A stretch of 64,000 nucleotides of DNA from the NCBI GenBank assembly GCA_021777755.1, contig JAJYDE010000009.1, forward strand, positions 1-64,000. Reading direction: 5' to 3'. This document shows, in pieces, positions 1 to 64,000 of this stretch. Made by a program: the position numbers and the translations under genes. The notes below the pieces were generated by a model. It saw nothing but the letters and a program-made list of their open reading frames with translations. It did no database searches and was not told the DNA's origin. Source of the DNA: Deltaproteobacteria bacterium. Lineage in GTDB: Bacteria > Desulfobacterota > Syntrophobacteria > Syntrophobacterales > Syntrophobacteraceae. The stretch's first letter is position 1. Each line of letters starts with the position of its first letter.

Positions 1-111
1 TTAGCAAACTGGGGCAAATGTTCTCTCAGGCGTAAAATTTGCCTTAGACGTACACCTGAAAAACCGGGGTTTCCGGATGGACACTAGATAGGCTTCCGAA
101 GGAGGGGGCCT

Positions 112-1287
112 GTGAGACGGACAGAGTTGCTACAGGAGGTGCGGAAAATGCGTTTTGTGGAGGTGTACGGGGGCTGGCAGGAGCGGCGCCTGACCCAGGA
201 GGAGGCGGCGCATATGCTCGGGGTGTCCGAGAGGACTTTTCGGCGCCAAATTGATCGATATGAGGAAGCCGGACTCGATGGTTTACTGGACGGGCGGCTT
301 TCTCAGCCTTCGCATCGCAGGGCGCCTGTCGATGAGGTCATTGGGCTGGTTGAACATTATAAGCGACGTCACCAGGGGTGGAATGCCAAGCACTTTTATG
401 CCTGGTATCGCAGGGATGGAGGAACACGCAGCTATACGTGGGTCAAGTGCCGTCTTCAGGAGGCAAGACTGATCGCGAAGGCTCCTGGTCGCGGGAAACA
501 CAGGAAACGTAGGGAGCGGGCGGCCTGGCCGGGGATGATGCCGCACCAGGACGGCAGCAAGCACGAATGGGTGCTGGCCGTGCAGTGGGACTTGATCCTG
601 ACTATGGATGATGCGACCAACGAACACTATTCCCTTTTCTTTGTGGAAGAAGAGGGCACGCTGAGCAGCTTTCAGGGGGTAAGGGAGGTGATTGAAAAGC
701 GGGGCCTGTTCTCCTCCCTCTACACGGATCGGGGCAGTCACTATTGGACGACTCCGGAGGCCGGGGGCAAAGTTGACAGGGTAAATCTTACTCAGTTTGG
801 ACGGGCCATGAAGAACTTGGGTATCCACATGATTGCGGCTTATTCTCCCGAGGCTCGTGGGCGTTGTGAACGGATGTTTCGTACGCACCAGGAGCGGCTT
901 CCAAAAGAGTTGGCCTTAGCCGGCGTAACGAACATGGAGGCGGCCAACCGTTATCTAAAAGACATTTATCTGCCGGCATTCAACGCCGAGTTCATGCAAC
1001 CCGCGATGGAGGAGGGATCGGCGTTTGTAGCCTATATAGGCCAAGACCTCGACGACATCCTTTGCGAACAACACGAACGCGTTGTGGGTAAAGACAACTG
1101 TGTTTCCTTCGAGGGGTTAAAACTCCAGCTCCCGCCAGACCAATACCGAATGCATTACGTAAAGGTCACCGTAAAAGTTCATCGTTACCCGGACGGGGGA
1201 GTGGCAATCTTTCATGGCCCGCGAAGGTTGGCTTGCTACAGCCCGCAGGGAGAGAAGATAAAGATCCGGCAAAACGCCACAGCCTGA
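112..1287 (+). CDS. DDE transposase, ISNCY/IS1202-like
   Basis: Transposase of an insertion sequence, 391 aa. The N-terminus is a helix-turn-helix (about residues 25-60) of the kind that reads transposon ends. An integrase-core (rve, DDE) domain follows, with the first Asp in the TMDDATNEHYS segment, the second in LYTDRGSHYW, and a Glu-bearing segment after PEARGRCERMF. A C-terminal beta domain follows. The GTG start is chosen because a GAAGGAGGGGG ribosome-binding site lies 4-14 bases upstream. The reading frame is intact. The full element was not delimited: I could not identify matching terminal inverted repeats, and its left end may lie at or before base 1. Family assignment is from remembered similarity, so the exact IS family is uncertain, but a DDE transposase is clear. 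Confidence 0.88.
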   Translation: MRRTELLQEVRKMRFVEVYGGWQERRLTQEEAAHMLGVSERTFRRQIDRYEEAGLDGLLDGRLSQPSHRRAPVDEVIGLVEHYKRRHQGWNAKHFYAWYRRDGGTRSYTWVKCRLQEARLIAKAPGRGKHRKRRERAAWPGMMPHQDGSKHEWVLAVQWDLILTMDDATNEHYSLFFVEEEGTLSSFQGVREVIEKRGLFSSLYTDRGSHYWTTPEAGGKVDRVNLTQFGRAMKNLGIHMIAAYSPEARGRCERMFRTHQERLPKELALAGVTNMEAANRYLKDIYLPAFNAEFMQPAMEEGSAFVAYIGQDLDDILCEQHERVVGKDNCVSFEGLKLQLPPDQYRMHYVKVTVKVHRYPDGGVAIFHGPRRLACYSPQGEKIKIRQNATA

Positions 1288-1714
1288 GTTGGCGGGGTCT
1301 GTCGTCAGCGCTGGTTTTGGGTTTATCGCTTTAGAGGACTCAAGAGGGGCAGATTAATGGCGAAGGCAGAGCCGGTAAAAGCTCTGCCCCTCCATCATCC
1401 TCCCGCTTCGGCGCTCAGGTCGCTCCCCAGCGTTGCCTTATCCTCCGGGCGGGTATGAAAAGGATACCAGTTACTTGAAACCAGGCAAACAAAAAACATG
1501 AGGGACCGTCCGTTGGCGGAATCCGGGCCATCCGAAATCAACACTTCAGGCTGACCTGAATTCTGCATCGGGACCACCTGGAAAGCGGACAATTCATTTG
1601 CTTTAAAACCGGACATTTCTATTTGTTGACAACAGCCGAATACCTCAAGACCGTCTCGGGCACAAAGACGGGCACAGTCGAGCAAATCAGAAAACCCATG
1701 AAGACCGCAAATTA
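1288..1714. other. gene-free stretch between transposase and tRNA repeat
   Basis: No convincing coding region. The minus-strand open frame here runs through the tRNA fragment and is a by-product of it. The only structure seen is the nested inverted repeat at 1344-1392. The right end of the transposable element is probably in this stretch. Confidence 0.5.
1344..1392. repeat. nested perfect inverted repeats
   Basis: An outer 10-bp arm (GAGGGGCAGA at 1344-1353, complement at 1383-1392) encloses an inner perfect 8-bp arm (GGCAGAGC at 1365-1372, complement at 1381-1388). The arms share bases, so two alternative hairpins can form. No T-run follows, so a simple terminator is unlikely. It may be part of the transposon end or a structured readthrough barrier. 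Confidence 0.55.
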
Positions 1715-1772
1715 GTGCCTGGGGCGGGAATCGAACCCGCACGGGGGCAAGCCCCAAGGGATTTCAAGTCCC
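1715..1772 (-). repeat. att direct repeat (left), truncated tRNA-Leu copy
   Basis: A 58-bp copy of the 3' part of the tRNA-Leu gene at 5640-5727, with one mismatch (C at 1765 against T at 5692, in the anticodon). The 5' part of the tRNA and the CCA end are absent, so this is not a functional tRNA. It is the expected duplicated attachment core left by site-specific integration of an element into the tRNA gene; the integrase gene begins 162 bp away. Confidence 0.85.
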
Positions 1773-1888
1773 GCAATTTATTTTTCATGCCACTTCACAA
1801 ACCATCACAAAAACCTTGACCAGCCAATGTTCCGCGGATATTCTGCTTTCACATTGCTTCACTCAAAACACCTACTTTCAGACTAAAA

Positions 1889-1912
1889 GGTGTGGACAAA
1901 GGTGTGGACAAC
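1889..1912 (+). repeat. left 12-bp tandem repeat pair, candidate integrase arm site
   Basis: Two back-to-back 12-bp units, GGTGTGGACAAA and GGTGTGGACAAC, 117 bp inside the left att repeat and just upstream of the integrase start. A closely related pair with the same period lies inside the right end (5571-5594). Tyrosine integrases of the lambda/P4 type bind short arm-type repeats flanking the core, so this is a likely arm-type site. No binding is demonstrated. Confidence 0.45.
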
Positions 1913-1933
1913 TTTTCGGCTTCGAGGTGAACC

Positions 1934-3125
1934 ATGAGAGAATCCAAAAAAATCCGAAGCGACTTTCCCGGCGTCTACTTCATGAAGCATTCGCAACGGA
2001 AGCACGGCGTACAGGCCGATAAGTATTTTCTCATTCGGTTCAAGATTGACGGCAAGTCCATCGAGGAGGGTATCGGTTGGGCGTCACAGGGTCATACCGC
2101 GCGGGAGGCCTCCGGCATTCTGTCCACACTGAAAAAAAATCGCAAACTTGGTACTGGCCCTTTCACCCACCGTGAAATGAAGGCGGAGAATGAAGCTGAG
2201 AGTAGCGCCAAAACCGCAAAGCTCAAAGCCGAAGTCGAGGCACGGAAGACCCTTTCCGAATATTGGGCCGATTCCTACCTGCCCGCAGCCAAGAGATCCA
2301 AGAAAGAAAACTCCTGGGAGAAAGAAGAACAGCATTATCGCCTTTGGATAGGGCCGCTCCTGGGGGCGCTGCCCATTCGTACGATCGGCCTTAAGCAATG
2401 GGACGAGCTTGTAAAAATATTGTCTAAAGCCAACCTGTCGCCACGCATGAAAGAATACGTCACCGGGACTCTTCGCCGGGTACTAAGACATGCTTATGAT
2501 AGGCGCATGATAGATGAAGCGCCCCCAACTGGAAAGCGGATAGGTGTCTCGGGACCAGGCAATAACAGGCGACTGCGGACGCTGTCCCATGACGAGGAAG
2601 CCGCCATAATGGATAGACTCCTGGCCGAAGACCCCTACTTCTGGCGGATCACCCGCTTTGCATTTTTGACTGGCTGTCGTGCTTCCGAGGCATTCAATCT
2701 GGTATGGGCGAAGGTCGATTTCTCCCGTGGCCGCATCATCTTGACGGAAACAAAAAACCACGACTCTCGGATGCTCCCCCTCACCGCCCCGTTGCTTGCG
2801 CTCTTCGCAAGCATGCAATCCGGAGCACCCGGGGACCGCGTATTCACAAGCGCCCCATGTTTTCAGCGCCGTGGTGGATGCACTGAAACTGAACGAGGGC
2901 AGAACAGAGCGGGACCGGGTAGTGTTCCACTCGATCCGGCACACGGTAGCCACACGGCTTGCCCAAAGACTCGGACCGCGTGATCTTATGGATGTAATGG
3001 GCTGGCGCACGGTTCGAATGGCTATGAGGTACGTGCACACCAACGAGGATGCGAAGGCAAAGGCGCTGTCCATGCTCGGGACCGCCCCCGAAGGTGGGCG
3101 CGTTCTTCAATTCGGAAGGAGATAG
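1934..3125 (+). pseudogene. int: tyrosine recombinase/integrase, frameshifted
   Basis: Site-specific integrase of the tRNA-targeting kind. The first frame (1934-2983) carries an N-terminal DNA-binding region, a SAM-like core-binding domain (about residues 105-190) and the first half of the catalytic domain, including the catalytic Arg in TGCRASEAF. The remaining catalytic residues, HSIRH (His-x-x-Arg) and the nucleophile Tyr in MRYVHT, are in the next frame (open to 3125). The frame change falls near 2850-2860, at a CCCC run, consistent with a one-base insertion. Without the second frame the protein lacks its nucleophile, so the element should not excise by itself unless frameshifting rescues it. 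A sequencing error at the C-run is possible. Confidence 0.85.
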
Positions 3126-3131
3126 AGGACC

Positions 3132-3347
3132 ATGCATAACGAATTTACGGCAATCGTCGAGCAAGACGGGAAATGGTACATCGCCTATTGCCCTGAAATA
3201 CCGGGCGCGAACGGGCAAGGCCGCGACATTCCTGAAACCCTTCACAGTTTGGCTGAGGCTATTGCGCTAATTTTGGAAGATAGACGTGAAGATGCGATGC
3301 GTGGTTTGCCGCAAGAGGCAATCCGAGAAGTGATCGTTATCCAATGA
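3132..3347 (+). CDS. hicB: HicB-family antitoxin
   Basis: A 71-aa HicB-like antitoxin. The partial RNase H-like fold is visible as an N-terminal strand pattern (FTAIVEQDGKWYIAYCPEIPG) followed by the GQGRDIPETLHSLAEAI helix typical of the family. HicB binds and blocks the mRNA interferase HicA. A ribosome-binding site (AAGGAG) precedes the ATG. Its stop overlaps the start of the adjacent hicA remnant by ATGA, the usual coupling of the pair. It follows the integrase within the island. Some HicB proteins have a C-terminal DNA-binding domain; this short one does not. Confidence 0.85.
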   Translation: MHNEFTAIVEQDGKWYIAYCPEIPGANGQGRDIPETLHSLAEAIALILEDRREDAMRGLPQEAIREVIVIQ

Positions 3348-3538
3348 AGAGGACCACACTGCTAAGACATCTTCGCAGGTATGGCTGTTATTTAAAAAGA
3401 GAGGGCGGCTAGCATTCCCTTTGGTGTAATCCAAAAACAGGCAATTGTGAGGCGGTACCCAGAAATACCGAAATCCCCGACAGGCTTGCAAAGAAGATAT
3501 GCCGCCACCTTGGCGTACCGGATTCGGGGCGTGAATAA
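3344..3538 (+). pseudogene. hicA: HicA-family toxin interrupted by an in-frame amber codon
   Basis: Reading from the ATG overlapping the hicB stop gives a normal HicA start for 22 codons, ending in KREGG. TAG then occurs at 3410-3412, and the same frame continues with HSLWCNPKTG and RLAKKICRHLGVPDSGRE to a TAA at 3536-3538. HicA toxins have a conserved Gly-Ser/Lys-His motif whose His is catalytic. The TAG sits exactly at the residue before that His, so only a 22-residue peptide should be made. Apart from the one codon the toxin is intact. Suppression or pyrrolysine insertion is conceivable but unsupported by anything else in this window. Confidence 0.85.
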
Positions 3539-3644
3539 TGAACCCAGCTTCCAGGGGATAGCGGGACGCCGAGACAAGGCCGGACATCCCGACCGGCTTT
3601 CCCCTGGATTTCTCACCCAATCGGGAGCGCGTGGGAAGCGCATC

Positions 3645-4016
3645 ATGTCAATGGACCTGGGCCAAGTTTTGTTGGAGCAGATAAGAGATACAGATGCCGC
3701 GATGCGGGCGAGCTTTGCAGGAGTACAGCCCGTGTTGGGGGCCCCGCCTATTGAACTGTTGAGGGGCTGGAAGCTCATAAACAAAGAAACCCTTGCGTTA
3801 TGCGATTGCACTAAAGACAAGGCGAAGCTCACCGAAATTGATGTTGGCTTGAATTTGATGATTGCCTATAAGTCATGGTGCGATCTTCTCCCACTTTTCA
3901 AAGACGCGCTTCAAGACGGCTGCGACACGGTTCAAGAGGGATTGGGACTCCTGGCCGATTTGGGATGGGCAAGGGTGAAACCGCGAACTACCGCGGGCAG
4001 GACCGCCGAAGAATAA
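3645..4016 (+). CDS. hypothetical island protein
   Basis: A 123-aa protein with no family recognised. The frame is open further upstream, but that part overlaps the hicA remnant in another frame, so the ATG at 3645 is preferred. The sequence is soluble-looking and helical (RDTDAAMRASFAGVQP, DKAKLTEIDVGLNLMIAYKS) with a basic C-terminus. It lies in the same direction as the integrase and the small genes that follow. Confidence 0.45.
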   Translation: MSMDLGQVLLEQIRDTDAAMRASFAGVQPVLGAPPIELLRGWKLINKETLALCDCTKDKAKLTEIDVGLNLMIAYKSWCDLLPLFKDALQDGCDTVQEGLGLLADLGWARVKPRTTAGRTAEE

Positions 4017-4042
4017 GAACTCAATCCCAAGGCATTCGGCTA

Positions 4043-4222
4043 ATGAAGTATCTGCGCTCATTAAAAAATTTAAATGCACACTCTGACGAACTGCAAGAAC
4101 TGCAAAAAGACCCTTTTTACAGTTTTTGCAGTGCCCCGGAGTATGTGTTTTTAGAAAATGGAATGTCTCTCGATGACGTTTCAGGATGTTCCGGCCACTG
4201 CCGAACCTGCCTGTCACCATGA
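4043..4222 (+). CDS. small hypothetical island protein
   Basis: A 59-aa protein starting MKYLRSLKNLNAHSDELQ and containing FYSFCSAPE, a composition I associate with small genes next to integrases in proteobacterial islands, but no function is known to me. Its stop overlaps the next start as ATGA (4219-4222). Such overlap suggests translational coupling and supports both genes being real. Confidence 0.45.
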   Translation: MKYLRSLKNLNAHSDELQELQKDPFYSFCSAPEYVFLENGMSLDDVSGCSGHCRTCLSP

Positions 4223-4746
4223 GCACCACGGACACCAGCCGAGCAAGCCGGGTATATCCTGCCGACCACAAGGCCCCGCCGCGGAACGTGCGCGAACCCG
4301 GGGGGAGGCACGAAACTGGCGGATGGTTCGGTGAGCTTCGCCGATCTTTGTTCCCGCGACTGCTCAAAAGGCGGTCTTGGCCGGACGTGGCCGAAATCAT
4401 GAGTAAAAACATGCCGCAAAATGCTGCGGGGCACTTACGCCATGCGGCCTTGGCGACTCGCCTGTGTCCGGGCCGCGGGCGACGAATTGCCGTTTTGGTT
4501 TGCAGGGGGGGGCTCTTCCGTTGCCGACACTGCTACAAACTCAAATATTCGTCACAACTCGAAAGCGATATGGACCGGGCACGGCGGCAGATAAACAAGC
4601 TGGAAGCACGCATGGACCGCAAGGGGATTCATCAGGCGACTCGGGCCAGGCTTATGGCCAGGCTCAATCGAGCCATAGAACGCGAGAACGAAGCCTTCTG
4701 CTGTTTGTTTGCGAGAGTTTTCGGCAGGAAGGGGCGACGGAAATGA
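4219..4746 (+). CDS. hypothetical protein with CRHC motif, island family
   Basis: A 175-aa protein of a family often found in genomic islands and prophages. The recognisable core is GRRIAVLVCRGGLFRCRHC followed by YKLKYSSQLES and a basic, helical Arg-rich tail (DRARRQINKLEARMDRKG). The CRHC pair suggests a zinc knuckle, but only one CxxC pair is present, fewer than in a complete zinc ribbon. Start and stop both overlap neighbours by ATGA (4219-4222 and 4743-4746). Function unknown; the N-terminal third shows no recognisable feature. Confidence 0.5.
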   Translation: MSTTDTSRASRVYPADHKAPPRNVREPGGRHETGGWFGELRRSLFPRLLKRRSWPDVAEIMSKNMPQNAAGHLRHAALATRLCPGRGRRIAVLVCRGGLFRCRHCYKLKYSSQLESDMDRARRQINKLEARMDRKGIHQATRARLMARLNRAIERENEAFCCLFARVFGRKGRRK

Positions 4747-5016
4747 CCAATTGCGTTCACCGTGACGGGTTGGGACGCTGTGAGTGGCTGGTTTGGCCTG
4801 GCGGGCCTTGCACGCGGGAACTGTTTTGCCGGGGCTACGCGGCGAAACCGGAGCCACAAAAACGAGCGGCGGGGCCGGCCGAAACGCTGCGCGTCTTGCG
4901 GGGCCATGTTCACCCCGACATGCAACCGGCAAGCACGATGCGGTGAATGTGGCCGAACCAGGCGGCGCACTCTCAACCGAGCATATCAGAGAACCTTTCT
5001 GACAAAGCAAAGGTAG
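4743..5016 (+). pseudogene. Cys-rich zinc-ribbon island protein, probably frameshifted
   Basis: The ATG at 4743 overlaps the previous stop and opens a Cys-rich frame (MTNCVHRDGLGRCEWLVWPG...ELFC). That frame loses sense after about codon 40, while another frame picks up a convincing zinc-finger-like sequence, RPKRCASCGAMFTP...CGECGRTRRRT, ending at 5016. The change of frame is most easily placed at the A-run around 4858-4862. The two halves together would give a protein of about 90 aa with paired CxxC motifs. Two overlapping real genes would be an alternative reading. Confidence 0.4.
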
Positions 5017-5102
5017 ACGGACAAAGAACCCCGGACTCGATAGGGAAACGCGGAAAAAACGGCACTGTGGCGCTTCAGGGGCCTGTGGCGGTTGGCCGAA
5101 TC

Positions 5103-5240
5103 ATGGCCGATATTGTGAAGCCTGTCCGGCAATGCCCCTGCGTTCAATGCGACAATCCATGGCACGCGGGCCGGGGCTGCTCGTGCGCTGATTGTTGCTC
5201 GCGGCTTCGGGCCTGGCAAAAAAGCGGGGACGTGTTCTGA
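5103..5240 (+). CDS. small Cys-rich hypothetical protein
   Basis: A 45-aa Cys-rich peptide with CPCVQCDNPWH and CSCADCCSRL segments. The frame is open upstream to 4947, but that part has no recognisable character, so the ATG at 5103 is chosen. The density of Cys suggests metal binding. It lies at the end of the run of small island genes and before the candidate terminator at 5319-5355. No family recognised. Confidence 0.35.
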   Translation: MADIVKPVRQCPCVQCDNPWHAGRGCSCADCCSRLRAWQKSGDVF

Positions 5241-5318
5241 TAATCACGCGCTGGCTTCCATCGAGGCCGGGGCTTTTCCATGCTGAGTAGCAGCGGCTAA
5301 ACAGCCGGACGACCACAT

Positions 5319-5355
5319 ACCCGCCCACAACCCCGAGGGGCGGGTTCCTTTTTTT
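5319..5355 (+). terminator. intrinsic terminator of the island gene run
   Basis: A GC-rich stem (ACCCGCCC pairing with GGGGCGGGT) around a short loop is followed at once by TTCCTTTTTTT. This is a typical rho-independent terminator for the plus-strand small genes. Confidence 0.7.
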
Positions 5356-5570
5356 GGACGTACTTCAAAAATATGGGTTGCCATGAGAACGTGGCTTTAA
5401 AGGCCATTCCAGCACGCCGTTTAGCGGCATATCCGACCTTGAACATCGCCTCACCCTGAAATCCAATTCCCTCCCGATTGTCAACTCGGTCCCTTGTGGC
5501 GGTTCCTTGATTTCATTTCGCCATGGGGGCACGGTCACGTGGAAGTCAGGCCTTCTCATTGCGCCCCAAA

Positions 5571-5594
5571 GGGGTGGACAAACGGGTGGACAAA
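5571..5594 (+). repeat. right 12-bp tandem repeat pair, candidate integrase arm site
   Basis: Two back-to-back 12-bp units, GGGGTGGACAAA and CGGGTGGACAAA, 48 bp inside the right att repeat and in the same orientation as the pair at 1889-1912. Shared core GGTGGACAAA/GTGGACAAA, shared 12-bp period and symmetric placement suggest arm-type integrase or excisionase sites. Confidence 0.45.
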
Positions 5595-5639
5595 ATGCCC
5601 GCTTTTATTTTCCGATGAATTCCATCGTTGCCCGTGGAT

Positions 5640-5727
5640 TGGTGCCTGGGGCGGGAATCGAACCCGCACGGGGGCAAGCCCCAAGGGATTTTAAGTCCCT
5701 TGTGTCTACCTATTCCACCACCCAGGC
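5640..5727 (-). tRNA. tRNA-Leu (UAA)
   Basis: The minus strand folds as a class II tRNA: acceptor stem GCCTGGG pairing with CCCAGGC, a D-arm with GGTAGAC, anticodon stem AGGGA/TCCCT around loop CTTAAAA (anticodon TAA), a long variable arm (TTGGGGCTTGCCCCCGT), a T-arm with GGTTCGATTCC, and an encoded 3' CCA at 5640-5642. Its 3' half is the integration target of the adjacent element and is duplicated at 1715-1772; this copy is intact. Confidence 0.95.
5642..5699 (-). repeat. att direct repeat (right), inside tRNA-Leu
   Basis: The 3' portion of the tRNA-Leu gene, identical to 1715-1772 at 57 of 58 positions. Together they bound a 3.9-kb element. The element restores or retains the full tRNA at this side. 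Confidence 0.85.
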
Positions 5728-5859
5728 CCCGGGGGCATTCCAAGGGGAAAATTAAGACCGGGAAGTCGTCGGCCAACCAGCTCCGGGCAAAAAGATTTAT
5801 CACATTTGACATTTTCAGTCAAAGCTTCGACCGAAACAATGAGGCTCCTTGCCCATGCG

Positions 5860-8310
5860 CTAGGCTTCGGGATTTTCTTTCGGCGCTTTAGCGAGCAGCC
5901 GCACGGTTTGGGCGATCTCTTCGGGAGTTACTTCCCGCCTCAGCCGATCCATTTCGCCCATAAGGGAGGCGAACCGGATGCCCTCGGCGGCACTCACCCA
6001 TTCGAGCCGAAGCCTTTCGGGCCGGATGCCCAGCTTTTCCATTTTCTTGCGTATCTTTTCGACCCGTTTGACCGTCCACTTGTTCGCATCGATGTAATGG
6101 CAGTCGCCGATATGGCAGCCGCTGACAAGGATTACGGGCGCTCCCCGGGCAAAGCCCTCCCATATGAAGGACTCATCGACGCGGCCCGAGCACATCGTGC
6201 GCACCAGCCGGATGCTTGGAGGATACTGCAGGCGAGATACCCCAGCGTAATCGGCCCCGGCATACGAACACCAGTTGCAGGCAAAGACCAGCACCCTTTT
6301 ATCCGCGGCAGGAGTCAGCGCGTTTTCCACCTGCCCCATGATCTGGCGGTCGGTGAAATGGTTCATCACAATGGCATCGAAGGGGCATTCGGCCGCGCAT
6401 GTTCCGCAGCCGGCACAGGCCGCCGGATTAACCGCCGCGGGGAGCTTGCGCTTTACGTCAAGAGAAATCGCCCCGTAGGGGCAGACCTCGACGCATCTGC
6501 CGCAGAACTTGCACTTTTCGGCCTCCACCTCGGCGGTGATCGGTTCGGAAAGCATTTCGCCCCGGTGTAGAAGCCGCGCCACGCGCGCGGAGGCAGCCGA
6601 GCCCTGGGTCACCGAATCCTTTATGTCTTTGGGGCCTTCGGCGCACCCGGCGAAAAAGATGCCCCTCGTTGCCGCATCAACCGGTAGGAGCTTGGGATGG
6701 GCTTCGAGGAAAAAACCGTCCGGGGTGAGCTGCAGCCCGAGCATTTCCTGCAGTCTTTTGGTCGTCTTCGCGGGCTTGAGCCCCACGGCCAGCACCAGCA
6801 TGTCAAGATCGTGAAAGACTATCTTGCCGCTCGCTCCGTTATCGACGGCCACCCGCAGCCCCTTGTCGGCGGACTCCACGACACTTCCCGGCAGCCCCCT
6901 GATAAACTGCACTCCGAGGCTTCGGCTTTTGGTGTATAGATCCTCGAAGCCCTTTCCGAATGCCCGGATATCGATGTAGAAGACCTTGATCTCGATTTCC
7001 GGATGGTGCTCCTTCAAAACGAGCGTGCTTTTTATGGTGTTCATGCAACAGATGTTTGAGCAGTATGAAGCGCCCTTTCTTGCCGAACGGGACCCCACGC
7101 ACTGAACGAAGCCGATCGACTTCGGGAGCTTGCGATCCGAGGGCCTGATGAGTTCGCCTCCGCTCGGACCTCCGGCGCTTACCAGCCGTTCGAATTCCAG
7201 GCTGCTCAGCACATTTTCATGCCGCGTGTATCCGTACTCGTCGAGTTCGGTCGGATCGTAGGCCTCGACCCCGGTGGCCACCACGATGGCGCCCACACTT
7301 TCGACCACTTCCTCATCGGACATATGGAAGTTGATGCACTTTTTCTCGCAGACTTCGGCGCACTTGGCGCATACGACCGGGTTGTGGCCCAGGCACTCGT
7401 TGATATTTATCAGATAGGCCGCGGGCACGGCCTGGGGAAAAGGCGAATGAATGGCCCTTCGCGAGGAAAGACCCGAATTGAACTCATCGGGGCGCACGAC
7501 CGGGCACACCCTGGCGCATTCCCCGCAGGCGGTGCACTCTTTTTCCGAGACGTACCTGGCTTTCTTTAAAATCTTTACTTCGAAGTTTCCCACGTATCCT
7601 TTGACATCGATTATTTCGGAGAGCGTTAGCAGCTTGATATTGGGATGCCGACCGGCATCGGTCATTTTCGGACCGAGTATTCAAATCGAGCAGTCCATGG
7701 TGGGAAATGTCTTGTCGAGGCGCGCCATGTTGCCGCCAATCGATGGACTTTTTTCCACCAGGACCACCTCATAGCCGTTATCGGCAAGGTCAAGGGCCGC
7801 CTGGATGCCTGCAATGCCACCGCCAATCACGAGGGTGCGCTTGTTCAAGGATATTTTTCTGCTCTGGAGGGGCTCAAGCCTGGAGGCCCTGGCCACGGCC
7901 ATTCGCACCAGGTCCACGGCCTTGGCCGTTGCCTCCCCGGGCTCTTTCATGTGCACCCAACTGCACTGTTCCCTGAGATTGGCCATCTCCAGGACGAAGG
8001 CATTGAGGCCGGCGCGCTCGAGCATTTGCCGGAAGGTCGGCTCGTGGAGCCTCGGCGAGCATGAGGCGATCACGATGCGATCGAGCCCCAGTTCGACGAT
8101 GTCTTTGGTTATGGCCTGCTGGCCGGGTTCGGAACAGGCGTACTGAATGTCTCGCGCATGGACCACGTTTTCGAGCGCGGAGACTTCCGCGCTCACCTTC
8201 GGGCAGTCCACCGTCCCGGCAATGTTCAACCCGCAATGGCAGACATAGACCCCGATTCGCGGAGCACCATCATTTGTCGAATTTTTCTTCATCGTTTCAA
8301 TTATTCCCAC
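5860..8310 (-). CDS. hdrA: HdrA-MvhD fusion, selenocysteine-containing (UGA at 7681-7683)
   Basis: Heterodisulfide reductase subunit A-like flavoprotein, 816 aa if the in-frame UGA is read as selenocysteine (residue 210). HdrA carries the FAD at which electrons are bifurcated or confurcated. Order: N-terminal Cys-rich region (VCHCG, ASCSPRLHEPTFR); FAD-binding GGGIAG near 163-168; DCSI-Sec-ILGPKM at 206-216, where most HdrA proteins have Cys; ferredoxin-like Cys sets at 259-265 and 306-325; two [4Fe-4S] motifs at 600-642; and a C-terminal MvhD/FlpD domain (672-816, CNWCSYAGADYAG, CSGRVD, GCHIGDCHY). Reading TGA as a stop would split the protein inside its conserved motif. The start is GTG 8310 (4 codons overlap the upstream gene) or ATG 8292. 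Last gene of the kor-hdr operon. Confidence 0.92.
7644..7659 (-). promoter_or_regulatory. bacterial SECIS-like hairpin of hdrA
   Basis: Starting 21 bases after the UGA codon, the message forms a perfect 6-bp stem, GATGCC and GGCATC, around a four-base GGTC loop. Bacterial SECIS elements lie inside the coding region just after UGA, with an apical loop carrying a G or GU recognised by SelB. The distance from UGA to the loop (about 28 bases) is in the usual range. Confidence 0.75.
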
Positions 8311-9878
8311 TCTATCGTTTTGGCCAGAAGTGAGGTCAAATCCATCATTTCCATGCGAATTTCATTTTCCAAAAACGGGTCTTCCATGGCGCAGGTAAGG
8401 TGAATGCGGCATTTGGGGCATGCGGTCACCAAAAGATTCGCGCCGGTTTGCCGAGCCTGTTTGAGCCGGTTTACCTGCATGGCCTTGGAATAAGAATCGC
8501 ACCCGGTCCAAGCGCAGTTGCCGCAGCACAGCGAAGAGGCGCCGTGGTCGCGCATCTCGGTAAAATCGGCGACTTTCAAACGTTTGAGAAGGTTTCGCGG
8601 CAGTTGGACTCCTTCCTCGGTTCGGCTGAGCCTGCAAGGGTCCTGGAAGGTGATCTTGCGGTTGAGCTTTTTAAATCCGACGGCCCCCTTGCCGATTTCG
8701 GCTTCGGCCAGTTCGAAAATATGGCTCACCTTGAAGCCCGTTTTGATACCGTTTTCGGGATAGTCGCGGGAAAAGGCGCGGTAGCACTCCGGGCAGGCCG
8801 TGACAAGCTCTTCGACGCCCATGTCCGAAATCATCTCGACGTTGAGCCGTGCAAGCCGGATGAAATTTTCCCGGTCCCCCGACCAGAGCAAGTCGTGGCC
8901 GCAGCATCTCTCATTTTGAAGAATCGAGGGACGAATGTCGAAAAAGTTCATGAGCCGCAAGGCATCGAAAAGCGTCTCGCTCGTACTGATGCCCAGATGA
9001 TTTTTAAAAAATGTGTCGAAATAGGGGGCACAGCCTCCGAAGAACAATATCTTGCTCTCCGGATCGGTTTGAATGTCGGAAGGAAGCCCTTCCCAGTGCC
9101 GGACGGGCAACCCCGGAGAGGTCATGGCGCGCATGAGGGAGTGGAAAAAGCCCTCGTGGGCGTTCATCTTCGCGTTTGCCGGGGTCGCGCAGCGCATATC
9201 CTTTATGAAATCGGGGAAACTCACCGCGGAGGGGCACCGGTCGTAGCAAAGACCGCAGGTAAGACACGACCAGATGTCTTCGCGGATGGCAGGCGAGTCG
9301 AGGTCGCCGGCCGCGGCCGCATTGGCTATGGCCCGGGGAGAAAACTGCTTGCCCGTAAGGGCCAGAGGACACGCGGAGGAACATTTCCCGCAGTCCTGGC
9401 AGACATAGACGTTATGGGCCCTGCTGATTTCGTCCGCGGATCGGGCCGAGAGCGAAACCTCAGCGCGGCCCGCGGCAACCACGGGCGTTTTGCCAAGCTC
9501 TCCGATCCTGTTTCGAAAGGCGGTAAGGTAGGCGAGCAACTCCTGGTGCTGATCGGGATTGAAGGACTCGAAACCGAGCCGTTGCTCGCCAAGCCCGAGC
9601 AGGTTCAAAATGCCCCTGGTGTCGTCTATGTTTCTTTGCGCCACCCGGGTCCCGATGCCGTAGCGACAGGCGCCGGCTTCACAGCCCAGCAAAACGACGC
9701 CGTCCGCCCCGGTTTCGAAGGCCTTGAAAAGAAGCGACTTGGTAATTCGCCCGCTGCACGGAATCCTGATCATACGGATTTCCACCGGCAGAGGCGCCAG
9801 GGAGTCCTGAAGCGTCTGGTAGGCGGCGTGCGGGCTCCAGTTGCACAGAAAAAGAACAATTTTCAGGTCGTCATTCAT
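8301..9878 (-). CDS. hdrBC: MvhD-HdrC-HdrB fusion protein
   Basis: A 525-aa iron-sulfur protein that joins three Hdr-type modules. Residues 1-140 resemble MvhD/FlpD (FLCNWSPHAA, PCSGRI, GCEAGACRYG), which receives or hands on electrons. Residues about 165-230 are HdrC-like with two [4Fe-4S] motifs (CQDCGKCSSACP, CLTCGLCYDRCP). The C-terminal half is HdrB-like with two CCG domains (RCCGHD with ACPECY, and LCCGNCAWTGCD with ACPKC), which hold the noncubane clusters at the disulfide-reducing site. It overlaps the upstream hybrid gene by 4 bp and hdrA by 10 bp, so it is co-translated. The real acceptor (a DsrC-like or other disulfide, or a membrane quinone module) cannot be told from sequence. 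Confidence 0.88.
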   Translation of the reverse strand: MNDDLKIVLFLCNWSPHAAYQTLQDSLAPLPVEIRMIRIPCSGRITKSLLFKAFETGADGVVLLGCEAGACRYGIGTRVAQRNIDDTRGILNLLGLGEQRLGFESFNPDQHQELLAYLTAFRNRIGELGKTPVVAAGRAEVSLSARSADEISRAHNVYVCQDCGKCSSACPLALTGKQFSPRAIANAAAAGDLDSPAIREDIWSCLTCGLCYDRCPSAVSFPDFIKDMRCATPANAKMNAHEGFFHSLMRAMTSPGLPVRHWEGLPSDIQTDPESKILFFGGCAPYFDTFFKNHLGISTSETLFDALRLMNFFDIRPSILQNERCCGHDLLWSGDRENFIRLARLNVEMISDMGVEELVTACPECYRAFSRDYPENGIKTGFKVSHIFELAEAEIGKGAVGFKKLNRKITFQDPCRLSRTEEGVQLPRNLLKRLKVADFTEMRDHGASSLCCGNCAWTGCDSYSKAMQVNRLKQARQTGANLLVTACPKCRIHLTCAMEDPFLENEIRMEMMDLTSLLAKTIEWE

Positions 9879-12800
9879 TTGTGAACTATTTCTTCTATGG
9901 CCTGTTCAAGGAAACGTCTTTCCCGATAGGGGCTGTCAGCGGCCCCCGAGGGACAAATCGAAATACAGTTGCCACAGCCCTTGCAAAGCGCCTGATCGAC
10001 CACGGCATAGCCCGAGCGCGGAGGATGATTGGCGTGAAAGCTTATGGCCTGATAGGGACAAACCTTGACACAGCGGCCACAACCTCTGCAAAGTTCACCG
10101 TCTATGGCAACCGTGTAGCCCTTGTTTTGTCTCGGGCCGCGGGGCATGACGGTGGCCGCGAGAATTCCGGCGGCCTCGCCCTTAAGCCGTTCGGAGACAT
10201 TGACTCCCGGAGGGGCGGCCAAAAGCAGCCCCGGGATGGAGGTCGCACCCGGGACGAAAAACGGCACGCCCAAACGGCCTTTTGCCTGCATGGAGCATTC
10301 GACCCCGTGCGGGGGCATATCCGGGTGAGGCATATAGGCCATGGTTTTTCGGGATCTTTCGCCCAGGATTACCGCCCCGGCGCTGAAAACCTGGTGAGTC
10401 GAGTCCTCCAGCTTGACGATGACCTGGAAGTCTCCGACGGTGCCCTTTAAAGACCGGGCGCTGGAGCCCGGAAAGGGGTGAACGTTGGGGTAGTCGGGTG
10501 AGCAAGACAACGGCCTGTCCCGGCCACCGAACAGGAAGACTTCCATGCCCATCTGCCCCAGGGTCTGGGCGCTTCTCAAGGCGGCTTCGGACTCGCCGAT
10601 CACCGCGGTGGTAAAATTGTACTTGCGGGCCGGAGGAGGAAGCGATTTGAGTTTTGCCGCCCGCCGGATCGACCTTTGCAAAAGCCCTTCGAAGCGGTTC
10701 AAGGCAAGAGGGCGGTCGGAGCCCAACAAGGCGAGTGCTTCGCCTCGCAGGTTGCAGGTTTCCGCCATTGCCCGCGGAACGCCGGTTCCATGGAAAATAG
10801 CGTCCTTGAGCCTGCTGCGCTGATCGGTGCATGCCCCGCAAACCAGGTCGAGGGGGCAGCAGACGCAAGAAGCCAGGACGAAGCGCGTCAGCCCCTTTTC
10901 CCGAATGGTGCGCAGGATTGCGGCCGTCCCTTCGGCCGTACAGGCCGAGGGAATCGATTCGGCATGCTCGACGCCGCAGTTTTCAGGCAGATATGATATC
11001 AAGGCGTCCAGTTCGGGGTCCCAGCCAAGGGAATCGTTGCAGCGGCACACGAAAACCCCGATTTTGAGTTCGGGAGAAAGCTGCGGTTCGGGAGGCGAAA
11101 ACATCATACCGCCTCCTTTCAGACGCGCGCCGCCGTCTCCGAGCAAAAGCGCGGCCTGGGCGGCGGCGGCGAATCCGCGCTGCATCATGGCGAAAACATC
11201 GGGCCGGATGGCTTTCGGGCTGTAGGCCCGGATGACGTCTTCTCCTTTGACGCTTGGCGCAAGAGCGGGGTCGGTGACAATCACCACCCCCGCGTGTTCG
11301 ATCTCTTCGCAGGCAACATCGGACTGAATGAGCGCCCCGGCCGCGGGACAGGCCTCCACGCACCGGCCGCATTCCGAGCAGACTCCGCATTGCAGGCATC
11401 TGGCGGCCTCGGCTCTGGCCTGCTCATCGCCAAACCCCAGCATCACTTCGGTTTCAAGCTGCAGGCGCAAAGCGGGGTTTCGCTCGGACATCATGGCGCG
11501 CGGCACGGAGGGGATCTCGGCGGAAATTTCGGGGTAATCGAATTCGAGCGGCCTGACGAAAAGGCTCTTTTCGAAGACCTCCTGCTGCGGAGCAAGAAAT
11601 TTGTGTACGGCCTTTGCGGCCGCCCGCCCCGAGGCCATGGCGGCCACCACCGTCGAGGGTCCGCTCACCGCGTCTCCGGCGGCAAAAACCTTGCCCACGC
11701 GGGTTTCGCAGTTCTCCCCGACCCGTATGAGTCCGGAGGCCGAGGCAAAGCCTTCTCCATAACCCTCCCAGATCAATCGGTTCGCCGTCTGGCCTATGGC
11801 CACCACGGCACGATCGAATTCGATCACGACCGGTTTTGCCCCCTTGACCGCAACGGGCCACGGGATTCCATTCTTATCCGGGGGGCCGGGAACGGTTGGA
11901 ACAAAACGGATGGCGTTAAGCCTTCCGCCCTCACCCAGAAACTCGGCGGCCCGCAGACTGGTCTTTATCGATATGCCTTCTTTTGCCGCCTCCTCGACCT
12001 CGTGCTCATCGGCCGGAATGAGTTCGCCGGGAAACCAGGATACAAGTGTCACGCTCGCCCCGAGACGCGCCAGAGTCCGTGCGGTTTCAAAAGCCGAATT
12101 GCCGTCTCCCAGGACCGCGGTTTTTCCCGAAAGCGACTTGATTTGCCCCCGGTGCACGGAGGAAAGAAAGGAGACGCAGCCGGAAACGCCTTCCAGGTCT
12201 TCACCCGGGGCGCCGATGATGCGATCTTCCCACAGTCCCGTGGCCAAAACGACGGCCGAGAACTTCGCCGAGTCGGCGGGTCTGAATTCGCATCCCGTTT
12301 GGAACCGGGCTCCAAGCTCGCCAAGGTAGGCGATTTCCCGGTCGATCACCTCGCGCGGAAGCCGGTGCGCCCCGATGCCGTAGCGCAAAAGTCCGCCCGG
12401 GGCTTTTTCCTTTTCGAAGACCGTGACCTGATAGCCGCGACGTACAAGCTCGGATGCCGCAGCCAGTCCCGCGGGTCCCGAGCCCACAACCGCGACCGTT
12501 TCCACTCGCGGCTTTGCCGGACTACTCCCGAAGGGCGTCCGCGGATTTTGGTCGGCAACGAACCGTTTTATGTCGCGAATGGCCAGGGGTTCATCGACGG
12601 CGGCCCTGCGGCATGCGGCCTCGCAGGGATGGGTGCAGACCCTGCCGCATATGCCCGGCAAGACGTTGTCTTTTCTGATCAATTCGAGCGCCTCGGCATA
12701 CTTGCCCGCACGGGTGAGGGCCATGTAGCCCTGGACGTTCACCCCCAGGGGGCAATTGGCCTGGCAAAGAGGGGTCATGCGCTTATCGATCGCGGGTCTT

Positions 12801-13228
12801 CCGGGAAGAGCCTGCCTGCCGTTGAATTTTATCGGTTTTCGACCATCGGGCAGGGTTGCCGGGCAGGCCTGCAGGCAAAGGCCGCAAAGCGTGCACTTCT
12901 CCCCGTCGGTATAAGTGGGCGTTTGGCTGTAGCGAATCGAAAAACCTTGCGGCGTGTGCTTGATGGCTTTTACCGAAGCGGGAAGGATGAGCCGTGCCCG
13001 GCGGTTTCTCATTATCCTCAGAAGTCCGGGACGCATGGCGTAGTTGAACCCCACCCCGGAGTCCATCCTCCAGGCCTGCGAGGAGAGCTTTTCATTAAGA
13101 TCGGCGGCCTTATCGATCAGCGTCACCGGTATGCCCATCTCGCCAAGCTTGTTGGCCGCAGCGATTCCGGCGGGTGTTGCGCCTATGATGCACACCTTTT
13201 GAAGGCGTTCCCTGGGGTCTTTCATCAA
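9875..13228 (-). CDS. HdrA/NfnB-like hybrid iron-sulfur flavoprotein, 1117 aa
   Basis: A very long multi-domain oxidoreductase. Visible in order: an N-terminal HdrA-like FAD segment (IIGATPAGIAAANKLG, residues 14-29); a [4Fe-4S] motif CTLCGLC near 112; a GltD/NfnB-type unit (about 150-565) with N-terminal Fe-S helices (CQANCPLGVNVQGY, GRVCTHPCEAACRR), an FAD motif VVGSGPAGLAA and a C-terminal AAGDAVSGPSTVVAAMASG; a Cys-rich linker CLQCGVCSECGRCVEACP; a second HdrA-like part beginning IGVFVCRCND; and two C-terminal ferredoxin motifs (CRGCGRCVKVCP, CKGCGNCISICP). NfnB/GltD units oxidise or reduce NAD(P)H, so this could join pyridine nucleotides to the Hdr complex. It overlaps the next gene by 4 bp. 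The architecture, but not the reaction, is clear. Confidence 0.85.
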   Translation of the reverse strand: MMKDPRERLQKVCIIGATPAGIAAANKLGEMGIPVTLIDKAADLNEKLSSQAWRMDSGVGFNYAMRPGLLRIMRNRRARLILPASVKAIKHTPQGFSIRYSQTPTYTDGEKCTLCGLCLQACPATLPDGRKPIKFNGRQALPGRPAIDKRMTPLCQANCPLGVNVQGYMALTRAGKYAEALELIRKDNVLPGICGRVCTHPCEAACRRAAVDEPLAIRDIKRFVADQNPRTPFGSSPAKPRVETVAVVGSGPAGLAAASELVRRGYQVTVFEKEKAPGGLLRYGIGAHRLPREVIDREIAYLGELGARFQTGCEFRPADSAKFSAVVLATGLWEDRIIGAPGEDLEGVSGCVSFLSSVHRGQIKSLSGKTAVLGDGNSAFETARTLARLGASVTLVSWFPGELIPADEHEVEEAAKEGISIKTSLRAAEFLGEGGRLNAIRFVPTVPGPPDKNGIPWPVAVKGAKPVVIEFDRAVVAIGQTANRLIWEGYGEGFASASGLIRVGENCETRVGKVFAAGDAVSGPSTVVAAMASGRAAAKAVHKFLAPQQEVFEKSLFVRPLEFDYPEISAEIPSVPRAMMSERNPALRLQLETEVMLGFGDEQARAEAARCLQCGVCSECGRCVEACPAAGALIQSDVACEEIEHAGVVIVTDPALAPSVKGEDVIRAYSPKAIRPDVFAMMQRGFAAAAQAALLLGDGGARLKGGGMMFSPPEPQLSPELKIGVFVCRCNDSLGWDPELDALISYLPENCGVEHAESIPSACTAEGTAAILRTIREKGLTRFVLASCVCCPLDLVCGACTDQRSRLKDAIFHGTGVPRAMAETCNLRGEALALLGSDRPLALNRFEGLLQRSIRRAAKLKSLPPPARKYNFTTAVIGESEAALRSAQTLGQMGMEVFLFGGRDRPLSCSPDYPNVHPFPGSSARSLKGTVGDFQVIVKLEDSTHQVFSAGAVILGERSRKTMAYMPHPDMPPHGVECSMQAKGRLGVPFFVPGATSIPGLLLAAPPGVNVSERLKGEAAGILAATVMPRGPRQNKGYTVAIDGELCRGCGRCVKVCPYQAISFHANHPPRSGYAVVDQALCKGCGNCISICPSGAADSPYRERRFLEQAIEEIVHK

Positions 13229-13816
13229 TCAGCCCTGTTCTTTGCTTTCGTGTTTTGCGGCGGCCTTCTTCGTCCTGGCCTTGAGCATCGCCCGGCCTAA
13301 ATCGTAGCCCTTGTTGAAGGCGGCCAGATTGGTCTTTTCAGTCCCCTTGGGCACCGAATCGGCCACGGAGGAGAGCATCCCCTCCAGGGAAACCGCTTCG
13401 GTAACCGAGGTAACAAAGCCCAGCATGACGATATTGGCCATCATTTTTCTACCCAGTTCCTCGGCCATGCGGGTCGCCGGAACGGGGAACACATCCCCGC
13501 TTACGCTCTCCACCGAGCGCACCATGTCCTGATCGACGATCAGCGTTCCTTCATGTTTGAGCATGTTTCGATATTTTTCATAGCCGCTTTGCGACATGCA
13601 TACCAGGATATCGGCATTGCGTACGTAAGGGTAATGGATCTTGGCGTCCGATATGATCAACTGGGCACTACAGGCCCCGCCTCGCGCCTCGGGCCCGTAG
13701 GACTGGGTAAAACTGGCCTCCAGGTGGTCGGCAAGACAGGCCGCAAGACCCAGCACCTGGCCGGCAAGCACGATGCCCTGCCCTCCCAGGCCCGTTATCA
13801 GGATCTCTTTTCTCAA
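13229..13816 (-). CDS. korC: 2-oxoacid:ferredoxin oxidoreductase gamma subunit
   Basis: Gamma subunit of a four-subunit 2-oxoacid:ferredoxin oxidoreductase, 195 aa. The start is the TTG at 13816 (LRKEILITGLGGQGI), 10 bases after the korB stop and preceded by a G-rich site; the longer open frame overlaps korB and is rejected. Family marks are GLGGQGIVLAG, QSYGPEARGGACSAQ and a Rossmann-like fold. The subunit helps bind CoA and contacts the alpha subunit. It is followed immediately by the hybrid flavoprotein gene. The C-terminus is Lys/Ala-rich and variable. Substrate is probably 2-oxoglutarate by similarity of the whole set, but branched or aromatic 2-oxoacids are not excluded. Confidence 0.85.
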   Translation of the reverse strand: MRKEILITGLGGQGIVLAGQVLGLAACLADHLEASFTQSYGPEARGGACSAQLIISDAKIHYPYVRNADILVCMSQSGYEKYRNMLKHEGTLIVDQDMVRSVESVSGDVFPVPATRMAEELGRKMMANIVMLGFVTSVTEAVSLEGMLSSVADSVPKGTEKTNLAAFNKGYDLGRAMLKARTKKAAAKHESKEQG

Positions 13817-13826
13817 CTGCGCCCCC

Positions 13827-14648
13827 CTAATTGCTGATGATTCTAGCGTAATTTTGCTCGAAAGTAGGCCGGTCATAGTCGACGAACTTGCCAAGCGTTA
13901 TTCCCTGCTCCAGGTCGAGAATCGTCTCGGCGGGGTTGGCGCCGTTTTTAACGATCGCCTTTTCCTGGTAGATCCTTAGCAGATCGCTGTTTTTGAGCTT
14001 GTTTTTGCGGCCGAAGCCGGTTGGACAAGGGGCCAGCACCTCGATGAAGGAAAAACCGGTGTGCATCAGGGCCTCGGTTATCGACTGGGTGAGATCCCGG
14101 GTGTGAAGCATCGTCCAGCGAGCGATGTAGGTCGCCCCGCTCGCGTAGGCGAGCAGCGGCAGGTTGAAGGGGACCTCGGGATTTCCCATCGGCGTGGTCG
14201 ATGTCTTGGCAAGGTGCGGGGTGGTCGCGGCCGCCTGCCCCCCCGTCATACCGTAGTTGAGATTGTTTACGCAGATCACGGTGAGATCCATGTTGCGCCT
14301 GGCCGCGTGGATGAAATGATTGCCTCCGATGGCGAAAAGGTCCCCGTCGCCGCTGAACACCACCACGGTAAGCTCCGGCTTGGCGAGCTTCATACCGGTG
14401 GCGAAAGGAATCGCCCGGCCGTGGGTGGTATGGTAGGAGTCGAGATTGACATAGCCCGCCCCTCTTCCCGAACAGCCGATTCCGGAGACTACCGCAGTCT
14501 TCATCGGATCGGTCCCCGTTGAGCTTATGGCGATAAGAGCGGAGGAAAAGACCGTGCCTATCCCGCAACCGGGACACCAGATGTGCGGTATGCGGTCGGT
14601 CCTTAGCAGTCCGTCAAGCGGATGTTTTGGAGTTGTGCCGGTGTTCAT
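13827..14648 (-). CDS. korB: 2-oxoacid:ferredoxin oxidoreductase beta subunit (TPP-binding)
   Basis: Beta subunit, 273 aa, which holds thiamine pyrophosphate and a [4Fe-4S] cluster. Seen: HIWCPGCGIGTVFSSA near the N-terminus (cluster Cys and TPP site), GIGCSGRG, the TTHGRAIPFATGMKLA segment and the GDGDLFAIGGNHF TPP/Mg motif with downstream NNLNYGMTGGQ. These match KorB/OorB proteins of 2-oxoglutarate oxidation (oxidative decarboxylation to acyl-CoA, CO2 and reduced ferredoxin). Ten bases separate it from korC, and about 93 bases from korA. Confidence 0.92.
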   Translation of the reverse strand: MNTGTTPKHPLDGLLRTDRIPHIWCPGCGIGTVFSSALIAISSTGTDPMKTAVVSGIGCSGRGAGYVNLDSYHTTHGRAIPFATGMKLAKPELTVVVFSGDGDLFAIGGNHFIHAARRNMDLTVICVNNLNYGMTGGQAAATTPHLAKTSTTPMGNPEVPFNLPLLAYASGATYIARWTMLHTRDLTQSITEALMHTGFSFIEVLAPCPTGFGRKNKLKNSDLLRIYQEKAIVKNGANPAETILDLEQGITLGKFVDYDRPTFEQNYARIISN

Positions 14649-14741
14649 GGAATATCCCTCAGCCGAATTTATCCTGTAGGTCCTGTTCGATCCACGGGAC
14701 CAACGGGTTTACAGGTCCGGAAGGACCAATTGCACTTGCCT

Positions 14742-15905
14742 TTATTTGCCCTGGACCCTACCGGCCAGTTCCTCGATGTTTGCCAATATCTCTTCGGGGG
14801 TGATCGCCGAGCCTCCGGCGTGACCGACAAGAATTGCGGGGGCCATTCCCCTGGCGCATCGTTGGACTTCCAGGTGAATCTGCCCGAGGTTGAGTTCCAC
14901 CGTGATGAACCCCTTGACTCTGCTTGCAAGCTCGCAAACGATCTCTTCCGGAAAGGGCCAGACAGTCAAGAGCCTGAAAAGCCCCGCCTTGATTCCCTTC
15001 TCGCGCGCCTCGTCAACGGCGGCCTGGCTGCTGCGGGAGCTTATCCCGTAGGATACCAGGGCGATATCGGCATCCTCCAGACGATATTTTTCCACCTGGA
15101 TGATCTTGTCGAGATTTCTGCGGACCTTTCCGGTGATACGTTCCATCATTTCGGCCTGCGCCTCGGCGGTCATCACCGGGTAGCCCCTCTCGTCATGGGT
15201 AAGGCCGGTGAAGTGCACCATGTAGCCCTCACCGGCGTGAGCCATGGGGGCCACCCCGTTGGGGCCGGGCTGAAAGGGCTTGAAGCGGTCCTTTCTTCCC
15301 TTGGGCCGAGGGCGGGAGTGGAGCTTGATTTTCGCCGGATCGGGAATGATCACCCGCTCGCTCAGGTGGCCCACGATCTCGTCGGCCATGATGAGCACCG
15401 GAATCCGATAGGTCTCGCTCAGGTTGAAGGCCGTGATGGTCTGGTAGAAGATCTCCTGGGGCGAGGAGGGGGCCAGCGCTATGATCTCATAGTGACCATG
15501 GGAACCCCACCTGGCCTGCATCATGTCGCCCTGGGCACCAAGAGTCGGCAGACCCGTCGACGGGCCCGCCCGCTGCACGTTGACCAGAACGCAGGGGGTC
15601 TCGATCGCTATGCCCAGACCGATATTTTCCATCATAAGGCTGAAGCCCGGCCCGGAGGTGGCGGTCATGCTTTTCACCCCGGCGCAGGAGGCGCCAAGGA
15701 TTGCCGCCATGGCGCTAATTTCGTCTTCCATCTGGATAAAGACTCCCCCGACGCGCGGAAGCCTTTTGGACATGTGCTCGGCAACCTCTGTTGCGGGGGT
15801 GATGGGGTAGCCGGCAAAAAAACGACATCCCGCAGCCAGCGCGCCTTCCGCGCATGCCACGTCGCCATTGAAGAAATGTTCTCCGGTAAGAACCGCTGGT
15901 TCCAT
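14742..15905 (-). CDS. korA: 2-oxoacid:ferredoxin oxidoreductase alpha subunit
   Basis: Alpha subunit, 387 aa, forming the pyrimidine-binding half of the TPP site. The ATG at 15905 (MEPAVLTGEHFFNGDVACAE) is chosen because the longer open frame runs into korD. Motifs include FAGYPITPATEVAEHMSKRL, QMEDEISAMAAILGAS, TSGPGFSLMMENIG and QRAGPSTGLPT, all typical of KorA/VorB. The C-terminal domain (about 250-387) matches the family's domain II. The start lies 8 bases after the korD stop. Confidence 0.92.
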   Translation of the reverse strand: MEPAVLTGEHFFNGDVACAEGALAAGCRFFAGYPITPATEVAEHMSKRLPRVGGVFIQMEDEISAMAAILGASCAGVKSMTATSGPGFSLMMENIGLGIAIETPCVLVNVQRAGPSTGLPTLGAQGDMMQARWGSHGHYEIIALAPSSPQEIFYQTITAFNLSETYRIPVLIMADEIVGHLSERVIIPDPAKIKLHSRPRPKGRKDRFKPFQPGPNGVAPMAHAGEGYMVHFTGLTHDERGYPVMTAEAQAEMMERITGKVRRNLDKIIQVEKYRLEDADIALVSYGISSRSSQAAVDEAREKGIKAGLFRLLTVWPFPEEIVCELASRVKGFITVELNLGQIHLEVQRCARGMAPAILVGHAGGSAITPEEILANIEELAGRVQGK

Positions 15906-15913
15906 AAGAAGAC

Positions 15914-16198
15914 TCACTTGCTCGAATCGAAAACCGGCCGCACCGGGGCCTCCACCGAATAGATGGCGAAGTCCGGGCAGACAGCCTCGCAGTAGTGACA
16001 GTTGACGCACAAGTCGGGCTGCTTCACCTCCGGGGGGTGATACCCCTTGTTATTGAACCGGCCGGAAGCCTCCAAAACCCCTCTCGGGCAATAGTCGATG
16101 CAATAGCCGCACCCCTTGCACCGTTCCTCTATGATGTGGACCACTCCCCTGGTGACGACAATTTGTTCGGTATCGAGGGGAACACGCCAGAATTTCAT
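15914..16198 (-). CDS. korD: 2-oxoacid oxidoreductase ferredoxin-like delta subunit
   Basis: A 94-aa ferredoxin-like subunit with two [4Fe-4S] motifs, CKGCGYCIDYCPRG and CVNCHYCEAVCPDF. It passes electrons out of the KorAB core. First gene of the minus-strand run korD-korA-korB-korC and then the three Hdr genes, so the promoter should lie in 16199-16560. Having the ferredoxin subunit as a separate gene is usual for Kor/Vor enzymes. Confidence 0.9.
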   Translation of the reverse strand: MKFWRVPLDTEQIVVTRGVVHIIEERCKGCGYCIDYCPRGVLEASGRFNNKGYHPPEVKQPDLCVNCHYCEAVCPDFAIYSVEAPVRPVFDSSK

Positions 16199-16560
16199 CT
16201 TGTGACCTCTGCAAACAGTGTGTGGGTGACAGTCCAGCCCTCTTCATATCGGACAAATTCCGGAGCAAGTCAAGCCAAATGATTTGACCGAACTCCGGGA
16301 TTTGCCCTCGGGGGCGCATTTTTGTGGGGGGTAACGACACAATCGTTCCGGATCTCGGAGCTCCCGGCAGGTGAAAATCGAGACCCGCCGCGGCCGACAT
16401 CTTGTGAACAAAGGCACGGTTGGAAGCAACTCCTTTGGTTGCCGCACCGATTTTGGCCGCTCGGTCAGGATTGGGATTGATAATAGTTGGAAAAATCTTT
16501 AGAATCGCTGACCTTCAACCGGTCGATACGCGAGTTAACCGCCTGACGATTAAGGTCTCT
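16199..16560. other. divergent intergenic region of kor operon and MBL gene
   Basis: No gene supported. It must hold the kor-hdr operon promoter (minus) and that of the metallo-beta-lactamase gene (plus). An open frame from 16420 is only an upstream extension of the latter without family character. No clear operator or riboswitch was recognised. Confidence 0.5.
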
Positions 16561-17325
16561 ATGGAAATCAGCATTCTGGGTTCGGCGGGCTCGGAAGCCC
16601 CCGGGCAAAATTCTCCCGCATTCCTGGTCGATGAGTGGCTGCTGCTCGATGGCGGCACGGTCGGGCTGGCCCTGGAAAGGCTCGCCCGCATAACCCACGT
16701 TCTGCTTACCCATGCCCACCTGGATCACATCAAGGGCATTCCTTTCCTGCTAGACAACCTCATCACGATGAACACTTCCTGCAACCTGCAGATTTTGAGC
16801 GGCAAAGAGGTGATTTCCGATCTTGAAAGGCACATTTTCAACAACCGGATTTGGCCCGATTTCAGCCGGATTCCCGATCCCCGACAACCCGTTTTGAGCT
16901 ATCGGAGGCTGTCGACGCGCAAGCCGGAGGTGATCGGCAACTACAGGGTTTTTGCCTCCAGGGTCAATCACACGGTGCCTGCCTACGGCTACCTGGTGGA
17001 GGAGGCATCGGGGGCGAGTTTGCTCTACACAGGCGATACCGGCCCGACGGATGCGATTTGGAAAAGGATGCGCGGCCACGATGTCAAAGCGCTCATCGTG
17101 GAGGTGTCCTTCCCCGACGAGCTGATTTCCCACGCTCTCAAGACCGGGCATCTATGCCCTTCGCTTCTGGAAACCGAACTGGGCAAGATGCCGAAGGTAC
17201 CCGAGAAGATATACATTTCGCATCTTAAGGCGCCGTTTCGGGCCAGGATCGAGGCCGAACTGGCGCGCATTCCCCATGTCAGCCTGGAACTGCTCGAGGA
17301 GGGGAAATCCTTTAGAGTTGCTTGA
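16561..17325 (+). CDS. MBL-fold hydrolase, cyclic-nucleotide phosphodiesterase class II-like
   Basis: A 254-aa metallo-beta-lactamase-fold protein. The zinc motif HAHLDH is at residues 51-56, with further ligands in RVNHTVPAYGY, LYTGDTGPTD and ISHLKAPFR. The short N-terminus with GSAGSEAPGQNSPAFLVD and the spacing of motifs resemble class II cyclic nucleotide phosphodiesterases (PF02112), which hydrolyse cAMP/cGMP. ATG 16561 is preferred to upstream codons because the homologous region starts there. The next gene begins 80 bases later in the same direction. A cNMP-binding protein exists at 35117, but no direct link is shown. Substrate is inferred. Confidence 0.75.
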   Translation: MEISILGSAGSEAPGQNSPAFLVDEWLLLDGGTVGLALERLARITHVLLTHAHLDHIKGIPFLLDNLITMNTSCNLQILSGKEVISDLERHIFNNRIWPDFSRIPDPRQPVLSYRRLSTRKPEVIGNYRVFASRVNHTVPAYGYLVEEASGASLLYTGDTGPTDAIWKRMRGHDVKALIVEVSFPDELISHALKTGHLCPSLLETELGKMPKVPEKIYISHLKAPFRARIEAELARIPHVSLELLEEGKSFRVA

Positions 17326-17405
17326 GACCGGGTGAGATGAAAAAATCGATGCAGGCGGAAAAGCATCGCCTTTTCCAACCTGCCGCCAATTGAGGGCGAG
17401 CGGCG

Positions 17406-20400
17406 ATGCCAAAACGAATCAGGCCTTCAATCCTTGTTCTGCTGTTATCGGAAGTTCTTCTGCTGCTTCTTTTCCCCGCCTCCCTGGTTTTTACCTCAAA
17501 CATCACCGCAGGCGGGGACACACCGGTTCATTTCATGACCGCGGCGGCCATGAGCAAAAATCTTTTCTCCTTTTTTTCGCCGGTCGAGTGGTCGAACGCA
17601 GCCTTTGGAGGCTTTCCGCTCTTTTTGAACTATTTCCCGCTGCCTTTTGCTTTGACGGGGCTTCTCGCGAGGGTCATCCCCCCGCAGATCGCCTTCAAGC
17701 TGGTCACGCTGCTGGCCATCATCCCTCTTCCCGCGGCCGTTTACATGTGCCTGAGGCGCCTTGGCCAAGGGAAAAACATTCCCGGCCTAGGCGCTTTGCT
17801 CTCCTTTCTTTTCCTTCTTACAACGGGGGATTCGATGTGGGGGGCAAATATTCGCAGCACCCTGGCAGGAGAGTTCGCCTACGGCATATCCTTCATCTTT
17901 TACGTGATATTTATCGGCAAGCTCTATTCGGACGTTTCGGCAGGAAGGTCGCCGCGGGGATGTTCGGCGATCGAGGCATTGATGGCCATGTGCAGCGGCT
18001 ATCCCGTGCTCCAGGCGGTGACGGGGTCCTGCTATTTTCTGGTCCGGGGAGGCAAGTCGGCCTATTGGCTAAGACTTCATGCGGTGGCGGCGGGGCTTGC
18101 GGCCTTCTGGCTTCTGCCACTGCTGTGGCGGCTTCCCTGGACGAGCCGCTATTCGTTTTCCTGGTATTTTCACAGTTGGGCCGAGATTTTTCCGCCTCTT
18201 TTATGGCCTTCGATCGCAGGGACCGCAATTTACCTATTTTCCCTGGCCCGGGGTCTCTGGAGATCGGGGAAAAAACTGCGGGAAATCTTAAAGGAATCGA
18301 TCGATTCTCCGGAGCTCTATCTTTTCTGGCAATTGGCGACGGCGTTGCTGGGCTTCAGCCTCGCCTCCGCTTCGGGGCTTGTCGATGTTCGCTTCCTGCC
18401 TTTTGCCCAGATCACGCTCGTACTCACCGGGGCGATCGGATGGGGGCGGTTTTTGTCGCGTCTTCCCAAACCCGGCGTCTGTCTGGCCGGGTTCTGTGCG
18501 GCCGGGGTAATTTTTGGACTTGCCGGCGCCCCGTCGGTGGATCGGTGGATTACCTGGAATTATTCGGGCATGGAGTCAAAACCTCTTTGGAACACCTTCC
18601 GCCAAGTTAACGATTATTTAAGAGGCGATGAAAACAGTGCGCGGACCGCCTTCGAACACAGTCACATCAACAATGAAGCCGGCTCGACCAGGGCGTTTGA
18701 ACTCAGCCCCTATTTTTCGGGAAGGCCCACCCTGTCGGGGCTCTATATGCAGTCGGCCTTGAACGCTCCTTTCGTCTACTACCTGCAATCGGAGATCTCG
18801 GCAACTCCCTCCTGCCCGCTGGAACAATATTATTATTCACGCCCGGACCCCGAAGGGGCGGCCGCGAGGCTCAGACTTTTCAACGTAAGCCGTGTCGTGG
18901 CGGTCTCCGCCGACATGGCCGATGCTCTCAGCTTCTCGCCCGATTACGTGCTTCTCAAGGCTTTTGCGCCCTACGCGATTTTTCGCGTAAGGGGATGCGG
19001 CAACTCCTACGTGGCGCCGCTAAAGTATTACCCCTTAAGGATATCTCCTCGAAACTGGAAGAGGGTCCAATTCGACTGGTTCCGAAAATCTTCGCTCCAG
19101 GTTCCGCTCGTTGTGGCCTCCAGGAATTCACCGGGCAACTACTGGAAAAAGCTCGAACCCTATGACGGACGCCCCGGACAAATTCCCGCCCTCCCCGTTC
19201 CAGGCAGCGGGGAGGTAAGGGCGAAAGCCGTTCTGAGCAAAGGAAGGATAACCATCGAGACCTCCAAACCGGGCTTTGCGCTCTGGATTAAAGTTTCGTA
19301 TCATCCGGACTGGCACATCACTTCCGGGCAAGGAGAACTCTACCCCGTCTCCCCGGCCTTCATGCTTCTGGTTCCCAAGACCAGGAGGGTGGTCCTCACG
19401 TTCGATACCCGAAGCGGGATCTACATTGCAGGCAAGGCATTCTCTTTGCTCACTCTTCTGGTATTGGCCGCCGAGCTTGTTTTCGTCCGAATCGGCCCGT
19501 TTACCGGCAAGCGGACCGCCGCGCAGCAAACCGATCGATCATCCCCGGGAGAAATCAAGCGAACAAATTTTCGCTACCTTTTCTTTTTTGCCCTCATGGC
19601 TACGGTGGTGATCGCGGCTGTTTCGACCAGAAATTACCGCGATCCGACGCTTCTCTACCGGCTTGCGGCAGCCCGATTCGACAAGATGGAGGCGCGAGCG
19701 CCCATTGGATCGAACCCTTCGAAAAACCCGGGCGCCACCGCCCTGTCCCCCGAAAGGTTGCAGCTATTCAAGCTTTTCGACAGTTGCATGAGCGGATTCG
19801 ACCACAGCACGGTCTTCGACAATTGCGAGTCATACAAGGCCAGGCTGATGGCCGAGGGGGGAATGTGGAAAGAGCTGCGCCCTCTTTTGGAACGATACCT
19901 GGAAGATAACCCCGACTCCCGGATGTATCCCCAGGCCCTCTTCCGACTGGGGGAAGCCTCCCTTGCCGCGGGCGGAAATGACGATGCGGAGCGGTTTTTC
20001 CGGCAGGCCCTTTTCACATGGCCTCCAAACGAGGCAACCAAAGCAGCGGGACTTCGGCTTGAGGGACTTCTTGGCGCCCGGCCTCTGATGGAGACCGCTC
20101 AAGAGCTTTTCGCATCAGGTAAATATCTGCAAGCTTACAGCCTCTACGAGGCGCTTGCCCTTTCCCCGGATCAAAACACCAGGGATGCAACCGTCCTTTC
20201 GCTAGCTTATTGCGCACTTAGGCTGAACCGGCCGCGGGAGGCTTCCGATTTATTTTTAAAATGGCTCGGCCCCAATTTCGATAGGCCGCAATCGGCGCGG
20301 GTAAAGGCGGATCTTGGCAAGTGCCAGGCTCTCATGGACTACGACAGCAAACTGATCAAGGCCGACCGGGGCTGCCGTTCCACCCGAGCCGCTCCAATCG

Positions 20401-20438
20401 TTCGTCTCATGATCCGGGCCGAACGGATTTTTCGTTAA
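17406..20438 (+). CDS. large membrane protein with C-terminal TPR region
   Basis: A 1010-aa integral membrane protein. The N-terminal 400 residues have about ten hydrophobic segments, with motifs such as TAGGDTPVHFMTA and FPLFLNYFPLPF that recall the PTPS-related/GT-C membrane glycosyltransferase superfamily. A large soluble part (about 400-670) follows, then a transmembrane segment near 680-700, another near 730-745, and a C-terminal TPR-like part (about 800-1000: YLEDNPDSRMYPQALFRLGEA, ASGKYLQAYSLYEALA). Probably works on lipid-linked sugars at the outer face of the inner membrane, but this is inference. It runs head to tail after the MBL gene and converges with the HDOD gene 6 bases away. 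Confidence 0.6.
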   Translation: MPKRIRPSILVLLLSEVLLLLLFPASLVFTSNITAGGDTPVHFMTAAAMSKNLFSFFSPVEWSNAAFGGFPLFLNYFPLPFALTGLLARVIPPQIAFKLVTLLAIIPLPAAVYMCLRRLGQGKNIPGLGALLSFLFLLTTGDSMWGANIRSTLAGEFAYGISFIFYVIFIGKLYSDVSAGRSPRGCSAIEALMAMCSGYPVLQAVTGSCYFLVRGGKSAYWLRLHAVAAGLAAFWLLPLLWRLPWTSRYSFSWYFHSWAEIFPPLLWPSIAGTAIYLFSLARGLWRSGKKLREILKESIDSPELYLFWQLATALLGFSLASASGLVDVRFLPFAQITLVLTGAIGWGRFLSRLPKPGVCLAGFCAAGVIFGLAGAPSVDRWITWNYSGMESKPLWNTFRQVNDYLRGDENSARTAFEHSHINNEAGSTRAFELSPYFSGRPTLSGLYMQSALNAPFVYYLQSEISATPSCPLEQYYYSRPDPEGAAARLRLFNVSRVVAVSADMADALSFSPDYVLLKAFAPYAIFRVRGCGNSYVAPLKYYPLRISPRNWKRVQFDWFRKSSLQVPLVVASRNSPGNYWKKLEPYDGRPGQIPALPVPGSGEVRAKAVLSKGRITIETSKPGFALWIKVSYHPDWHITSGQGELYPVSPAFMLLVPKTRRVVLTFDTRSGIYIAGKAFSLLTLLVLAAELVFVRIGPFTGKRTAAQQTDRSSPGEIKRTNFRYLFFFALMATVVIAAVSTRNYRDPTLLYRLAAARFDKMEARAPIGSNPSKNPGATALSPERLQLFKLFDSCMSGFDHSTVFDNCESYKARLMAEGGMWKELRPLLERYLEDNPDSRMYPQALFRLGEASLAAGGNDDAERFFRQALFTWPPNEATKAAGLRLEGLLGARPLMETAQELFASGKYLQAYSLYEALALSPDQNTRDATVLSLAYCALRLNRPREASDLFLKWLGPNFDRPQSARVKADLGKCQALMDYDSKLIKADRGCRSTRAAPIVRLMIRAERIFR

Positions 20439-20443
20439 CACAT

Positions 20444-21934
20444 CTACTCGGAACCCAATAGACGCAAAGCCATGTTTGCCTGCTGGCCGAAGAAAGTGAA
20501 ATTTTCAAAACTTTCTTCATCGAGTTTGCGGCCGCTGGCTCTTCTGTCCGCATAGACGACCCCTATTGCCACATCCTTTATGGACACCGGCATGACAAAA
20601 AAAGGACCGTTTCCAATCACATTCGTCAATTCCTCGGTAAGAAGAGGTATAATTGAAGCTTCGGGCTTTTCGGTCACCCACAGGGGCTTTTTGTTCCTGA
20701 GAACGCATTCGAACACATTTCGCAGGTCGGAAGTGGTACTGATCATGAAATTTTCGACATACCCGTCTTCCAGGCACCCGAGCCCGTGCTTTCCTCTAAG
20801 ATGCCGCCGGTCGGCGCTGAGAAGGGCGAAGATAACCCTGTCCATGCCAACGCCGCGATAAATGCCCTCCAGGACTATTGAGAGCACCATATTGACCTCG
20901 CCCACCCCGGAGGCCATGAGGGTGGAGAGGTCCCGCAGGCTTCCCAGTTGGATGGACGGGTCGGGTTTTGGATAAATTTGCTCTTTGGGGGTTTGCACCA
21001 GAAAGGCCGATTGGTTCGACCCGCCGTTTATGTCCGTCTCGCCGCCCCGGTCCGATTTCTTTCGCCCCTCCTCTTCGGGGATTGGAACCAAGCGGCTGAT
21101 CAGGTTATTTGCGTAGCTTTCGGTAACCGATGCGGCCTCCCTTGCCGCCTCGTGAAGAATCTGGGTTGTCTCATCCACGGGCAGACGAAGACAGGCCGAA
21201 ACCTCTTTGACAGCCTTTCCGACTTCCACGGAACCCCACCCTTTCTCGGCAGCCATGGCCACGGAGCAACCCATCCTTATACTGCGGATCCTCGGGTCCG
21301 TGTCGCCTTTATCCCGCAAAGCCCGTTCGAGAAGCCGGCTCAATTTCCATTCCTGGCTCAGCCTTTCGGTTAGGCGCTCGAGCTTAAAGCCCAGGATCTC
21401 GAGTTCGGCGTGCTCATCATTGCCGGATTCGAGCATCGCACTTTCCAGCCTCAGCCCCTGATCATCGGCGAAACACCAGAACGCGATATGGCCGATGCGC
21501 CCCAGCAAGGCGGCGATAAAGATTTCTTCGGGCTCTTTCAAACCCAGTTTTACGGCCATTTTCCGCGCCTGGACGGCAGAATGGAACGATCTTGCAACCT
21601 CGACCAGGACTTTTTGTCTGCGCTCACCCGAAAGAATGGATTCGATCAGGGAGATGGCAAGGGCGATTTCTTTAATCGTATTGGTCCCCAGCCTCATCAC
21701 CGCGCGACTGATGGTTGTAATCTGTTTGGAATAAGGGTTGTAGTAGGCGCTGTTGGCCAATTTGAGCACCCGGGAAGTAAGCGCCGGATCTTCGAGGATC
21801 GACCATGCAAGTTCCGAAAAAGAGAAGTTTTCCCTGTTAGCCATACCGGCGACGTGCTCAACGGTACGGCTAAAAAGCGGCATATCCTGGCGAACGAGCC
21901 GCCGTACCCAATAATCAATTCCAGTTTCATTCAT
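20444..21934 (-). CDS. HDOD-GAF signalling protein
   Basis: A 496-aa cytoplasmic signalling protein. An HDOD domain (about 10-210: SRVLKLANSAYYNP, AVMRLGTNTIKE, FHSAVQARKMA) lacks the catalytic HD pairs of phosphohydrolases; such domains serve as regulatory modules. A GAF-like domain follows (about 330-490: LRDLSTLMASGVGEVN, GPFFVMPVSIKDVAIGVVYADR). The start MNETGIDY at 21934 is preferred; an ATG at 21964 is possible. It resembles the HDOD-GAF proteins near other signal genes in deltaproteobacteria. Ligand unknown. Confidence 0.8.
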   Translation of the reverse strand: MNETGIDYWVRRLVRQDMPLFSRTVEHVAGMANRENFSFSELAWSILEDPALTSRVLKLANSAYYNPYSKQITTISRAVMRLGTNTIKEIALAISLIESILSGERRQKVLVEVARSFHSAVQARKMAVKLGLKEPEEIFIAALLGRIGHIAFWCFADDQGLRLESAMLESGNDEHAELEILGFKLERLTERLSQEWKLSRLLERALRDKGDTDPRIRSIRMGCSVAMAAEKGWGSVEVGKAVKEVSACLRLPVDETTQILHEAAREAASVTESYANNLISRLVPIPEEEGRKKSDRGGETDINGGSNQSAFLVQTPKEQIYPKPDPSIQLGSLRDLSTLMASGVGEVNMVLSIVLEGIYRGVGMDRVIFALLSADRRHLRGKHGLGCLEDGYVENFMISTTSDLRNVFECVLRNKKPLWVTEKPEASIIPLLTEELTNVIGNGPFFVMPVSIKDVAIGVVYADRRASGRKLDEESFENFTFFGQQANMALRLLGSE

Positions 21935-22180
21935 CCTGATCGCCCCGAATCTTTTTTGAATCATATACGATCATCAATCGGAAAGAACACAACTTTTCTT
22001 AAGAATTATTCCAAGTTACGGGGAACCGATCATCCGGGCCGGCCACCGGGGTTGCAATCGTGCGCGCCCCGGCGGCCACGAGGGGGTTTTAACGCGGATT
22101 TCGATGAATTCTATAGCGCGGCGGCGGTAAAAACGTGTATTATCATGCTTTCCGGTTGCAACGCAAATCAGAGGATTGCG

Positions 22181-22399
22181 ATGTCCGTTTACTCGATCAT
22201 CGAAATTATCGGAACAAGCCCCGTTTCCTGGGAAGATGCGGTCAGGACGGTCGTGGAGACAGCAGACAAGACTCTAGGCGACCTCAGGGTAGCCGAAGTG
22301 CAAAGGCTCGACATGCGGATCGAAGAAGGCAAAGTCGCGCAGTACCGGGTTAAGGTAAAGCTTTCCTTCAAATGGCTGGAGAGTATTTATATCGAGTAA
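22181..22399 (+). CDS. dodecin, flavin-storage protein
   Basis: A 72-aa dodecin. The pattern IIEIIGTSPVSWEDAV, then a helix with TVVETADKTLGDL, then VAEVQRLDMRIEEGKVAQYRVKVKLSF matches the beta-alpha-beta-beta fold that forms hollow dodecamers binding flavins. A longer open frame from 21410 is antisense to the HDOD gene and is rejected. In anaerobes with many flavoenzymes, such as those in this window, it may buffer free FMN or FAD. The Trp and Gln in the flavin-stacking site (W near residue 16 and Q near 56) appear to be present. Confidence 0.85.
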   Translation: MSVYSIIEIIGTSPVSWEDAVRTVVETADKTLGDLRVAEVQRLDMRIEEGKVAQYRVKVKLSFKWLESIYIE

Positions 22400-22454
22400 A
22401 CACGCCATGCATCGAAATGAGACACTGTTTATTTCACACCCGAGCCTGAACCGG

Positions 22455-23198
22455 TTACTTTCCGCTGAAAAGATGCCTTATCTGTGAAAAACCCATTTTC
22501 CTGCGAAGCATGGCAAGCTGGTCCTGCAGGGGAAGATTTTTGGGGCAGGTGTCTTCGCAGCCAAGAAGCCCGAGGCAGCCGAAAATGCCTTCCTCGTTGC
22601 CGACCACCTCGAAATACTCATCGCTTTTCCTCTCATCGCGCGGGTCGACCATGAAGCGGGTGATGCGACAGAAGGCGGTTGCCCCCATGAATTTGTCGGG
22701 CATCATGGCCGCCTTGCCGCAGGCGGCAACGCAGCAGCCGCACTCGATACACCGATCGAGTTCATAAATATTTTCGGCAAGCGCATTGTCCATCCGCTCT
22801 TCTTCCTCACCCGGCTCGAACCTATTGTCCGTATGTATCCAGGAGCGGACTTTTTCGTTCATGGAGCGAAACCAGGTGCCCGTATCCACCGACAGGTCCC
22901 CTATCAGCTTGAACACGGGCATGGGTAAAAGAGTGATTTCGGCGGGCAAATCCTTGGTCTTGGTGTGGCAGGCGAGATCGGGACGCCCGTTGATCATCAT
23001 GGCGCAGGAGCCGCAGATGCCCGCTCTGCACATGAAATCGAACATGAGGGTGGGGTCTTGTTGCTCCCGGAGGCGGTTGAGGGCGATGAAAAGGGTCATC
23101 GCCTCGGTTTCTTCCAGGCGGAAACCGTCCATATGGGGAACCGAGGCCGGGTCTTCGGCATTAAATCGAAAGATGTTGAATTTCAAGGTCCTGCCCAT
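22455..23198 (-). CDS. frdB: fumarate reductase/succinate dehydrogenase iron-sulfur subunit
   Basis: Iron-sulfur subunit, about 247 aa, of a succinate:quinone oxidoreductase. N-terminal [2Fe-2S] ligands are in CRAGICGSC and LAC; the C-terminal half has CIECGCCVAACGK and CLGLLGCEDTCPK for the [4Fe-4S] and [3Fe-4S] clusters. The ATG at 23198 has a GGGAG site 8 bases upstream; a GTG at 23204 also exists. It follows frdA after about 20 bases. It passes electrons between the flavin subunit and haems of FrdC. The direction in this organism (fumarate reduction or succinate oxidation) cannot be told. Confidence 0.93.
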   Translation of the reverse strand: MGRTLKFNIFRFNAEDPASVPHMDGFRLEETEAMTLFIALNRLREQQDPTLMFDFMCRAGICGSCAMMINGRPDLACHTKTKDLPAEITLLPMPVFKLIGDLSVDTGTWFRSMNEKVRSWIHTDNRFEPGEEEERMDNALAENIYELDRCIECGCCVAACGKAAMMPDKFMGATAFCRITRFMVDPRDERKSDEYFEVVGNEEGIFGCLGLLGCEDTCPKNLPLQDQLAMLRRKMGFSQIRHLFSGK

Positions 23199-23219
23199 CG
23201 ACACCGCTCCCGCTAATTT

Positions 23220-25079
23220 TTAATTGGTTTCCGGCCGCGGGGAACATATCCCCGGGTCTTCGGAGGCAATTATCTTGATGGAACCGTATCCACGCTCACC
23301 CGGGGGCATCTCCCAAACTCTGGAAGGCAATTCGTAGTCCAAAACGGGCAAAAGCTCCCGGTCATCCTTCCAGTAAGCGAGGGTGCGCTTGAGCCAGTCC
23401 CTGTCATTTCGCTCGGGATAATCCTCCCGGGCGTGGGCTCCCCTGCTCTCGGTGCGCATGAGGGCGCCCCGGGCAATACAGAGTGCGAGCCTTACCATGC
23501 CCGGCAGCCGCAGGCAGGCGCTCAATTCAGGATTTGCCCCGTGCACCGAAGAAGAGCGAAGACCGATCTTCTTTGAACGCTCGTAGATGGCCTGAAGTTT
23601 TTCCACCGCATCGCGCAGGTCCGCCTCGTTTCGAAAAATACCGACCTGATCCATGAGCACGTCTCCCATCGCCGCCCGCAAGAGGTAGACGTTTTCCTTG
23701 CCGCTCGAACCGGTCACGGCATCGATTCTTTCCCGCACCTTCTCAACAGCCCGATGCACGACCGAGGTTTTGAAATCGGTTTCACCGCCCCGCAAGAACT
23801 CGACGATCTTTTCTCCCACAATCTTACCGGCCACAATGGTCTCGGCCAGCGAATTGCCGCCCAGCCGGTTGAATCCGTGAAGATCCCAGCAGGCGGCCTC
23901 CCCGGCCGCAAAGAGACCCTTAAGACCGTAGGCGGCCCCGTCCCGGTCGGTGCGCACTCCCCCCATGCTGTAGTGCTGCGCTGGGCGAACCGGGATCAAC
24001 TGCGTTACGGGATCCCGGTCGAGAAACTCTTTGCAGATTTCCTCGACCTCCCTCAGTTTGGTCTTGATGTGTTCGGCCCCGAGATGGCGGATATCGAGCC
24101 ACAGGTGGGCCCCGTAGGCACCGGGGACCCCTTTGCCCGTCCGGATATGATGGGTCATCCAGCGGGAGACGACATCGCGCGAAGCCAGCTCCTGTTTTTC
24201 CGGTTCGTAAATATTCATGAACCGATTCTCATCGACGTCCTTGAGTGTGCCGCCATCGCCGCGACAGCCTTCAGTCACAAGGATATTTGTCGGCACTATT
24301 CCGGTGGGATGAAACTGCACGGCTTCGGGGTTTCCTATGGGAACGAGGCCGGTATCGAGGGCTATGGCGGCCCCGTCGCCCCAGTTTATGACCGCGTTGG
24401 TGCTCTCGCGGTAGAGCTTGCCGTAGCCGCCGGTGGCAATGAGCGTGGCCCTGGCAAGATAGACTCGCAGCTTACCGGTTTTCAGGCACCTGGCAACAAC
24501 CCCGGTGCAGCTTTCTCCGTCATGAATGAGGGCGAGGGCCTCCACCCGGTCGTGGACCTCTATCCCCAGCCGAACGACTTGACTGTCCATGGTGTAGAGA
24601 AGCGTGTGGCCGGTACCGTCGGAGGTATAACAGGTCCTCCATTTGGCGGTTCCCCCGAAATCGCGGGCCGTGATGGTGCCCGCCCTTTCGGCCGGCTCGA
24701 TCTTTTCGTATTTTTTCCCGGCTTTATAGTAGAAGCCTTTGCCCGCAACGACCCGGTTCCAGGGAATTCCCCAAAAGGCCATTTCCCGCACCGCCACGGG
24801 CGCGGTTCGGGCAAAAAGACGCGCCACTTCCTGGTCGCAGCCCCAATCGGAGCCTTTGACCGTATCGGCGAAATGGATATCGGGAGAGTCTCCCCGGCCC
24901 ATGGCGCAGTTGCCAAGCGAGGCCTGCATTCCACCCTGCGCGGCCGAGGAGTGGGAGCGTCTTGGCGGAACGATGCTGAGGCAAAGGCAGTCGAAGCCGG
25001 AAACCGCGGCGGCCACCGCCACCCGCTCACCGGCCAGTCCCGCGCCCAAGCACAAAAGATCGGTGTGGAAAGTATCCAG
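23220..25079 (-). CDS. frdA: fumarate reductase/succinate dehydrogenase flavoprotein subunit
   Basis: FAD subunit, about 619 aa. Motifs of the Wolinella-type enzyme: GAGLAGERVAV (FAD), SHSSAAQGGMQASLGN, KGSDWGCDQEVAR, EAVQFHPTGIVPT, TEGCRGDGGTLKDV, QHYSMGGVRTD and RTESRGAHAREDYPERND. The frame extends upstream of the first ATG-type start: a TTG at 25055 begins inside the FAD motif, but the CTG at 25079 sits 7 bases after an AAGGAG site and yields MDTFHTDLLCLGAGLAG, the expected N-terminus. A CTG start is therefore proposed. The length fits a somewhat short member. It starts 12 bases after the frdC stop. Confidence 0.92.
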   Translation of the reverse strand: MDTFHTDLLCLGAGLAGERVAVAAAVSGFDCLCLSIVPPRRSHSSAAQGGMQASLGNCAMGRGDSPDIHFADTVKGSDWGCDQEVARLFARTAPVAVREMAFWGIPWNRVVAGKGFYYKAGKKYEKIEPAERAGTITARDFGGTAKWRTCYTSDGTGHTLLYTMDSQVVRLGIEVHDRVEALALIHDGESCTGVVARCLKTGKLRVYLARATLIATGGYGKLYRESTNAVINWGDGAAIALDTGLVPIGNPEAVQFHPTGIVPTNILVTEGCRGDGGTLKDVDENRFMNIYEPEKQELASRDVVSRWMTHHIRTGKGVPGAYGAHLWLDIRHLGAEHIKTKLREVEEICKEFLDRDPVTQLIPVRPAQHYSMGGVRTDRDGAAYGLKGLFAAGEAACWDLHGFNRLGGNSLAETIVAGKIVGEKIVEFLRGGETDFKTSVVHRAVEKVRERIDAVTGSSGKENVYLLRAAMGDVLMDQVGIFRNEADLRDAVEKLQAIYERSKKIGLRSSSVHGANPELSACLRLPGMVRLALCIARGALMRTESRGAHAREDYPERNDRDWLKRTLAYWKDDRELLPVLDYELPSRVWEMPPGERGYGSIKIIASEDPGICSPRPETN

Positions 25080-25090
25080 GTCTGAACTCC

Positions 25091-25753
25091 TTATGCCTTG
25101 GTCAGCACCAGGAAGGTGAAAAGGCTGACGAGCCCTATTGCGATCATGGCAAGGGCGAGTTTGGTTTCAAAGCGCGCCGAGGCCTTGCGGCTCGCCCTTT
25201 TGATCAAGCCCCACTTGACCCCCGCCCTGTAGACGCCGATCCCCACGTGAAGCTCCACCATGGGCAGAAGCACCAGGTAGAACCCAAGCCACCAACGCCC
25301 CTGGATCCTGCCCGCGCTTTTTGCCGCGGTGATGGGCAGCGTGGTGAGCACAGTCCACATGTGGATGGAGCCAAGTATGAGGATGATAAAGGCAGTCCCG
25401 GCCTGGACCACCCACAGCCAGGTATCGGTATGATGGAAACTGAGGCTGTGGCTCCAGATGGCTCTCTGTTCCCGGACTCTCAACGGAAGCTTGCGGGCAG
25501 CCACGACGAAATGGACGAGCATGACAGCGGCTATGAGCGGGCCGCCAATTTGGGTCATGTCCGAGGCTTCGAAAAACCGGGCGATGAGGTTCAACACCCT
25601 GCCGCCTCCGAGATCGACATTGATGCTCGCAACCAGCAGCATGTGCATCCACATGAAAGCCACAAGGGCCACACCGGTCAGTACCTGAACGAATTCCAGC
25701 CAGGCTTCGGCGCGAACCGGCCGAATTTGCGGGATCGTCTCATCAGCCAACAT
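25091..25753 (-). CDS. frdC: succinate dehydrogenase/fumarate reductase cytochrome b subunit
   Basis: About 220-aa dihaem membrane anchor of the Wolinella FrdC/SdhC type. Five hydrophobic segments are seen. Candidate haem ligand His residues are in MWMHMLL, MLVHFVVAARKL, GSIHMWTVL and VELHVGIGVYR. The ATG at 25753 has a GGGGAG site 9 bases upstream; a longer frame to 25786 lacks one. First gene of the frdC-frdA-frdB operon. The dihaem type can couple quinone chemistry to proton movement across the membrane. MSYNTHESIS of quinone is not encoded here. Confidence 0.85.
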   Translation of the reverse strand: MLADETIPQIRPVRAEAWLEFVQVLTGVALVAFMWMHMLLVASINVDLGGGRVLNLIARFFEASDMTQIGGPLIAAVMLVHFVVAARKLPLRVREQRAIWSHSLSFHHTDTWLWVVQAGTAFIILILGSIHMWTVLTTLPITAAKSAGRIQGRWWLGFYLVLLPMVELHVGIGVYRAGVKWGLIKRASRKASARFETKLALAMIAIGLVSLFTFLVLTKA

Positions 25754-25796
25754 GTTCCAGAACTCCCCGGCCGCCGGATGGGTCAAGGCGAACGTA

Positions 25797-26606
25797 TCAG
25801 TCGGTCAATCCAAGCATGTGGGATGAATTGACTTTGACCTCTTTAACGCCTGAGACACCAGCGGCAATTTTTTGGATTTCCGCCATCCTGCCCGGCTCTT
25901 TCATGAGCTGAGCGCCGACGCCGATAGAAACCACACCACTTCGGGCACAAACCTCGATATCGGGTTTAACTTCAAGAAGAGCGGTTTTAACTTCCGCCGA
26001 CAAAGCCAGGTCTTCCATCGCCTGCCGCGCCTCGGGCGTGGTTGCGAAAGTTTTGAGCCCGGCCGTATGACAAATCACATCCACCACGTTATCCACGCTC
26101 AGCCTGTTGACCGCGACCACCAGGTCGTAGAGGACCGGGTCGGCCGTATCGATCCCGTAGAGGTGCTGACTCCACCTGCTTCGGGCGCCGTCGTCCTTTT
26201 TGATGCGCGAATGCGCGCTCTGATAGGAGATGTTCTCACGTTCCATCAGCAACTTGATCCGGTCTTCCATATCGGAAATAATCCGGACCTTGAGAACGTT
26301 GGGGATGTCCTTCACATAAAAATGGCCGGCCAATCCGTGGTAGACAACATTATCACTGCGAAGCCGTTTTAGAAGGGCGGTTTGAAAATAGCAGATGAAT
26401 TTTTCTTTGCCGTAGGAAAAGCGCTCAAAAATGGACGGGGCGTCATGAACAGCCTTCATGAGCCGGAAATCCGGAATATTATACTCCTTGGACGCCTCAA
26501 GGATTACCTCGCGGGCGATACACTGATAACCAAGCCTTTCGGCGACCTTCTCGGCAACCTCTTTGCCGCGGCTGTAAGATCCTCTTGAAATGGTAATGAT
26601 CGGCAT
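25797..26606 (-). CDS. cytidylate kinase-like protein with BON-like C-terminus
   Basis: A 269-aa protein. Residues 1-180 resemble the cytidylate-kinase-like family (PF13189): ITISRGSYSRGKEVAEKVAERLGY carries a P-loop-like nucleotide site, and there is a typical RENISYQSAHSRIKKDDGARSRW segment. The C-terminal 75 residues (DLALSAEVKTALLEVKPDIEVCARSGVVSIG) look like a BON domain. True CMP kinase catalysis is not established; such proteins occur often in anaerobic deltaproteobacteria. It lies 44 bases upstream of frdC in the same direction and might be co-transcribed, or have its own promoter in 26607-26827. Confidence 0.7.
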   Translation of the reverse strand: MPIITISRGSYSRGKEVAEKVAERLGYQCIAREVILEASKEYNIPDFRLMKAVHDAPSIFERFSYGKEKFICYFQTALLKRLRSDNVVYHGLAGHFYVKDIPNVLKVRIISDMEDRIKLLMERENISYQSAHSRIKKDDGARSRWSQHLYGIDTADPVLYDLVVAVNRLSVDNVVDVICHTAGLKTFATTPEARQAMEDLALSAEVKTALLEVKPDIEVCARSGVVSIGVGAQLMKEPGRMAEIQKIAAGVSGVKEVKVNSSHMLGLTD

Positions 26607-26827
26607 CGCATCTCCTCTTTTCTCTATTCAACTCCCGGATTCATATAACGGCATCGAAGGGAGTCCCCGGTGGCGGGGTCAGGTCGTAGGCTCCCGAACG
26701 CATGATGAATAATACGAAGATCGCCACGTGATGTCCAGTTTAATGGAACGGTCCCCTTTTTAACTTGCCCCTCTCTTAATTCTTTGACATAGTGCCGGCC
26801 GGAATAACTTCCTACCTCGAGGCGCGG

Positions 26828-28414
26828 ATGACGTTCAGAAACTATATAATTGTGCCGATTACGCTGGCTGCCGCATTTTTATCGATGCAGGGCTGCCTCA
26901 AAGTTGGACCGGATTTCGTCAAACCTGCGGCACCGGTATCAAGCAAATGGCAGGAAGCCGGGAAAAAGCAGCTAAAGGACAAGCCGGCCAATTACCGCGA
27001 GTGGTGGAAAAGCTTCGGCGACCCGGATCTGAATCGCATCATCGCCCGGGCCTACGGCGACAATCTGTCGCTAAAGATAGCCGCGGTAAACGTTCTTCAG
27101 GCCCGTGCCCAGCTTGGAACCGCGGTCGGGAAGCTCTACCCTCAGACCCAGCAGGCGGCGGCCTCGATGCAATTCAACCGCTTCAGCCCCTACTCCACGC
27201 TGTCGCTTTTTCCGGGCGCCAACGCGCTGAACAATTACTGGCTCGATCAAGCCGGTTTAAACGTGGCCTGGGAGCTTGATTTCTGGGGCAAATACAGACG
27301 AGAGGTGGCATCGGCGGATGCGACCTGGCGTGCAAGTCTTGCCGATTATGACAACGCGCTGGTGTCTCTTACCGCCGACGCGGCAAATTACTATATCCAG
27401 ATCAGGACACTTCAAAATCGCATCGAGATTGCCAGGGAAAATCTCAAAACTCAAAAGGAAAGCATGAGGATAGCCGAGGATCGCTTTAAAGCCGGTTCGA
27501 CCTCGGAAAGAGACGTCGAGCAGGCAAAAACGGTTTTGTACAATACCCTGGCGACCATCCCGGTTTTTCAGCAACAACTGAAGCAGAACGAAAACGCTCT
27601 TTGCACGCTGCTTGGAATGCCACCGAGGAATATTTCCGATCTGCTTCGGGGTCCCAAGACCATTCCGGTCCCACCTCCGAGCATCGCGGTGGGGATCCCC
27701 GCAGACCTTCTCAGGCGCCGCCCCGATATTCGCGGCGCAGAACTCAAGGCCGCCGCCCAAAGCGAGCAGATCGGCATCGCCAAGGCTGACCTCTACCCGG
27801 CGTTTTCACTGACCGGCTCCTTTGATTTTCTGGCGAGCAATTTCGGACCGGCCAAACTCACACAGATGTTCAACGCCAATTCGGCAAGCATTACCGCCGG
27901 TCCCGGAATACAGTGGAATATATTAAACTACGGACAAATCACCAACAATGTGCGCGCCCAGGATGCCTCATTCCAGGCGCTGCTTCTGACCTACAAGAAC
28001 ACGGTGCTCACCGCGCAGCAGGAAGTCGAAAACTATCTGACGGGGTTTCTGCGTTCCCAGGAAAACGCCCGAAGCCTAGCCCGGGCCGCGTCGGCGGCCA
28101 AGCGCTCCCTGGATCTGGCTTTCATACAGTACTCGAACGGAAGCACGGACTTCACCACGGTCCTCACCGCCCACCAGGCGTTGCTTAGCGCCCAGGACAG
28201 TCTCGCCACAGCCTTGGGCAATATAGCCCTCAATCTCGTGGGGGTCTACAAGGCCCTGGGCGGAGGGTGGGAAATCAGGCGGGGCAAAGACATACTGCCT
28301 CCGCGAATAAAGGAAATGATGGCAAAGCGAACGAACTGGGGGGCTCTGCTCAGCCCGGCCGTTTATTTGCCCCCGCCCTGCAAGCAGCCCGACATTCGCA
28401 AACCGGACTGGTAG
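26828..28414 (+). CDS. outer membrane efflux lipoprotein (NodT/OprM family)
   Basis: Outer membrane channel of a tripartite RND pump, about 528 aa. The signal peptide ends in a lipobox, SMQGC, so Cys is lipidated. Two repeated TolC-type domains follow, each with long helical hairpins (ARAQLGTAVGKLYPQTQQ, RPDIRGAELKAAAQSEQIGI). The ATG at 26828 gives this signal peptide; an upstream ATG at 26792 would add an unusual extension. First gene of the efflux operon, with 44 bases to the next gene. Substrate unknown. Confidence 0.88.
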   Translation: MTFRNYIIVPITLAAAFLSMQGCLKVGPDFVKPAAPVSSKWQEAGKKQLKDKPANYREWWKSFGDPDLNRIIARAYGDNLSLKIAAVNVLQARAQLGTAVGKLYPQTQQAAASMQFNRFSPYSTLSLFPGANALNNYWLDQAGLNVAWELDFWGKYRREVASADATWRASLADYDNALVSLTADAANYYIQIRTLQNRIEIARENLKTQKESMRIAEDRFKAGSTSERDVEQAKTVLYNTLATIPVFQQQLKQNENALCTLLGMPPRNISDLLRGPKTIPVPPPSIAVGIPADLLRRRPDIRGAELKAAAQSEQIGIAKADLYPAFSLTGSFDFLASNFGPAKLTQMFNANSASITAGPGIQWNILNYGQITNNVRAQDASFQALLLTYKNTVLTAQQEVENYLTGFLRSQENARSLARAASAAKRSLDLAFIQYSNGSTDFTTVLTAHQALLSAQDSLATALGNIALNLVGVYKALGGGWEIRRGKDILPPRIKEMMAKRTNWGALLSPAVYLPPPCKQPDIRKPDW

Positions 28415-28458
28415 GGACCGGCCGTAGTCCGCCACAACATGCAGTCGTTGGAGAAATC

Positions 28459-29652
28459 ATGATTTCGCTCAAAGCAAGAAAAGTCGCCGGCGCCGTATTA
28501 GCCGGCCTTTTGCTGACCGTTCCCGCGGGCTGCGGCAAAAAGCAGCAGGCCTCCTTCGCCTTTCCTCCCCCCAAGGTCACGGTAAGCCGACCCGAGTGGC
28601 GCGACATCGTCGATTACCTGGACGTGAGCGGCAACACGCAGGCCGAGAACACGGTGCAGCTTCCCGCGCGGGTGGAAGGCTACCTCCTGGGGGTCTATTT
28701 CAAAGACGGGGATATTGTCAAAAAGGGGCAACTCCTGTTTCTCATCCAGCAGGACACCTACAACGCCCAACTCCAGCAGGCCGAAGGAAACGTGCAAAAC
28801 CAGGAGGCGCTTTTAAAGCACGCGCAGATTGAGTTTGCGCGCTATTCGAAGCTCTATGCCCAAAAGGCGGCCGCGGATACCGACGTCGAGAACTGGCGCT
28901 ATCAGCGCGACACGGCCCGGGCCGGTCTTCTTTCGGCCAAGGCCCAGCGCGACCTTGCAAAACTCAACCTGAGCTATACCCGGGTGAGCGCGCCCTTTAC
29001 CGGACGAATCGACAGACGGCTGGTCGATCCCGGAAACCTCGTCGGAGCCGCGGGCAGTAACACCACTCTGGCCGTCATCACCCAGATCAATCCGATGTAT
29101 ATCTATTTCAACATCGCCGAGACGGCTATTCCGCATTACCTGCAAGAGCTGCGAAGCTGTGCTCTCAAGGGCGCCAAGACCAAGGGCGCCATCTGCAGAT
29201 TTCCGGTTTCCATGGGGCTTGCCACCGAAAAGGGATACCCGCACCAGGGCTATCTCGATTTCGCCGCCAGTACGGTAAGCACATCGACTGGCACGCTGCT
29301 TCTCAGGGGAGTCGTCCCCAACCCGGCCGGGGCCATGCTTCCCGGGCAGTTCGTAAGAATAAGGCTTCCCGAGGGGCAAAAGCATCGAGCCGTCCTTATC
29401 GCGCAGGCCGCGGTGCAGTACGATCAGCAAGGGTCCTATGTTCTGATTGTAAATCCCAAGGACAACACGGTTTCCCGCCGCGAGGTCAAGGTGGGCTCCG
29501 TCCAGGGATTTTCCTACGCGATAAAAGAAGGTCTTAAGGGAGACGAACTGGTCGTGACCAAGGGGGTGCTCCAGGCGGTGCCGGGCAGGAAAGTGATTCC
29601 TGTCATAGCGCCCGATTCCCCCAAGGGAACCTCTAAGGGAACAACCAAATGA
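28459..29652 (+). CDS. RND efflux periplasmic adaptor (membrane fusion protein)
   Basis: A 397-aa AcrA/MexA-like adaptor. The N-terminus (TVPAGCGKK) is a lipoprotein signal with Cys. Lipoyl-like halves flank a helical hairpin (about 90-170: LQQAEGNVQNQEALLKHAQIE), followed by beta-barrel and membrane-proximal domains. It links the inner-membrane pump to the outer channel. ATG 28459 follows a GGAGAAATC site. Its stop overlaps the pump gene start as ATGA. No regulator gene is adjacent. Confidence 0.9.
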   Translation: MISLKARKVAGAVLAGLLLTVPAGCGKKQQASFAFPPPKVTVSRPEWRDIVDYLDVSGNTQAENTVQLPARVEGYLLGVYFKDGDIVKKGQLLFLIQQDTYNAQLQQAEGNVQNQEALLKHAQIEFARYSKLYAQKAAADTDVENWRYQRDTARAGLLSAKAQRDLAKLNLSYTRVSAPFTGRIDRRLVDPGNLVGAAGSNTTLAVITQINPMYIYFNIAETAIPHYLQELRSCALKGAKTKGAICRFPVSMGLATEKGYPHQGYLDFAASTVSTSTGTLLLRGVVPNPAGAMLPGQFVRIRLPEGQKHRAVLIAQAAVQYDQQGSYVLIVNPKDNTVSRREVKVGSVQGFSYAIKEGLKGDELVVTKGVLQAVPGRKVIPVIAPDSPKGTSKGTTK

Positions 29653-32600
29653 TATCAGAGTTTTTTGTTGACAGACCTATTTTCGCAAACGTCATCGCCT
29701 TCGTTACAATCGTAATAGGCCTTGTCGCGCTCTACATACTGCCGGTTGCCCAATATCCCAATATCGTCCCGCCCACCATCCAGGTTTCGACGAGTTATCC
29801 GGGCGCAAGCGCCGAGGTGGTGGCCAAGACGATCGGAGTCCCGATCGAGCAGGCGGTAAACGGGGTTGAAAACGCCATCTACATGTCTTCGGTGAGCGCA
29901 AGCGACGGCTCCTACCTGCTAACCATCACCTTCAAGGTCGGAACCGACCTCAACACTTCGATAGCCCTCGTTCAGAACCTGGTAAACGGCGCGCTGGCCC
30001 AACTGCCTGCGGGGGCGACGAACCAGGGGGTGAGCGTAAAGAAGGTATCTCCCAACATCTTGCTGGTGGTAAGCCTTTATTCGCCTGACAACCGCTACAG
30101 CGAAAAGTTTCTGTCGAACTACGCGATCATCAATCTGCTAAACCCTCTGGCCCGAATACCGGGGGTCGCACAGACCCGGGTCTTCGGCTCGGGGGCCTAC
30201 AGCATGAGGGTGTGGCTCGATCCTTACAAGCTCCAGTACTATGGCCTTACGACCACGGACGTCATGGGGGCGATTCAGGGTCAAAACGTCCAGGTGGCCA
30301 CGGGCCGGCTCGGGGCCCCCCCGGTTCCCAAGGGACAGCCCCTGGAGTTTACCGTCAGCACGCTCGGGCGCCTTTCCAACGCCGCACAGTTTGAAAACAT
30401 CATCGTCAAAAGCGCCGGGTCGGCACTCGCACCCCAGATCGTACGGCTAAAAGACGTGGCCAAAATCGAGCTGGGCCAGCAGAGCTACGCCAACTTCGCC
30501 TATGCCAACGGTCTCAACACGGCCCTCATTCCCGTATTCGGCCTGCCTGACGCCAACGCCATAACGGTGGCAAACCACGTCTATAAATCCATGGCGACCA
30601 TGAGCAAGGAGTTCCCCAGCGGGCTCAAATACAGAATCCCCTACGACACGACCAAATTCGTTCGCGAGGCGATCTCCAAGGTCTATGAAACTCTGATCAT
30701 TGCCGGCATCCTCGTGCTGATCGTGGTGATGCTTTTCTTGCAAAACCTGCGGGCGATGCTCGTGCCGGCCACAACGGTGCCCGTCACCATCATCGGCGCG
30801 TTCATCGCCATTGCGGCCCTGGGATTCAGCGTCAACCTCATGACCCTTTTCGCGCTGATCCTCGCGATCGGCATCGTCGTCGACGACGCCATCGTCATCG
30901 TGGAAGGCACCTCTTACCACATCGAGCAGGGAATGGCGCCCAGGGAGGCGACCCTTAAAGCCATGAGCGAGCTTACCGGCCCGGTCATCGGAATCACGCT
31001 CGCTTTGGTCTCGGTTTTCCTTCCCGCCGCCTTTTTCCCGGGGATAACCGGGCAGATTTTTCGCCAGTTCGCCCTGGTCATCGCGGCCACAGCCGTTATC
31101 AGCGCCATAAACGCTCTTACTCTAAAGCCCGTCCAGTGCGCCTACTGGCTGAAGCCCCACAGCGAAAAGCGCCCCAACTGGTTCTATCGCGGCTTCAACC
31201 AGTTTTTCGAATGGCTCACCGACCTCTACATGGGAATAGTACGGGCCATGGTGAAACGGCCCTTCTTCATGCTCCTGGTTTTCATAGGGATCATTTCGTT
31301 CACGGCCTGGCAATTTATCGAACGTCCGACCGGTTTTCTGCCGACCGAAGACCAGGGATACGGCGTTTTGCTCTGCCGGCTGCCCGAAGGGGCCTCGCTC
31401 GATCGCAACAACGCGGTGGCGACCAAAATAAATCACATCCTCAAACACGCCCCGGGCGTGGCCGGCTGGGTTACGATCGGCGGCTTTTCCTTTCTGGATT
31501 TCGCAAGCGAATCCAATTACTCCTCGACGTTTGTCACCTACCAGGACTGGGATAAGCGCGGTTCGGCCTTGAGCCAGGAAAAGATCCTGGGCTACATCAA
31601 CTCTCACCTGGCCACCCTCCAGGATGCGCAGGCGATGATCATAACTCCGCCCCCCATCAGGGGACTGGGCCAGACCGGGGGCTTTCAACTCGAACTCGAA
31701 GACCGTGGAAACCTCGGAATGAAGGCGCTGCAGAAGGCGGCAACCGGCCTCCAACAGGCGGCCTTCACTCAACACAACCTGCAATACCTGCAGACCACCT
31801 TCAATACGAGCAATCCCGAGCTGTATCTCGATATCGACCGCACGAAGGCCGAAGCGCTGCAGGTGCCCCTGGCGAGCGTTTTCGCAACGCTCCAGAGCTA
31901 TCTGGGCTCCTCGTTCGTAAATCTATTCAACAAGTTCAATCAGGTCTACCAGGTCTATGTCCAGGCGGGCAGCAAGTATCGGCTGAGTCCCGCCGATATC
32001 GGCAACCTCTACGTGCGAAACACTTCGGGAGGAATGGTCCCCTTGAGCACCCTGCTCAGCGTGAAACACACGCTGGGCTCGGAGGTGATCACCCGTTACA
32101 ACCTCTATCCCGCCGCGACCTTTTTCGGCCAGGCCGCCCACGGATACAGCTCCGGCCAGGCCCTGTCGACTATGGAAAATCTCGCGGCCCATACCCTGCC
32201 CCCCGGAATCGACTACGACTGGACATCCACCAGCTACCAGGAAAAACAGGTTGGAAACCAGGCCTACTTCATCTACGCTCTTTCGATCTTTTTGGTCTAC
32301 ATGGTGCTTGCGGCCCTTTATGAAAGTTGGACCTCGCCGGCGGCAATCATCCTGGTCGTGCCGATCGCTCTTGTGGGCGTGCTTGTGGCGCTGTGGCTTC
32401 GGGGCAATGAATCCGACCTCTACACCCAGGTCGGACTGGTTCTCATGATCGCGCTGGCCAGCAAAAACGCCATCCTTATCGTCGAGTTCGCAAGAGACCT
32501 TCACAAGGCGGGCATGTCGGTCAGCGAGGCGGCCATCGAAGCGACCCGCAGACGGTTTCGTCCGATCCTCATGACCTCCTTCGCCTTCATTCTGGGGGTT

Positions 32601-32786
32601 TTCCCGCTCGTTGTGGCCTTCGGGGCCGGCGCAGCCAGCCAGCAAGACCTCGGAACGGTGGTCTTTGGCGGGATGATTGCCTCCACCCTTCTGGCCATAC
32701 CCTTCGTGCCGGTCTTTTTCGTGCTTTTCGAACGGCTAAGCGAACGCATGCACCCCGCGAAATCTGTCGAGGAGACTTTCGAGTAG
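29649..32786 (+). CDS. RND multidrug efflux transporter (AcrB/MexB type)
   Basis: Inner membrane pump, 1045 aa, of the hydrophobe/amphiphile efflux-1 class. It begins ISEFFVDRPIFANVIAF, has two large periplasmic loops and 12 predicted transmembrane segments, with the proton-relay pair seen as ILAIGIVVDDAIVIVEG (Asp-Asp in TM4) and the conserved Lys in LASKNAILIVEFA (TM10). TM11-12 runs through the TSFAFILGVFPLV and ASTLLAIPFVPVFFV segments. It ends the operon outer channel-adaptor-pump. Confidence 0.95.
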   Translation: MISEFFVDRPIFANVIAFVTIVIGLVALYILPVAQYPNIVPPTIQVSTSYPGASAEVVAKTIGVPIEQAVNGVENAIYMSSVSASDGSYLLTITFKVGTDLNTSIALVQNLVNGALAQLPAGATNQGVSVKKVSPNILLVVSLYSPDNRYSEKFLSNYAIINLLNPLARIPGVAQTRVFGSGAYSMRVWLDPYKLQYYGLTTTDVMGAIQGQNVQVATGRLGAPPVPKGQPLEFTVSTLGRLSNAAQFENIIVKSAGSALAPQIVRLKDVAKIELGQQSYANFAYANGLNTALIPVFGLPDANAITVANHVYKSMATMSKEFPSGLKYRIPYDTTKFVREAISKVYETLIIAGILVLIVVMLFLQNLRAMLVPATTVPVTIIGAFIAIAALGFSVNLMTLFALILAIGIVVDDAIVIVEGTSYHIEQGMAPREATLKAMSELTGPVIGITLALVSVFLPAAFFPGITGQIFRQFALVIAATAVISAINALTLKPVQCAYWLKPHSEKRPNWFYRGFNQFFEWLTDLYMGIVRAMVKRPFFMLLVFIGIISFTAWQFIERPTGFLPTEDQGYGVLLCRLPEGASLDRNNAVATKINHILKHAPGVAGWVTIGGFSFLDFASESNYSSTFVTYQDWDKRGSALSQEKILGYINSHLATLQDAQAMIITPPPIRGLGQTGGFQLELEDRGNLGMKALQKAATGLQQAAFTQHNLQYLQTTFNTSNPELYLDIDRTKAEALQVPLASVFATLQSYLGSSFVNLFNKFNQVYQVYVQAGSKYRLSPADIGNLYVRNTSGGMVPLSTLLSVKHTLGSEVITRYNLYPAATFFGQAAHGYSSGQALSTMENLAAHTLPPGIDYDWTSTSYQEKQVGNQAYFIYALSIFLVYMVLAALYESWTSPAAIILVVPIALVGVLVALWLRGNESDLYTQVGLVLMIALASKNAILIVEFARDLHKAGMSVSEAAIEATRRRFRPILMTSFAFILGVFPLVVAFGAGAASQQDLGTVVFGGMIASTLLAIPFVPVFFVLFERLSERMHPAKSVEETFE

Positions 32787-32860
32787 CTAAGAACAAGTAG
32801 CGGGTAGCGGGGGAAGACGCATCCCTTCAGTTGTTCCGGCCCGCCCCCGCCATGCGGCCC

Positions 32861-33211
32861 TTAATAGAGCCGGTATCCTCTCATACACCTCGAGTAGGCG
32901 TTGTGATACAGATAATTCCAGTTATTGGCCGAAGCGACCCCGCCTCCCAACGCGCCCACTCCGGCGCCAATTCCGGCACCCGCGCCAGGCGCTCCAGCGA
33001 TCGCACCGAAAAGGGCCCCCAAAGCGGCCCCTCCCACTGCGCCGCCCAGGACATTACCGCCCGAATTGGCATAAGAATTGGCATAGTCTCTAGCGTAGCC
33101 GTCGCAATAGGCCGGAGATCTGGCAAAACTCGTCCCCGGGCCGGCAAATACCAAACCGGCCGCCAGGAAGGCAGCCAGCAAGACATACGTCATCAGAGCC
33201 CTTTTTCCCAT
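32861..33211 (-). CDS. secreted glycine-zipper protein
   Basis: A 116-aa exported protein. A signal peptide (LLAAFLAAGLVFAGPGTSFA) precedes a YCDGYARDYANSYANS segment, then a long Gly/Ala-rich glycine-zipper stretch (GGAVGGAALGALFGAIAG and GAGAGIGAGVGALGGG), and a C-terminal Tyr/Cys tail (YHNAYSRCMRGYRLY). Such proteins sit in the envelope, often resembling outer-membrane SlyB/OmpA-like glycine-zipper proteins. Function unknown. It converges with the RND pump gene. Confidence 0.75.
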   Translation of the reverse strand: MGKRALMTYVLLAAFLAAGLVFAGPGTSFARSPAYCDGYARDYANSYANSGGNVLGGAVGGAALGALFGAIAGAPGAGAGIGAGVGALGGGVASANNWNYLYHNAYSRCMRGYRLY

Positions 33212-33306
33212 AGATGCCTCCCATTTATGAGTAGTACAGTAAAGATAAGCACTGCCGGTCCCAAATGAAGCATCTTTTTTTTGAATTCAGCAATTGAGCG
33301 AGGAGA

Positions 33307-33352
33307 TAAAAAAAGGAGAGCCGGAATCAAGGGGGGGGACCCAGCTTCCGGC
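33307..33352 (-). terminator. intrinsic terminator, minus strand
   Basis: The stem GCCGGAA (33346-33352 read on minus) pairs with TTCCGGC (33320-33326) and is followed on the minus strand by TCTCCTTTTTTT. It lies about 140 bases downstream of the alpha/beta hydrolase stop. Confidence 0.6.
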
Positions 33353-33493
33353 TTCCAAGAGGGATAAAAAACGGTTCATCTTCTGATTCTAATATCGGGA
33401 GATCGGAGCCGGGACTTTAAACCTTTTTTTATCCGCGGCCTTTTTCACCCTCCGAAGAACCCGGGAGCAGCGGGCGGGATTTCACCGTCTCTG

Positions 33494-34279
33494 TCAGCTT
33501 CCCAGGAAGTCTGGGATCGTCCGGTTGAAAGCCTCGCAGGCCTCGATATTGCAAAGATGCAGAGCGCCGGGCATGAGGGCAAGCCGGGCGCCTTCAATGC
33601 GTTCCCTTATGGCCATGGCCGCGCTTACGGGCGTACTTTCATCCCGGCTTCCGGCAACAACCAGAGTCGGCGCGACAACTATCCCCAGTTCCCCGGAAAT
33701 ATCGAAGGCGCCGATGGCTCGCGAACAACCGATGTAGCCGTCCACGGGTGTGTCGAGGATCATCCGGCGAATCTTTTCGCTCCATTGCGGATGGTCGCGG
33801 CGAAATTCATCACTTAGCCAGCGTTTCAATGTATCGGGGGCCAGAGCCTCCATTCCCCCGTTTTGCGCCGCCCGGATGCGCTCTTCCCACAAAGGAGCGG
33901 TTTCGGGAGGAACACGGCAGGTGGTGCTGGCCAAGACGAGCCTGTCGAGCAGGTGGGGATACCTGCAGGCCAGGACCTGTCCGATCATGCCGCCCATGGA
34001 GATGCCCACGAAGTGAGTGCGGGCTATCCCGAGGCGATCGAGCAAGCCGATCAGATCGGCGGTGAGCATTTCGAGGTCATAGGGACCCGGTGGGGCGGAG
34101 GATGCGCCATGGCCGCGGGTATCGAAGCGCAGCACCCGGAATCTGTCCCCAAGAGCCGGCATCTGTTGGTCCCACAATCGCAGGGAACAGGCCAGAGAGT
34201 GGCTCAGGGTGACAACCGGCGCACCTTCCCGGCCCTCAATTTCATAGTGAATCACCAACTCTTTTAACGCGGCCTCCAT
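33494..34279 (-). CDS. alpha/beta hydrolase, 3-oxoadipate enol-lactonase-like
   Basis: A 261-aa alpha/beta hydrolase. Nucleophile Ser is in GISMGGMIG (near residue 95), the acid in AGSRDESTP, and His in ALHLCNIE near the C-terminus; the early oxyanion segment is LSHSLACSLRLWDQQ and the motif FDTRGHGAS follows. The sequence is closest in style to PcaD (hydrolysis of 3-oxoadipate enol-lactone), but no other beta-ketoadipate genes are near and this class is often mis-assigned, so only esterase/lactonase is safe. Confidence 0.8.
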   Translation of the reverse strand: MEAALKELVIHYEIEGREGAPVVTLSHSLACSLRLWDQQMPALGDRFRVLRFDTRGHGASSAPPGPYDLEMLTADLIGLLDRLGIARTHFVGISMGGMIGQVLACRYPHLLDRLVLASTTCRVPPETAPLWEERIRAAQNGGMEALAPDTLKRWLSDEFRRDHPQWSEKIRRMILDTPVDGYIGCSRAIGAFDISGELGIVVAPTLVVAGSRDESTPVSAAMAIRERIEGARLALMPGALHLCNIEACEAFNRTIPDFLGS

Positions 34280-34310
34280 TCCTCTCCTTTTTGCAATCTC
34301 ACCTCGGGAT

Positions 34311-34739
34311 TCATGACAACTCGCCGCCTCTTTGCGACTCCAACAGAAACGTCATCGGAACCTTGGACGCGTCACCATTGGGAGGCGTCGGCAAACACGC
34401 GGAGAGTTGGCTTTCCGGCGCCGGGAAACGACGAACGGCGTGTTCCTTGAGCCGGACGGCGACCGCGGACACCCGCTCGTTTTCCATGAGGGTCCCGGTG
34501 AGATGAATAAGCGGGATCAAAGCATCTTCGTGACAGCCCGGACACTGGGCGGTATTAAAGATCGTATCGCACTGGTAGCAGACATACATGCCGCGAATGG
34601 GCGCAAAAATCGCGGGGGGGTCCGGCCTGTCCTTCCCGCGGGATTTTTTGCCCAAAGATACAACGCCCGCGGTGGCTAAAGACAGGAAAGCCAAGAGAAA
34701 AATCGCCAAAGCACAATGGGAGAAAAATCCGATCAGCAT
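34311..34739 (-). CDS. membrane-anchored zinc-ribbon protein
   Basis: A 142-aa protein. ATG 34739 follows an AAGGAGG site. An N-terminal hydrophobic segment (FFSHCALAIFLLAFLSLATAG) anchors it, a basic linker follows, then a zinc-ribbon-like pair, CYQCDTIF...CPGC (about 53-69), with an ALIPLIHLTGT segment. No catalytic motif seen. Function unknown; it lies 31 bases downstream of the hydrolase start in the same direction, so they may be co-transcribed. Confidence 0.65.
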   Translation of the reverse strand: MLIGFFSHCALAIFLLAFLSLATAGVVSLGKKSRGKDRPDPPAIFAPIRGMYVCYQCDTIFNTAQCPGCHEDALIPLIHLTGTLMENERVSAVAVRLKEHAVRRFPAPESQLSACLPTPPNGDASKVPMTFLLESQRGGELS

Positions 34740-35116
34740 GAGAATGCCCTCCTTTTGTAATTGTCTTACAAGCTCGGCGCAACGCCAAATCGACAACCGC
34801 CGGGATATGGACCTTTGAGATTGCCGCGGATATGAGGGTGACAAGCGTCTTGATTGATCCCGGTTCGACTTCAGGTCTGCAAAAGATACGATGCCAAGTT
34901 AACAACGCCGGATCGAGGGATAAAGTAGGAGAAAGTAGTATTCTCTTCACTAGGTGCGGGTAGAATTCAGGGGAGGGTTTCAGCCTATCGGAAGCATTCG
35001 ACAATGAAAGTCAATAAATTTGTAAAGATAGTTGTCAATTTTTCCGAAATAACTGTAGACGAACGGGGAACGGGGAAAAAGCGGCCGGGGACCGGCCACA
35101 GAGGCGCCTTACCGCA
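34740..35116. other. divergent intergenic region
   Basis: No gene supported. It holds the ribosome-binding site of the zinc-ribbon gene (minus) and should hold the promoters of that gene and of the cNMP-HDOD gene (plus). AT-rich around 35010-35050. No operator recognised. Confidence 0.45.
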
Positions 35117-36475
35117 ATGAGGTCCAATCTTATGGTTCAGAGGGATAAAAGAGAAAATCGCGCTTTTCCGGCCATCTTTTCACGGCTCGGCCCCGAGGAA
35201 CAGATCAAGCTTTTCAACACCGGAGCGGTCAGGAAGTTGGCCGAAGAGGAGCCGCTTTTCAAGAAGGGAGAGGTCGATAAAAACATCTACTGGGTCCTCA
35301 ACGGCACACTCAGGGTCCTAACGCGGGGTTCGGACCCGCCGGGCAGAAAGTTCGAAACGGGCGAACTGGTTGGGGAAACCACTCTTTTGAGCCCCGCCGG
35401 CAGAAAGTTTTCGGTCATAGCCATCGAAGCTTCGGCGGTCTTCCGGCTGAGTCCGGAGGCGCTGAACGCGCTTGACCCGGAAACTCGGGGGCAAATTTTC
35501 AAGATAATCCACGACACGGTTTGCGGCCGTCTGGGGTCGTTGGAAGAACAAACCGAAACGGCGCGGCGCCGGGAGGCCGCCCTGAGCAAATATGTCGAAA
35601 AATCCCGCAGACCGCTCGAAAGATATGAACGTTCGGAAGTGATCACGACCATAGTCGATAACATGCCGATACTGCCCCTGCACATCACGCAGCTGATCGG
35701 ACTGCTTTCGAGCGACACGCCCTCGGCGCGGGAGGTGGCCGCGCTGGCCAAACAGGACCCCTCCCTTGTCGTAGACATCCTCAAGACCATAAACTCCCCC
35801 CGCTTCCATCTGCCCAGGCAAATCACCGACATCTCCTATGCGATAACCTATCTCGGATTCAATGAAGTCTACCATATCGCGGTATCGCGCGGGCTCATGA
35901 AGCTGATGCCCGACTCCGACGAGTTCCAGGAGGTCTATCGGCACTCTTTGTTCCTCTCCCATGTGGGGGCGGAGCTCTCGCACGCCTACGACAAGGATCT
36001 GGCGCCCCTTCTTGGCACAACCGGTCTTTTGCACGACGTGGGAAAGACGGTCGCCCTGCTGCTGCGAAAGCAATATCCGAAATGGTCGCTTTTTATCGCA
36101 ATGCTCGACAGCTCCAAACTGGGTTCGATGCTTCTAAAGCACTGGAACATCCCCGACAGGATCTGCGAGACGATAGAATACCAGACCTATCCGGCCTTTT
36201 GCCATCCCCTGGAAATCCCCTCGGCCCAAAAGATCGACATCGCTCTTTTGTATGTGGCGCACGTGGCCTGCGAACATATGAGCAAAGGGGAGACCAAAGC
36301 GATCGATCACCCCTATCTGGACGACTACCTGCGTCTTTTCGAGTTTTCCCACGGGGGCATCGAGCACATCGTGAAGGAGTGCATCCTCCCCGGACTTGCG
36401 GCAAAAGCGCAGTGGCTGCCCGAAAGCGTTCGAAGATTCATCCCGGCAACCCGGGCCGGACTGCGAAGACAATAG
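35117..36475 (+). CDS. cyclic-nucleotide-binding HDOD protein
   Basis: A 452-aa signalling protein. N-terminal cNMP-binding-like domain (about 20-130: EEEPLFKKGEVDKNIYWVLNG, FETGELVGETTLL, RKFSVIAIEASAVFRLS) precedes a coiled linker (about 140-175) and an HDOD domain (about 185-400: ARE VAALAKQDPSLVVDIL, ISYAITYLGFNEVYHIA, LLHDVGKT). The HD pair in GLLHDVGKT is present, unlike in many HDOD proteins. The ATG at 35117 is open; the true start may be the internal ATG six codons on. Such proteins join second-messenger levels to output partners. Confidence 0.8.
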   Translation: MRSNLMVQRDKRENRAFPAIFSRLGPEEQIKLFNTGAVRKLAEEEPLFKKGEVDKNIYWVLNGTLRVLTRGSDPPGRKFETGELVGETTLLSPAGRKFSVIAIEASAVFRLSPEALNALDPETRGQIFKIIHDTVCGRLGSLEEQTETARRREAALSKYVEKSRRPLERYERSEVITTIVDNMPILPLHITQLIGLLSSDTPSAREVAALAKQDPSLVVDILKTINSPRFHLPRQITDISYAITYLGFNEVYHIAVSRGLMKLMPDSDEFQEVYRHSLFLSHVGAELSHAYDKDLAPLLGTTGLLHDVGKTVALLLRKQYPKWSLFIAMLDSSKLGSMLLKHWNIPDRICETIEYQTYPAFCHPLEIPSAQKIDIALLYVAHVACEHMSKGETKAIDHPYLDDYLRLFEFSHGGIEHIVKECILPGLAAKAQWLPESVRRFIPATRAGLRRQ

Positions 36476-36621
36476 CCCCGGAGCGGCTCGATTAACCGGC
36501 CACTTTATGAACCAAACACTTGCTTTATCCCCGGTATGGACTAGAATAATCGAAAAACAGGTTTGCGATCATGGCTTCAGGCGGGTTGTTACCGTTTAAT
36601 CCGTAACAGGGGCAAGGGGGG

Positions 36622-37326
36622 ATGTCAATGCAGGGAACAACGGTTTTTGACGGGGACCGAACAGCCGTTCAGGTCCAAAGCGATTTCATGCGCCGGGTAT
36701 TCAACTGGATGGCCCTCGGATTGGGGGCAACGGCGATTTCGGCCCTTCTTGTCGTGAACACGGGGCTGGTGGTCTCACTTGCGCGGCATCCACTGTCGAT
36801 GATCCTTCTGGTGGCGGCCGAACTGGGGATCGTTGTGGCCCTTAGCGCGGCAATCGGCCGAATCGGCTCGGGGGCGGCCCTGTTCATGTTTTTCGCTTAC
36901 GCTGTTTTAACCGGTGTCACCTTTTCCACTATTTTCCTCGTTTACACGAAGGGGTCGATCGCCGGAACGTTTTTCATCACCGGGGGGACCTTTGCCGCCA
37001 TGAGCCTCTACGGTTATACCACCAAGCGCGATCTCACCTCCATCGGCGGCTTTCTCATGATGGGGCTTATCGGCATCATAATAGCCTCGGTCGTCAATAT
37101 CTTTCTGAAAAGTCCGGCCTTCTACTGGCTGATCACCTATCTCGGGATAGCCGTCTTCATAGGACTTACGGCTTATGACACCCAGGCGATAAAGGCCATG
37201 GCCAATGCGGGCTTCTCCGGAACCGAAGAGGAAAGAAAGGGGGCCATCGTCGGCGCCCTGCGGCTCTACCTCGACTTTATAAACCTGTTTTTGCTCTTGC
37301 TGCGCCTCTTCGGAAGACGGGACTAA
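36622..37326 (+). CDS. Bax inhibitor-1/YccA family membrane protein
   Basis: A 234-aa inner membrane protein with seven hydrophobic segments. It matches the BI-1 family (MALGLGATAISALLV, FAYAVLTGVTFSTIFLVY, FFITGGTFAAMSLYGYTTKRDL, AYDTQAIK). The conserved Asp in AYDTQ and the C-terminal RLYLDFINLFL segment are seen; the bacterial homologue YetJ is a pH-sensitive Ca2+ leak. ATG 36622 follows an AGGGGGG site. The next gene starts 11 bases later in the same direction, suggesting co-transcription. Confidence 0.9.
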   Translation: MSMQGTTVFDGDRTAVQVQSDFMRRVFNWMALGLGATAISALLVVNTGLVVSLARHPLSMILLVAAELGIVVALSAAIGRIGSGAALFMFFAYAVLTGVTFSTIFLVYTKGSIAGTFFITGGTFAAMSLYGYTTKRDLTSIGGFLMMGLIGIIIASVVNIFLKSPAFYWLITYLGIAVFIGLTAYDTQAIKAMANAGFSGTEEERKGAIVGALRLYLDFINLFLLLLRLFGRRD

Positions 37327-37337
37327 CGGACGCGAAG

Positions 37338-38183
37338 ATGCTCAGGCGCAGCTTTGTTCACCTGCCGGGGGTGGGGACGAAAACAGAACGGTCCTTATGG
37401 GAAAAGGGCATCGTGTCCTGGGAGGTTTTCCTGGATGAGCGCGGCAGGTCTTTGTGCCCTTTTGGCCAAAAAAAATACGATAATCTCAGGGACCTGATCG
37501 AGCTTTGTCGTGAAAGGCTCGATGCGGCCGATGCCGACTATTTTGCCCGCACCATGCCCCCGCGCCTTCTCTGGAGGCTTTTCGCCGATTTCAGGACCTC
37601 CGCAGCCTATGTGGACATTGAAACCACCGGGCTCGGAAGCCCCGGCGATCACATCACGACCGCCGCCGTCTACGACGGGACCAGGGTGTTTCACTATATC
37701 CATGGTGAAAACCTCGATCGCCTAAGCCCCGATCTTATGCGGTACAAGCTGCTTATCACCTATAACGGGACCTGTTTCGATTTGCCGTTCATCCGCAATT
37801 CTTTTGGCATGCCGGTTGACCAGGCCCATATCGATTTGCGCTACGTGCTGGCCGGGCTGGGTTACCGCGGCGGGCTCAAGGGCTGCGAGAAAAGCCTGGG
37901 GCTCGACAGGGGGGAGCTTGACGGGGTGGACGGGTATTTTGCGGTACTGCTGTGGAACGAATACCGCAAAAAACGAAGCCGCAAGGCTCTGGAAACGCTT
38001 CTGGCCTATAACATCGCCGATGTGGTAAACCTTGAAAACCTCATGGTGCAAGCATTCAACCTCGAAGCGGCAAACACGCCCTTCCAGGAGCTTCGGCTTG
38101 CTCCGCCAACACCCCCCGCGACCGATTTCCAACCCGATGGCGACCTCATTGCCGATCTGCGCCGGCGCCATTTCTTCTTCTAG
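37338..38183 (+). CDS. RNase H-like 3'-5' exonuclease domain protein (YprB-like)
   Basis: A 281-aa protein with an exonuclease-fold domain (about 90-240). First acidic motif YVDIETTGLG, second YNGTCFDLPFIRN, and a third YNIADVVNLENLM. The N-terminus contains an HhH-like PGVGTKTERSLWEKG segment that could bind DNA. Bacterial homologues are annotated as YprB ribonuclease H-like proteins; nucleic acid trimming is inferred. It follows the BI-1 gene closely. Confidence 0.8.
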   Translation: MLRRSFVHLPGVGTKTERSLWEKGIVSWEVFLDERGRSLCPFGQKKYDNLRDLIELCRERLDAADADYFARTMPPRLLWRLFADFRTSAAYVDIETTGLGSPGDHITTAAVYDGTRVFHYIHGENLDRLSPDLMRYKLLITYNGTCFDLPFIRNSFGMPVDQAHIDLRYVLAGLGYRGGLKGCEKSLGLDRGELDGVDGYFAVLLWNEYRKKRSRKALETLLAYNIADVVNLENLMVQAFNLEAANTPFQELRLAPPTPPATDFQPDGDLIADLRRRHFFF

Positions 38184-38502
38184 CCGGGCACCTTCCCGCC
38201 GGTCGATTTTCAATCGTATTTTGTATCCGATCCGATAATACCTTCATCTGTTTCTACTTTCCTCAATCGGTTTCCTCCTTCGAGTATCCATCCATACGAA
38301 AATCCGCAGATTTTCCTCTGATTTAAGCAGGAAATTCATCAGCGGGCTTTAATGGGTTCCAATTTAACCGAGTTGGCGAAGCTGTATCTACTCATTAATA
38401 AACTGTTATATGTCAGGTCTGTAATTCAATCAGGCATTTAACGAAGAAGGACTGAATCATGATTTTCGTGTATTTGTCAGTCGCTTACTTCCGTAAAGTA
38501 TA
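38184..38502. other. gene-free stretch before the FemAB remnant
   Basis: AT-richer than its surroundings. No start or frame resembles the missing N-terminal part of the FemAB-like protein that follows. No terminator or promoter recognised with confidence. Confidence 0.4.
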
Positions 38503-38931
38503 TTGGGCCGTGTACGACTTTTAATCGAGAACTTGCTGCCAACGGGCAACCTGTTACTGGTCAGCGCCAGAAATAATGAAGGCGCCTGCATTGCGACCGG
38601 AATTTTTCCCGCTCTGAACGACTCGATGTATTTCTGGGGCGGCGCAAGTTGGAGGCGCCACCAACAGCTGTGCCCCAATGAAGCGATACAGTGGTTCGCC
38701 ATGAGGTATTGGAAATCAAGAGGCATCTCACGCTACGATATGGGCGGATGGGGAGAATACAAGAAGAAATACGGAGGGGTTGAAATTTCGATCCCGTGGG
38801 GTCGCAAGTCAAAGTACGCCATACTTGAGGATCTGCGTGACATCGGGAGAAGAACACATATCGTAAAGCAACATCTGGCGGGTCTGAAAAGAAAATTTTT
38901 TGCACCGCCCGGCAGCATTAAACCGGGGTGA
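38503..38931 (+). pseudogene. C-terminal remnant of FemAB-like acyltransferase
   Basis: The open frame (142 aa from a TTG) covers only the C-terminal GNAT-fold half of a FemAB/peptidoglycan-bridge-type acyltransferase: LLVSARNNEGACIATGIFPAL, YFWGGASWRRHQQLCPNEAIQW and RYDMGGWGEYKKKYGG are typical of that half. These enzymes usually exceed 300 aa. The N-terminal domain is missing and nothing like it lies upstream, so this is a truncated gene, not just a frameshift. It ends just before the ExeA-like gene. Confidence 0.6.
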
Positions 38932-39001
38932 AAATGGTTTTATCAGTCCGGCACGGGTCTTTTCGCCAACACATCCCTTCGACCACCACCGGGGCCGCAA
39001 A

Positions 39002-40420
39002 ATGTATGACAGCTACTTCAAACTATCGCGTTCTCCCTTCGAAAACACGCTCGATCAGCGGTTTTTCTTCCTGAGCGAGGGCCACAGGGAAGTGATCGCC
39101 GCGCTGCTCTATTTCGTTCGGCAAAAGAAGGCCTTCGCGATGGTGTGCGGGGACGTGGGCACGGGCAAGACGATCATCGTCCGGCACTTGCTCGAAAGGC
39201 TTCCCCCTGGCGTTAAGCCAATTCTGGTCCCCTATCCCGAAGCCGACTACTTCGAGATACTTCGCTATGTAGCCCGGGAACTGGGGGTGGCCACAAAGTG
39301 CAAAGGAGTGCTCGAACTCTGCGACGACGTGAAAGCGGAGCTTGCAAAAGCGAGCAGGAGTGGAAGGCAAGTCCTTCTTATCATAGACGAAGCCCATCTG
39401 CTTCCGGTTTCAAGCCTTGAAAACATTCGTCTGCTTTCAAATATCGAACTTGATCGAACCAAACTTTTGCGGGTGCTTTTGATCGGCCAGAGCGAACTGG
39501 CCGCAAAGATAGCGACTCGTGAACTGCGCCAACTGCGCCAGCGGATAAACATCAACCGGGTTCTCGCCCCGATGGGCCATCGGGAGACAACAGGCTACAT
39601 CGACCACAGGCTGAATATCGCCGGGTCGAGTTTTTCCGCCTGCTTCGACCCGGGGTGCCGCCGACTCGTCTACAAACTCTCGGGCGGAGTCCCGCGCAGC
39701 ATCAACAGGCTCTGCGACACGGCGCTTCTCATCTGCATGACCCACAGGGGCAAAAGAGTGACGAAGGCCATTTTGCGCAAGGCGCAGGGCGCACTTGAAA
39801 GCGATTCCACTCTGAGAAATAGGAGCGCCACCCGGGGCTTTTCCGGCCACCTCAAAACGATCCGGGCCGTGGCGGCCGCGATCGCGCTGCTCGTTTTGCA
39901 GGCAGCGCTCTTTTGGCAATACCGGGCAAGGCTGGAAAATCCGGCCGCCATCACGGCGACTCATTCAAACCAGGGCGGGCGCAAAACCGCGGAAGAGGTG
40001 CGAAAATTCGCTCTTCCGGTCCGGGTGGCCGGGGTGCCTGCCAAGCCGGCTCCCAAGGTCGCAGCCCCCGCGGCCTCGGCCCTCCCGCCTCCTGCCCGAA
40101 CCGATCTGAGGTCGCAACCGGCTCCGAAGGCTCCGGTTTTCCGTTCTCTTTCGCCTGAAAAAGCCGGCGGAGACAAAACCCCGAGTGCCGGTGAGGCAAG
40201 TCCTCGGGGTCCACGGCAGGACATGGTTTCACAAAAGCCCCAAGGGCACCATTTCATGGTCGTTACGGTAAAAAGGGGGGATTCGCTCACCGCCATCGCC
40301 GCCAAGTGGTTTCCGCAAAACCCGGGATCGGGGCTTAAAGAGATCGTTGCCGCCAATCCCGGGGTTCACGACCAAAACAGGATTCTTATCGACCAGACCC
40401 TAACCATTCCGAGGAAATGA
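39002..40420 (+). CDS. ExeA-like AAA ATPase with C-terminal LysM domain
   Basis: A 472-aa protein. Residues 1-260 are an ExeA/GspA-type AAA+ ATPase: MYDSYFKLSRSPFENT start, Walker A GDVGTGKT, Walker B LLIIDEAH, then GGVPRSINRLCDTAL. A transmembrane segment (about 285-305) precedes a Pro/Ala-rich linker, and the C-terminus is a LysM-like peptidoglycan-binding domain (KRGDSLTAIAAKWFP...NRILIDQTLTIP). ExeA/GspA couples energy to envelope assembly across the peptidoglycan; the fused LysM supports that. The ATG at 39002 is chosen over an open frame extending upstream. It overlaps the next gene by 4 bp. Confidence 0.85.
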   Translation: MYDSYFKLSRSPFENTLDQRFFFLSEGHREVIAALLYFVRQKKAFAMVCGDVGTGKTIIVRHLLERLPPGVKPILVPYPEADYFEILRYVARELGVATKCKGVLELCDDVKAELAKASRSGRQVLLIIDEAHLLPVSSLENIRLLSNIELDRTKLLRVLLIGQSELAAKIATRELRQLRQRININRVLAPMGHRETTGYIDHRLNIAGSSFSACFDPGCRRLVYKLSGGVPRSINRLCDTALLICMTHRGKRVTKAILRKAQGALESDSTLRNRSATRGFSGHLKTIRAVAAAIALLVLQAALFWQYRARLENPAAITATHSNQGGRKTAEEVRKFALPVRVAGVPAKPAPKVAAPAASALPPPARTDLRSQPAPKAPVFRSLSPEKAGGDKTPSAGEASPRGPRQDMVSQKPQGHHFMVVTVKRGDSLTAIAAKWFPQNPGSGLKEIVAANPGVHDQNRILIDQTLTIPRK

Positions 40421-41313
40421 TGAGACGAAAACAGGAGCAAATTTTCTCCAGGCTGGAAGAACACGAACCGGACCCCGGCCCGATGCCAACCGCACCCGCT
40501 ATCGATCATGAGGCAAGCGCGAAACGGCGGGCTTCGGTTTTTCCCGCTGCCCCGAGTCTTAAGGCGAACCTTTCGGCCCAAACTTGCCTCGGGGCAAAAG
40601 AGGAAATTTCGGAAGCCTTTTGGAATTCATTCGTCTTGATCACTCCGGGGACTTTTCTGATGGGAAGCCGCGAGTGTGAAATCGGCCGGGGAGACGATGA
40701 AAAGCTTCACGAAGTCACCATCACGAAGCCCTTTTATATCCAGCGCGTGCCGGTTACCCGGGAACTTTGGAAAGCCTTAATGGGGATGGAGCCGGCCTTT
40801 TTCCAGGCTCCCCAAGAGCAGTTGCCCGTCGAGTCCGTATCCTGGAACGAGTGCACGGAGTTTCTAAGAAGACTTAACGGCTTGAAGGACATGGGCTTCA
40901 GGCTCCCGACCGAAGCGGAGTGGGAAATGGCCTGCCGGGCGGAAACCACTTCGGCCTTTGCAAACGGGGAGATTGGCGAGCTTTACTGCGGCCGCGACCC
41001 GAGTCTGTCGCAAATGGGCTGGTATTGCGGAAATTCAGGCAGAAAGACTCGTCCGGTCGGCTGCAAAAATCCCAATGGATGGGGCCTCCACGACATGCAC
41101 GGCAATATCGGTGAGTGGTGCCGGGACTGGTACGGCCAATATTGCGCCCGACCGGCGACTGATCCTGTCGGACCCGGCTCGGGGGCCGGGAAAGTGGTCC
41201 GCGGGGGCTCCTGGTTTGCAAGCGCCAAGAACTGCCGCTCGGCGGCCCGCTTCTTCCGGCCGCCCAACTCGAAAAGCAATTTCATCGGCTTGAGGCTGGC
41301 AAGGGACTGCTAG
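40417..41313 (+). CDS. SUMF/FGE-domain protein
   Basis: A 298-aa protein. After a variable 70-residue N-terminus, it has the formylglycine-generating-enzyme (SUMF1) fold: FLMGSRECEIGRGDDEKLHEVTIT, RVPVTRELWKALM, SWNECTEFLRRL, RLPTEAEWEMACRAE, NGWGLHDMHGNIGEWCRDWYG, GGSWFASAKNCRSAARFF and GLRLARD. The Cys pair used by true FGE for oxidation is not clearly present, so it may be a non-catalytic or differently active relative (EgtB/PvdO-like). It overlaps the ExeA-LysM gene and ends before a strong terminator, so the two are a unit. Confidence 0.8.
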   Translation: MMRRKQEQIFSRLEEHEPDPGPMPTAPAIDHEASAKRRASVFPAAPSLKANLSAQTCLGAKEEISEAFWNSFVLITPGTFLMGSRECEIGRGDDEKLHEVTITKPFYIQRVPVTRELWKALMGMEPAFFQAPQEQLPVESVSWNECTEFLRRLNGLKDMGFRLPTEAEWEMACRAETTSAFANGEIGELYCGRDPSLSQMGWYCGNSGRKTRPVGCKNPNGWGLHDMHGNIGEWCRDWYGQYCARPATDPVGPGSGAGKVVRGGSWFASAKNCRSAARFFRPPNSKSNFIGLRLARDC

Positions 41314-41361
41314 AGGAAATTGCCAGGCCTGAGGAGCACCGAGGCGAAGAGCGGTGGAAAA

Positions 41362-41401
41362 AGGGGCGGCTGGAAATCATCCATCCGCCCCTCTTTTTTT
41401 C
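41362..41401. terminator. bidirectional intrinsic terminator
   Basis: Perfect 8-bp stem AGGGGCGG (41362-41369) and CCGCCCCT (41385-41392), followed on the plus strand by CTTTTTTTC and on the minus strand by TTTTT. It separates the SUMF gene from amtB, which converge. Confidence 0.85.
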
Positions 41402-41412
41402 TTTGCGGCCGG

Positions 41413-42726
41413 TTATTCGCCAAACGTATAGCCGACTTCGCCATGCTGGCTGAGATCAAGGCCCGTCGATTCGTCTTCTTCGTTCACCCGAAGGCCCATC
41501 AGAGCATCGAGCACCTTGAGGATGATAAAAGAGACGACGAAAGAGTAGACCCAGGCGCACACAACCGAAAGGGCTTGAATGCCCACCTGCGCGGGGTGGC
41601 CGAAAAACAGGCCGTTGGCGCCCCCGGAGTTGATGAGCGTGGAGGCGAAAAATCCGGTGAAAATGGCCCCGAAAGTCCCGCCAACGCCGTGGACTCCGAT
41701 AACATCGAGGGCGTCATCATAACCGAAACGGGGCTTGAGGCTGACCGCGGTATAGCAAAGCGCTCCCACCAGGAGCCCCAAGAGCAGGGCCGGCATGGGA
41801 CCGATAAAGCCCGAAGCCGGAGTAATGCCAACAAGGCCCGCCACCGCGCCCGAGGCAAAGCCCAGGGCGGTGGGCTTTCCCCGGTGAATCCATTCGACGA
41901 ACGTCCAGGAGAGGGCCGCCGCGGCGGTTGCAATGTGGGTCACCACGAATGCCGAGGTGGCAAGGGCTCCGGAGGCGACCGCGCTGCCCGCATTGAACCC
42001 GAACCAGCCGAACCAGAGCAGCGCCGCTCCGAGCAAGGTCATGGTCAGGTTATGGGGAGCCATGATTTCAACCTTGTAGCCCTTCCTTTTTCCCAAAACA
42101 AGGATGCAGGCAAGCGCCGAGACACCCGAACTGACATGGACCACAAGGCCCCCGGCAAAGTCGAGCGCCCCGAGGTTTCTCAGCCATCCCCCCGTTCCCC
42201 ATACCCAGTGGGCAAGCGGATCATAGACCAGGAAGGCCCAGAGGACGATGAACACAAGATAGGCGCTGAATTTCATCCTTTCGGCAACCGCTCCGGAAAT
42301 GAGAGCCGGAGTGATTATGGCGAACATCATCTGGAAAATCATGTAGGCCTGGTGCGGAACCGTGGCGCCGTAGTCCGGGTCGGGGGAGAGTCCCACATGG
42401 TTTAGTCCCAGCCAATGAAGATTTCCAATAAAATGGCCCACGTCGGGCCCGAAGGATAAACTGTAGCCGATCAGCACCCACTGAATCGATATCACACCCA
42501 TTGCAACAAAACTGTGCATTACCGTCCCAAGCACGTTCTTGCGCCTGACCATGCCTCCGTAGAACAGGGCAAGACCGGGAGTCATCAGTAGAACAAGCGC
42601 CGAGGAAACGAGCATCCAGGTCGTATCGCCGGTGTCGATTTTGGCCGGCGTGGCAGCCATCGCGCACGCCGCGCCCGCAAAAGTTCCAAAAAACGTCAGG
42701 GGAAAAAACAGCCACAACCTCTTCAT
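41413..42726 (-). CDS. amtB: ammonium transporter
   Basis: A 437-aa Amt/Mep/Rh channel. A signal peptide (FFGTFAGAACAMAA) precedes eleven transmembrane segments. Landmarks are FYGGMVRRKNVLG, the AIITPALISGAVAERMKF segment, DFAGGLVVHVSSG (His of the pore), LLWFGWFGFNAGSA, and FGYDDALDVIGVHGVGG (second pore His). It follows glnK with 60 bases, the usual amtB-glnK partner order with glnK first here. Together they are the nitrogen-responsive uptake pair; P-II blocks the channel when nitrogen is ample. Confidence 0.95.
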   Translation of the reverse strand: MKRLWLFFPLTFFGTFAGAACAMAATPAKIDTGDTTWMLVSSALVLLMTPGLALFYGGMVRRKNVLGTVMHSFVAMGVISIQWVLIGYSLSFGPDVGHFIGNLHWLGLNHVGLSPDPDYGATVPHQAYMIFQMMFAIITPALISGAVAERMKFSAYLVFIVLWAFLVYDPLAHWVWGTGGWLRNLGALDFAGGLVVHVSSGVSALACILVLGKRKGYKVEIMAPHNLTMTLLGAALLWFGWFGFNAGSAVASGALATSAFVVTHIATAAAALSWTFVEWIHRGKPTALGFASGAVAGLVGITPASGFIGPMPALLLGLLVGALCYTAVSLKPRFGYDDALDVIGVHGVGGTFGAIFTGFFASTLINSGGANGLFFGHPAQVGIQALSVVCAWVYSFVVSFIILKVLDALMGLRVNEEDESTGLDLSQHGEVGYTFGE

Positions 42727-42786
42727 TTGCCAACCTCTCTGCTCAAACGATAAAAGTGCCTCTTGTGTATGAATCGCTTCAAAACA

Positions 42787-43583
<797 letters not shown>

Positions 43584-43922
43584 TCACAGAGCTTCGCTTC
43601 CGGTTTCCCTGGTGCGGATGCGCACGGCCTCGTCGATTTTTGAAAGAAATATCTTTCCATCTCCAATCTTGCCGGTATAGGCCGCCTTCTGAATCGCATC
43701 CACCGCCTTTTGGGCGAGTTCATCGGGGATAACAGCCATGATGTAGAGCTTTGGTACAAAATTGACAGTGTATTCGGCTCCCCGGTAGAGTTCCACATGC
43801 CCCTTCTGGCGGCCGAACCCCTTTACCTCGGTCACGGTCATGCCCTGGATGCCGAGGGCGGTCAGAGCCTCCTGCACCTCGGTAAGCCGGAAAGGCTTTA
43901 TAATGGCCTCGATTTTCGTCAT
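43584..43922 (-). CDS. glnK: P-II nitrogen regulatory protein, second copy
   Basis: A 112-aa P-II protein, closely similar to the copy at 42787-43125 and with the same T-loop Tyr ([15 protein letters not shown]) and [10 protein letters not shown] end. The ATG at 43922 starts [11 protein letters not shown]; the longer frame is not needed. It lies on the minus strand, so it is divergent from the second amtB gene at 44321 and not in the same transcript. It probably pairs with that transporter, so both pairs duplicate. Confidence 0.94.
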   Translation of the reverse strand: MTKIEAIIKPFRLTEVQEALTALGIQGMTVTEVKGFGRQKGHVELYRGAEYTVNFVPKLYIMAVIPDELAQKAVDAIQKAAYTGKIGDGKIFLSKIDEAVRIRTRETGSEAL

Positions 43923-44320
43923 GTTTTCCACCCTTCCCTCTGTTTTGGATTGATTATCGAAAGTTCGATTTGGCAAATAGTATGCTGTCACCAGCTCATA
44001 AAGTCAACGCAAGTCTCCATCCCCGCTTGGATCGGCACGGGAGCGCGGGGCAAAAAATACACATTTGCATTTTTGCGCGAACAACGGGGAGCGACAGCGA
44101 GGCGGAAAGGACAAATTTGTTCGACGCACGACCTTTTTCCAGCCATAAAATACATATTTGTTTCACACCCCGGAGCAGACCACACGCAACGTTTGCACTT
44201 TTGTCTTTCAAATCGAAGAGTTGACCGATAGCCACCCTTCCGGTATGCGGCTTGCTTCAGCTTCGAATCTTTTTTCACCTAAAAAAAATCACTCGATCAG
44301 ACAGGAAAGGTGCATTCGCC
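43923..44320. other. divergent regulatory region of second P-II and amtB genes
   Basis: No gene supported. It holds a sigma-54-like site (44241-44256), a weaker minus-strand one around 44008-44024, and AT-rich motifs ATACACATTTGCATTTTTGC (44055-44074), ACAAATTTGT (44110-44119, palindromic) and ATACATATTTGTTTC (44149-44163). These may be binding sites of an NtrC-like or other activator, but the match to the NtrC consensus is weak. Confidence 0.5.
44241..44256 (+). promoter_or_regulatory. candidate sigma-54 promoter for second amtB
   Basis: CGGTATGCGGCTTGCT keeps the -24 GG and the -12 TTGC with ten bases between GG and GC. It is 65 bases upstream of the amtB start at 44321. Sigma-54 control of ammonium transporters is common. 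Confidence 0.45.
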
Positions 44321-45619
44321 ATGGCTTTGAAGTTCGGGAAGGCTGCGTTTTCCGGGTTACCAGCGGCTGTTTTGACAATTTTGTCCCTGTTGATGTGCGC
44401 GCGACCGGCGATGGCCGCCCAAGCGGCCGCAAACGGGGCCGACACCGCGTGGGTGTTGATTTCGGCCGCCCTGGTCATGGTTATGCTCCCGGGCCTGGCT
44501 CTGTTCTACGGCGGCATGGTCCAGCGCAAAAATGTACTCAGTTCCCTCATGCACTCCTTTGTGGCCCTGGGGGTTCTGGGGCTGCTCTGGATCGTGGCGG
44601 GATATTCTCTTTCTTTTTCGGGCGGCAACTGGTTTATCGGGGATCTGAGCCAGTTCATGCTAAACGGCACGAGCATCAATTCGGTGCGCGGCACCATTCC
44701 GACCTACGCCTTCGTGATGTTCCAGGGGATGTTCGCCATTATCACGCCGGCGCTGATCAGCGGGGCGGTGGCCGAGCGCATGACTTTCAAATCCTACCTG
44801 GCCTTCGTGGTGCTCTGGTCGTTTCTGGTCTACTATCCCCTCACTCACTGGGTGTGGGGCGGAGGCTGGTTTCAGGCGGCGGGCGGACTCGACTTCGCCG
44901 GAGGCCTGGTGGTGCATCTGTCGGCCGGAGCATCGGCCCTGGCGATTGCTTACGTGATCGGCAAACGCAGGGGATTTCCCGGTGAGATGTTTGTTCCGCA
45001 CAATCTCACGATGACCTTGCTGGGGGTGGGACTGCTGTGGTTTGGCTGGTTCGGTTTCAACGCGGGAAGCGCGCTTGCGGCAAACGCCACGGCCGCTCTT
45101 GCCTTTACGGCCACGATGACTGCGGCTGCCGCGGGGGCATGTTCCTGGATGGTCATGGAGTGGGTGATCGTAAAGAAGCCGAGCGCACTGGGGTTCGCCT
45201 CGGGGATCGTGGCGGGTCTTGGCGCCGTCACGCCGGCTTCGGGCTTCATAACCCCGGGGTATGCGATGATAATCGGAATCGTCTCCGGAGCACTCTGCTT
45301 TTACGGAGTGCGGATGAAGTTCAAGATGCTCTATGACGACGCACTGGACGTGGTGGGGGTGCACGGCCTGGGCGGAGTGTGGGGAACACTGGCCACGGGC
45401 CTTTTCGCCACCGCCGGGGCAACGGGTCTTATCGCGGGAAACCCGAGGCAACTGGGCATACAGGCGCTGGGTGTCCTTGTCGTTGGCCTCTACTGCATCC
45501 TGGTGACCTACGCAATCGCCATGGTGCTGGAAAAAACGATGGGTCTGCGGGTCTGTGAGGATGACGAGTTCGCCGGCCTCGATGAAGAGCTTCACGGAGA
45601 GGTGGGATACAGCATCTAG
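44321..45619 (+). CDS. amtB: ammonium transporter, second copy
   Basis: A 432-aa ammonium channel. A signal peptide (LSLLMCARPAMAA) and eleven transmembrane segments are visible. Landmarks are FYGGMVQRKNVLSS, AIITPALISGAVAERMTF, DFAGGLVVHLSAG, LLWFGWFGFNAGSA and MLYDDALDVVGVHGLGG. Related to the amtB at 41413-42726 but clearly divergent from it, and on the opposite strand. The ATG at 44321 gives this signal peptide. A strong terminator follows at 45708-45746. Confidence 0.95.
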   Translation: MALKFGKAAFSGLPAAVLTILSLLMCARPAMAAQAAANGADTAWVLISAALVMVMLPGLALFYGGMVQRKNVLSSLMHSFVALGVLGLLWIVAGYSLSFSGGNWFIGDLSQFMLNGTSINSVRGTIPTYAFVMFQGMFAIITPALISGAVAERMTFKSYLAFVVLWSFLVYYPLTHWVWGGGWFQAAGGLDFAGGLVVHLSAGASALAIAYVIGKRRGFPGEMFVPHNLTMTLLGVGLLWFGWFGFNAGSALAANATAALAFTATMTAAAAGACSWMVMEWVIVKKPSALGFASGIVAGLGAVTPASGFITPGYAMIIGIVSGALCFYGVRMKFKMLYDDALDVVGVHGLGGVWGTLATGLFATAGATGLIAGNPRQLGIQALGVLVVGLYCILVTYAIAMVLEKTMGLRVCEDDEFAGLDEELHGEVGYSI

Positions 45620-45707
45620 GGCGAAGAATCAAAATACCCCTTGCCATCCCTTGAGATCGGTGCTATAGGGGGTTGCCATCAGGTAGCGCTGTCATAAATC
45701 CTGAAAT

Positions 45708-45746
45708 GAAGGCGTCGGGGATTTTTCCCGGCGCCTTCGTTTTTTC
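45708..45746 (+). terminator. intrinsic terminator after amtB
   Basis: A long stem, GAAGGCG (45708-45714) with GGGG-type continuation pairing with CCCGGCGCCTTC (45727-45738), is followed by GTTTTTTC. Clear rho-independent terminator for the plus-strand amtB. Confidence 0.9.
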
Positions 45747-45761
45747 GCAGGAGTCGGGCCG

Positions 45762-46905
45762 CTAGAAGGCTGCGCCGCTGCCTGCCGCGTTTTCCTTGAG
45801 ACTCATGGAGTTTAGCAGGTAGGCCTCGATGAAGTCGTCCAGTTCACCGTCCAGTACGCTTTCCACGTTACCCTTTTCCACATTGGTGCGGTGGTCCTTG
45901 ACCAGCCTGTAGGGCTGCATGACATAGGACCTGATCTGGTTGCCCCAGGCGATATCGTCGAGGTTGTCGTGGGTTTGCTGCATTTTAGCCTGCTGAGCGC
46001 GTTTTTCCCGCTCGTAGAGTCTGGCTTTGAGAATCTTGAGGGCTATTTCGCGATTTCGATGTTGGGACTTTTCGTTTTGGCATTGCACCACGATGCCCGT
46101 TGGCAGGTGTGTCAGCCGAACCGCCGAACTGGTCTTGTTGACATGCTGGCCGCCGGCGCCGCTGGCCCGGAAGGTATCCACACGCAGGTCGGATTGTTTG
46201 ACTTCGATCTCTATCCTGTCGTCAATTTCCGGAAAGACCAGCACGGCGGCAAATGAGGTATGCCTACGGCCCGAGGCGTCGAAGGGCGAGATCCTCACCA
46301 GCCTGTGCACGCCCGATTCGGCCTTCAACATTCCGTAGGCATGAGAACCGGAAACCGTGAAGGTAACGTTTTTTACCCCCGCCTCCTCACCTTCGAGCAG
46401 ATCGATCATATCGACCTTGAGGTTTTTTCTTTCGCACCAGCGCAGGTACATTCTGAGAAGCATCTCGGTCCAGTCCTGGGCTTCGGTGCCTCCGGCCCCG
46501 GCGTTGATGCTGACGATGGCGTTTTTGTCATCGTTTTCATCGCTAAGCATCTGGAGGAGTTCCATCTCCCTGTATGTTTGCCGGAGCTCCTTCAACTTGC
46601 GCTGGACTTCCAGCAGATTCGCCTCGTCGTCTTCTTCGACCGCCATGTCGAAGAGCAGTTCGTTGTCCTCGATCTGCCCGGCGAGGGTGCGCCAGGAGAC
46701 AATGATACCGTTCAGTTCCGAGCGTTCCTTTAAAACATCGCGGCCCGACTCGGGATTATCCCAGAAGTCCTGCCTGGCCATGAGCTTTTCAAGCTCGGCG
46801 CTCCGGGCTTCTTTACCCGCGATGTCAAAGATAGCCTCCCAATGTTTGAAATTTTTGAGAAAGCTCCTTAAGGGCGCACTTGAGTTCGGAAACATCCATG
46901 TTCAT
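45762..46905 (-). CDS. prfB: peptide chain release factor 2, programmed +1 frameshift
   Basis: RF2, about 380 aa, ends translation at UGA/UAA. Translation starts at the ATG at 46905 (MNMDVSELKCALKELSQKFQ), 8 bases after an AAGGAGG site that overlaps the end of lnt. After 26 codons the frame reads CTT TGA C, preceded by an internal Shine-Dalgarno-like GGAGG. This is the classical RF2 slippery site: the ribosome skips the T at 46827 and continues as GAC ATC GCG, giving DIAGKEARSAELE. The release motif SPFDASGRRHTSFA and the GGQ (GAGGQHVNK) are seen. Last gene of the minus-strand run corC-lnt-prfB. Confidence 0.95.
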
Positions 46906-46909
46906 CGGG

Positions 46910-48514
46910 TTATCCTCCTTGTTGCCGTACATTTTCCGGCTGATGCACACCATGACCGCCCGGAGCTTTTTTGAAGCACAGCGGCCCAAACAGCCTGTAT
47001 GTTATTATGCAAAGCGTCACAAAAACACAAAACCAGGCAAAAAGATCACCGTATTTAACATAAAAAGAAAGATAAGACATCGGATAAAGGGCGCAGGTGA
47101 GAAAGCCTCGCTTGTCAAGCGGCAGGCTGGCGCATGTGCGCCCGGTGGCGTCGATCAGGGCGCTTATACCGGTGTTTGCGGCCCGCGCCAGGGGGACCCG
47201 GCACTCTATGGCACGCCAGCGGGAGATTTCGAACTCCTGGTAGGGGCCGGAAGTGTCGCCGTACCAGGCGTCATTGGTGATGTTTATGAGCAGTTGGGCG
47301 CCTCTTCGAACGCTTTGCCGGGCGATCCGGGGGAAAATGTCCTCATAGCAGATCAGCACCCCCATCGGCAGGCCTTTCAAATTGAGGGGCCCGGGATTTT
47401 TCCCCGGGACAAAGTCCACCGGGCCCACGGAAGCGTTTTGAACGAAGTGGAACAAGCTCACCCAGGGCACATATTCGCCGAAGGGCACCAGGTGCTGCTT
47501 GGCATAGGAGCCGAGAAATTTCGCCCCGCCGTCGAGCAAACAGGCATTGTTTAGCAAATGGAGCCTGCCGCCGGAAGGGGCCACGCCAAGGGTTCCGAAG
47601 AGCAACGGCACGCCGTTGCTCTTTACGATCCGGTCGACTTTGCCGCTGAGTCCATGGTTCAAACCGTAATAGAAAGGCATGGCGGATTCGGGCCACACGA
47701 TGATATCGGGAACGGGTTTGGCCTTTGCGGCCTCCGTGCTAAGGCGGCCATAAATATCGATTGTTTTATTCAGTACCGTCCGGTCCCACTTTTCATCCTG
47801 GGAGATATTTCCCTGCACGACCGAAACGTTTACCGCGGTCCGCAGATGTTGCATGGCTTCCAGGCGCCCGGAACGCCAAAACCCGTAGACCAGCACGCAG
47901 AGGATCAAAGCCGCCAGGACCGCCGGGCCGCCACGGCGGCAAAAATGTGCGCCAAAGCCAGCCGTGACGGTGCTGCCAAGCACCACGAGCCAGCTCACTC
48001 CGTAGACCCCGGTTATATCGGCAACCTGTATGAGGTGAATCAGAGGCGTCTGGGTGTAGCCCAGATTTGCCCAGGGAAACCCGGAGATCATGAAGGCTCT
48101 GAGCCACTCGAGGCTGACCCACACGAAGGGCAGTCCGAAGACATAGAGCCGCGGGGAAGAATCGAGTTTTCGGGCGACAAGAGCAAACACCGCCTGATAG
48201 ACGCCCATTGTCAGGCAAAGCAGCAGGAGAATCAGACCGGAGAGGGCAAGGGAGAAGCCGCCGAAATGATAGACCGCGTAGTCGATCCAGTAAAGAGAGG
48301 TGAGCGAATGGACAAACCCGCAGAGGTAGCCGAGCGCGAAGGCCTGTTTGCCGCTCCCGCCCCGAATAGCCAGGAGCAGGGGCACCAAGGCCACCCAGGC
48401 CAGGTAGAACATGGCGGGCTTGGGAAAGCCGGCCGAGAGCATTAATCCGCTAAGCAGCGAGAGCAATATGGCGCACATGCTTTTAAACGGGATACCACAC
48501 CGGGGGTTCATCAA
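46910..48514 (-). CDS. lnt: apolipoprotein N-acyltransferase
   Basis: A 534-aa inner-membrane enzyme that adds the third acyl chain to lipoproteins. About six to eight N-terminal hydrophobic segments precede a periplasmic nitrilase-like domain with catalytic Glu in WPESAMPF, Lys in AKQHLVPFGEY and Cys in LICYEDIFP, then a C-terminal transmembrane segment. The gene lies between a CorC-like gene (12 bases away) and prfB. Confidence 0.92.
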   Translation of the reverse strand: MMNPRCGIPFKSMCAILLSLLSGLMLSAGFPKPAMFYLAWVALVPLLLAIRGGSGKQAFALGYLCGFVHSLTSLYWIDYAVYHFGGFSLALSGLILLLLCLTMGVYQAVFALVARKLDSSPRLYVFGLPFVWVSLEWLRAFMISGFPWANLGYTQTPLIHLIQVADITGVYGVSWLVVLGSTVTAGFGAHFCRRGGPAVLAALILCVLVYGFWRSGRLEAMQHLRTAVNVSVVQGNISQDEKWDRTVLNKTIDIYGRLSTEAAKAKPVPDIIVWPESAMPFYYGLNHGLSGKVDRIVKSNGVPLLFGTLGVAPSGGRLHLLNNACLLDGGAKFLGSYAKQHLVPFGEYVPWVSLFHFVQNASVGPVDFVPGKNPGPLNLKGLPMGVLICYEDIFPRIARQSVRRGAQLLINITNDAWYGDTSGPYQEFEISRWRAIECRVPLARAANTGISALIDATGRTCASLPLDKRGFLTCALYPMSYLSFYVKYGDLFAWFCVFVTLCIITYRLFGPLCFKKAPGGHGVHQPENVRQQGG

Positions 48515-48525
48515 TTTGCGATCTA

Positions 48526-49428
48526 CTAGCGTGGCTCTTTTCCGGAAGACACATCATGATTTTCCGCACCCGGTTTTCGGATGCGCACCCGGTCGATCTT
48601 TCTGCTCGTTGCGGCTTCGATCAAAAACTCCATCCCCTCGTAGAAAACCTTTTCGTTTACCTCGGGCACTTTGCCTATGAGGCTGATGATAAAGCCGCCA
48701 ACGGATTCGAAGTCCCCCTCGGGCAAATCCACCTGGAGAAAATCTTCAAGTTTTTCGACATCGAGGCGGGCATTGACGGAAATCGAACCGTCCTCGTGTT
48801 CTATGATAAATTTCTGCTCGGCATCGTATTCGTCCATCACTTCTCCAATGATTTCCTCGATGATGTCTTCCAGGGTCAGAATACCCGCGGTTCCGCCATA
48901 CTCGTCGATCACAACGGCCATATGAGACTTGTTGTCCCGGAAATCCTTCAGGACCTCGCTGATTTTTTTGGTCTCGGGGATAAAATAGGGAGGCCTCACC
49001 ACGCCGCGAATGGGCATATCCTCGGAATGCCAGAAGCCGAGGAGGTCCTTGGCGTGAAGGGTTCCGATGATGTTATCGATGTTGTCCTGGAAGATGGGAA
49101 TCCTGGAATGTCCGCTCTCTATAATGGTTTTGATCATTTCGGAGAGTTTGGTGTCGGCTTCGGCATAGACCGTATCGGTGCGCGGAACCATGATCTCCCT
49201 GGCGATGGTGTCTCGAAAGGAAAAGATCCCCTGGATCATCTCCCCTTCATCTTCGGAGATCAGCCCGCGCTGTTCTCCTTCGTCAATCAACTGCTGTATT
49301 TCTTTTTCGACGTCATCGGCGTTTTCAACACCGGCAAGCCGTCGGAAGCACATTCTTAGCCAATTTTGAATTCCCTTGGCTGTCGGATCTTCCAATTTGG
49401 ATTCACTTTCCTTTACGTGAAAAAACAA
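48526..49428 (-). CDS. CBS-domain/CorC-HlyC family protein
   Basis: A 300-aa cytoplasmic protein of the CorC/HlyC family. Two CBS domains (about 65-185: VPRTDTVYAEADTKLSEMI, SHMAVVIDEYGGTAGILTLEDIIEEIIGE) precede the CorC_HlyC domain with the FESVGGFIISLIG and RKIDRVRIRKP segments. Family members modulate Mg/Co transport. It has no transmembrane DUF21 domain, so it is the short CorC type. Often adjacent to lnt, as here. Confidence 0.9.
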   Translation of the reverse strand: MFFHVKESESKLEDPTAKGIQNWLRMCFRRLAGVENADDVEKEIQQLIDEGEQRGLISEDEGEMIQGIFSFRDTIAREIMVPRTDTVYAEADTKLSEMIKTIIESGHSRIPIFQDNIDNIIGTLHAKDLLGFWHSEDMPIRGVVRPPYFIPETKKISEVLKDFRDNKSHMAVVIDEYGGTAGILTLEDIIEEIIGEVMDEYDAEQKFIIEHEDGSISVNARLDVEKLEDFLQVDLPEGDFESVGGFIISLIGKVPEVNEKVFYEGMEFLIEAATSRKIDRVRIRKPGAENHDVSSGKEPR

Positions 49429-49457
49429 TGGGCAAACCGATGCCCGGCCATGACCGA

Positions 49458-49491
49458 TCTCCGGGGCAAGTAGAGCAACGAGCCCCGGAGA
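49458..49491. repeat. perfect 10-bp inverted repeat upstream of the CorC-like gene
   Basis: TCTCCGGGGC (49458-49467) and its complement (49482-49491) enclose 14 bases, 29 bases upstream of the CorC-like start on the minus strand. No T-run follows on either strand, so it is not a simple terminator; it could be an operator or mRNA leader hairpin. Confidence 0.5.
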
Positions 49492-49669
49492 ACCACAAGT
49501 CTAACAAGCAGGTCCTTTATTGTCTACGAAAAATTGGGCGGCAAATGAGCCGACTATTGATAATAACAATCAGTTGTGGTTTTATAAACAGTTTATAAAT
49601 CATCTATTTCAGGGCCGCTTTCGGGGCCTTTCCGGACAAACCTGGACAGCCACGGGAATTTTTTGAGCA

Positions 49670-50698
49670 ATGCAAAATAGACGCAGGTTACCCGCCGAGT
49701 GGGAAGAGCAGGACGGGGTGCTCATGGCATGGCCCCACGAAAACACCGAATGGATCAATCTCGATGCGGTGCAAGAGGTTACAATCGAGATTGCAAAGCG
49801 AATAACGCTTTCCCAACAGCTGCTGCTGGCAGCTCCGAGCGTGGAAGAGGCCCGCGAGCGTTTTGCGGCCGCCGGGGCGCCACTGGAGCGGATTCGACTC
49901 TTCGAAATCGAAACCAACGACACCTGGGCAAGGGACTTTGGCCCCATTACGGTGGTTGAAGAGGGGCTGCCGGTTTTGCTCGATTTCGGCTTCAACGGCT
50001 GGGGGCTAAAATTCAGAGCCGATCTGGACAACCAGATAACCCGCCGGCTGGCCGCCCAGGGCGCTTTTGGCAAAACCCGCATGGAGACCAAAGGGATTGT
50101 GTTGGAAGGAGGAAGCATTGAATCCGACGGCCAGGGGACAATACTTACCACCTCCGCCTGTCTTCTAAGCCCCAACCGCAATCCCCATTTATCCCGGGGC
50201 GCGGTGGAAGAGTTATTCCTGCGCGAGTTCGGGGCAAGACGGGTGCTTTGGCTGGAAAACGGCCGGATCCGCGGAGACGACACCGACTCGCACGTGGACA
50301 CTCTGGCCAGGCTCTGCCCCGACGGGGTCATTGTTTACACGACCTGCGCGGATCCGAAGGACGAACACTACGACCCGCTTCGAAAAATGGAGGAGGAGAT
50401 CCGCGAGCTTCGCACGGCGCAGGGCAAGCCCTACCGACTCCTGGGGCTGCCGCTACCCGAGGCGATCTACGACGAAGAGGACCGAAGGCTTGCGGCAACT
50501 TATGCAAACTTTCTGGTCATAAACGACGCGGTGCTCGTTCCGCTCTACGGGGGGCACGGAGACCGCACGGCCCTGGAGGTGATCGGGCTGGCCTTTCCGG
50601 GCCGACGCATAGAAGGCGTTGACTGCCTTCCGCTTCTTAGCGGCAACGGATCGCTCCACTGCATCACCATGCAGTTGCCAAAGGGAGTAACGGGATGA
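49670..50698 (+). CDS. aguA: agmatine deiminase
   Basis: A 342-aa member of the peptidyl-arginine-deiminase family that turns agmatine into N-carbamoylputrescine and ammonia. Motifs: WPHENTEWINLDAVQ, ETNDTWARDFGPI, GGSIESDGQGTILTT, HVDTLARLCPDGVI and the catalytic Cys in LSGNGSLHCITMQ. Its stop overlaps the next start as ATGA. First gene of an aguA-aguB polyamine unit. Confidence 0.95.
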   Translation: MQNRRRLPAEWEEQDGVLMAWPHENTEWINLDAVQEVTIEIAKRITLSQQLLLAAPSVEEARERFAAAGAPLERIRLFEIETNDTWARDFGPITVVEEGLPVLLDFGFNGWGLKFRADLDNQITRRLAAQGAFGKTRMETKGIVLEGGSIESDGQGTILTTSACLLSPNRNPHLSRGAVEELFLREFGARRVLWLENGRIRGDDTDSHVDTLARLCPDGVIVYTTCADPKDEHYDPLRKMEEEIRELRTAQGKPYRLLGLPLPEAIYDEEDRRLAATYANFLVINDAVLVPLYGGHGDRTALEVIGLAFPGRRIEGVDCLPLLSGNGSLHCITMQLPKGVTG

Positions 50699-51579
50699 AA
50701 AAACTGGTCGCGGGGCTTGTCCAGCAGAGTTGCACGGCGGATCGAGCCGCCAATATGGAAAAGAGCGCGGCCTTAATCGAAGAGGCGGCGCGTCGGGGCA
50801 CCCAACTGGTCTTGCTGCAGGAACTGCACACAGCCCCCTATTTTTGTCAGACCGAAGACCCTGCGAACTTCGATCTGGCCGAGCCCGTCCCGGGGCCTTC
50901 GACCGAGGCCTTCAGCGCCCTTGCCGCGCGTTTCAAGATGGTCATCGTCGCCTCCCTTTTCGAGATGCGCGCCCCCGGTTTGTACCACAACACGGCGGTC
51001 GTTTTCGACCGGGACGGCTCGATGGCCGGAAAATACCGCAAGATGCACATTCCCGACGATCCGGGCTTCTATGAGAAGTACTACTTCACTCCGGGCGACC
51101 TGGGATTTGGCCCCATATCCACATCGCTAGGAAAGCTCGGAGTGCTCGTGTGCTGGGACCAGTGGTACCCGGAAGCGGCGAGGCTGATGGCTCTTTCGGG
51201 CGCAGATCTTCTTTTGTATCCAACCGCAATCGGCTGGGGCACAAGCGAGCCCGATTGCGAGCGCGCGCTGATGCTCGAAGCATGGTTGACCATCCAGAGG
51301 TCTCATGCCATCGCAAACGGCCTGCCGGTCATCTGCGCCAACAGGGTGGGCTTCGAACCGGAACTTGAGGGTGCGCAGCGGGGAATCGTATTCTGGGGCA
51401 ACAGTTTCATCGCGGGCCCGCAGGGGGAGCTGCTGGCCAGGGCCGGTGCGAGCGCCGAGGAGGTGCTGAGCACGCCCGTCGATATGACGAGGACCCAAAC
51501 TGTTCGACGCAACTGGCCTTTTTTGCGAGATCGCCGCATCGACGCCTACAGCGACCTGCTGCGCCGCTACCGCGATTAG
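50695..51579 (+). CDS. aguB: N-carbamoylputrescine amidase
   Basis: A 294-aa nitrilase-superfamily enzyme that hydrolyses N-carbamoylputrescine to putrescine, CO2 and ammonia. The Glu-Lys-Cys triad is in LLQELHTAPYF, KYRKMHIPDDP and GVLVCWDQWYPEAARLMAL. It is overlapped with aguA, so together they form putrescine from agmatine. Arginine decarboxylase, which would supply agmatine, is not in this window. Confidence 0.95.
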   Translation: MKKLVAGLVQQSCTADRAANMEKSAALIEEAARRGTQLVLLQELHTAPYFCQTEDPANFDLAEPVPGPSTEAFSALAARFKMVIVASLFEMRAPGLYHNTAVVFDRDGSMAGKYRKMHIPDDPGFYEKYYFTPGDLGFGPISTSLGKLGVLVCWDQWYPEAARLMALSGADLLLYPTAIGWGTSEPDCERALMLEAWLTIQRSHAIANGLPVICANRVGFEPELEGAQRGIVFWGNSFIAGPQGELLARAGASAEEVLSTPVDMTRTQTVRRNWPFLRDRRIDAYSDLLRRYRD

Positions 51580-51582
51580 AAC

Positions 51583-51619
51583 AAAAAAAAAGGGGCAGCG
51601 ACCGCAAGGCCCTTACCCC
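51583..51619 (-). terminator. intrinsic terminator for speD
   Basis: Read on the minus strand, GGGG and CCCC arms (with inner GGCC/GGTC pairing) are followed by TTTTTTTTT. It lies between aguB and speD, which converge. The stem is imperfect. Confidence 0.55.
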
Positions 51620-51647
51620 CTCCATTTTATCCCATCAAGTGACGATA

Positions 51648-52088
51648 CTAATGGCGTTGCCTGAGCATCCTGTCCATTCTCACCACCTGGGCCGATTCAC
51701 GGATGGTATTGGGAAACTCCTGGCCCCTGTCCAGAACCTTGGCTTCATACTTTTTAATGTCGAAATATCCCTTTATCGTCTTGACCGCGATTTCCGTATC
51801 GAAGGGCTTGCACGAGAACATATCAACACTCAGGTACTGTTTGTCCGGAAACGTATGGATACTGATATGGCTTTCCGCAATGAGAACAAAACCTGACACC
51901 CCCCAGTCTTCCGGGACCACCCCGTTATACTTGAATACGTAGGGCGGCATGATCTTGGTCATGTCCATTTGAGAAGGGCAATTGTCGAGAAAATTGTAGA
52001 TTTTACTTATGTCTTGCAGCGAAGCACTGTCACAACCGTACCCATCCAAAATCAAATGGACCCCGAAACCGAATTCAGGTTTGCCCAT
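51648..52088 (-). CDS. speD: S-adenosylmethionine decarboxylase proenzyme
   Basis: A 146-aa AdoMet decarboxylase, prokaryotic class 1B, making decarboxylated AdoMet for spermidine synthesis. The self-cleavage site is the AESHISIHTFPD segment, where Ser becomes the pyruvoyl group; DMFSC is another family mark. The ATG at 52088 (MGKPEFGFG) has a GGGGAGG site; a GTG three codons upstream is possible. It converges with aguAB. No aminopropyltransferase (SpeE) or carboxyspermidine enzyme is seen in the window. Confidence 0.93.
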   Translation of the reverse strand: MGKPEFGFGVHLILDGYGCDSASLQDISKIYNFLDNCPSQMDMTKIMPPYVFKYNGVVPEDWGVSGFVLIAESHISIHTFPDKQYLSVDMFSCKPFDTEIAVKTIKGYFDIKKYEAKVLDRGQEFPNTIRESAQVVRMDRMLRQRH

Positions 52089-52528
52089 AGAAGTCACCTC
52101 CCCTTCTGAGAACCCGAAGTTCTCTTTACAAATATAGCGAAACTATTTGCCGCCCGTTGCCGGAGATGCCACTGTGAGCCATTCTGAAAGCGCTGTTCGG
52201 GTGGAAGCGTTTCAGCCATCCAAAGATGGGCTCAGCTCTGCCAGATTTAAGAGCGGACTTAATGCCACATCATAAAGTGGTCTCGCATACGAGTTAACGC
52301 CAAAAATGGAGCCACAGGGAACAGCAATCGCCTCAAGCCGAAGGTTCAAAGGCCGTGCCCAACGAGCCCCATTCCACAGCCAGACATGGTATATCTGACT
52401 AATCCAACAATTTTGACTACTTAATGCAAAGGCGCCATGACCTTCGCAATCAGCCCTATATAAAGTACGCACCGGGGGGTGTCAAGAGATTTAATTAAAC
52501 GAGCGTCCATTTTTGGCCGCTCCGTCCA
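52089..52528. other. gene-free stretch
   Basis: No supported gene; a minus-strand open frame at 52212-52472 lacks family character and a ribosome-binding site. The speD leader lies at its left end. No riboswitch-like structure was recognised. Confidence 0.45.
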
Positions 52529-53446
52529 TCAGATCGAAACAGGATCCATGTACACGCGGTCCTCGCCGGGGTTCTTTTTTGCCGCATAAAGCGCATTGTC
52601 GGCCCGGGTTATCATGTCTTCGATATCCTGATCCACCGAACCCGGGGTTTCGATGAACCTGGCCACGCCGATCGAAAGGCCGGCGGGTTTCAGAGCCAAA
52701 AGATCAAATTTCCAGCAGATACGCTGTGCGACACCCCGGGCCTGATCGACGGGCAGGTGCGGGAGAAGCATTACGAATTCGTCGCCGCCATAGCGATAGA
52801 CGGTGTCGATATTTTCCCGGATCGAGTTTGTGAGAAGCTCGGCCGCCTTTATAAGCAACCTGTCGCCGGCCGGATGGCCGTGCATGTCGTTATATTTTTT
52901 GAACCTGTCGATATCCATGAAGAAGAGGAACAGCGGATGGTGGTAGCGAACCGCGCGCATGGCTTCGCGGCGGACGGTTTCCTCAAAGTGGCGTCGATTG
53001 GAAAGGGAGGTCAGGGGGTCGTGAACGGCCAGTCTTTCGAGTTGCTCGCGCAACCCCCTTTCTCTTATCAGCCGGTTGAGCTTGGCTTCCAATTCATTGA
53101 GGGAAAAGGGTTTGGTAATGAAATCCGAGGCGCCGGCCTCGACCACCTCGGTATACTTGTACCTCATCACATGGCCCGTTATGGCGATCACATCGATGTT
53201 GGCATAGTCGGAGACGATGTGCTCCATCAACTCCATTCCGTCCATTCGAGGCATATCCATATCCGTAATGACCATGGTGAAATTCCGGTCCGCGAGTTTT
53301 TCGAGCGCGGCTTTGCCGTCGCTCGCGCTCTGGACCGTGTGTCCCCAGGCGGTGAGGGCATCGGTTAGAATTTCGCAGGCCTGCGGCTCGTCATCGACCA
53401 CGAGGATATTCTGAGAAGGGACTGCGCCTTTTTGCGCTGAATCCAT
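52529..53446 (-). CDS. response regulator with GGDEF domain
   Basis: A 305-aa regulator that makes cyclic di-GMP. The receiver domain (about 14-125) has the acidic VVDDE, phosphorylated Asp in VITDMDMPRMDG, and Lys in FITKPFSLNE; the GGDEF domain follows with DPLTSLSNRRHFEE, DIDRFKKYND and the active YGGDEFVMLLP. The ATG at 53446 is preferred to a longer frame. It lies divergent to nadK. The cognate kinase is not adjacent. Confidence 0.93.
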   Translation of the reverse strand: MDSAQKGAVPSQNILVVDDEPQACEILTDALTAWGHTVQSASDGKAALEKLADRNFTMVITDMDMPRMDGMELMEHIVSDYANIDVIAITGHVMRYKYTEVVEAGASDFITKPFSLNELEAKLNRLIRERGLREQLERLAVHDPLTSLSNRRHFEETVRREAMRAVRYHHPLFLFFMDIDRFKKYNDMHGHPAGDRLLIKAAELLTNSIRENIDTVYRYGGDEFVMLLPHLPVDQARGVAQRICWKFDLLALKPAGLSIGVARFIETPGSVDQDIEDMITRADNALYAAKKNPGEDRVYMDPVSI

Positions 53447-53634
53447 CGGCCACCTCCGCACCACCCACCGGGGCACCCCGAGCGCGCGGCAAAACTCTTG
53501 ACTGATCAACAATTACGGCCTATAGGCAACCTAAGGCTCCGTACCGATGCAGGTTAGAGCAACAGGAGAATTTTGACAAATATTTTTATATAATCCGAAC
53601 ATCTGCCTGCGGATTTCCATTTTGGAGGATTTCG

Positions 53635-54486
53635 ATGCGCCACGTATCGCTCATATACAAGCGGATGCGTCCGGAAGCCGCCAGGCTTGCCCACCAGATC
53701 GCAGAATGGTTCCAGAGGCGAAAAATTCAGGTCTTTATCGTGGAAAATATCGACAATTCCGGGGTATGCCGTTCCTATGAAAAAATCGACATCCCCTCTG
53801 AAACCGAAGCCGTGGTGGTGGTTGGCGGAGACGGGACTTTCCTGAGCGTGGCCCGTTTCATAGAGGAAAGGGCGATTCCGATCATAGGCGTCAACCTGGG
53901 TGGGCTGGGTTTTTTAACCGAAATCAATGCCGAAACCTGCTTTGCCGAATTCGAAAAAATACTGGCGGGAGATTTCGAAATAGAGGAACGAATGGCTCTG
54001 CGGGTATCGGTACGCCGGGGCGACCAGGAGATTTTCAGCCACCGGGTTTTAAACGACGCGGTCATAAACAAAGCCGCCCTTGCCCGCATCATCGATCTTC
54101 ACGCCACCATAAACGGCCATTTTCTGACCCACTACCGTGGCGACGGCCTTATAATCTGCACCCCCACGGGCTCGACCGCCTACAACGTCTCCGCGGGGGG
54201 GCCAATAATTTTCCCGACCGCCCGAGTTGTCATTTTGACACCGATTTGCCCTTTTACCCTGGCCAACAGGGCGATCGTTTTCCCGGCGGAGGTGATGGTA
54301 TCGGTTGAAGTGGCCGAGCCGGCAAGCGATGTGACCCTCACCTGCGACGGCCAGGTGGGATGTCCCATAAGGGACCTGGACCAGGTGAACGTGACCGCGG
54401 CGCCCAACCCCCTGCGCCTGATCAAGACCTCGGGCGTAAATCACTTCGATATCTTGAGAACCAAGCTCAAATGGGGCCAGCAATAA
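53635..54486 (+). CDS. nadK: NAD kinase
   Basis: A 283-aa ATP-NAD kinase that makes NADP. The GGDGT motif is in VVVGGDGTFLSVARF, followed by INLGGLGFLTE; the substrate-binding DGLIICTPTGSTAYNVSAGGP and the later TCDGQVGCPIRD segment are seen. It starts after a GGAGG site. It converges with the CoxE-like gene about 24 bases on. Confidence 0.96.
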   Translation: MRHVSLIYKRMRPEAARLAHQIAEWFQRRKIQVFIVENIDNSGVCRSYEKIDIPSETEAVVVVGGDGTFLSVARFIEERAIPIIGVNLGGLGFLTEINAETCFAEFEKILAGDFEIEERMALRVSVRRGDQEIFSHRVLNDAVINKAALARIIDLHATINGHFLTHYRGDGLIICTPTGSTAYNVSAGGPIIFPTARVVILTPICPFTLANRAIVFPAEVMVSVEVAEPASDVTLTCDGQVGCPIRDLDQVNVTAAPNPLRLIKTSGVNHFDILRTKLKWGQQ

Positions 54487-54509
54487 AAGCCCTCCGAGTC
54501 GCGCTCATT

Positions 54510-55691
54510 TCAATATTCACCCCCGCTCAGGATTTGGACCCCGTTTTTGATACCGGCCAGGGTCAAATCTTCCATCGGGAAAATGCGGCCCACATGGGTG
54601 ATCGTTACGGACTCACCGGCCCAGTATTGCCTGGGAATGGGATTTAACCACACGCTTGCCGGGAATGCCGCCCGCAGTTGTTTCAACCACTCGATGCCCG
54701 GTCTTCGATCATGGGTGTGGGAGTAGAGGGAGCCGTTTGCGGCCATGAGTTCGGAGGGCGCCATGTTTGCATCGCCGATAACGATGAGATGGGTATCGGC
54801 GCCGCGCGATACGAGCGTTTCCCAGGCAACGGCCACCGTGCGCCGCATATCCTCGTAAACAGTCCCGTAGAGGCAGTTGTGAAAGTAGTAGTATTTGAGG
54901 TCCTTGAACCGGTCCCTCATTTTGCCGAAGACCTCTTTTACGAGCTGGAGGTGGGGTTCCATGGAATAGCCGCCGTTATCGAGGAGCACGACAAGCTTGA
55001 GGCGGTCTCTTAACTCCTTGGTGAACACCAGTTCGATTTCGCCCCCGTTTTTTGCCGTCCGGTGTATGGTCTCATCGATTTCCAGCTCCGTTTCCGGGCC
55101 GGCCCGCTTGAGGTTTTTGAGCGCGGCGAGCGCCTGCCCCACATTGGTGCCCGCGAGCGCTGATTTACCGCTATAGTTCATGTAGTTTCTTCTGTCGATA
55201 ACCTTCTGGGCCGTGCCGTGGAGGCCCTTGCCGTAGACCCGGACGCCGCCGCCCGAGGAGCCCGAGTGGCCGAATGGCGAGCGCCCCCCCGTGCCGATCC
55301 ACCTGTTGCCCCCGTGGTGCTCGCCTTCCTGTTTCAACATGGTTTCCCAAAAGCGCTTGAGCAACTCGTCGAGTTCGAAGGTTCGAAGTTCATCGAGAGA
55401 AATGGCCCCCTTTGCGACCTGCTCGCGCAACCACTCTTCGAAGGGCTTGCCGGCAAAGGTCTCCTCCCATTGCGGCATTTGCCCGGAGTCCTTTCCCAGA
55501 AAGAAGGCCGCAAAAACCCGCTCGAAGGCATCGTAGTGCTCGACTCTTTTTACGAAAACGAGCCGGGCGAGCAGGAAGAGCCGATCCAGATCGGGCGCCA
55601 GCCCCCTTCGGATGCCATCGTAGAACTCCAGCACATAGCGAACGCTTACAGGTATTTCAGCCTTGCGCAACTGTTGAATAAACGCGATCAC
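54510..55691 (-). CDS. CoxE-like von Willebrand factor A protein
   Basis: A 393-aa protein of the CoxE/VWA family. The N-terminal part resembles the CoxE helical region; the C-terminal half (about 215-390) is a VWA-like domain with the degenerate metal site LVVLLDNGGYSMEPHLQ and later LIVIGDANMAPSELM. It pairs with the MoxR ATPase upstream (51 bases away). Such MoxR-VWA pairs usually help metal insertion into, or maturation of, a client enzyme. No CO dehydrogenase (cox) genes are near. Confidence 0.85.
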   Translation of the reverse strand: MIAFIQQLRKAEIPVSVRYVLEFYDGIRRGLAPDLDRLFLLARLVFVKRVEHYDAFERVFAAFFLGKDSGQMPQWEETFAGKPFEEWLREQVAKGAISLDELRTFELDELLKRFWETMLKQEGEHHGGNRWIGTGGRSPFGHSGSSGGGVRVYGKGLHGTAQKVIDRRNYMNYSGKSALAGTNVGQALAALKNLKRAGPETELEIDETIHRTAKNGGEIELVFTKELRDRLKLVVLLDNGGYSMEPHLQLVKEVFGKMRDRFKDLKYYYFHNCLYGTVYEDMRRTVAVAWETLVSRGADTHLIVIGDANMAPSELMAANGSLYSHTHDRRPGIEWLKQLRAAFPASVWLNPIPRQYWAGESVTITHVGRIFPMEDLTLAGIKNGVQILSGGEY

Positions 55692-55742
55692 GAGCCACTC
55701 TCCGCGAGCCTTGAAGGCACCAGCCCGCCCAAAACGGGCGGC

Positions 55743-56573
55743 TTAGCGCCAGGGATTTCTTTGCCCCTGGCCTCTGAATTTCAACAAATCCTGGGAACGT
55801 TTGAGAAGCGTTCCAACATGGCGCAACGATCCGCCGGAACCCGGGGAGGTTTCGGCGCTCGATCGCAGGGCGCCGATCCAGTCGAGCAGCTCGGCGGTAG
55901 CGGGCGGTTTTTCAAAGCCCCCTTCCCGCAGGCGGTAGAACTCGGTGAGGCAGGCGTCAAGGAGCTGCCCGGAGATATCCGGAAAATGGAGCCGAACGAT
56001 AATGGCAATCTCTTCCGCCCCGGGAAAGGGGATGTAGTGGCAGAAGCAACGGCGCAGGAAGGGGTCTGAAAGCTCCCTTTTGGCATTGCTCGTAATTATG
56101 ATTACGGGCTTTTTGCAGGCTGAAACTTTATGATTGATCTCCCTTATGATGAAGGAGCCGTCTTCCAGAACGTCGAGAAGGTTATCTTGGGTGTCCGAAT
56201 CGGTCTTGTCTATCTCATCTATCAGAAGGACCCTTCTATCCTCGGCGAGAAACGCCCTGCCGATGGGGCCGAAGCGAAGGTAGTCCCAAATGTCGTTTAC
56301 GTTTCGGCCCGATTCCCCCGAGCCGAAGCGTGAATCGTTGAGCCTCAGCACCGCATCGTAGACATAGCAGAGTTCTTCCCCTTTGAAGGTCGACTTGCAG
56401 CGCGCCTCCTCCATGGTGACCCCGAAGGCCCCCGCAATTTCAAAAGCCAGCCGGGTTTTCCCGGTCCCCGCTTCCCCCATGAGAAGCAGAGGTTTTTCCA
56501 TCGCGATCGCAATGTTAACGATCTCTCCAAGTTCAGGGCCAAGGTAATAGTTCCGGGTACCTTCGAATTTCAT
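55743..56573 (-). CDS. MoxR-family AAA ATPase
   Basis: A 276-aa AAA+ ATPase. Walker A is in LLMGEAGTGKTRLAFEIA, Walker B in VLLIDEIDKTDSDTQDNLLDVLEDGSF, sensor I in IITSNAKRELSDPFLRRCF. The ATG at 56573 (MKFEGTRNYYLG) is chosen because the longer frame has no family character. It works with the CoxE-like partner downstream as a chaperone-type activator. Client unknown. Confidence 0.9.
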   Translation of the reverse strand: MKFEGTRNYYLGPELGEIVNIAIAMEKPLLLMGEAGTGKTRLAFEIAGAFGVTMEEARCKSTFKGEELCYVYDAVLRLNDSRFGSGESGRNVNDIWDYLRFGPIGRAFLAEDRRVLLIDEIDKTDSDTQDNLLDVLEDGSFIIREINHKVSACKKPVIIITSNAKRELSDPFLRRCFCHYIPFPGAEEIAIIVRLHFPDISGQLLDACLTEFYRLREGGFEKPPATAELLDWIGALRSSAETSPGSGGSLRHVGTLLKRSQDLLKFRGQGQRNPWR

Positions 56574-56859
56574 GGGCCGTTTCTCCGCTGGTCTATAAGT
56601 TCGATTGGAATGTCGGTTGGAACAGGGGAAAATAGCAATTGTTGGCCAATGAAACAAGACCTTGAAGACACAAGTTCGCGGGGAGGGCGGAAATTTCGCC
56701 GAGGAAGGCAGGCGCCCGCAAGGGCGTTCCGCTCCCCCTGCGCGGGCGTCCCCTTCTTTCTTGCAAATGTTGGAAACAAAATTGTTGGCAACATTTTTGT
56801 TGGCCTGGAAAACGGAACCACCCTTCATCGCCGCTTAAGCTTGGCCCCGCAGCAGCCCC

Positions 56860-57807
56860 TCACACGTGGTTTCTCAACTGAAGTTCGGCGGGGTGGGGAT
56901 CCAGATAGCACTGCTCCTGGAGATAGGGCTGTTTGTATTTGCGAACGTAGTGTTTGAGAAGAGCAAGGGGAACGACGAGCGGGAAATACCCGTTGTAGTA
57001 TTGATCCATTATTTCGTTCAGCTCCAATTTTTCGTCCGGAGTCAACTGTTTTTTGAAATAGCCCATGATATGCTGAAGCACGTTCGTGTTTTTCTTGACG
57101 CTCGATTTTAACCGCAGACCCTCCATGAGCATTTTTTCATACTGGCTGAAGAGTTTGTCGGCGGGGATTTCCCCGGCCCTGGCGACCAGTTTTCCCATCT
57201 CGTTTGCAACCTTGGGGCTGTGGGCCATCATCTGCAGTTTGTGCCGGCTGTGGAATTCAATCAGGCACGCGGTTTTGCGCCCCTTCTCCAAGCTCTCCCG
57301 CCATCTTTTCAGGGCGAAAATACGTTCGATAAAATTCTCGCGAAGTTCGGGATCATGCAGCCTTCCTTCGTCTTCAACCGGGATGAGGGGGAAATGTGTC
57401 ATGAATGCCCGGGCAAAGATGCCGACCCCGATTTTATGCGGCACCCCCTTTTCATCCAGCACCCTCACCCGCTCCATGCCGCTGCTGGGCGAGTTGCTCT
57501 TGAATATGAACCCGAAGAGGTTTTCCGATTCGAGTTCTCTCACTCTCCGGTCGGCCCAAACGAGCATGCGGTCGGTTAGATCCGTTTTCGTTCGCGTAGT
57601 CACCAGGCGAGGCGCACCGGGGTTCCCCTCGAGGTGCATGGATTCCCGGGGTGTTTTCAAACCGCATTCGACCTCCGGGCACACCGGCATATAATCGAAA
57701 TACCGCCCGAGGGTATCTTTCAAAAACCGGTCGAGTTTGTGGCCGCCGTCATATCTGACCGGCTCGCCCAAAAGACATGTACTGATGCCCAATTTGATCT
57801 TGTCCAT
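56860..57807 (-). CDS. DUF523 and DUF1722 protein (YbgA-like)
   Basis: A 315-aa protein with an N-terminal DUF523 domain (about 5-150: LGISTCLLGEPVRYDGGHK, VCPEVECGL, FIFKSNSPSSG) and a C-terminal DUF1722/YbgA domain (about 185-315: FHSRHKLQMMAHSP, LQHIMGYFKKQLTPDEK, PLALLKHYVRKYKQPYL). Two Cys near each end of DUF523 suggest metal or redox function. Proteins with both domains occur widely; a thiouridine or tRNA-related role has been suggested for DUF523 relatives, but this is not shown. Confidence 0.85.
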   Translation of the reverse strand: MDKIKLGISTCLLGEPVRYDGGHKLDRFLKDTLGRYFDYMPVCPEVECGLKTPRESMHLEGNPGAPRLVTTRTKTDLTDRMLVWADRRVRELESENLFGFIFKSNSPSSGMERVRVLDEKGVPHKIGVGIFARAFMTHFPLIPVEDEGRLHDPELRENFIERIFALKRWRESLEKGRKTACLIEFHSRHKLQMMAHSPKVANEMGKLVARAGEIPADKLFSQYEKMLMEGLRLKSSVKKNTNVLQHIMGYFKKQLTPDEKLELNEIMDQYYNGYFPLVVPLALLKHYVRKYKQPYLQEQCYLDPHPAELQLRNHV

Positions 57808-58032
57808 CGTTTGACAAGCCTCCGGGACAGAGTATCGAAAAACTCCACCTCTTCAGGTTGGACAGGGCTTCCGAAAATTTTCACGGCCCTGACAATCAAT
57901 TTAAGACTTTCATCCATTCTACCGATATTTCTTTTTACCGAAACAAGAAATGGAGAAAAGATGGCTGCGAACCGATACTCATACTTTTGGGATTCGCAAA
58001 TCGACGACCTGTGTTCAAAAAAGGAGGTCTGC

Positions 58033-61000
58033 ATGTCCAAAACATCCCGCATTGCCACATTAGCCCTTGGAGCACTGTTTTGGCTCCTCCTGTCGGCGGC
58101 CGTCAACACCGCGTTCGCAACCGGGGCAATTGCCATCAATGAAAACGACAGGCTGGTTCTTCCCGGCAATGTACATCCGGCGGCAAAGCCTCAGAACGAT
58201 ATCGGGCGAGCCAACGCCCAGTCGCCCGAGAGCCGGATGATTCTCCTGCTGAAGCTTTCCCCGGACAAGCAGGCGGCGCTCGACAAGTTTAGTGCCGAAC
58301 AGCTCGACAAGTCTTCGGCCAACTATCATCACTGGCTCACCCCGGAAGAATTCGGCAAACGGTTCGGGCGAAGCCCCGCAACGGTCGCCCGTGTAAAAGG
58401 CTGGCTCGTCTCGCACGGGTTCAATGTCCAGCAGGTGGCCAAGGGCGGCAACTGGATAAATTTTTCGGGCACGATCGGCCAGGTCGAGAGCACCTTTCAT
58501 ACACAAATTCACAAATACCTGCTCAACGGAAAGACTTATCACGCCAACTCGACGGATCCCTCCATTCCAAGGGCGCTTGCCGACGTCGTGGCCGGCCCGG
58601 TATCTCTTAATAATTTTCCGATCAAAACCCGGCCCAAGCCCCAATATTACGATCCGAACAAGGGCTCGTACGAGCTATCGCCCTACGATTTTTATCAAGT
58701 CTATAACGTTCCCACTTCGAGCTACTCGGGTGCGGGGGTGACGATCGCCATTGCGGGAGATACCACCTCGACCAGTTGGCCGGCCGACTGGGACAGTTTC
58801 CGCTCGAACTTCAACCTGCCGGCAAACACCCCCACGATCATCTGCAACCCTGCCAACACCTGCCCCGCCAACAGCCCCGACGACGAGTACGAGTCGGACC
58901 TCGATGTCGAATGGGCCGGCGCCGTGGCTTATGGAGCCACCATCGACTATGTCACCTCGCAAAGCACGAACTCCAACCTGGGAGTGGATTTTTCGTCTCA
59001 ATACGTTGTCGATAACAAACTGGCGCCCATACTAAGCGAGAGCTACGGCGTTTCCGAACTCGACATGGGTACAACCTGGTGCGCCTTCTACAACACGATC
59101 TGGCAGCAGGCCGCCGCCGAGGGGATCACGGTTTTCGTTTCTTCCGGCGACCAAGGGGCCTATATGAGCATGACCAGTTCGATTTCCGTAAACGGCATGG
59201 CCTCCACCCCTTACAACGTCGCGGTGGGCGGAACCGAATTCGCCAACCAGTCATCGTCTTCCTTCTCGAACTACTGGAATTCGAACGGCTATGCCATCGG
59301 CTACATACCGGAGACATGCTGGAACGACGGCTATGACAGCAACGGGAAATTATGGGCCTCCGGCGGCGGGGTCTCGACTCTTTACACCAAGCCGGCGTGG
59401 CAGGTGTGCCCCGGGGTGCCCACCGACGGCATGCGCGATATGCCCGACGTCTCCCTGGATGCCTCCAACAATGTCGGCTACGAGGTCATGATACAGGGCG
59501 CACTGCAGGATATTGGCGGCACATCGGCTTCATCGCCGTCACTTGCCGGCATCATGGCGCTCATCGTTCAAAATCTTGGCGGCGCCTGGCAGGGAAACGC
59601 GAATCCTGTTTTCTACCAACTGGGCAATGCTCAGTACAGCGGAACACAAGGCGCAAGCGTCGTTTACCACAACATAACCACGGGCGACAACGGCTATTAT
59701 GCAAGTGGGCCCGGCTACAACCAGACCACCGGCCTGGGCTCGGTGGACGCGACAGCTCTGATCCATGCCTTTACCCCGCTCCAGGGCGGATCCGTCACGG
59801 TTACGATCACCCCCGCGGCGGCAGTAAGCGCCGGGGCCATGTGGGCGGTGGACGGGGGTTCGTGGAACACGAGCGGTTCAACCGCTTCGAGCCTAAGCGC
59901 AGGATCTCACACGGTCAGTTTCGAAACCATTTCCGGCTGGACAACGCCAGGCAGTCAGACGGTCTCGGTCACCGCAGGACAAACCACCTCGGTCACCGGA
60001 ACCTACACACAAACACAGAACGCCGCTTGCGGAAGCAGTAGCGGCGGCGATTTCTATTCCGCCCCGACCTCGAATCTTTGCAGCTCCGGCAACGCTTCAC
60101 AGGTGACAAACAACGGGTCGGGTTCGTGGGTTTGGAGTTGTGCCGGAACAAACGGCGGATCAAACGTAGCCTGCTCGGCCGGCGTCGAGGCAAACGGCGC
60201 CTGCGGGAGCAGCAGCGGCGGCAGTTTCACTTCCGCTCCAAGCAGCAATCTTTGCTCGGTCGGGACCTCCACCCAGGTCCTCGGTTCCGGCCCGTGGACA
60301 TGGAGCTGCCAGGGATTAAACGGCGGGACCAATGCCAACTGCTCCGCCAGCCTCAGTGGAGGATGCGGCTGGGCAAACGGCCAGAGTTTCTTCAAAACTC
60401 CTCCATCAAGCGAGCTTTGCATTTCCGGGAAAGCTTCAAGGCTCTCCGGAAGAGGTCCCTGGTATTGGACCTGCACAGGATCGAACGGAGGCGGTACGCA
60501 GAGCTGTTCGGCAAATCTCGAAGTCAACGGCCTCTGCGGTGCGGCGAGCGGAAAGGCTTACTTCTCGGCCCCCACATCGAGTCTTTGCAAATCCGGCACG
60601 GCTTCTTCGCTCACAGGGTCCGGACCATGGGGCTGGACCTGCCAGGGGATAAACGGGGGTACGAGTTCAAGCTGCTCGGCAACACTCAAGGTGAACGGAA
60701 CGTGCGGTTCGGCAAACAAGGGTAATTTCTTTACGCAACCGGATTCGAGCCTGCTTTGTAACTCCGGCAATCCCTCCTCGGTTGTAACAACGCGAGGACT
60801 GTTTCAATGGAGATGCGCAGGTTCAAACGGCGGCAGCAGCAGAAGCTGTTCAGCCAAACAGGAAATAAACGGCGCATGCGGTTACGCAAATGGAGCGAGT
60901 TTCCTGAAGGTCCCTCCCCTGCAGAGCCTTTGCAGCGCGGGCAAAGCTTCCAGAGTTGTCGGGAAAGGCCCCTGGAGCTGGAGCTGCGCGGGATCAAACG

Positions 61001-61038
61001 GAGGCGGCACGGCCAGTTGTTCGGCTCAGCTGCAGTAG
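58033..61038 (+). CDS. secreted S53 peptidase (sedolisin) with six Cys-rich repeats
   Basis: A 1001-aa exported serine-carboxyl peptidase, active at acid pH in characterised relatives. The signal peptide (ALGALFWLLLSAAVNTAFA) follows an AAGGAGG site. A Pro-kumamolisin propeptide (about 40-190) precedes the S53 domain (about 200-570): Glu/Asp in YESDLDVEWAGA, oxyanion Asp in SSGDQGAY, nucleophile Ser in GGTSASSPSLAG. A linker with SVTVTITPAAAV follows, then six repeats of about 55 residues (663-1001), each with four Cys and the pattern ACG...LC...GPW.WSC.G.NGG...CSA. These repeats look like a surface adhesin or binding stalk. The ATG at 58033 is chosen over a longer frame that covers the divergent neighbour. 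Confidence 0.9.
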   Translation: MSKTSRIATLALGALFWLLLSAAVNTAFATGAIAINENDRLVLPGNVHPAAKPQNDIGRANAQSPESRMILLLKLSPDKQAALDKFSAEQLDKSSANYHHWLTPEEFGKRFGRSPATVARVKGWLVSHGFNVQQVAKGGNWINFSGTIGQVESTFHTQIHKYLLNGKTYHANSTDPSIPRALADVVAGPVSLNNFPIKTRPKPQYYDPNKGSYELSPYDFYQVYNVPTSSYSGAGVTIAIAGDTTSTSWPADWDSFRSNFNLPANTPTIICNPANTCPANSPDDEYESDLDVEWAGAVAYGATIDYVTSQSTNSNLGVDFSSQYVVDNKLAPILSESYGVSELDMGTTWCAFYNTIWQQAAAEGITVFVSSGDQGAYMSMTSSISVNGMASTPYNVAVGGTEFANQSSSSFSNYWNSNGYAIGYIPETCWNDGYDSNGKLWASGGGVSTLYTKPAWQVCPGVPTDGMRDMPDVSLDASNNVGYEVMIQGALQDIGGTSASSPSLAGIMALIVQNLGGAWQGNANPVFYQLGNAQYSGTQGASVVYHNITTGDNGYYASGPGYNQTTGLGSVDATALIHAFTPLQGGSVTVTITPAAAVSAGAMWAVDGGSWNTSGSTASSLSAGSHTVSFETISGWTTPGSQTVSVTAGQTTSVTGTYTQTQNAACGSSSGGDFYSAPTSNLCSSGNASQVTNNGSGSWVWSCAGTNGGSNVACSAGVEANGACGSSSGGSFTSAPSSNLCSVGTSTQVLGSGPWTWSCQGLNGGTNANCSASLSGGCGWANGQSFFKTPPSSELCISGKASRLSGRGPWYWTCTGSNGGGTQSCSANLEVNGLCGAASGKAYFSAPTSSLCKSGTASSLTGSGPWGWTCQGINGGTSSSCSATLKVNGTCGSANKGNFFTQPDSSLLCNSGNPSSVVTTRGLFQWRCAGSNGGSSRSCSAKQEINGACGYANGASFLKVPPLQSLCSAGKASRVVGKGPWSWSCAGSNGGGTASCSAQLQ

Positions 61039-61499
61039 GTTTTGCCGAAGGGAATTTCCAAGGTTGAAGGGGCTTCCTTTTTTGGCCGGCCGGCAGACGA
61101 GAGCCGGCCGGCAAGGCAGCCCCTTCCGCACATGGGCGGCAGGCACGGGCCGCCCGACCGGAACCGAGTCACAGGAACATCTGCGCCTGAATCGCCAGTC
61201 TAGCCACTGAATTCCACATCTGATAATAATAGTGTATAAAAGGCCCCTGCTCGGGGTCGGGGGGGCGATGCCGTTGACGTAAGGCAGGGGCACTGAAAAG
61301 CAAAGATCAAAAGAGCGGGGAGCTGAGCCCCCCGCACCCCCGCAGGATCCGGTGGCACAAAAATCTGCTCCAACAGGCTTAAGCCAACAACATCGGGGGC
61401 GGGGGGGGGGGTGAATGCACCCGCCTCTCGGCCGCCGTCAAACGGGGGAAAGAAACTTTTCGCGGGTTGCGGTTCAATCTAAAAATCCGAGGTTAAATA
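61039..61499. other. gene-free stretch after the peptidase
   Basis: Contains the large hairpin at 61068-61126 and a pure G-run at 61401-61411. No gene seen. The stretch is GC-rich, and open frames here lack family character. Confidence 0.5.
61068..61126. repeat. large nested hairpin after the peptidase gene
   Basis: An outer 8-bp arm AAGGGGCT (61068-61075) pairs with AGCCCCTT (61119-61126), enclosing a perfect GCCGGCCGGC stem (61086-61095 and 61104-61113). The T-run lies inside the structure, before the inner stem, not after it, so it is unusual for a terminator although it lies 30 bases after the stop codon. Confidence 0.6.
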
Positions 61500-61907
61500 A
61501 TGGCCATACAGGTAGTTGCCGAACAGGAATTTCTCGTTGGAGCGCCGAGCGTGCTCGAAGGTCGGGCCCCGGGCGGTTCATTTGCGGCCGTATTTGAGGA
61601 TGACGGTGATACGGGCTACTTTTATGCACTGGACGCCAATGAGCAAGCAAGTCCGCTCCAGGATGCCGTACATATCTACAACGTCGCCAACGTGAGCGAC
61701 CGGGCAAAACCGGTATGTGCCGTAATTGGCTGGTCCATAGATAATCGCAAGGCGGTGCTACTCCTTAACGACCATCCTCACGCGATATTTGATTTTGATA
61801 AAAAACGGGGATACTGCCGTACCGGATTTCCCCCTCCAAAGCCGGAGTCCGAATGGTCGATCGACGGTCACGCCTGGTCGGAGACGGCGATAGAGCTTTT
61901 CGAATGA
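61500..61907 (+). CDS. DUF2251 domain protein
   Basis: A 135-aa protein resembling the DUF2251 family (FAAVFEDDGDTGYFYALD, VHIYNVANVSDR, IGWSIDNRKAVLLLNDHPHAIFDFD). Small, soluble and acidic. Such proteins are sometimes immunity-like proteins, but I know no direct evidence for this one. It converges with the hydrogenase-related genes. Confidence 0.7.
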   Translation: MAIQVVAEQEFLVGAPSVLEGRAPGGSFAAVFEDDGDTGYFYALDANEQASPLQDAVHIYNVANVSDRAKPVCAVIGWSIDNRKAVLLLNDHPHAIFDFDKKRGYCRTGFPPPKPESEWSIDGHAWSETAIELFE

Positions 61908-62013
61908 GGTCATCAACTCATCACGGCTTCCACCGGACACACTCTGGCGCATCTTGGCAACGAGTTTTCCCGGTTCAAACGAATTGATCACACACCGGAA
62001 GAATTCCCCGGTC

Positions 62014-62769
62014 TCAAGAGATCCGGCCCGTCAGCCTCAGCAGGCCGTCAAGGATGGCAAGCGGGCTTGGCGGACATCCGGGAATGTGGAGATCGACGGG
62101 GAGCAGCCCCCCCGCCCCGTTATGGACTTCTTCATGATCGATGAAGGGTCCTCCCGATATGGCGCACGAACCGACCAGGATGACCACTTTGGGTTCGGGC
62201 ACGGCCCGGTAGGTCTTGAGCAGGGCAAGACGCATGTTTTCAGAAACCGGCCCGGTTATGAGCAGTCCGTCCGCATGTCTGGGGGAGGCCACGAATTGAA
62301 TACCAAAACGGCCCAGGTCCCAGCCGACGGTTCCCAGCACATTGGTGTCGGCTTCGCACGCGTTGCATCCTCCGGCGCTTACCTGGCGAAGCTTTAAAGA
62401 TTTTGCGAAAAGCCGCTTTGCCCCGGCCGCCACGATCTGGCCCGCGGGCCTTTCGGGGGCGGCAACAACCAGGTTTTCTCGACTGGATTCGGCCACCCGG
62501 TAGTCGTTTGAAAAGATAATGGCCCGCGAGGGGCACAGGGGGGCGCAAGCGCCGCAAAAAAGGCATTTGCCCAGATCGATTCCGAGGGGATTTCGGAGGA
62601 CGGCGCCGGTCGGGCAGACTTGTTCGCACAGGCTGCAAGCCGGATCGCACTTTTCCGCAAAAACGGCGGGCCTTCCCTGATAGCGGTCGGAGAGCGCGGG
62701 CGGGGGGCCGTCGGGAAATTCAATGGTACGATGTTTCTGTTGCAACCTGGCCCAGAGGATATCGAGCAT
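62014..62769 (-). CDS. energy-converting hydrogenase-related small subunit, ferredoxin fusion
   Basis: A 251-aa protein: an N-terminal ferredoxin-like domain (about 30-90) with two [4Fe-4S] motifs (CDPACSLCEQVCP and CLFCGACAPLCP), and a C-terminal NuoB/HycG domain with the proximal-cluster Cys in GGCNACEADTN, VGSCAISGGPF and PGCPPSPL. Subunit of a membrane complex related to group 4 hydrogenases and complex I. It follows the large subunit gene by 25 bases. Fusion of ferredoxin and small subunit is known in Ehr/Hyf-type systems. Confidence 0.85.
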   Translation of the reverse strand: MLDILWARLQQKHRTIEFPDGPPPALSDRYQGRPAVFAEKCDPACSLCEQVCPTGAVLRNPLGIDLGKCLFCGACAPLCPSRAIIFSNDYRVAESSRENLVVAAPERPAGQIVAAGAKRLFAKSLKLRQVSAGGCNACEADTNVLGTVGWDLGRFGIQFVASPRHADGLLITGPVSENMRLALLKTYRAVPEPKVVILVGSCAISGGPFIDHEEVHNGAGGLLPVDLHIPGCPPSPLAILDGLLRLTGRIS

Positions 62770-62794
62770 AAGAACACACCTTCGTTAATGTCTG

Positions 62795-64000
62795 TTACAG
62801 ATCATGGCCGCAGTAGGACAGATTGAAACTCTTGTTGCAGAGCGGGAAATCGGATATCTGCTGCCCTCTTAGCGCATAGGCCAGTGCGAACCAATTATGG
62901 AAGGAGGGATCGACGACCTTGTAGCGGGCGAATTTTCCCTGTGAATCGGTAAGAGCCACGTGGCAAATTTCTCCCCTCCAGCCTTCGACAAGGGATACGG
63001 CGATGCGACCGGGTTGAAGCGGCCGAGGAGAGAGCTGCGCAGCCCCGCCGGGAAGGCCTCGCAACTGCTCGCGCAGGAAGGCCACCGACCTCTGGATTTC
63101 AAGCCATCGCACGTAACCGCGCGCGAAAACGTCACCAGTCGGGCAGGTGGATACGGGGATCTGGTAGAGCTGAAAGATGGAGTGGGGCATATCGCGGCGG
63201 ATATCCTGTTCGACCCCGCAGGCCCGGGCGGCCGGGCCGACCAACCCCATTGCAAGGCAATCCCGCCTCAGGATCGTCCCCGTTCCTTCGAACCGGGCCA
63301 TAACGGAGGAAGAATTCCACAGCAAACCGACCGCGACAGAGAGGTCTTTTTCGAGCAGATCGAGGCGCCGGAGCAGTTCATCGCGCCTGTCGCCGTCAAT
63401 ATCGAAACCGATCCCCCCCGGTCTTACCAGGCCGCGGCCGAAGCGGTTTCCGCAGATAAGGGCACTCATGTTGAGCACGTCTCCCCGAATGCGGCCGCAG
63501 TAGGAAAGGGTGGGAAGGTAGCCCACATCGCCCGCGAGAGCCCCGAGGTCTCCGGTGTGATTTGCGATGCGCTCCAGTTCGAGGGCCACGCCGCGAAGCA
63601 CTTGAGCTTTCGCCGGGGTCGATGTTGCCGAAAGGGCCTCGGTCAACTCGCTGTAGGCGAGGCTGTGCCCCACGGAGGTGTCTCCGGACAGGGTTTCCAT
63701 GTAATGGATGGTGCGCCGGTCGGGTCCGCCCGCAAGCTTTCGCTCCACTCCGCGGTGCTGGTAGCCAAGCGAGATTTCGAGGTGAAAAACATTTTCCCCG
63801 TGGCACTGAAATCGAAAGTGGCCGGGTTCGATGATCCCGGCGTGAACCGGGCCGACCGCGACCTCGTGGACCTCGCAACCCTCGATGCCGAAAAAATCGG
63901 TCACGCCGATTTCCGGCAAGGGCTCGGCGCGGCCTTGCGAGGCTTGCCCGTAGGGGGCGTGAAACCGGATGGGCTTCAGCCACGGATGTCCGCAGGGCTT
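62795..64000 (-). CDS. energy-converting hydrogenase-related large subunit (partial, 5' end beyond window)
   Basis: Partial gene; the frame stays open to the window edge. The first residues seen (KPCGHPWLKPIRFH) look like the end of a NuoC-like domain, then a NuoD/HycE domain follows (GPVHAGIIEPGHFRF, HLEISLGYQHRGVE, LSYCGRIRGDVLN). In true group 4 hydrogenases the N-terminal motif carries two Ni-binding Cys (CGxC). Here it is SGDTSVGHSLAY (codons near 63688-63677), so both Cys are replaced, and the C-terminal motif is LSYCGHDL rather than DPCxxC. It should not bind NiFe: an Ehr-type relative working as an ion- or electron-coupling module is more likely. A TTG at 63919 was the only start-like codon in the window. 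Confidence 0.8.
   Translation of the reverse strand, partial: KPCGHPWLKPIRFHAPYGQASQGRAEPLPEIGVTDFFGIEGCEVHEVAVGPVHAGIIEPGHFRFQCHGENVFHLEISLGYQHRGVERKLAGGPDRRTIHYMETLSGDTSVGHSLAYSELTEALSATSTPAKAQVLRGVALELERIANHTGDLGALAGDVGYLPTLSYCGRIRGDVLNMSALICGNRFGRGLVRPGGIGFDIDGDRRDELLRRLDLLEKDLSVAVGLLWNSSSVMARFEGTGTILRRDCLAMGLVGPAARACGVEQDIRRDMPHSIFQLYQIPVSTCPTGDVFARGYVRWLEIQRSVAFLREQLRGLPGGAAQLSPRPLQPGRIAVSLVEGWRGEICHVALTDSQGKFARYKVVDPSFHNWFALAYALRGQQISDFPLCNKSFNLSYCGHDL

Follow-up and report, generated by a model that had tools for sequence, protein, structure and literature searches.

An Ehr-type, non-[NiFe] membrane complex with a fused small subunit and an adjacent HTH–EIIA gene in a deltaproteobacterial genome

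In four papers (PMC6349859, PMC10284858, PMC12342949, PMC4378227), Ehr complexes are described as relatives of the group 4 hydrogenases that lack the CxxC motifs and whose function is unknown. An Fe–S arm mounted on an ion-pumping membrane module is common to the P. furiosus complexes MBH and MBS and to the complex analysed here; MBH holds a [NiFe] site, which the latter lacks, and E21 of its large subunit MbhL is the key glutamate for proton reduction (PMC7684303). The best solved match is E. coli FHL/hydrogenase 4 (HycE/HyfG; 7z0s), which has the same subunit types, proximal-cluster motif and E21-type glutamate, but here the Ni-binding cysteines, the cleaved C-terminal tail and the formate dehydrogenase genes are missing. 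Complex I (T. thermophilus Nqo4 and the host's own NuoD copies) is alike in fold and also has no Ni site, whereas the operon described here lacks NuoEFG. As in published Ehr complexes, a group 4-like large subunit without CxxC is encoded among Hyf/Nuo-like neighbours; unlike them, the present complex has a small subunit in which HyfH and HyfI are fused, an HTH–EIIA gene before the operon and a clade-specific C506.

The window (the whole stretch of DNA analysed; 64,000 nucleotides, G000:C34:1-64000) belongs to a host genome of 4.21 Mb, and its end cuts through the six-gene Ehr-type membrane complex, which comprises hyfB, hyfC, hyfE, hyfF and the genes for the large (LS) and small (SS) subunits. 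Since the contig runs beyond the window end (to 115,025 bp), the genes cut there could be completed. The open reading frames at 62014–62769 and 62795–64000 on the minus strand proved to be real, the latter being truncated by the window end, and the search for neighbouring NuoH/L/M/N-like membrane genes that an earlier sequence-only reading had proposed located HyfB, HyfC, HyfE and HyfF past the window edge. The genes (coordinates on contig C34, best models from Pfam/NCBIfam) are, in the direction of transcription:

69523–70215, minus strand: HTH plus PTS-EIIA gene, taken from the conserved start MQLDL; first in the direction of transcription
67465–69486, minus strand: hyfB; best model hydrogenase-4 subunit B
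66519–67460, minus strand: hyfC; NADHdh (NuoH) match
65873–66517, minus strand: hyfE; best model hydrogenase-4 subunit E
64374 to ~65876, minus strand: hyfF; best model hydrogenase-4 subunit F
62795–64324, minus strand (3' part, 62795–64000, in the window): LS, HyfG/NuoC-NuoD-like
62014–62769, minus strand: SS, 251 amino acids; Oxidored_q6 with an N-terminal Fer4/NuoI-like region

LS comprises 509 amino acids from the start MSMSVATS (residue numbers follow a 510-residue frame) and matches Complex1_49kDa (PF00346, E = 3e-37) and Complex1_30kDa (PF00329, E = 4e-6). The following sites were located in it:

63827–63829, minus strand: E167, equivalent to MbhL E21; kept throughout the relatives (97% or more)
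63677–63688, minus strand: SGDT (residues 214–217) in place of CGxC, by alignment
62798–62836, minus strand: C-terminal signature NKSFNLSYCGHDL replacing DPCxxC; end of the protein, with no cleavable tail

Alignment to hydrogenase large subunits confirmed that SGDT stands for CGxC and that DPCxxC is absent, as had been read from the window, so that neither RxCGxC nor DPCxxC of the group 4 [NiFe] hydrogenases is found in LS. SGDT lies opposite CGIC of E. coli HycE, of P. furiosus MbhL and of the host's own hydrogenase, and opposite DYLH in Nqo4; NLSYCG aligns with DPCYSC/DPCISC of the hydrogenases. All four Ni ligands are thereby replaced (S214, T217, S504 and G507). The complete LS contains 12 cysteines and no CxxC, which rules out that the cysteines lie in the upstream part missing from the window. 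A second copy with the cysteines, also named beforehand as a possible objection, does exist, but only in a separate complex encoded on contig C38, a true [NiFe] type whose large subunit has CGIC and DPCISC and is ~30% identical to LS. NuoD-type copies of complex I are encoded on contigs C26, C4, C76 and C102.

Among 81 LS sequences from many phyla, position 214 is Ala in 72, Ser in seven and Cys in two, position 217 is Thr, Ser or Ala, and G215 and D216 are 100% conserved. SYxGxDL is conserved to 95–100% and the C-terminal signature is rarely altered, a degree of conservation far above what chance would give. The invariant or near-invariant new residues of the chamber are D216, K499, S504, Y505, C506, H508 and D509; C506 becomes Ser or Ala in aerobic Ehr lineages and is thus a feature of the clade, not a general Ehr trait. 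As judged from these alignments, the LS chamber resembles that of a hydrogenase stripped of its metal and furnished with new conserved residues, because the Ni ligands are replaced while E167 and the hydrogenase-type spacing of the proximal cluster are kept. A Foldseek search with a structure model of LS returned HycE as the best match and complex I (Nqo4) as the next. Pocket geometry was not read from the model, whose pLDDT was 76 overall but fell under 50 in the pocket loops.

Relatives of LS were found in at least 528 genomic stretches, and in the best 80 of these matches the motif loss, the SS fusion and the gene order largely hold; the synteny EIIA-B-C-E-F-LS-SS recurs across loci. The closest named relatives (65–80% identity) are Deltaproteobacteria/Desulfobacteraceae MAGs. 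Plasmids of Rhizobium, Paraburkholderia, Rhodococcus, Allomeiothermus and Variovorax encode homologues that have NKSF..(S/N)Y(C/S/A)GxDL in common and carry SGDT or a near variant at the place of CGxC. The LS tree unites these homologues with the focal set in one clade of 31 rows (support 100/97), separate from complex I and from group 4 [NiFe]; within it, the focal clade joined with Variovorax copy 1 is supported at 100/99. The C38 large subunit groups with the group 4 [NiFe] enzymes and complex I. The tree therefore does not place LS among the [NiFe] hydrogenases, the outcome that would have spoken against the original proposal. The description of such complexes as intermediates between hydrogenases and complex I was not borne out, complex I and [NiFe] group 4 lying together opposite Ehr across a 100/99 branch, although the deep joins bring long branches together and their order is unsure.

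Taken with the co-encoded group 4/complex I-type membrane subunits, the absence of both CxxC Ni motifs and the separate clade agree with what had been proposed, and the assignment as an Ehr-type, non-[NiFe] complex is well supported from sequence, the family name being given by the fit to the Ehr of the literature and the Ehr side of the tree being made up of the focal set and the plasmid homologues. A third type of large subunit lacking the cysteines (SGTS; C-terminal ATFGLSNA) is encoded next to Hyf-like genes in genomes of the same genus (G003:C333 and G001:C185; L157 9328-10926, L158 10237-11853) and falls further out in the tree.

SS consists of a HyfH/NuoI-like two-[4Fe-4S] domain fused to a HyfI/NuoB-like domain, a fusion present in 76 of 76 loci; the ferredoxin-type part had been missed previously. 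Three [4Fe-4S] binding motifs are recognizable in the sequence:

62533–62649, minus strand: two [4Fe-4S] motifs, CxxxCxxCxxxC and CxxCxxCxxxC (C41–C79); conserved 92–100%
62356–62367, minus strand: proximal-cluster motif C135xxC138 (GGCNACE), by alignment
62164–62166 and 62074–62076, minus strand: C202 and C232, completing the proximal cluster

The claim that the small subunit keeps its cluster cysteines was correct, all 12 being conserved. GGCNACE has the spacing of E. coli HyfI/HycG and differs from the tandem CC found in complex I and from the shorter MBS version. The plasmid-borne aerobic relatives have NuoB-only small subunits, and the ferredoxin-type domain is hence dispensable in some Ehr. 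Tandem Ehr operons were observed on Variovorax sp. PBL-E5 plasmid 3 (L125/L154), one with a fused and one with a NuoB-only SS, and at L224 (G386:C13).

The fused SS and a dedicated HTH–EIIA gene distinguish the focal clade as a variant of Ehr and together provide a simple genome-annotation marker that separates it from other Ehr. Neither the fusion nor an HTH–EIIA gene before the operon was found described in the Ehr literature searched.

Charged residues of the membrane-arm subunits (NuoL/M/H-type), sites known for carrying ions among them, are conserved to at least 95% (63–68 loci): E140, K221, K298, K349 and E404 of HyfB, E140, K228 and K307 of HyfF, and E129, E137, E198 and E218 of HyfC. 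Their retention speaks for an active pump, short of proof. A second hyfB-like antiporter gene within the operon, observed or implied by spacing, occurs at L067, L076, L079, L091, L095, L100, L105, L111, L112, L114, L116, L119 and L122 (the last from the culturable Pontiella sulfatireligans), and suggests that one sub-clade has an additional ion-pumping subunit.

The best explanation, which we hold to be rather probable, is a group 4-like redox-driven ion pump that is not a hydrogenase, is probably fed by ferredoxin and is under PTS control. Electrons of low potential, with reduced ferredoxin as their most likely source, would enter the two-cluster domain of SS and move on to the proximal cluster. 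A small acceptor other than H+ would then be reduced in a chamber formed by LS, SS and HyfC and lined, at the former Ni site, by D216, S504, Y505, C506, H508 and D509, and the redox energy would power ion export via HyfC/HyfE/HyfB/HyfF. Ferredoxin is a plausible donor, the one basis for it being the fused dicluster domain.

One version of this explanation specifies the acceptor site: a reductase of another small acceptor, resembling MBS, working at a re-tooled site by way of either the proximal cluster or the new residues D216, C506, H508 and D509. This we regard as possible but doubtful. Invariant new polar residues do occupy the place of Ni, and MBS, a sulfane sulfur reductase which acts on polysulfide and has also lost Ni cysteines (two are kept), is a precedent for a change of acceptor upon Cys loss (PMC7684303). 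The proximal motif of MBS is, however, three residues shorter and holds three cysteines, while the motif found here has hydrogenase spacing and all four, and E21 is missing in MBS but present here. Moreover, other Ehr lineages have Ser or Ala in place of C506, and no sulfur genes are linked to the operon in the flanks of 80 loci.

A stripped, Fpo-/NDH-like complex I acting as a ferredoxin:menaquinone oxidoreductase is an unlikely alternative. The arm and chamber resemble those of complex I, and the window genome encodes MqnC, MqnA/D and UbiA-type genes, but the quinone ligands His38 and Tyr87 of Nqo4 are replaced by Ile166 and Gly215 in LS, and the proximal cluster has CxxC instead of the tandem CC of cluster N2. 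Among 29 host genomes, strong MqnC matches were found in 12, MqnA/D in 13 and MenD in one; 15 have no clear MqnC, MqnA/D or MenD marker, though some have MenB-like crotonases, and two have no UbiA-type prenyltransferase at all. For any one genome such absences could be MAG gaps, yet all 29 yielded PTS Enzyme I. The absent quinone ligands and the missing menaquinone markers thus argue against a quinone as the general acceptor, as far as sequences can tell, with other quinones possible.

It is very improbable that the complex is a [NiFe] hydrogenase with unusual ligands: its fold and E21 equivalent are kept and FHL HycE is its nearest solved relative, but none of the 81 sequences retains the four-Cys Ni site, LS has no CxxC, and H2 did not raise Ehr expression in Nitrospira moscoviensis (PMC12342949). 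A degenerate, functionless remnant, to which the lost active-site cysteines might point, is refuted by conservation, with open frames, near-invariant motifs over many phyla and retained pump residues and gene order, and can practically be dismissed. The residue survey speaks against H2, against quinone chemistry of the complex I kind and against sulfur chemistry of the MBS kind, and it singles out residues for mutation.

A gene with HTH_17 and PTS_EIIA_2 domains lies 5' of the operon in 55 of the 62 loci with enough upstream DNA (the HTH_17 score of 25.7 is slightly below the Pfam cut-off of 27); it is absent from the other seven and from the complete genome G024. These loci span about a dozen phyla (Desulfobacterota/Myxococcota, Planctomycetota, Acidobacteriota, Latescibacterota, Verrucomicrobiota, Zixibacteria, Lentisphaerota, Kiritimatiellota, Elusimicrobiota, Omnitrophota, Riflebacteria and Spirochaetota), and the gene was also present in 17 of ~25 further planctomycete loci with upstream DNA, some overlapping with the first set. 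Full-length HTH–EIIA occurred in seven of nine Ehr-positive versus one of 50 Ehr-negative relatives (Fisher p ~8e-7, not corrected for kinship). As in PtsN/EIIA(Ntr)-type regulators, the EIIA domain carries the phospho-His (His139, E. coli PtsN His73) and the second active-site His (His186, His120), both in 57 of 57 sequences; unlike PtsN, the protein adds an N-terminal excisionase-type HTH and is encoded beside Ehr. Enzyme I, detected by its N-domain in all the Ehr hosts, was found in seven of 14 controls, and in the window genome it is encoded adjacent to HPr on contig C6. A search for a shared sigma-54 promoter upstream of EIIA gave one match in 55 against 1.3 expected from base shuffling.

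We infer from these sequences that the Ehr operon is regulated by the PTS. In the explanation preferred here, the upstream HTH–EIIA, phosphorylated on His139 by Enzyme I and HPr, would switch transcription of the operon, which would then track the PEP/energy state of the cell. The fuller proposal, of an ion pump set by the PTS via HTH–EIIA in which the pocket (GD and NKSFNLSYCGHDL) would be catalytic for an acceptor other than H+, quinone or polysulfide, is advanced only tentatively. No mention of a pairing of Ehr with HTH–EIIA was found in the literature searched. This neighbour is a new clue to Ehr control, and as Ehr is widespread it offers a testable handle (growth conditions, PTS mutants). 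At L156 (G055:C339, 4740-7167) a 34% identical HTH–EIIA without Ehr precedes a ClC-like channel gene, and HTH–EIIA proteins may have a broader role in serving ion transporters. An HPr-family gene (L129, 757-1020) lies ~2.7 kb from the Paraburkholderia Ehr operon.

The suggestion that the ferredoxin is made by Kor found no support in the gene order, as Kor lies at ~13.2–16.0 kb, ~46 kb from the operon, with FlpD/HdrA-like genes next to it. Clustering of the non-operon ORFs that flank the 80 Ehr loci showed no recurrent enzyme family, and a linked oxidoreductase partner (formate dehydrogenase, CODH or Kor) was accordingly dropped. The region 5860–16010 of the window (minus strand) holds Kor-like POR genes (PF01855, PF02775, PF01558) followed by FlpD/HdrA/HdrBC-like and GltD-like proteins (525–1117 amino acids), possibly a ferredoxin/flavin electron-transfer or bifurcation cluster.

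At L106 (Planctomycetaceae OFTM22, 3-12371), EIIA-LS-SS is directly followed, with no hyfBCEF in between, by genes for DabA, for one DabB-like and a second NuoL-like protein, and for a SulP transporter that carries a P-II domain; an Ehr/CO2-uptake hybrid was rejected as a singleton, since neither the remaining 79 loci nor a further 35 planctomycete loci contained DabA. Close to aerobic Ehr operons, genes for universal stress protein and spermidine synthase are found repeatedly. Downstream of the operon in the window, at 57634–61038 on the plus strand, lies a large gene for a peptidase of the pro-kumamolisin type, whose C-terminal repeats are Cys-rich.
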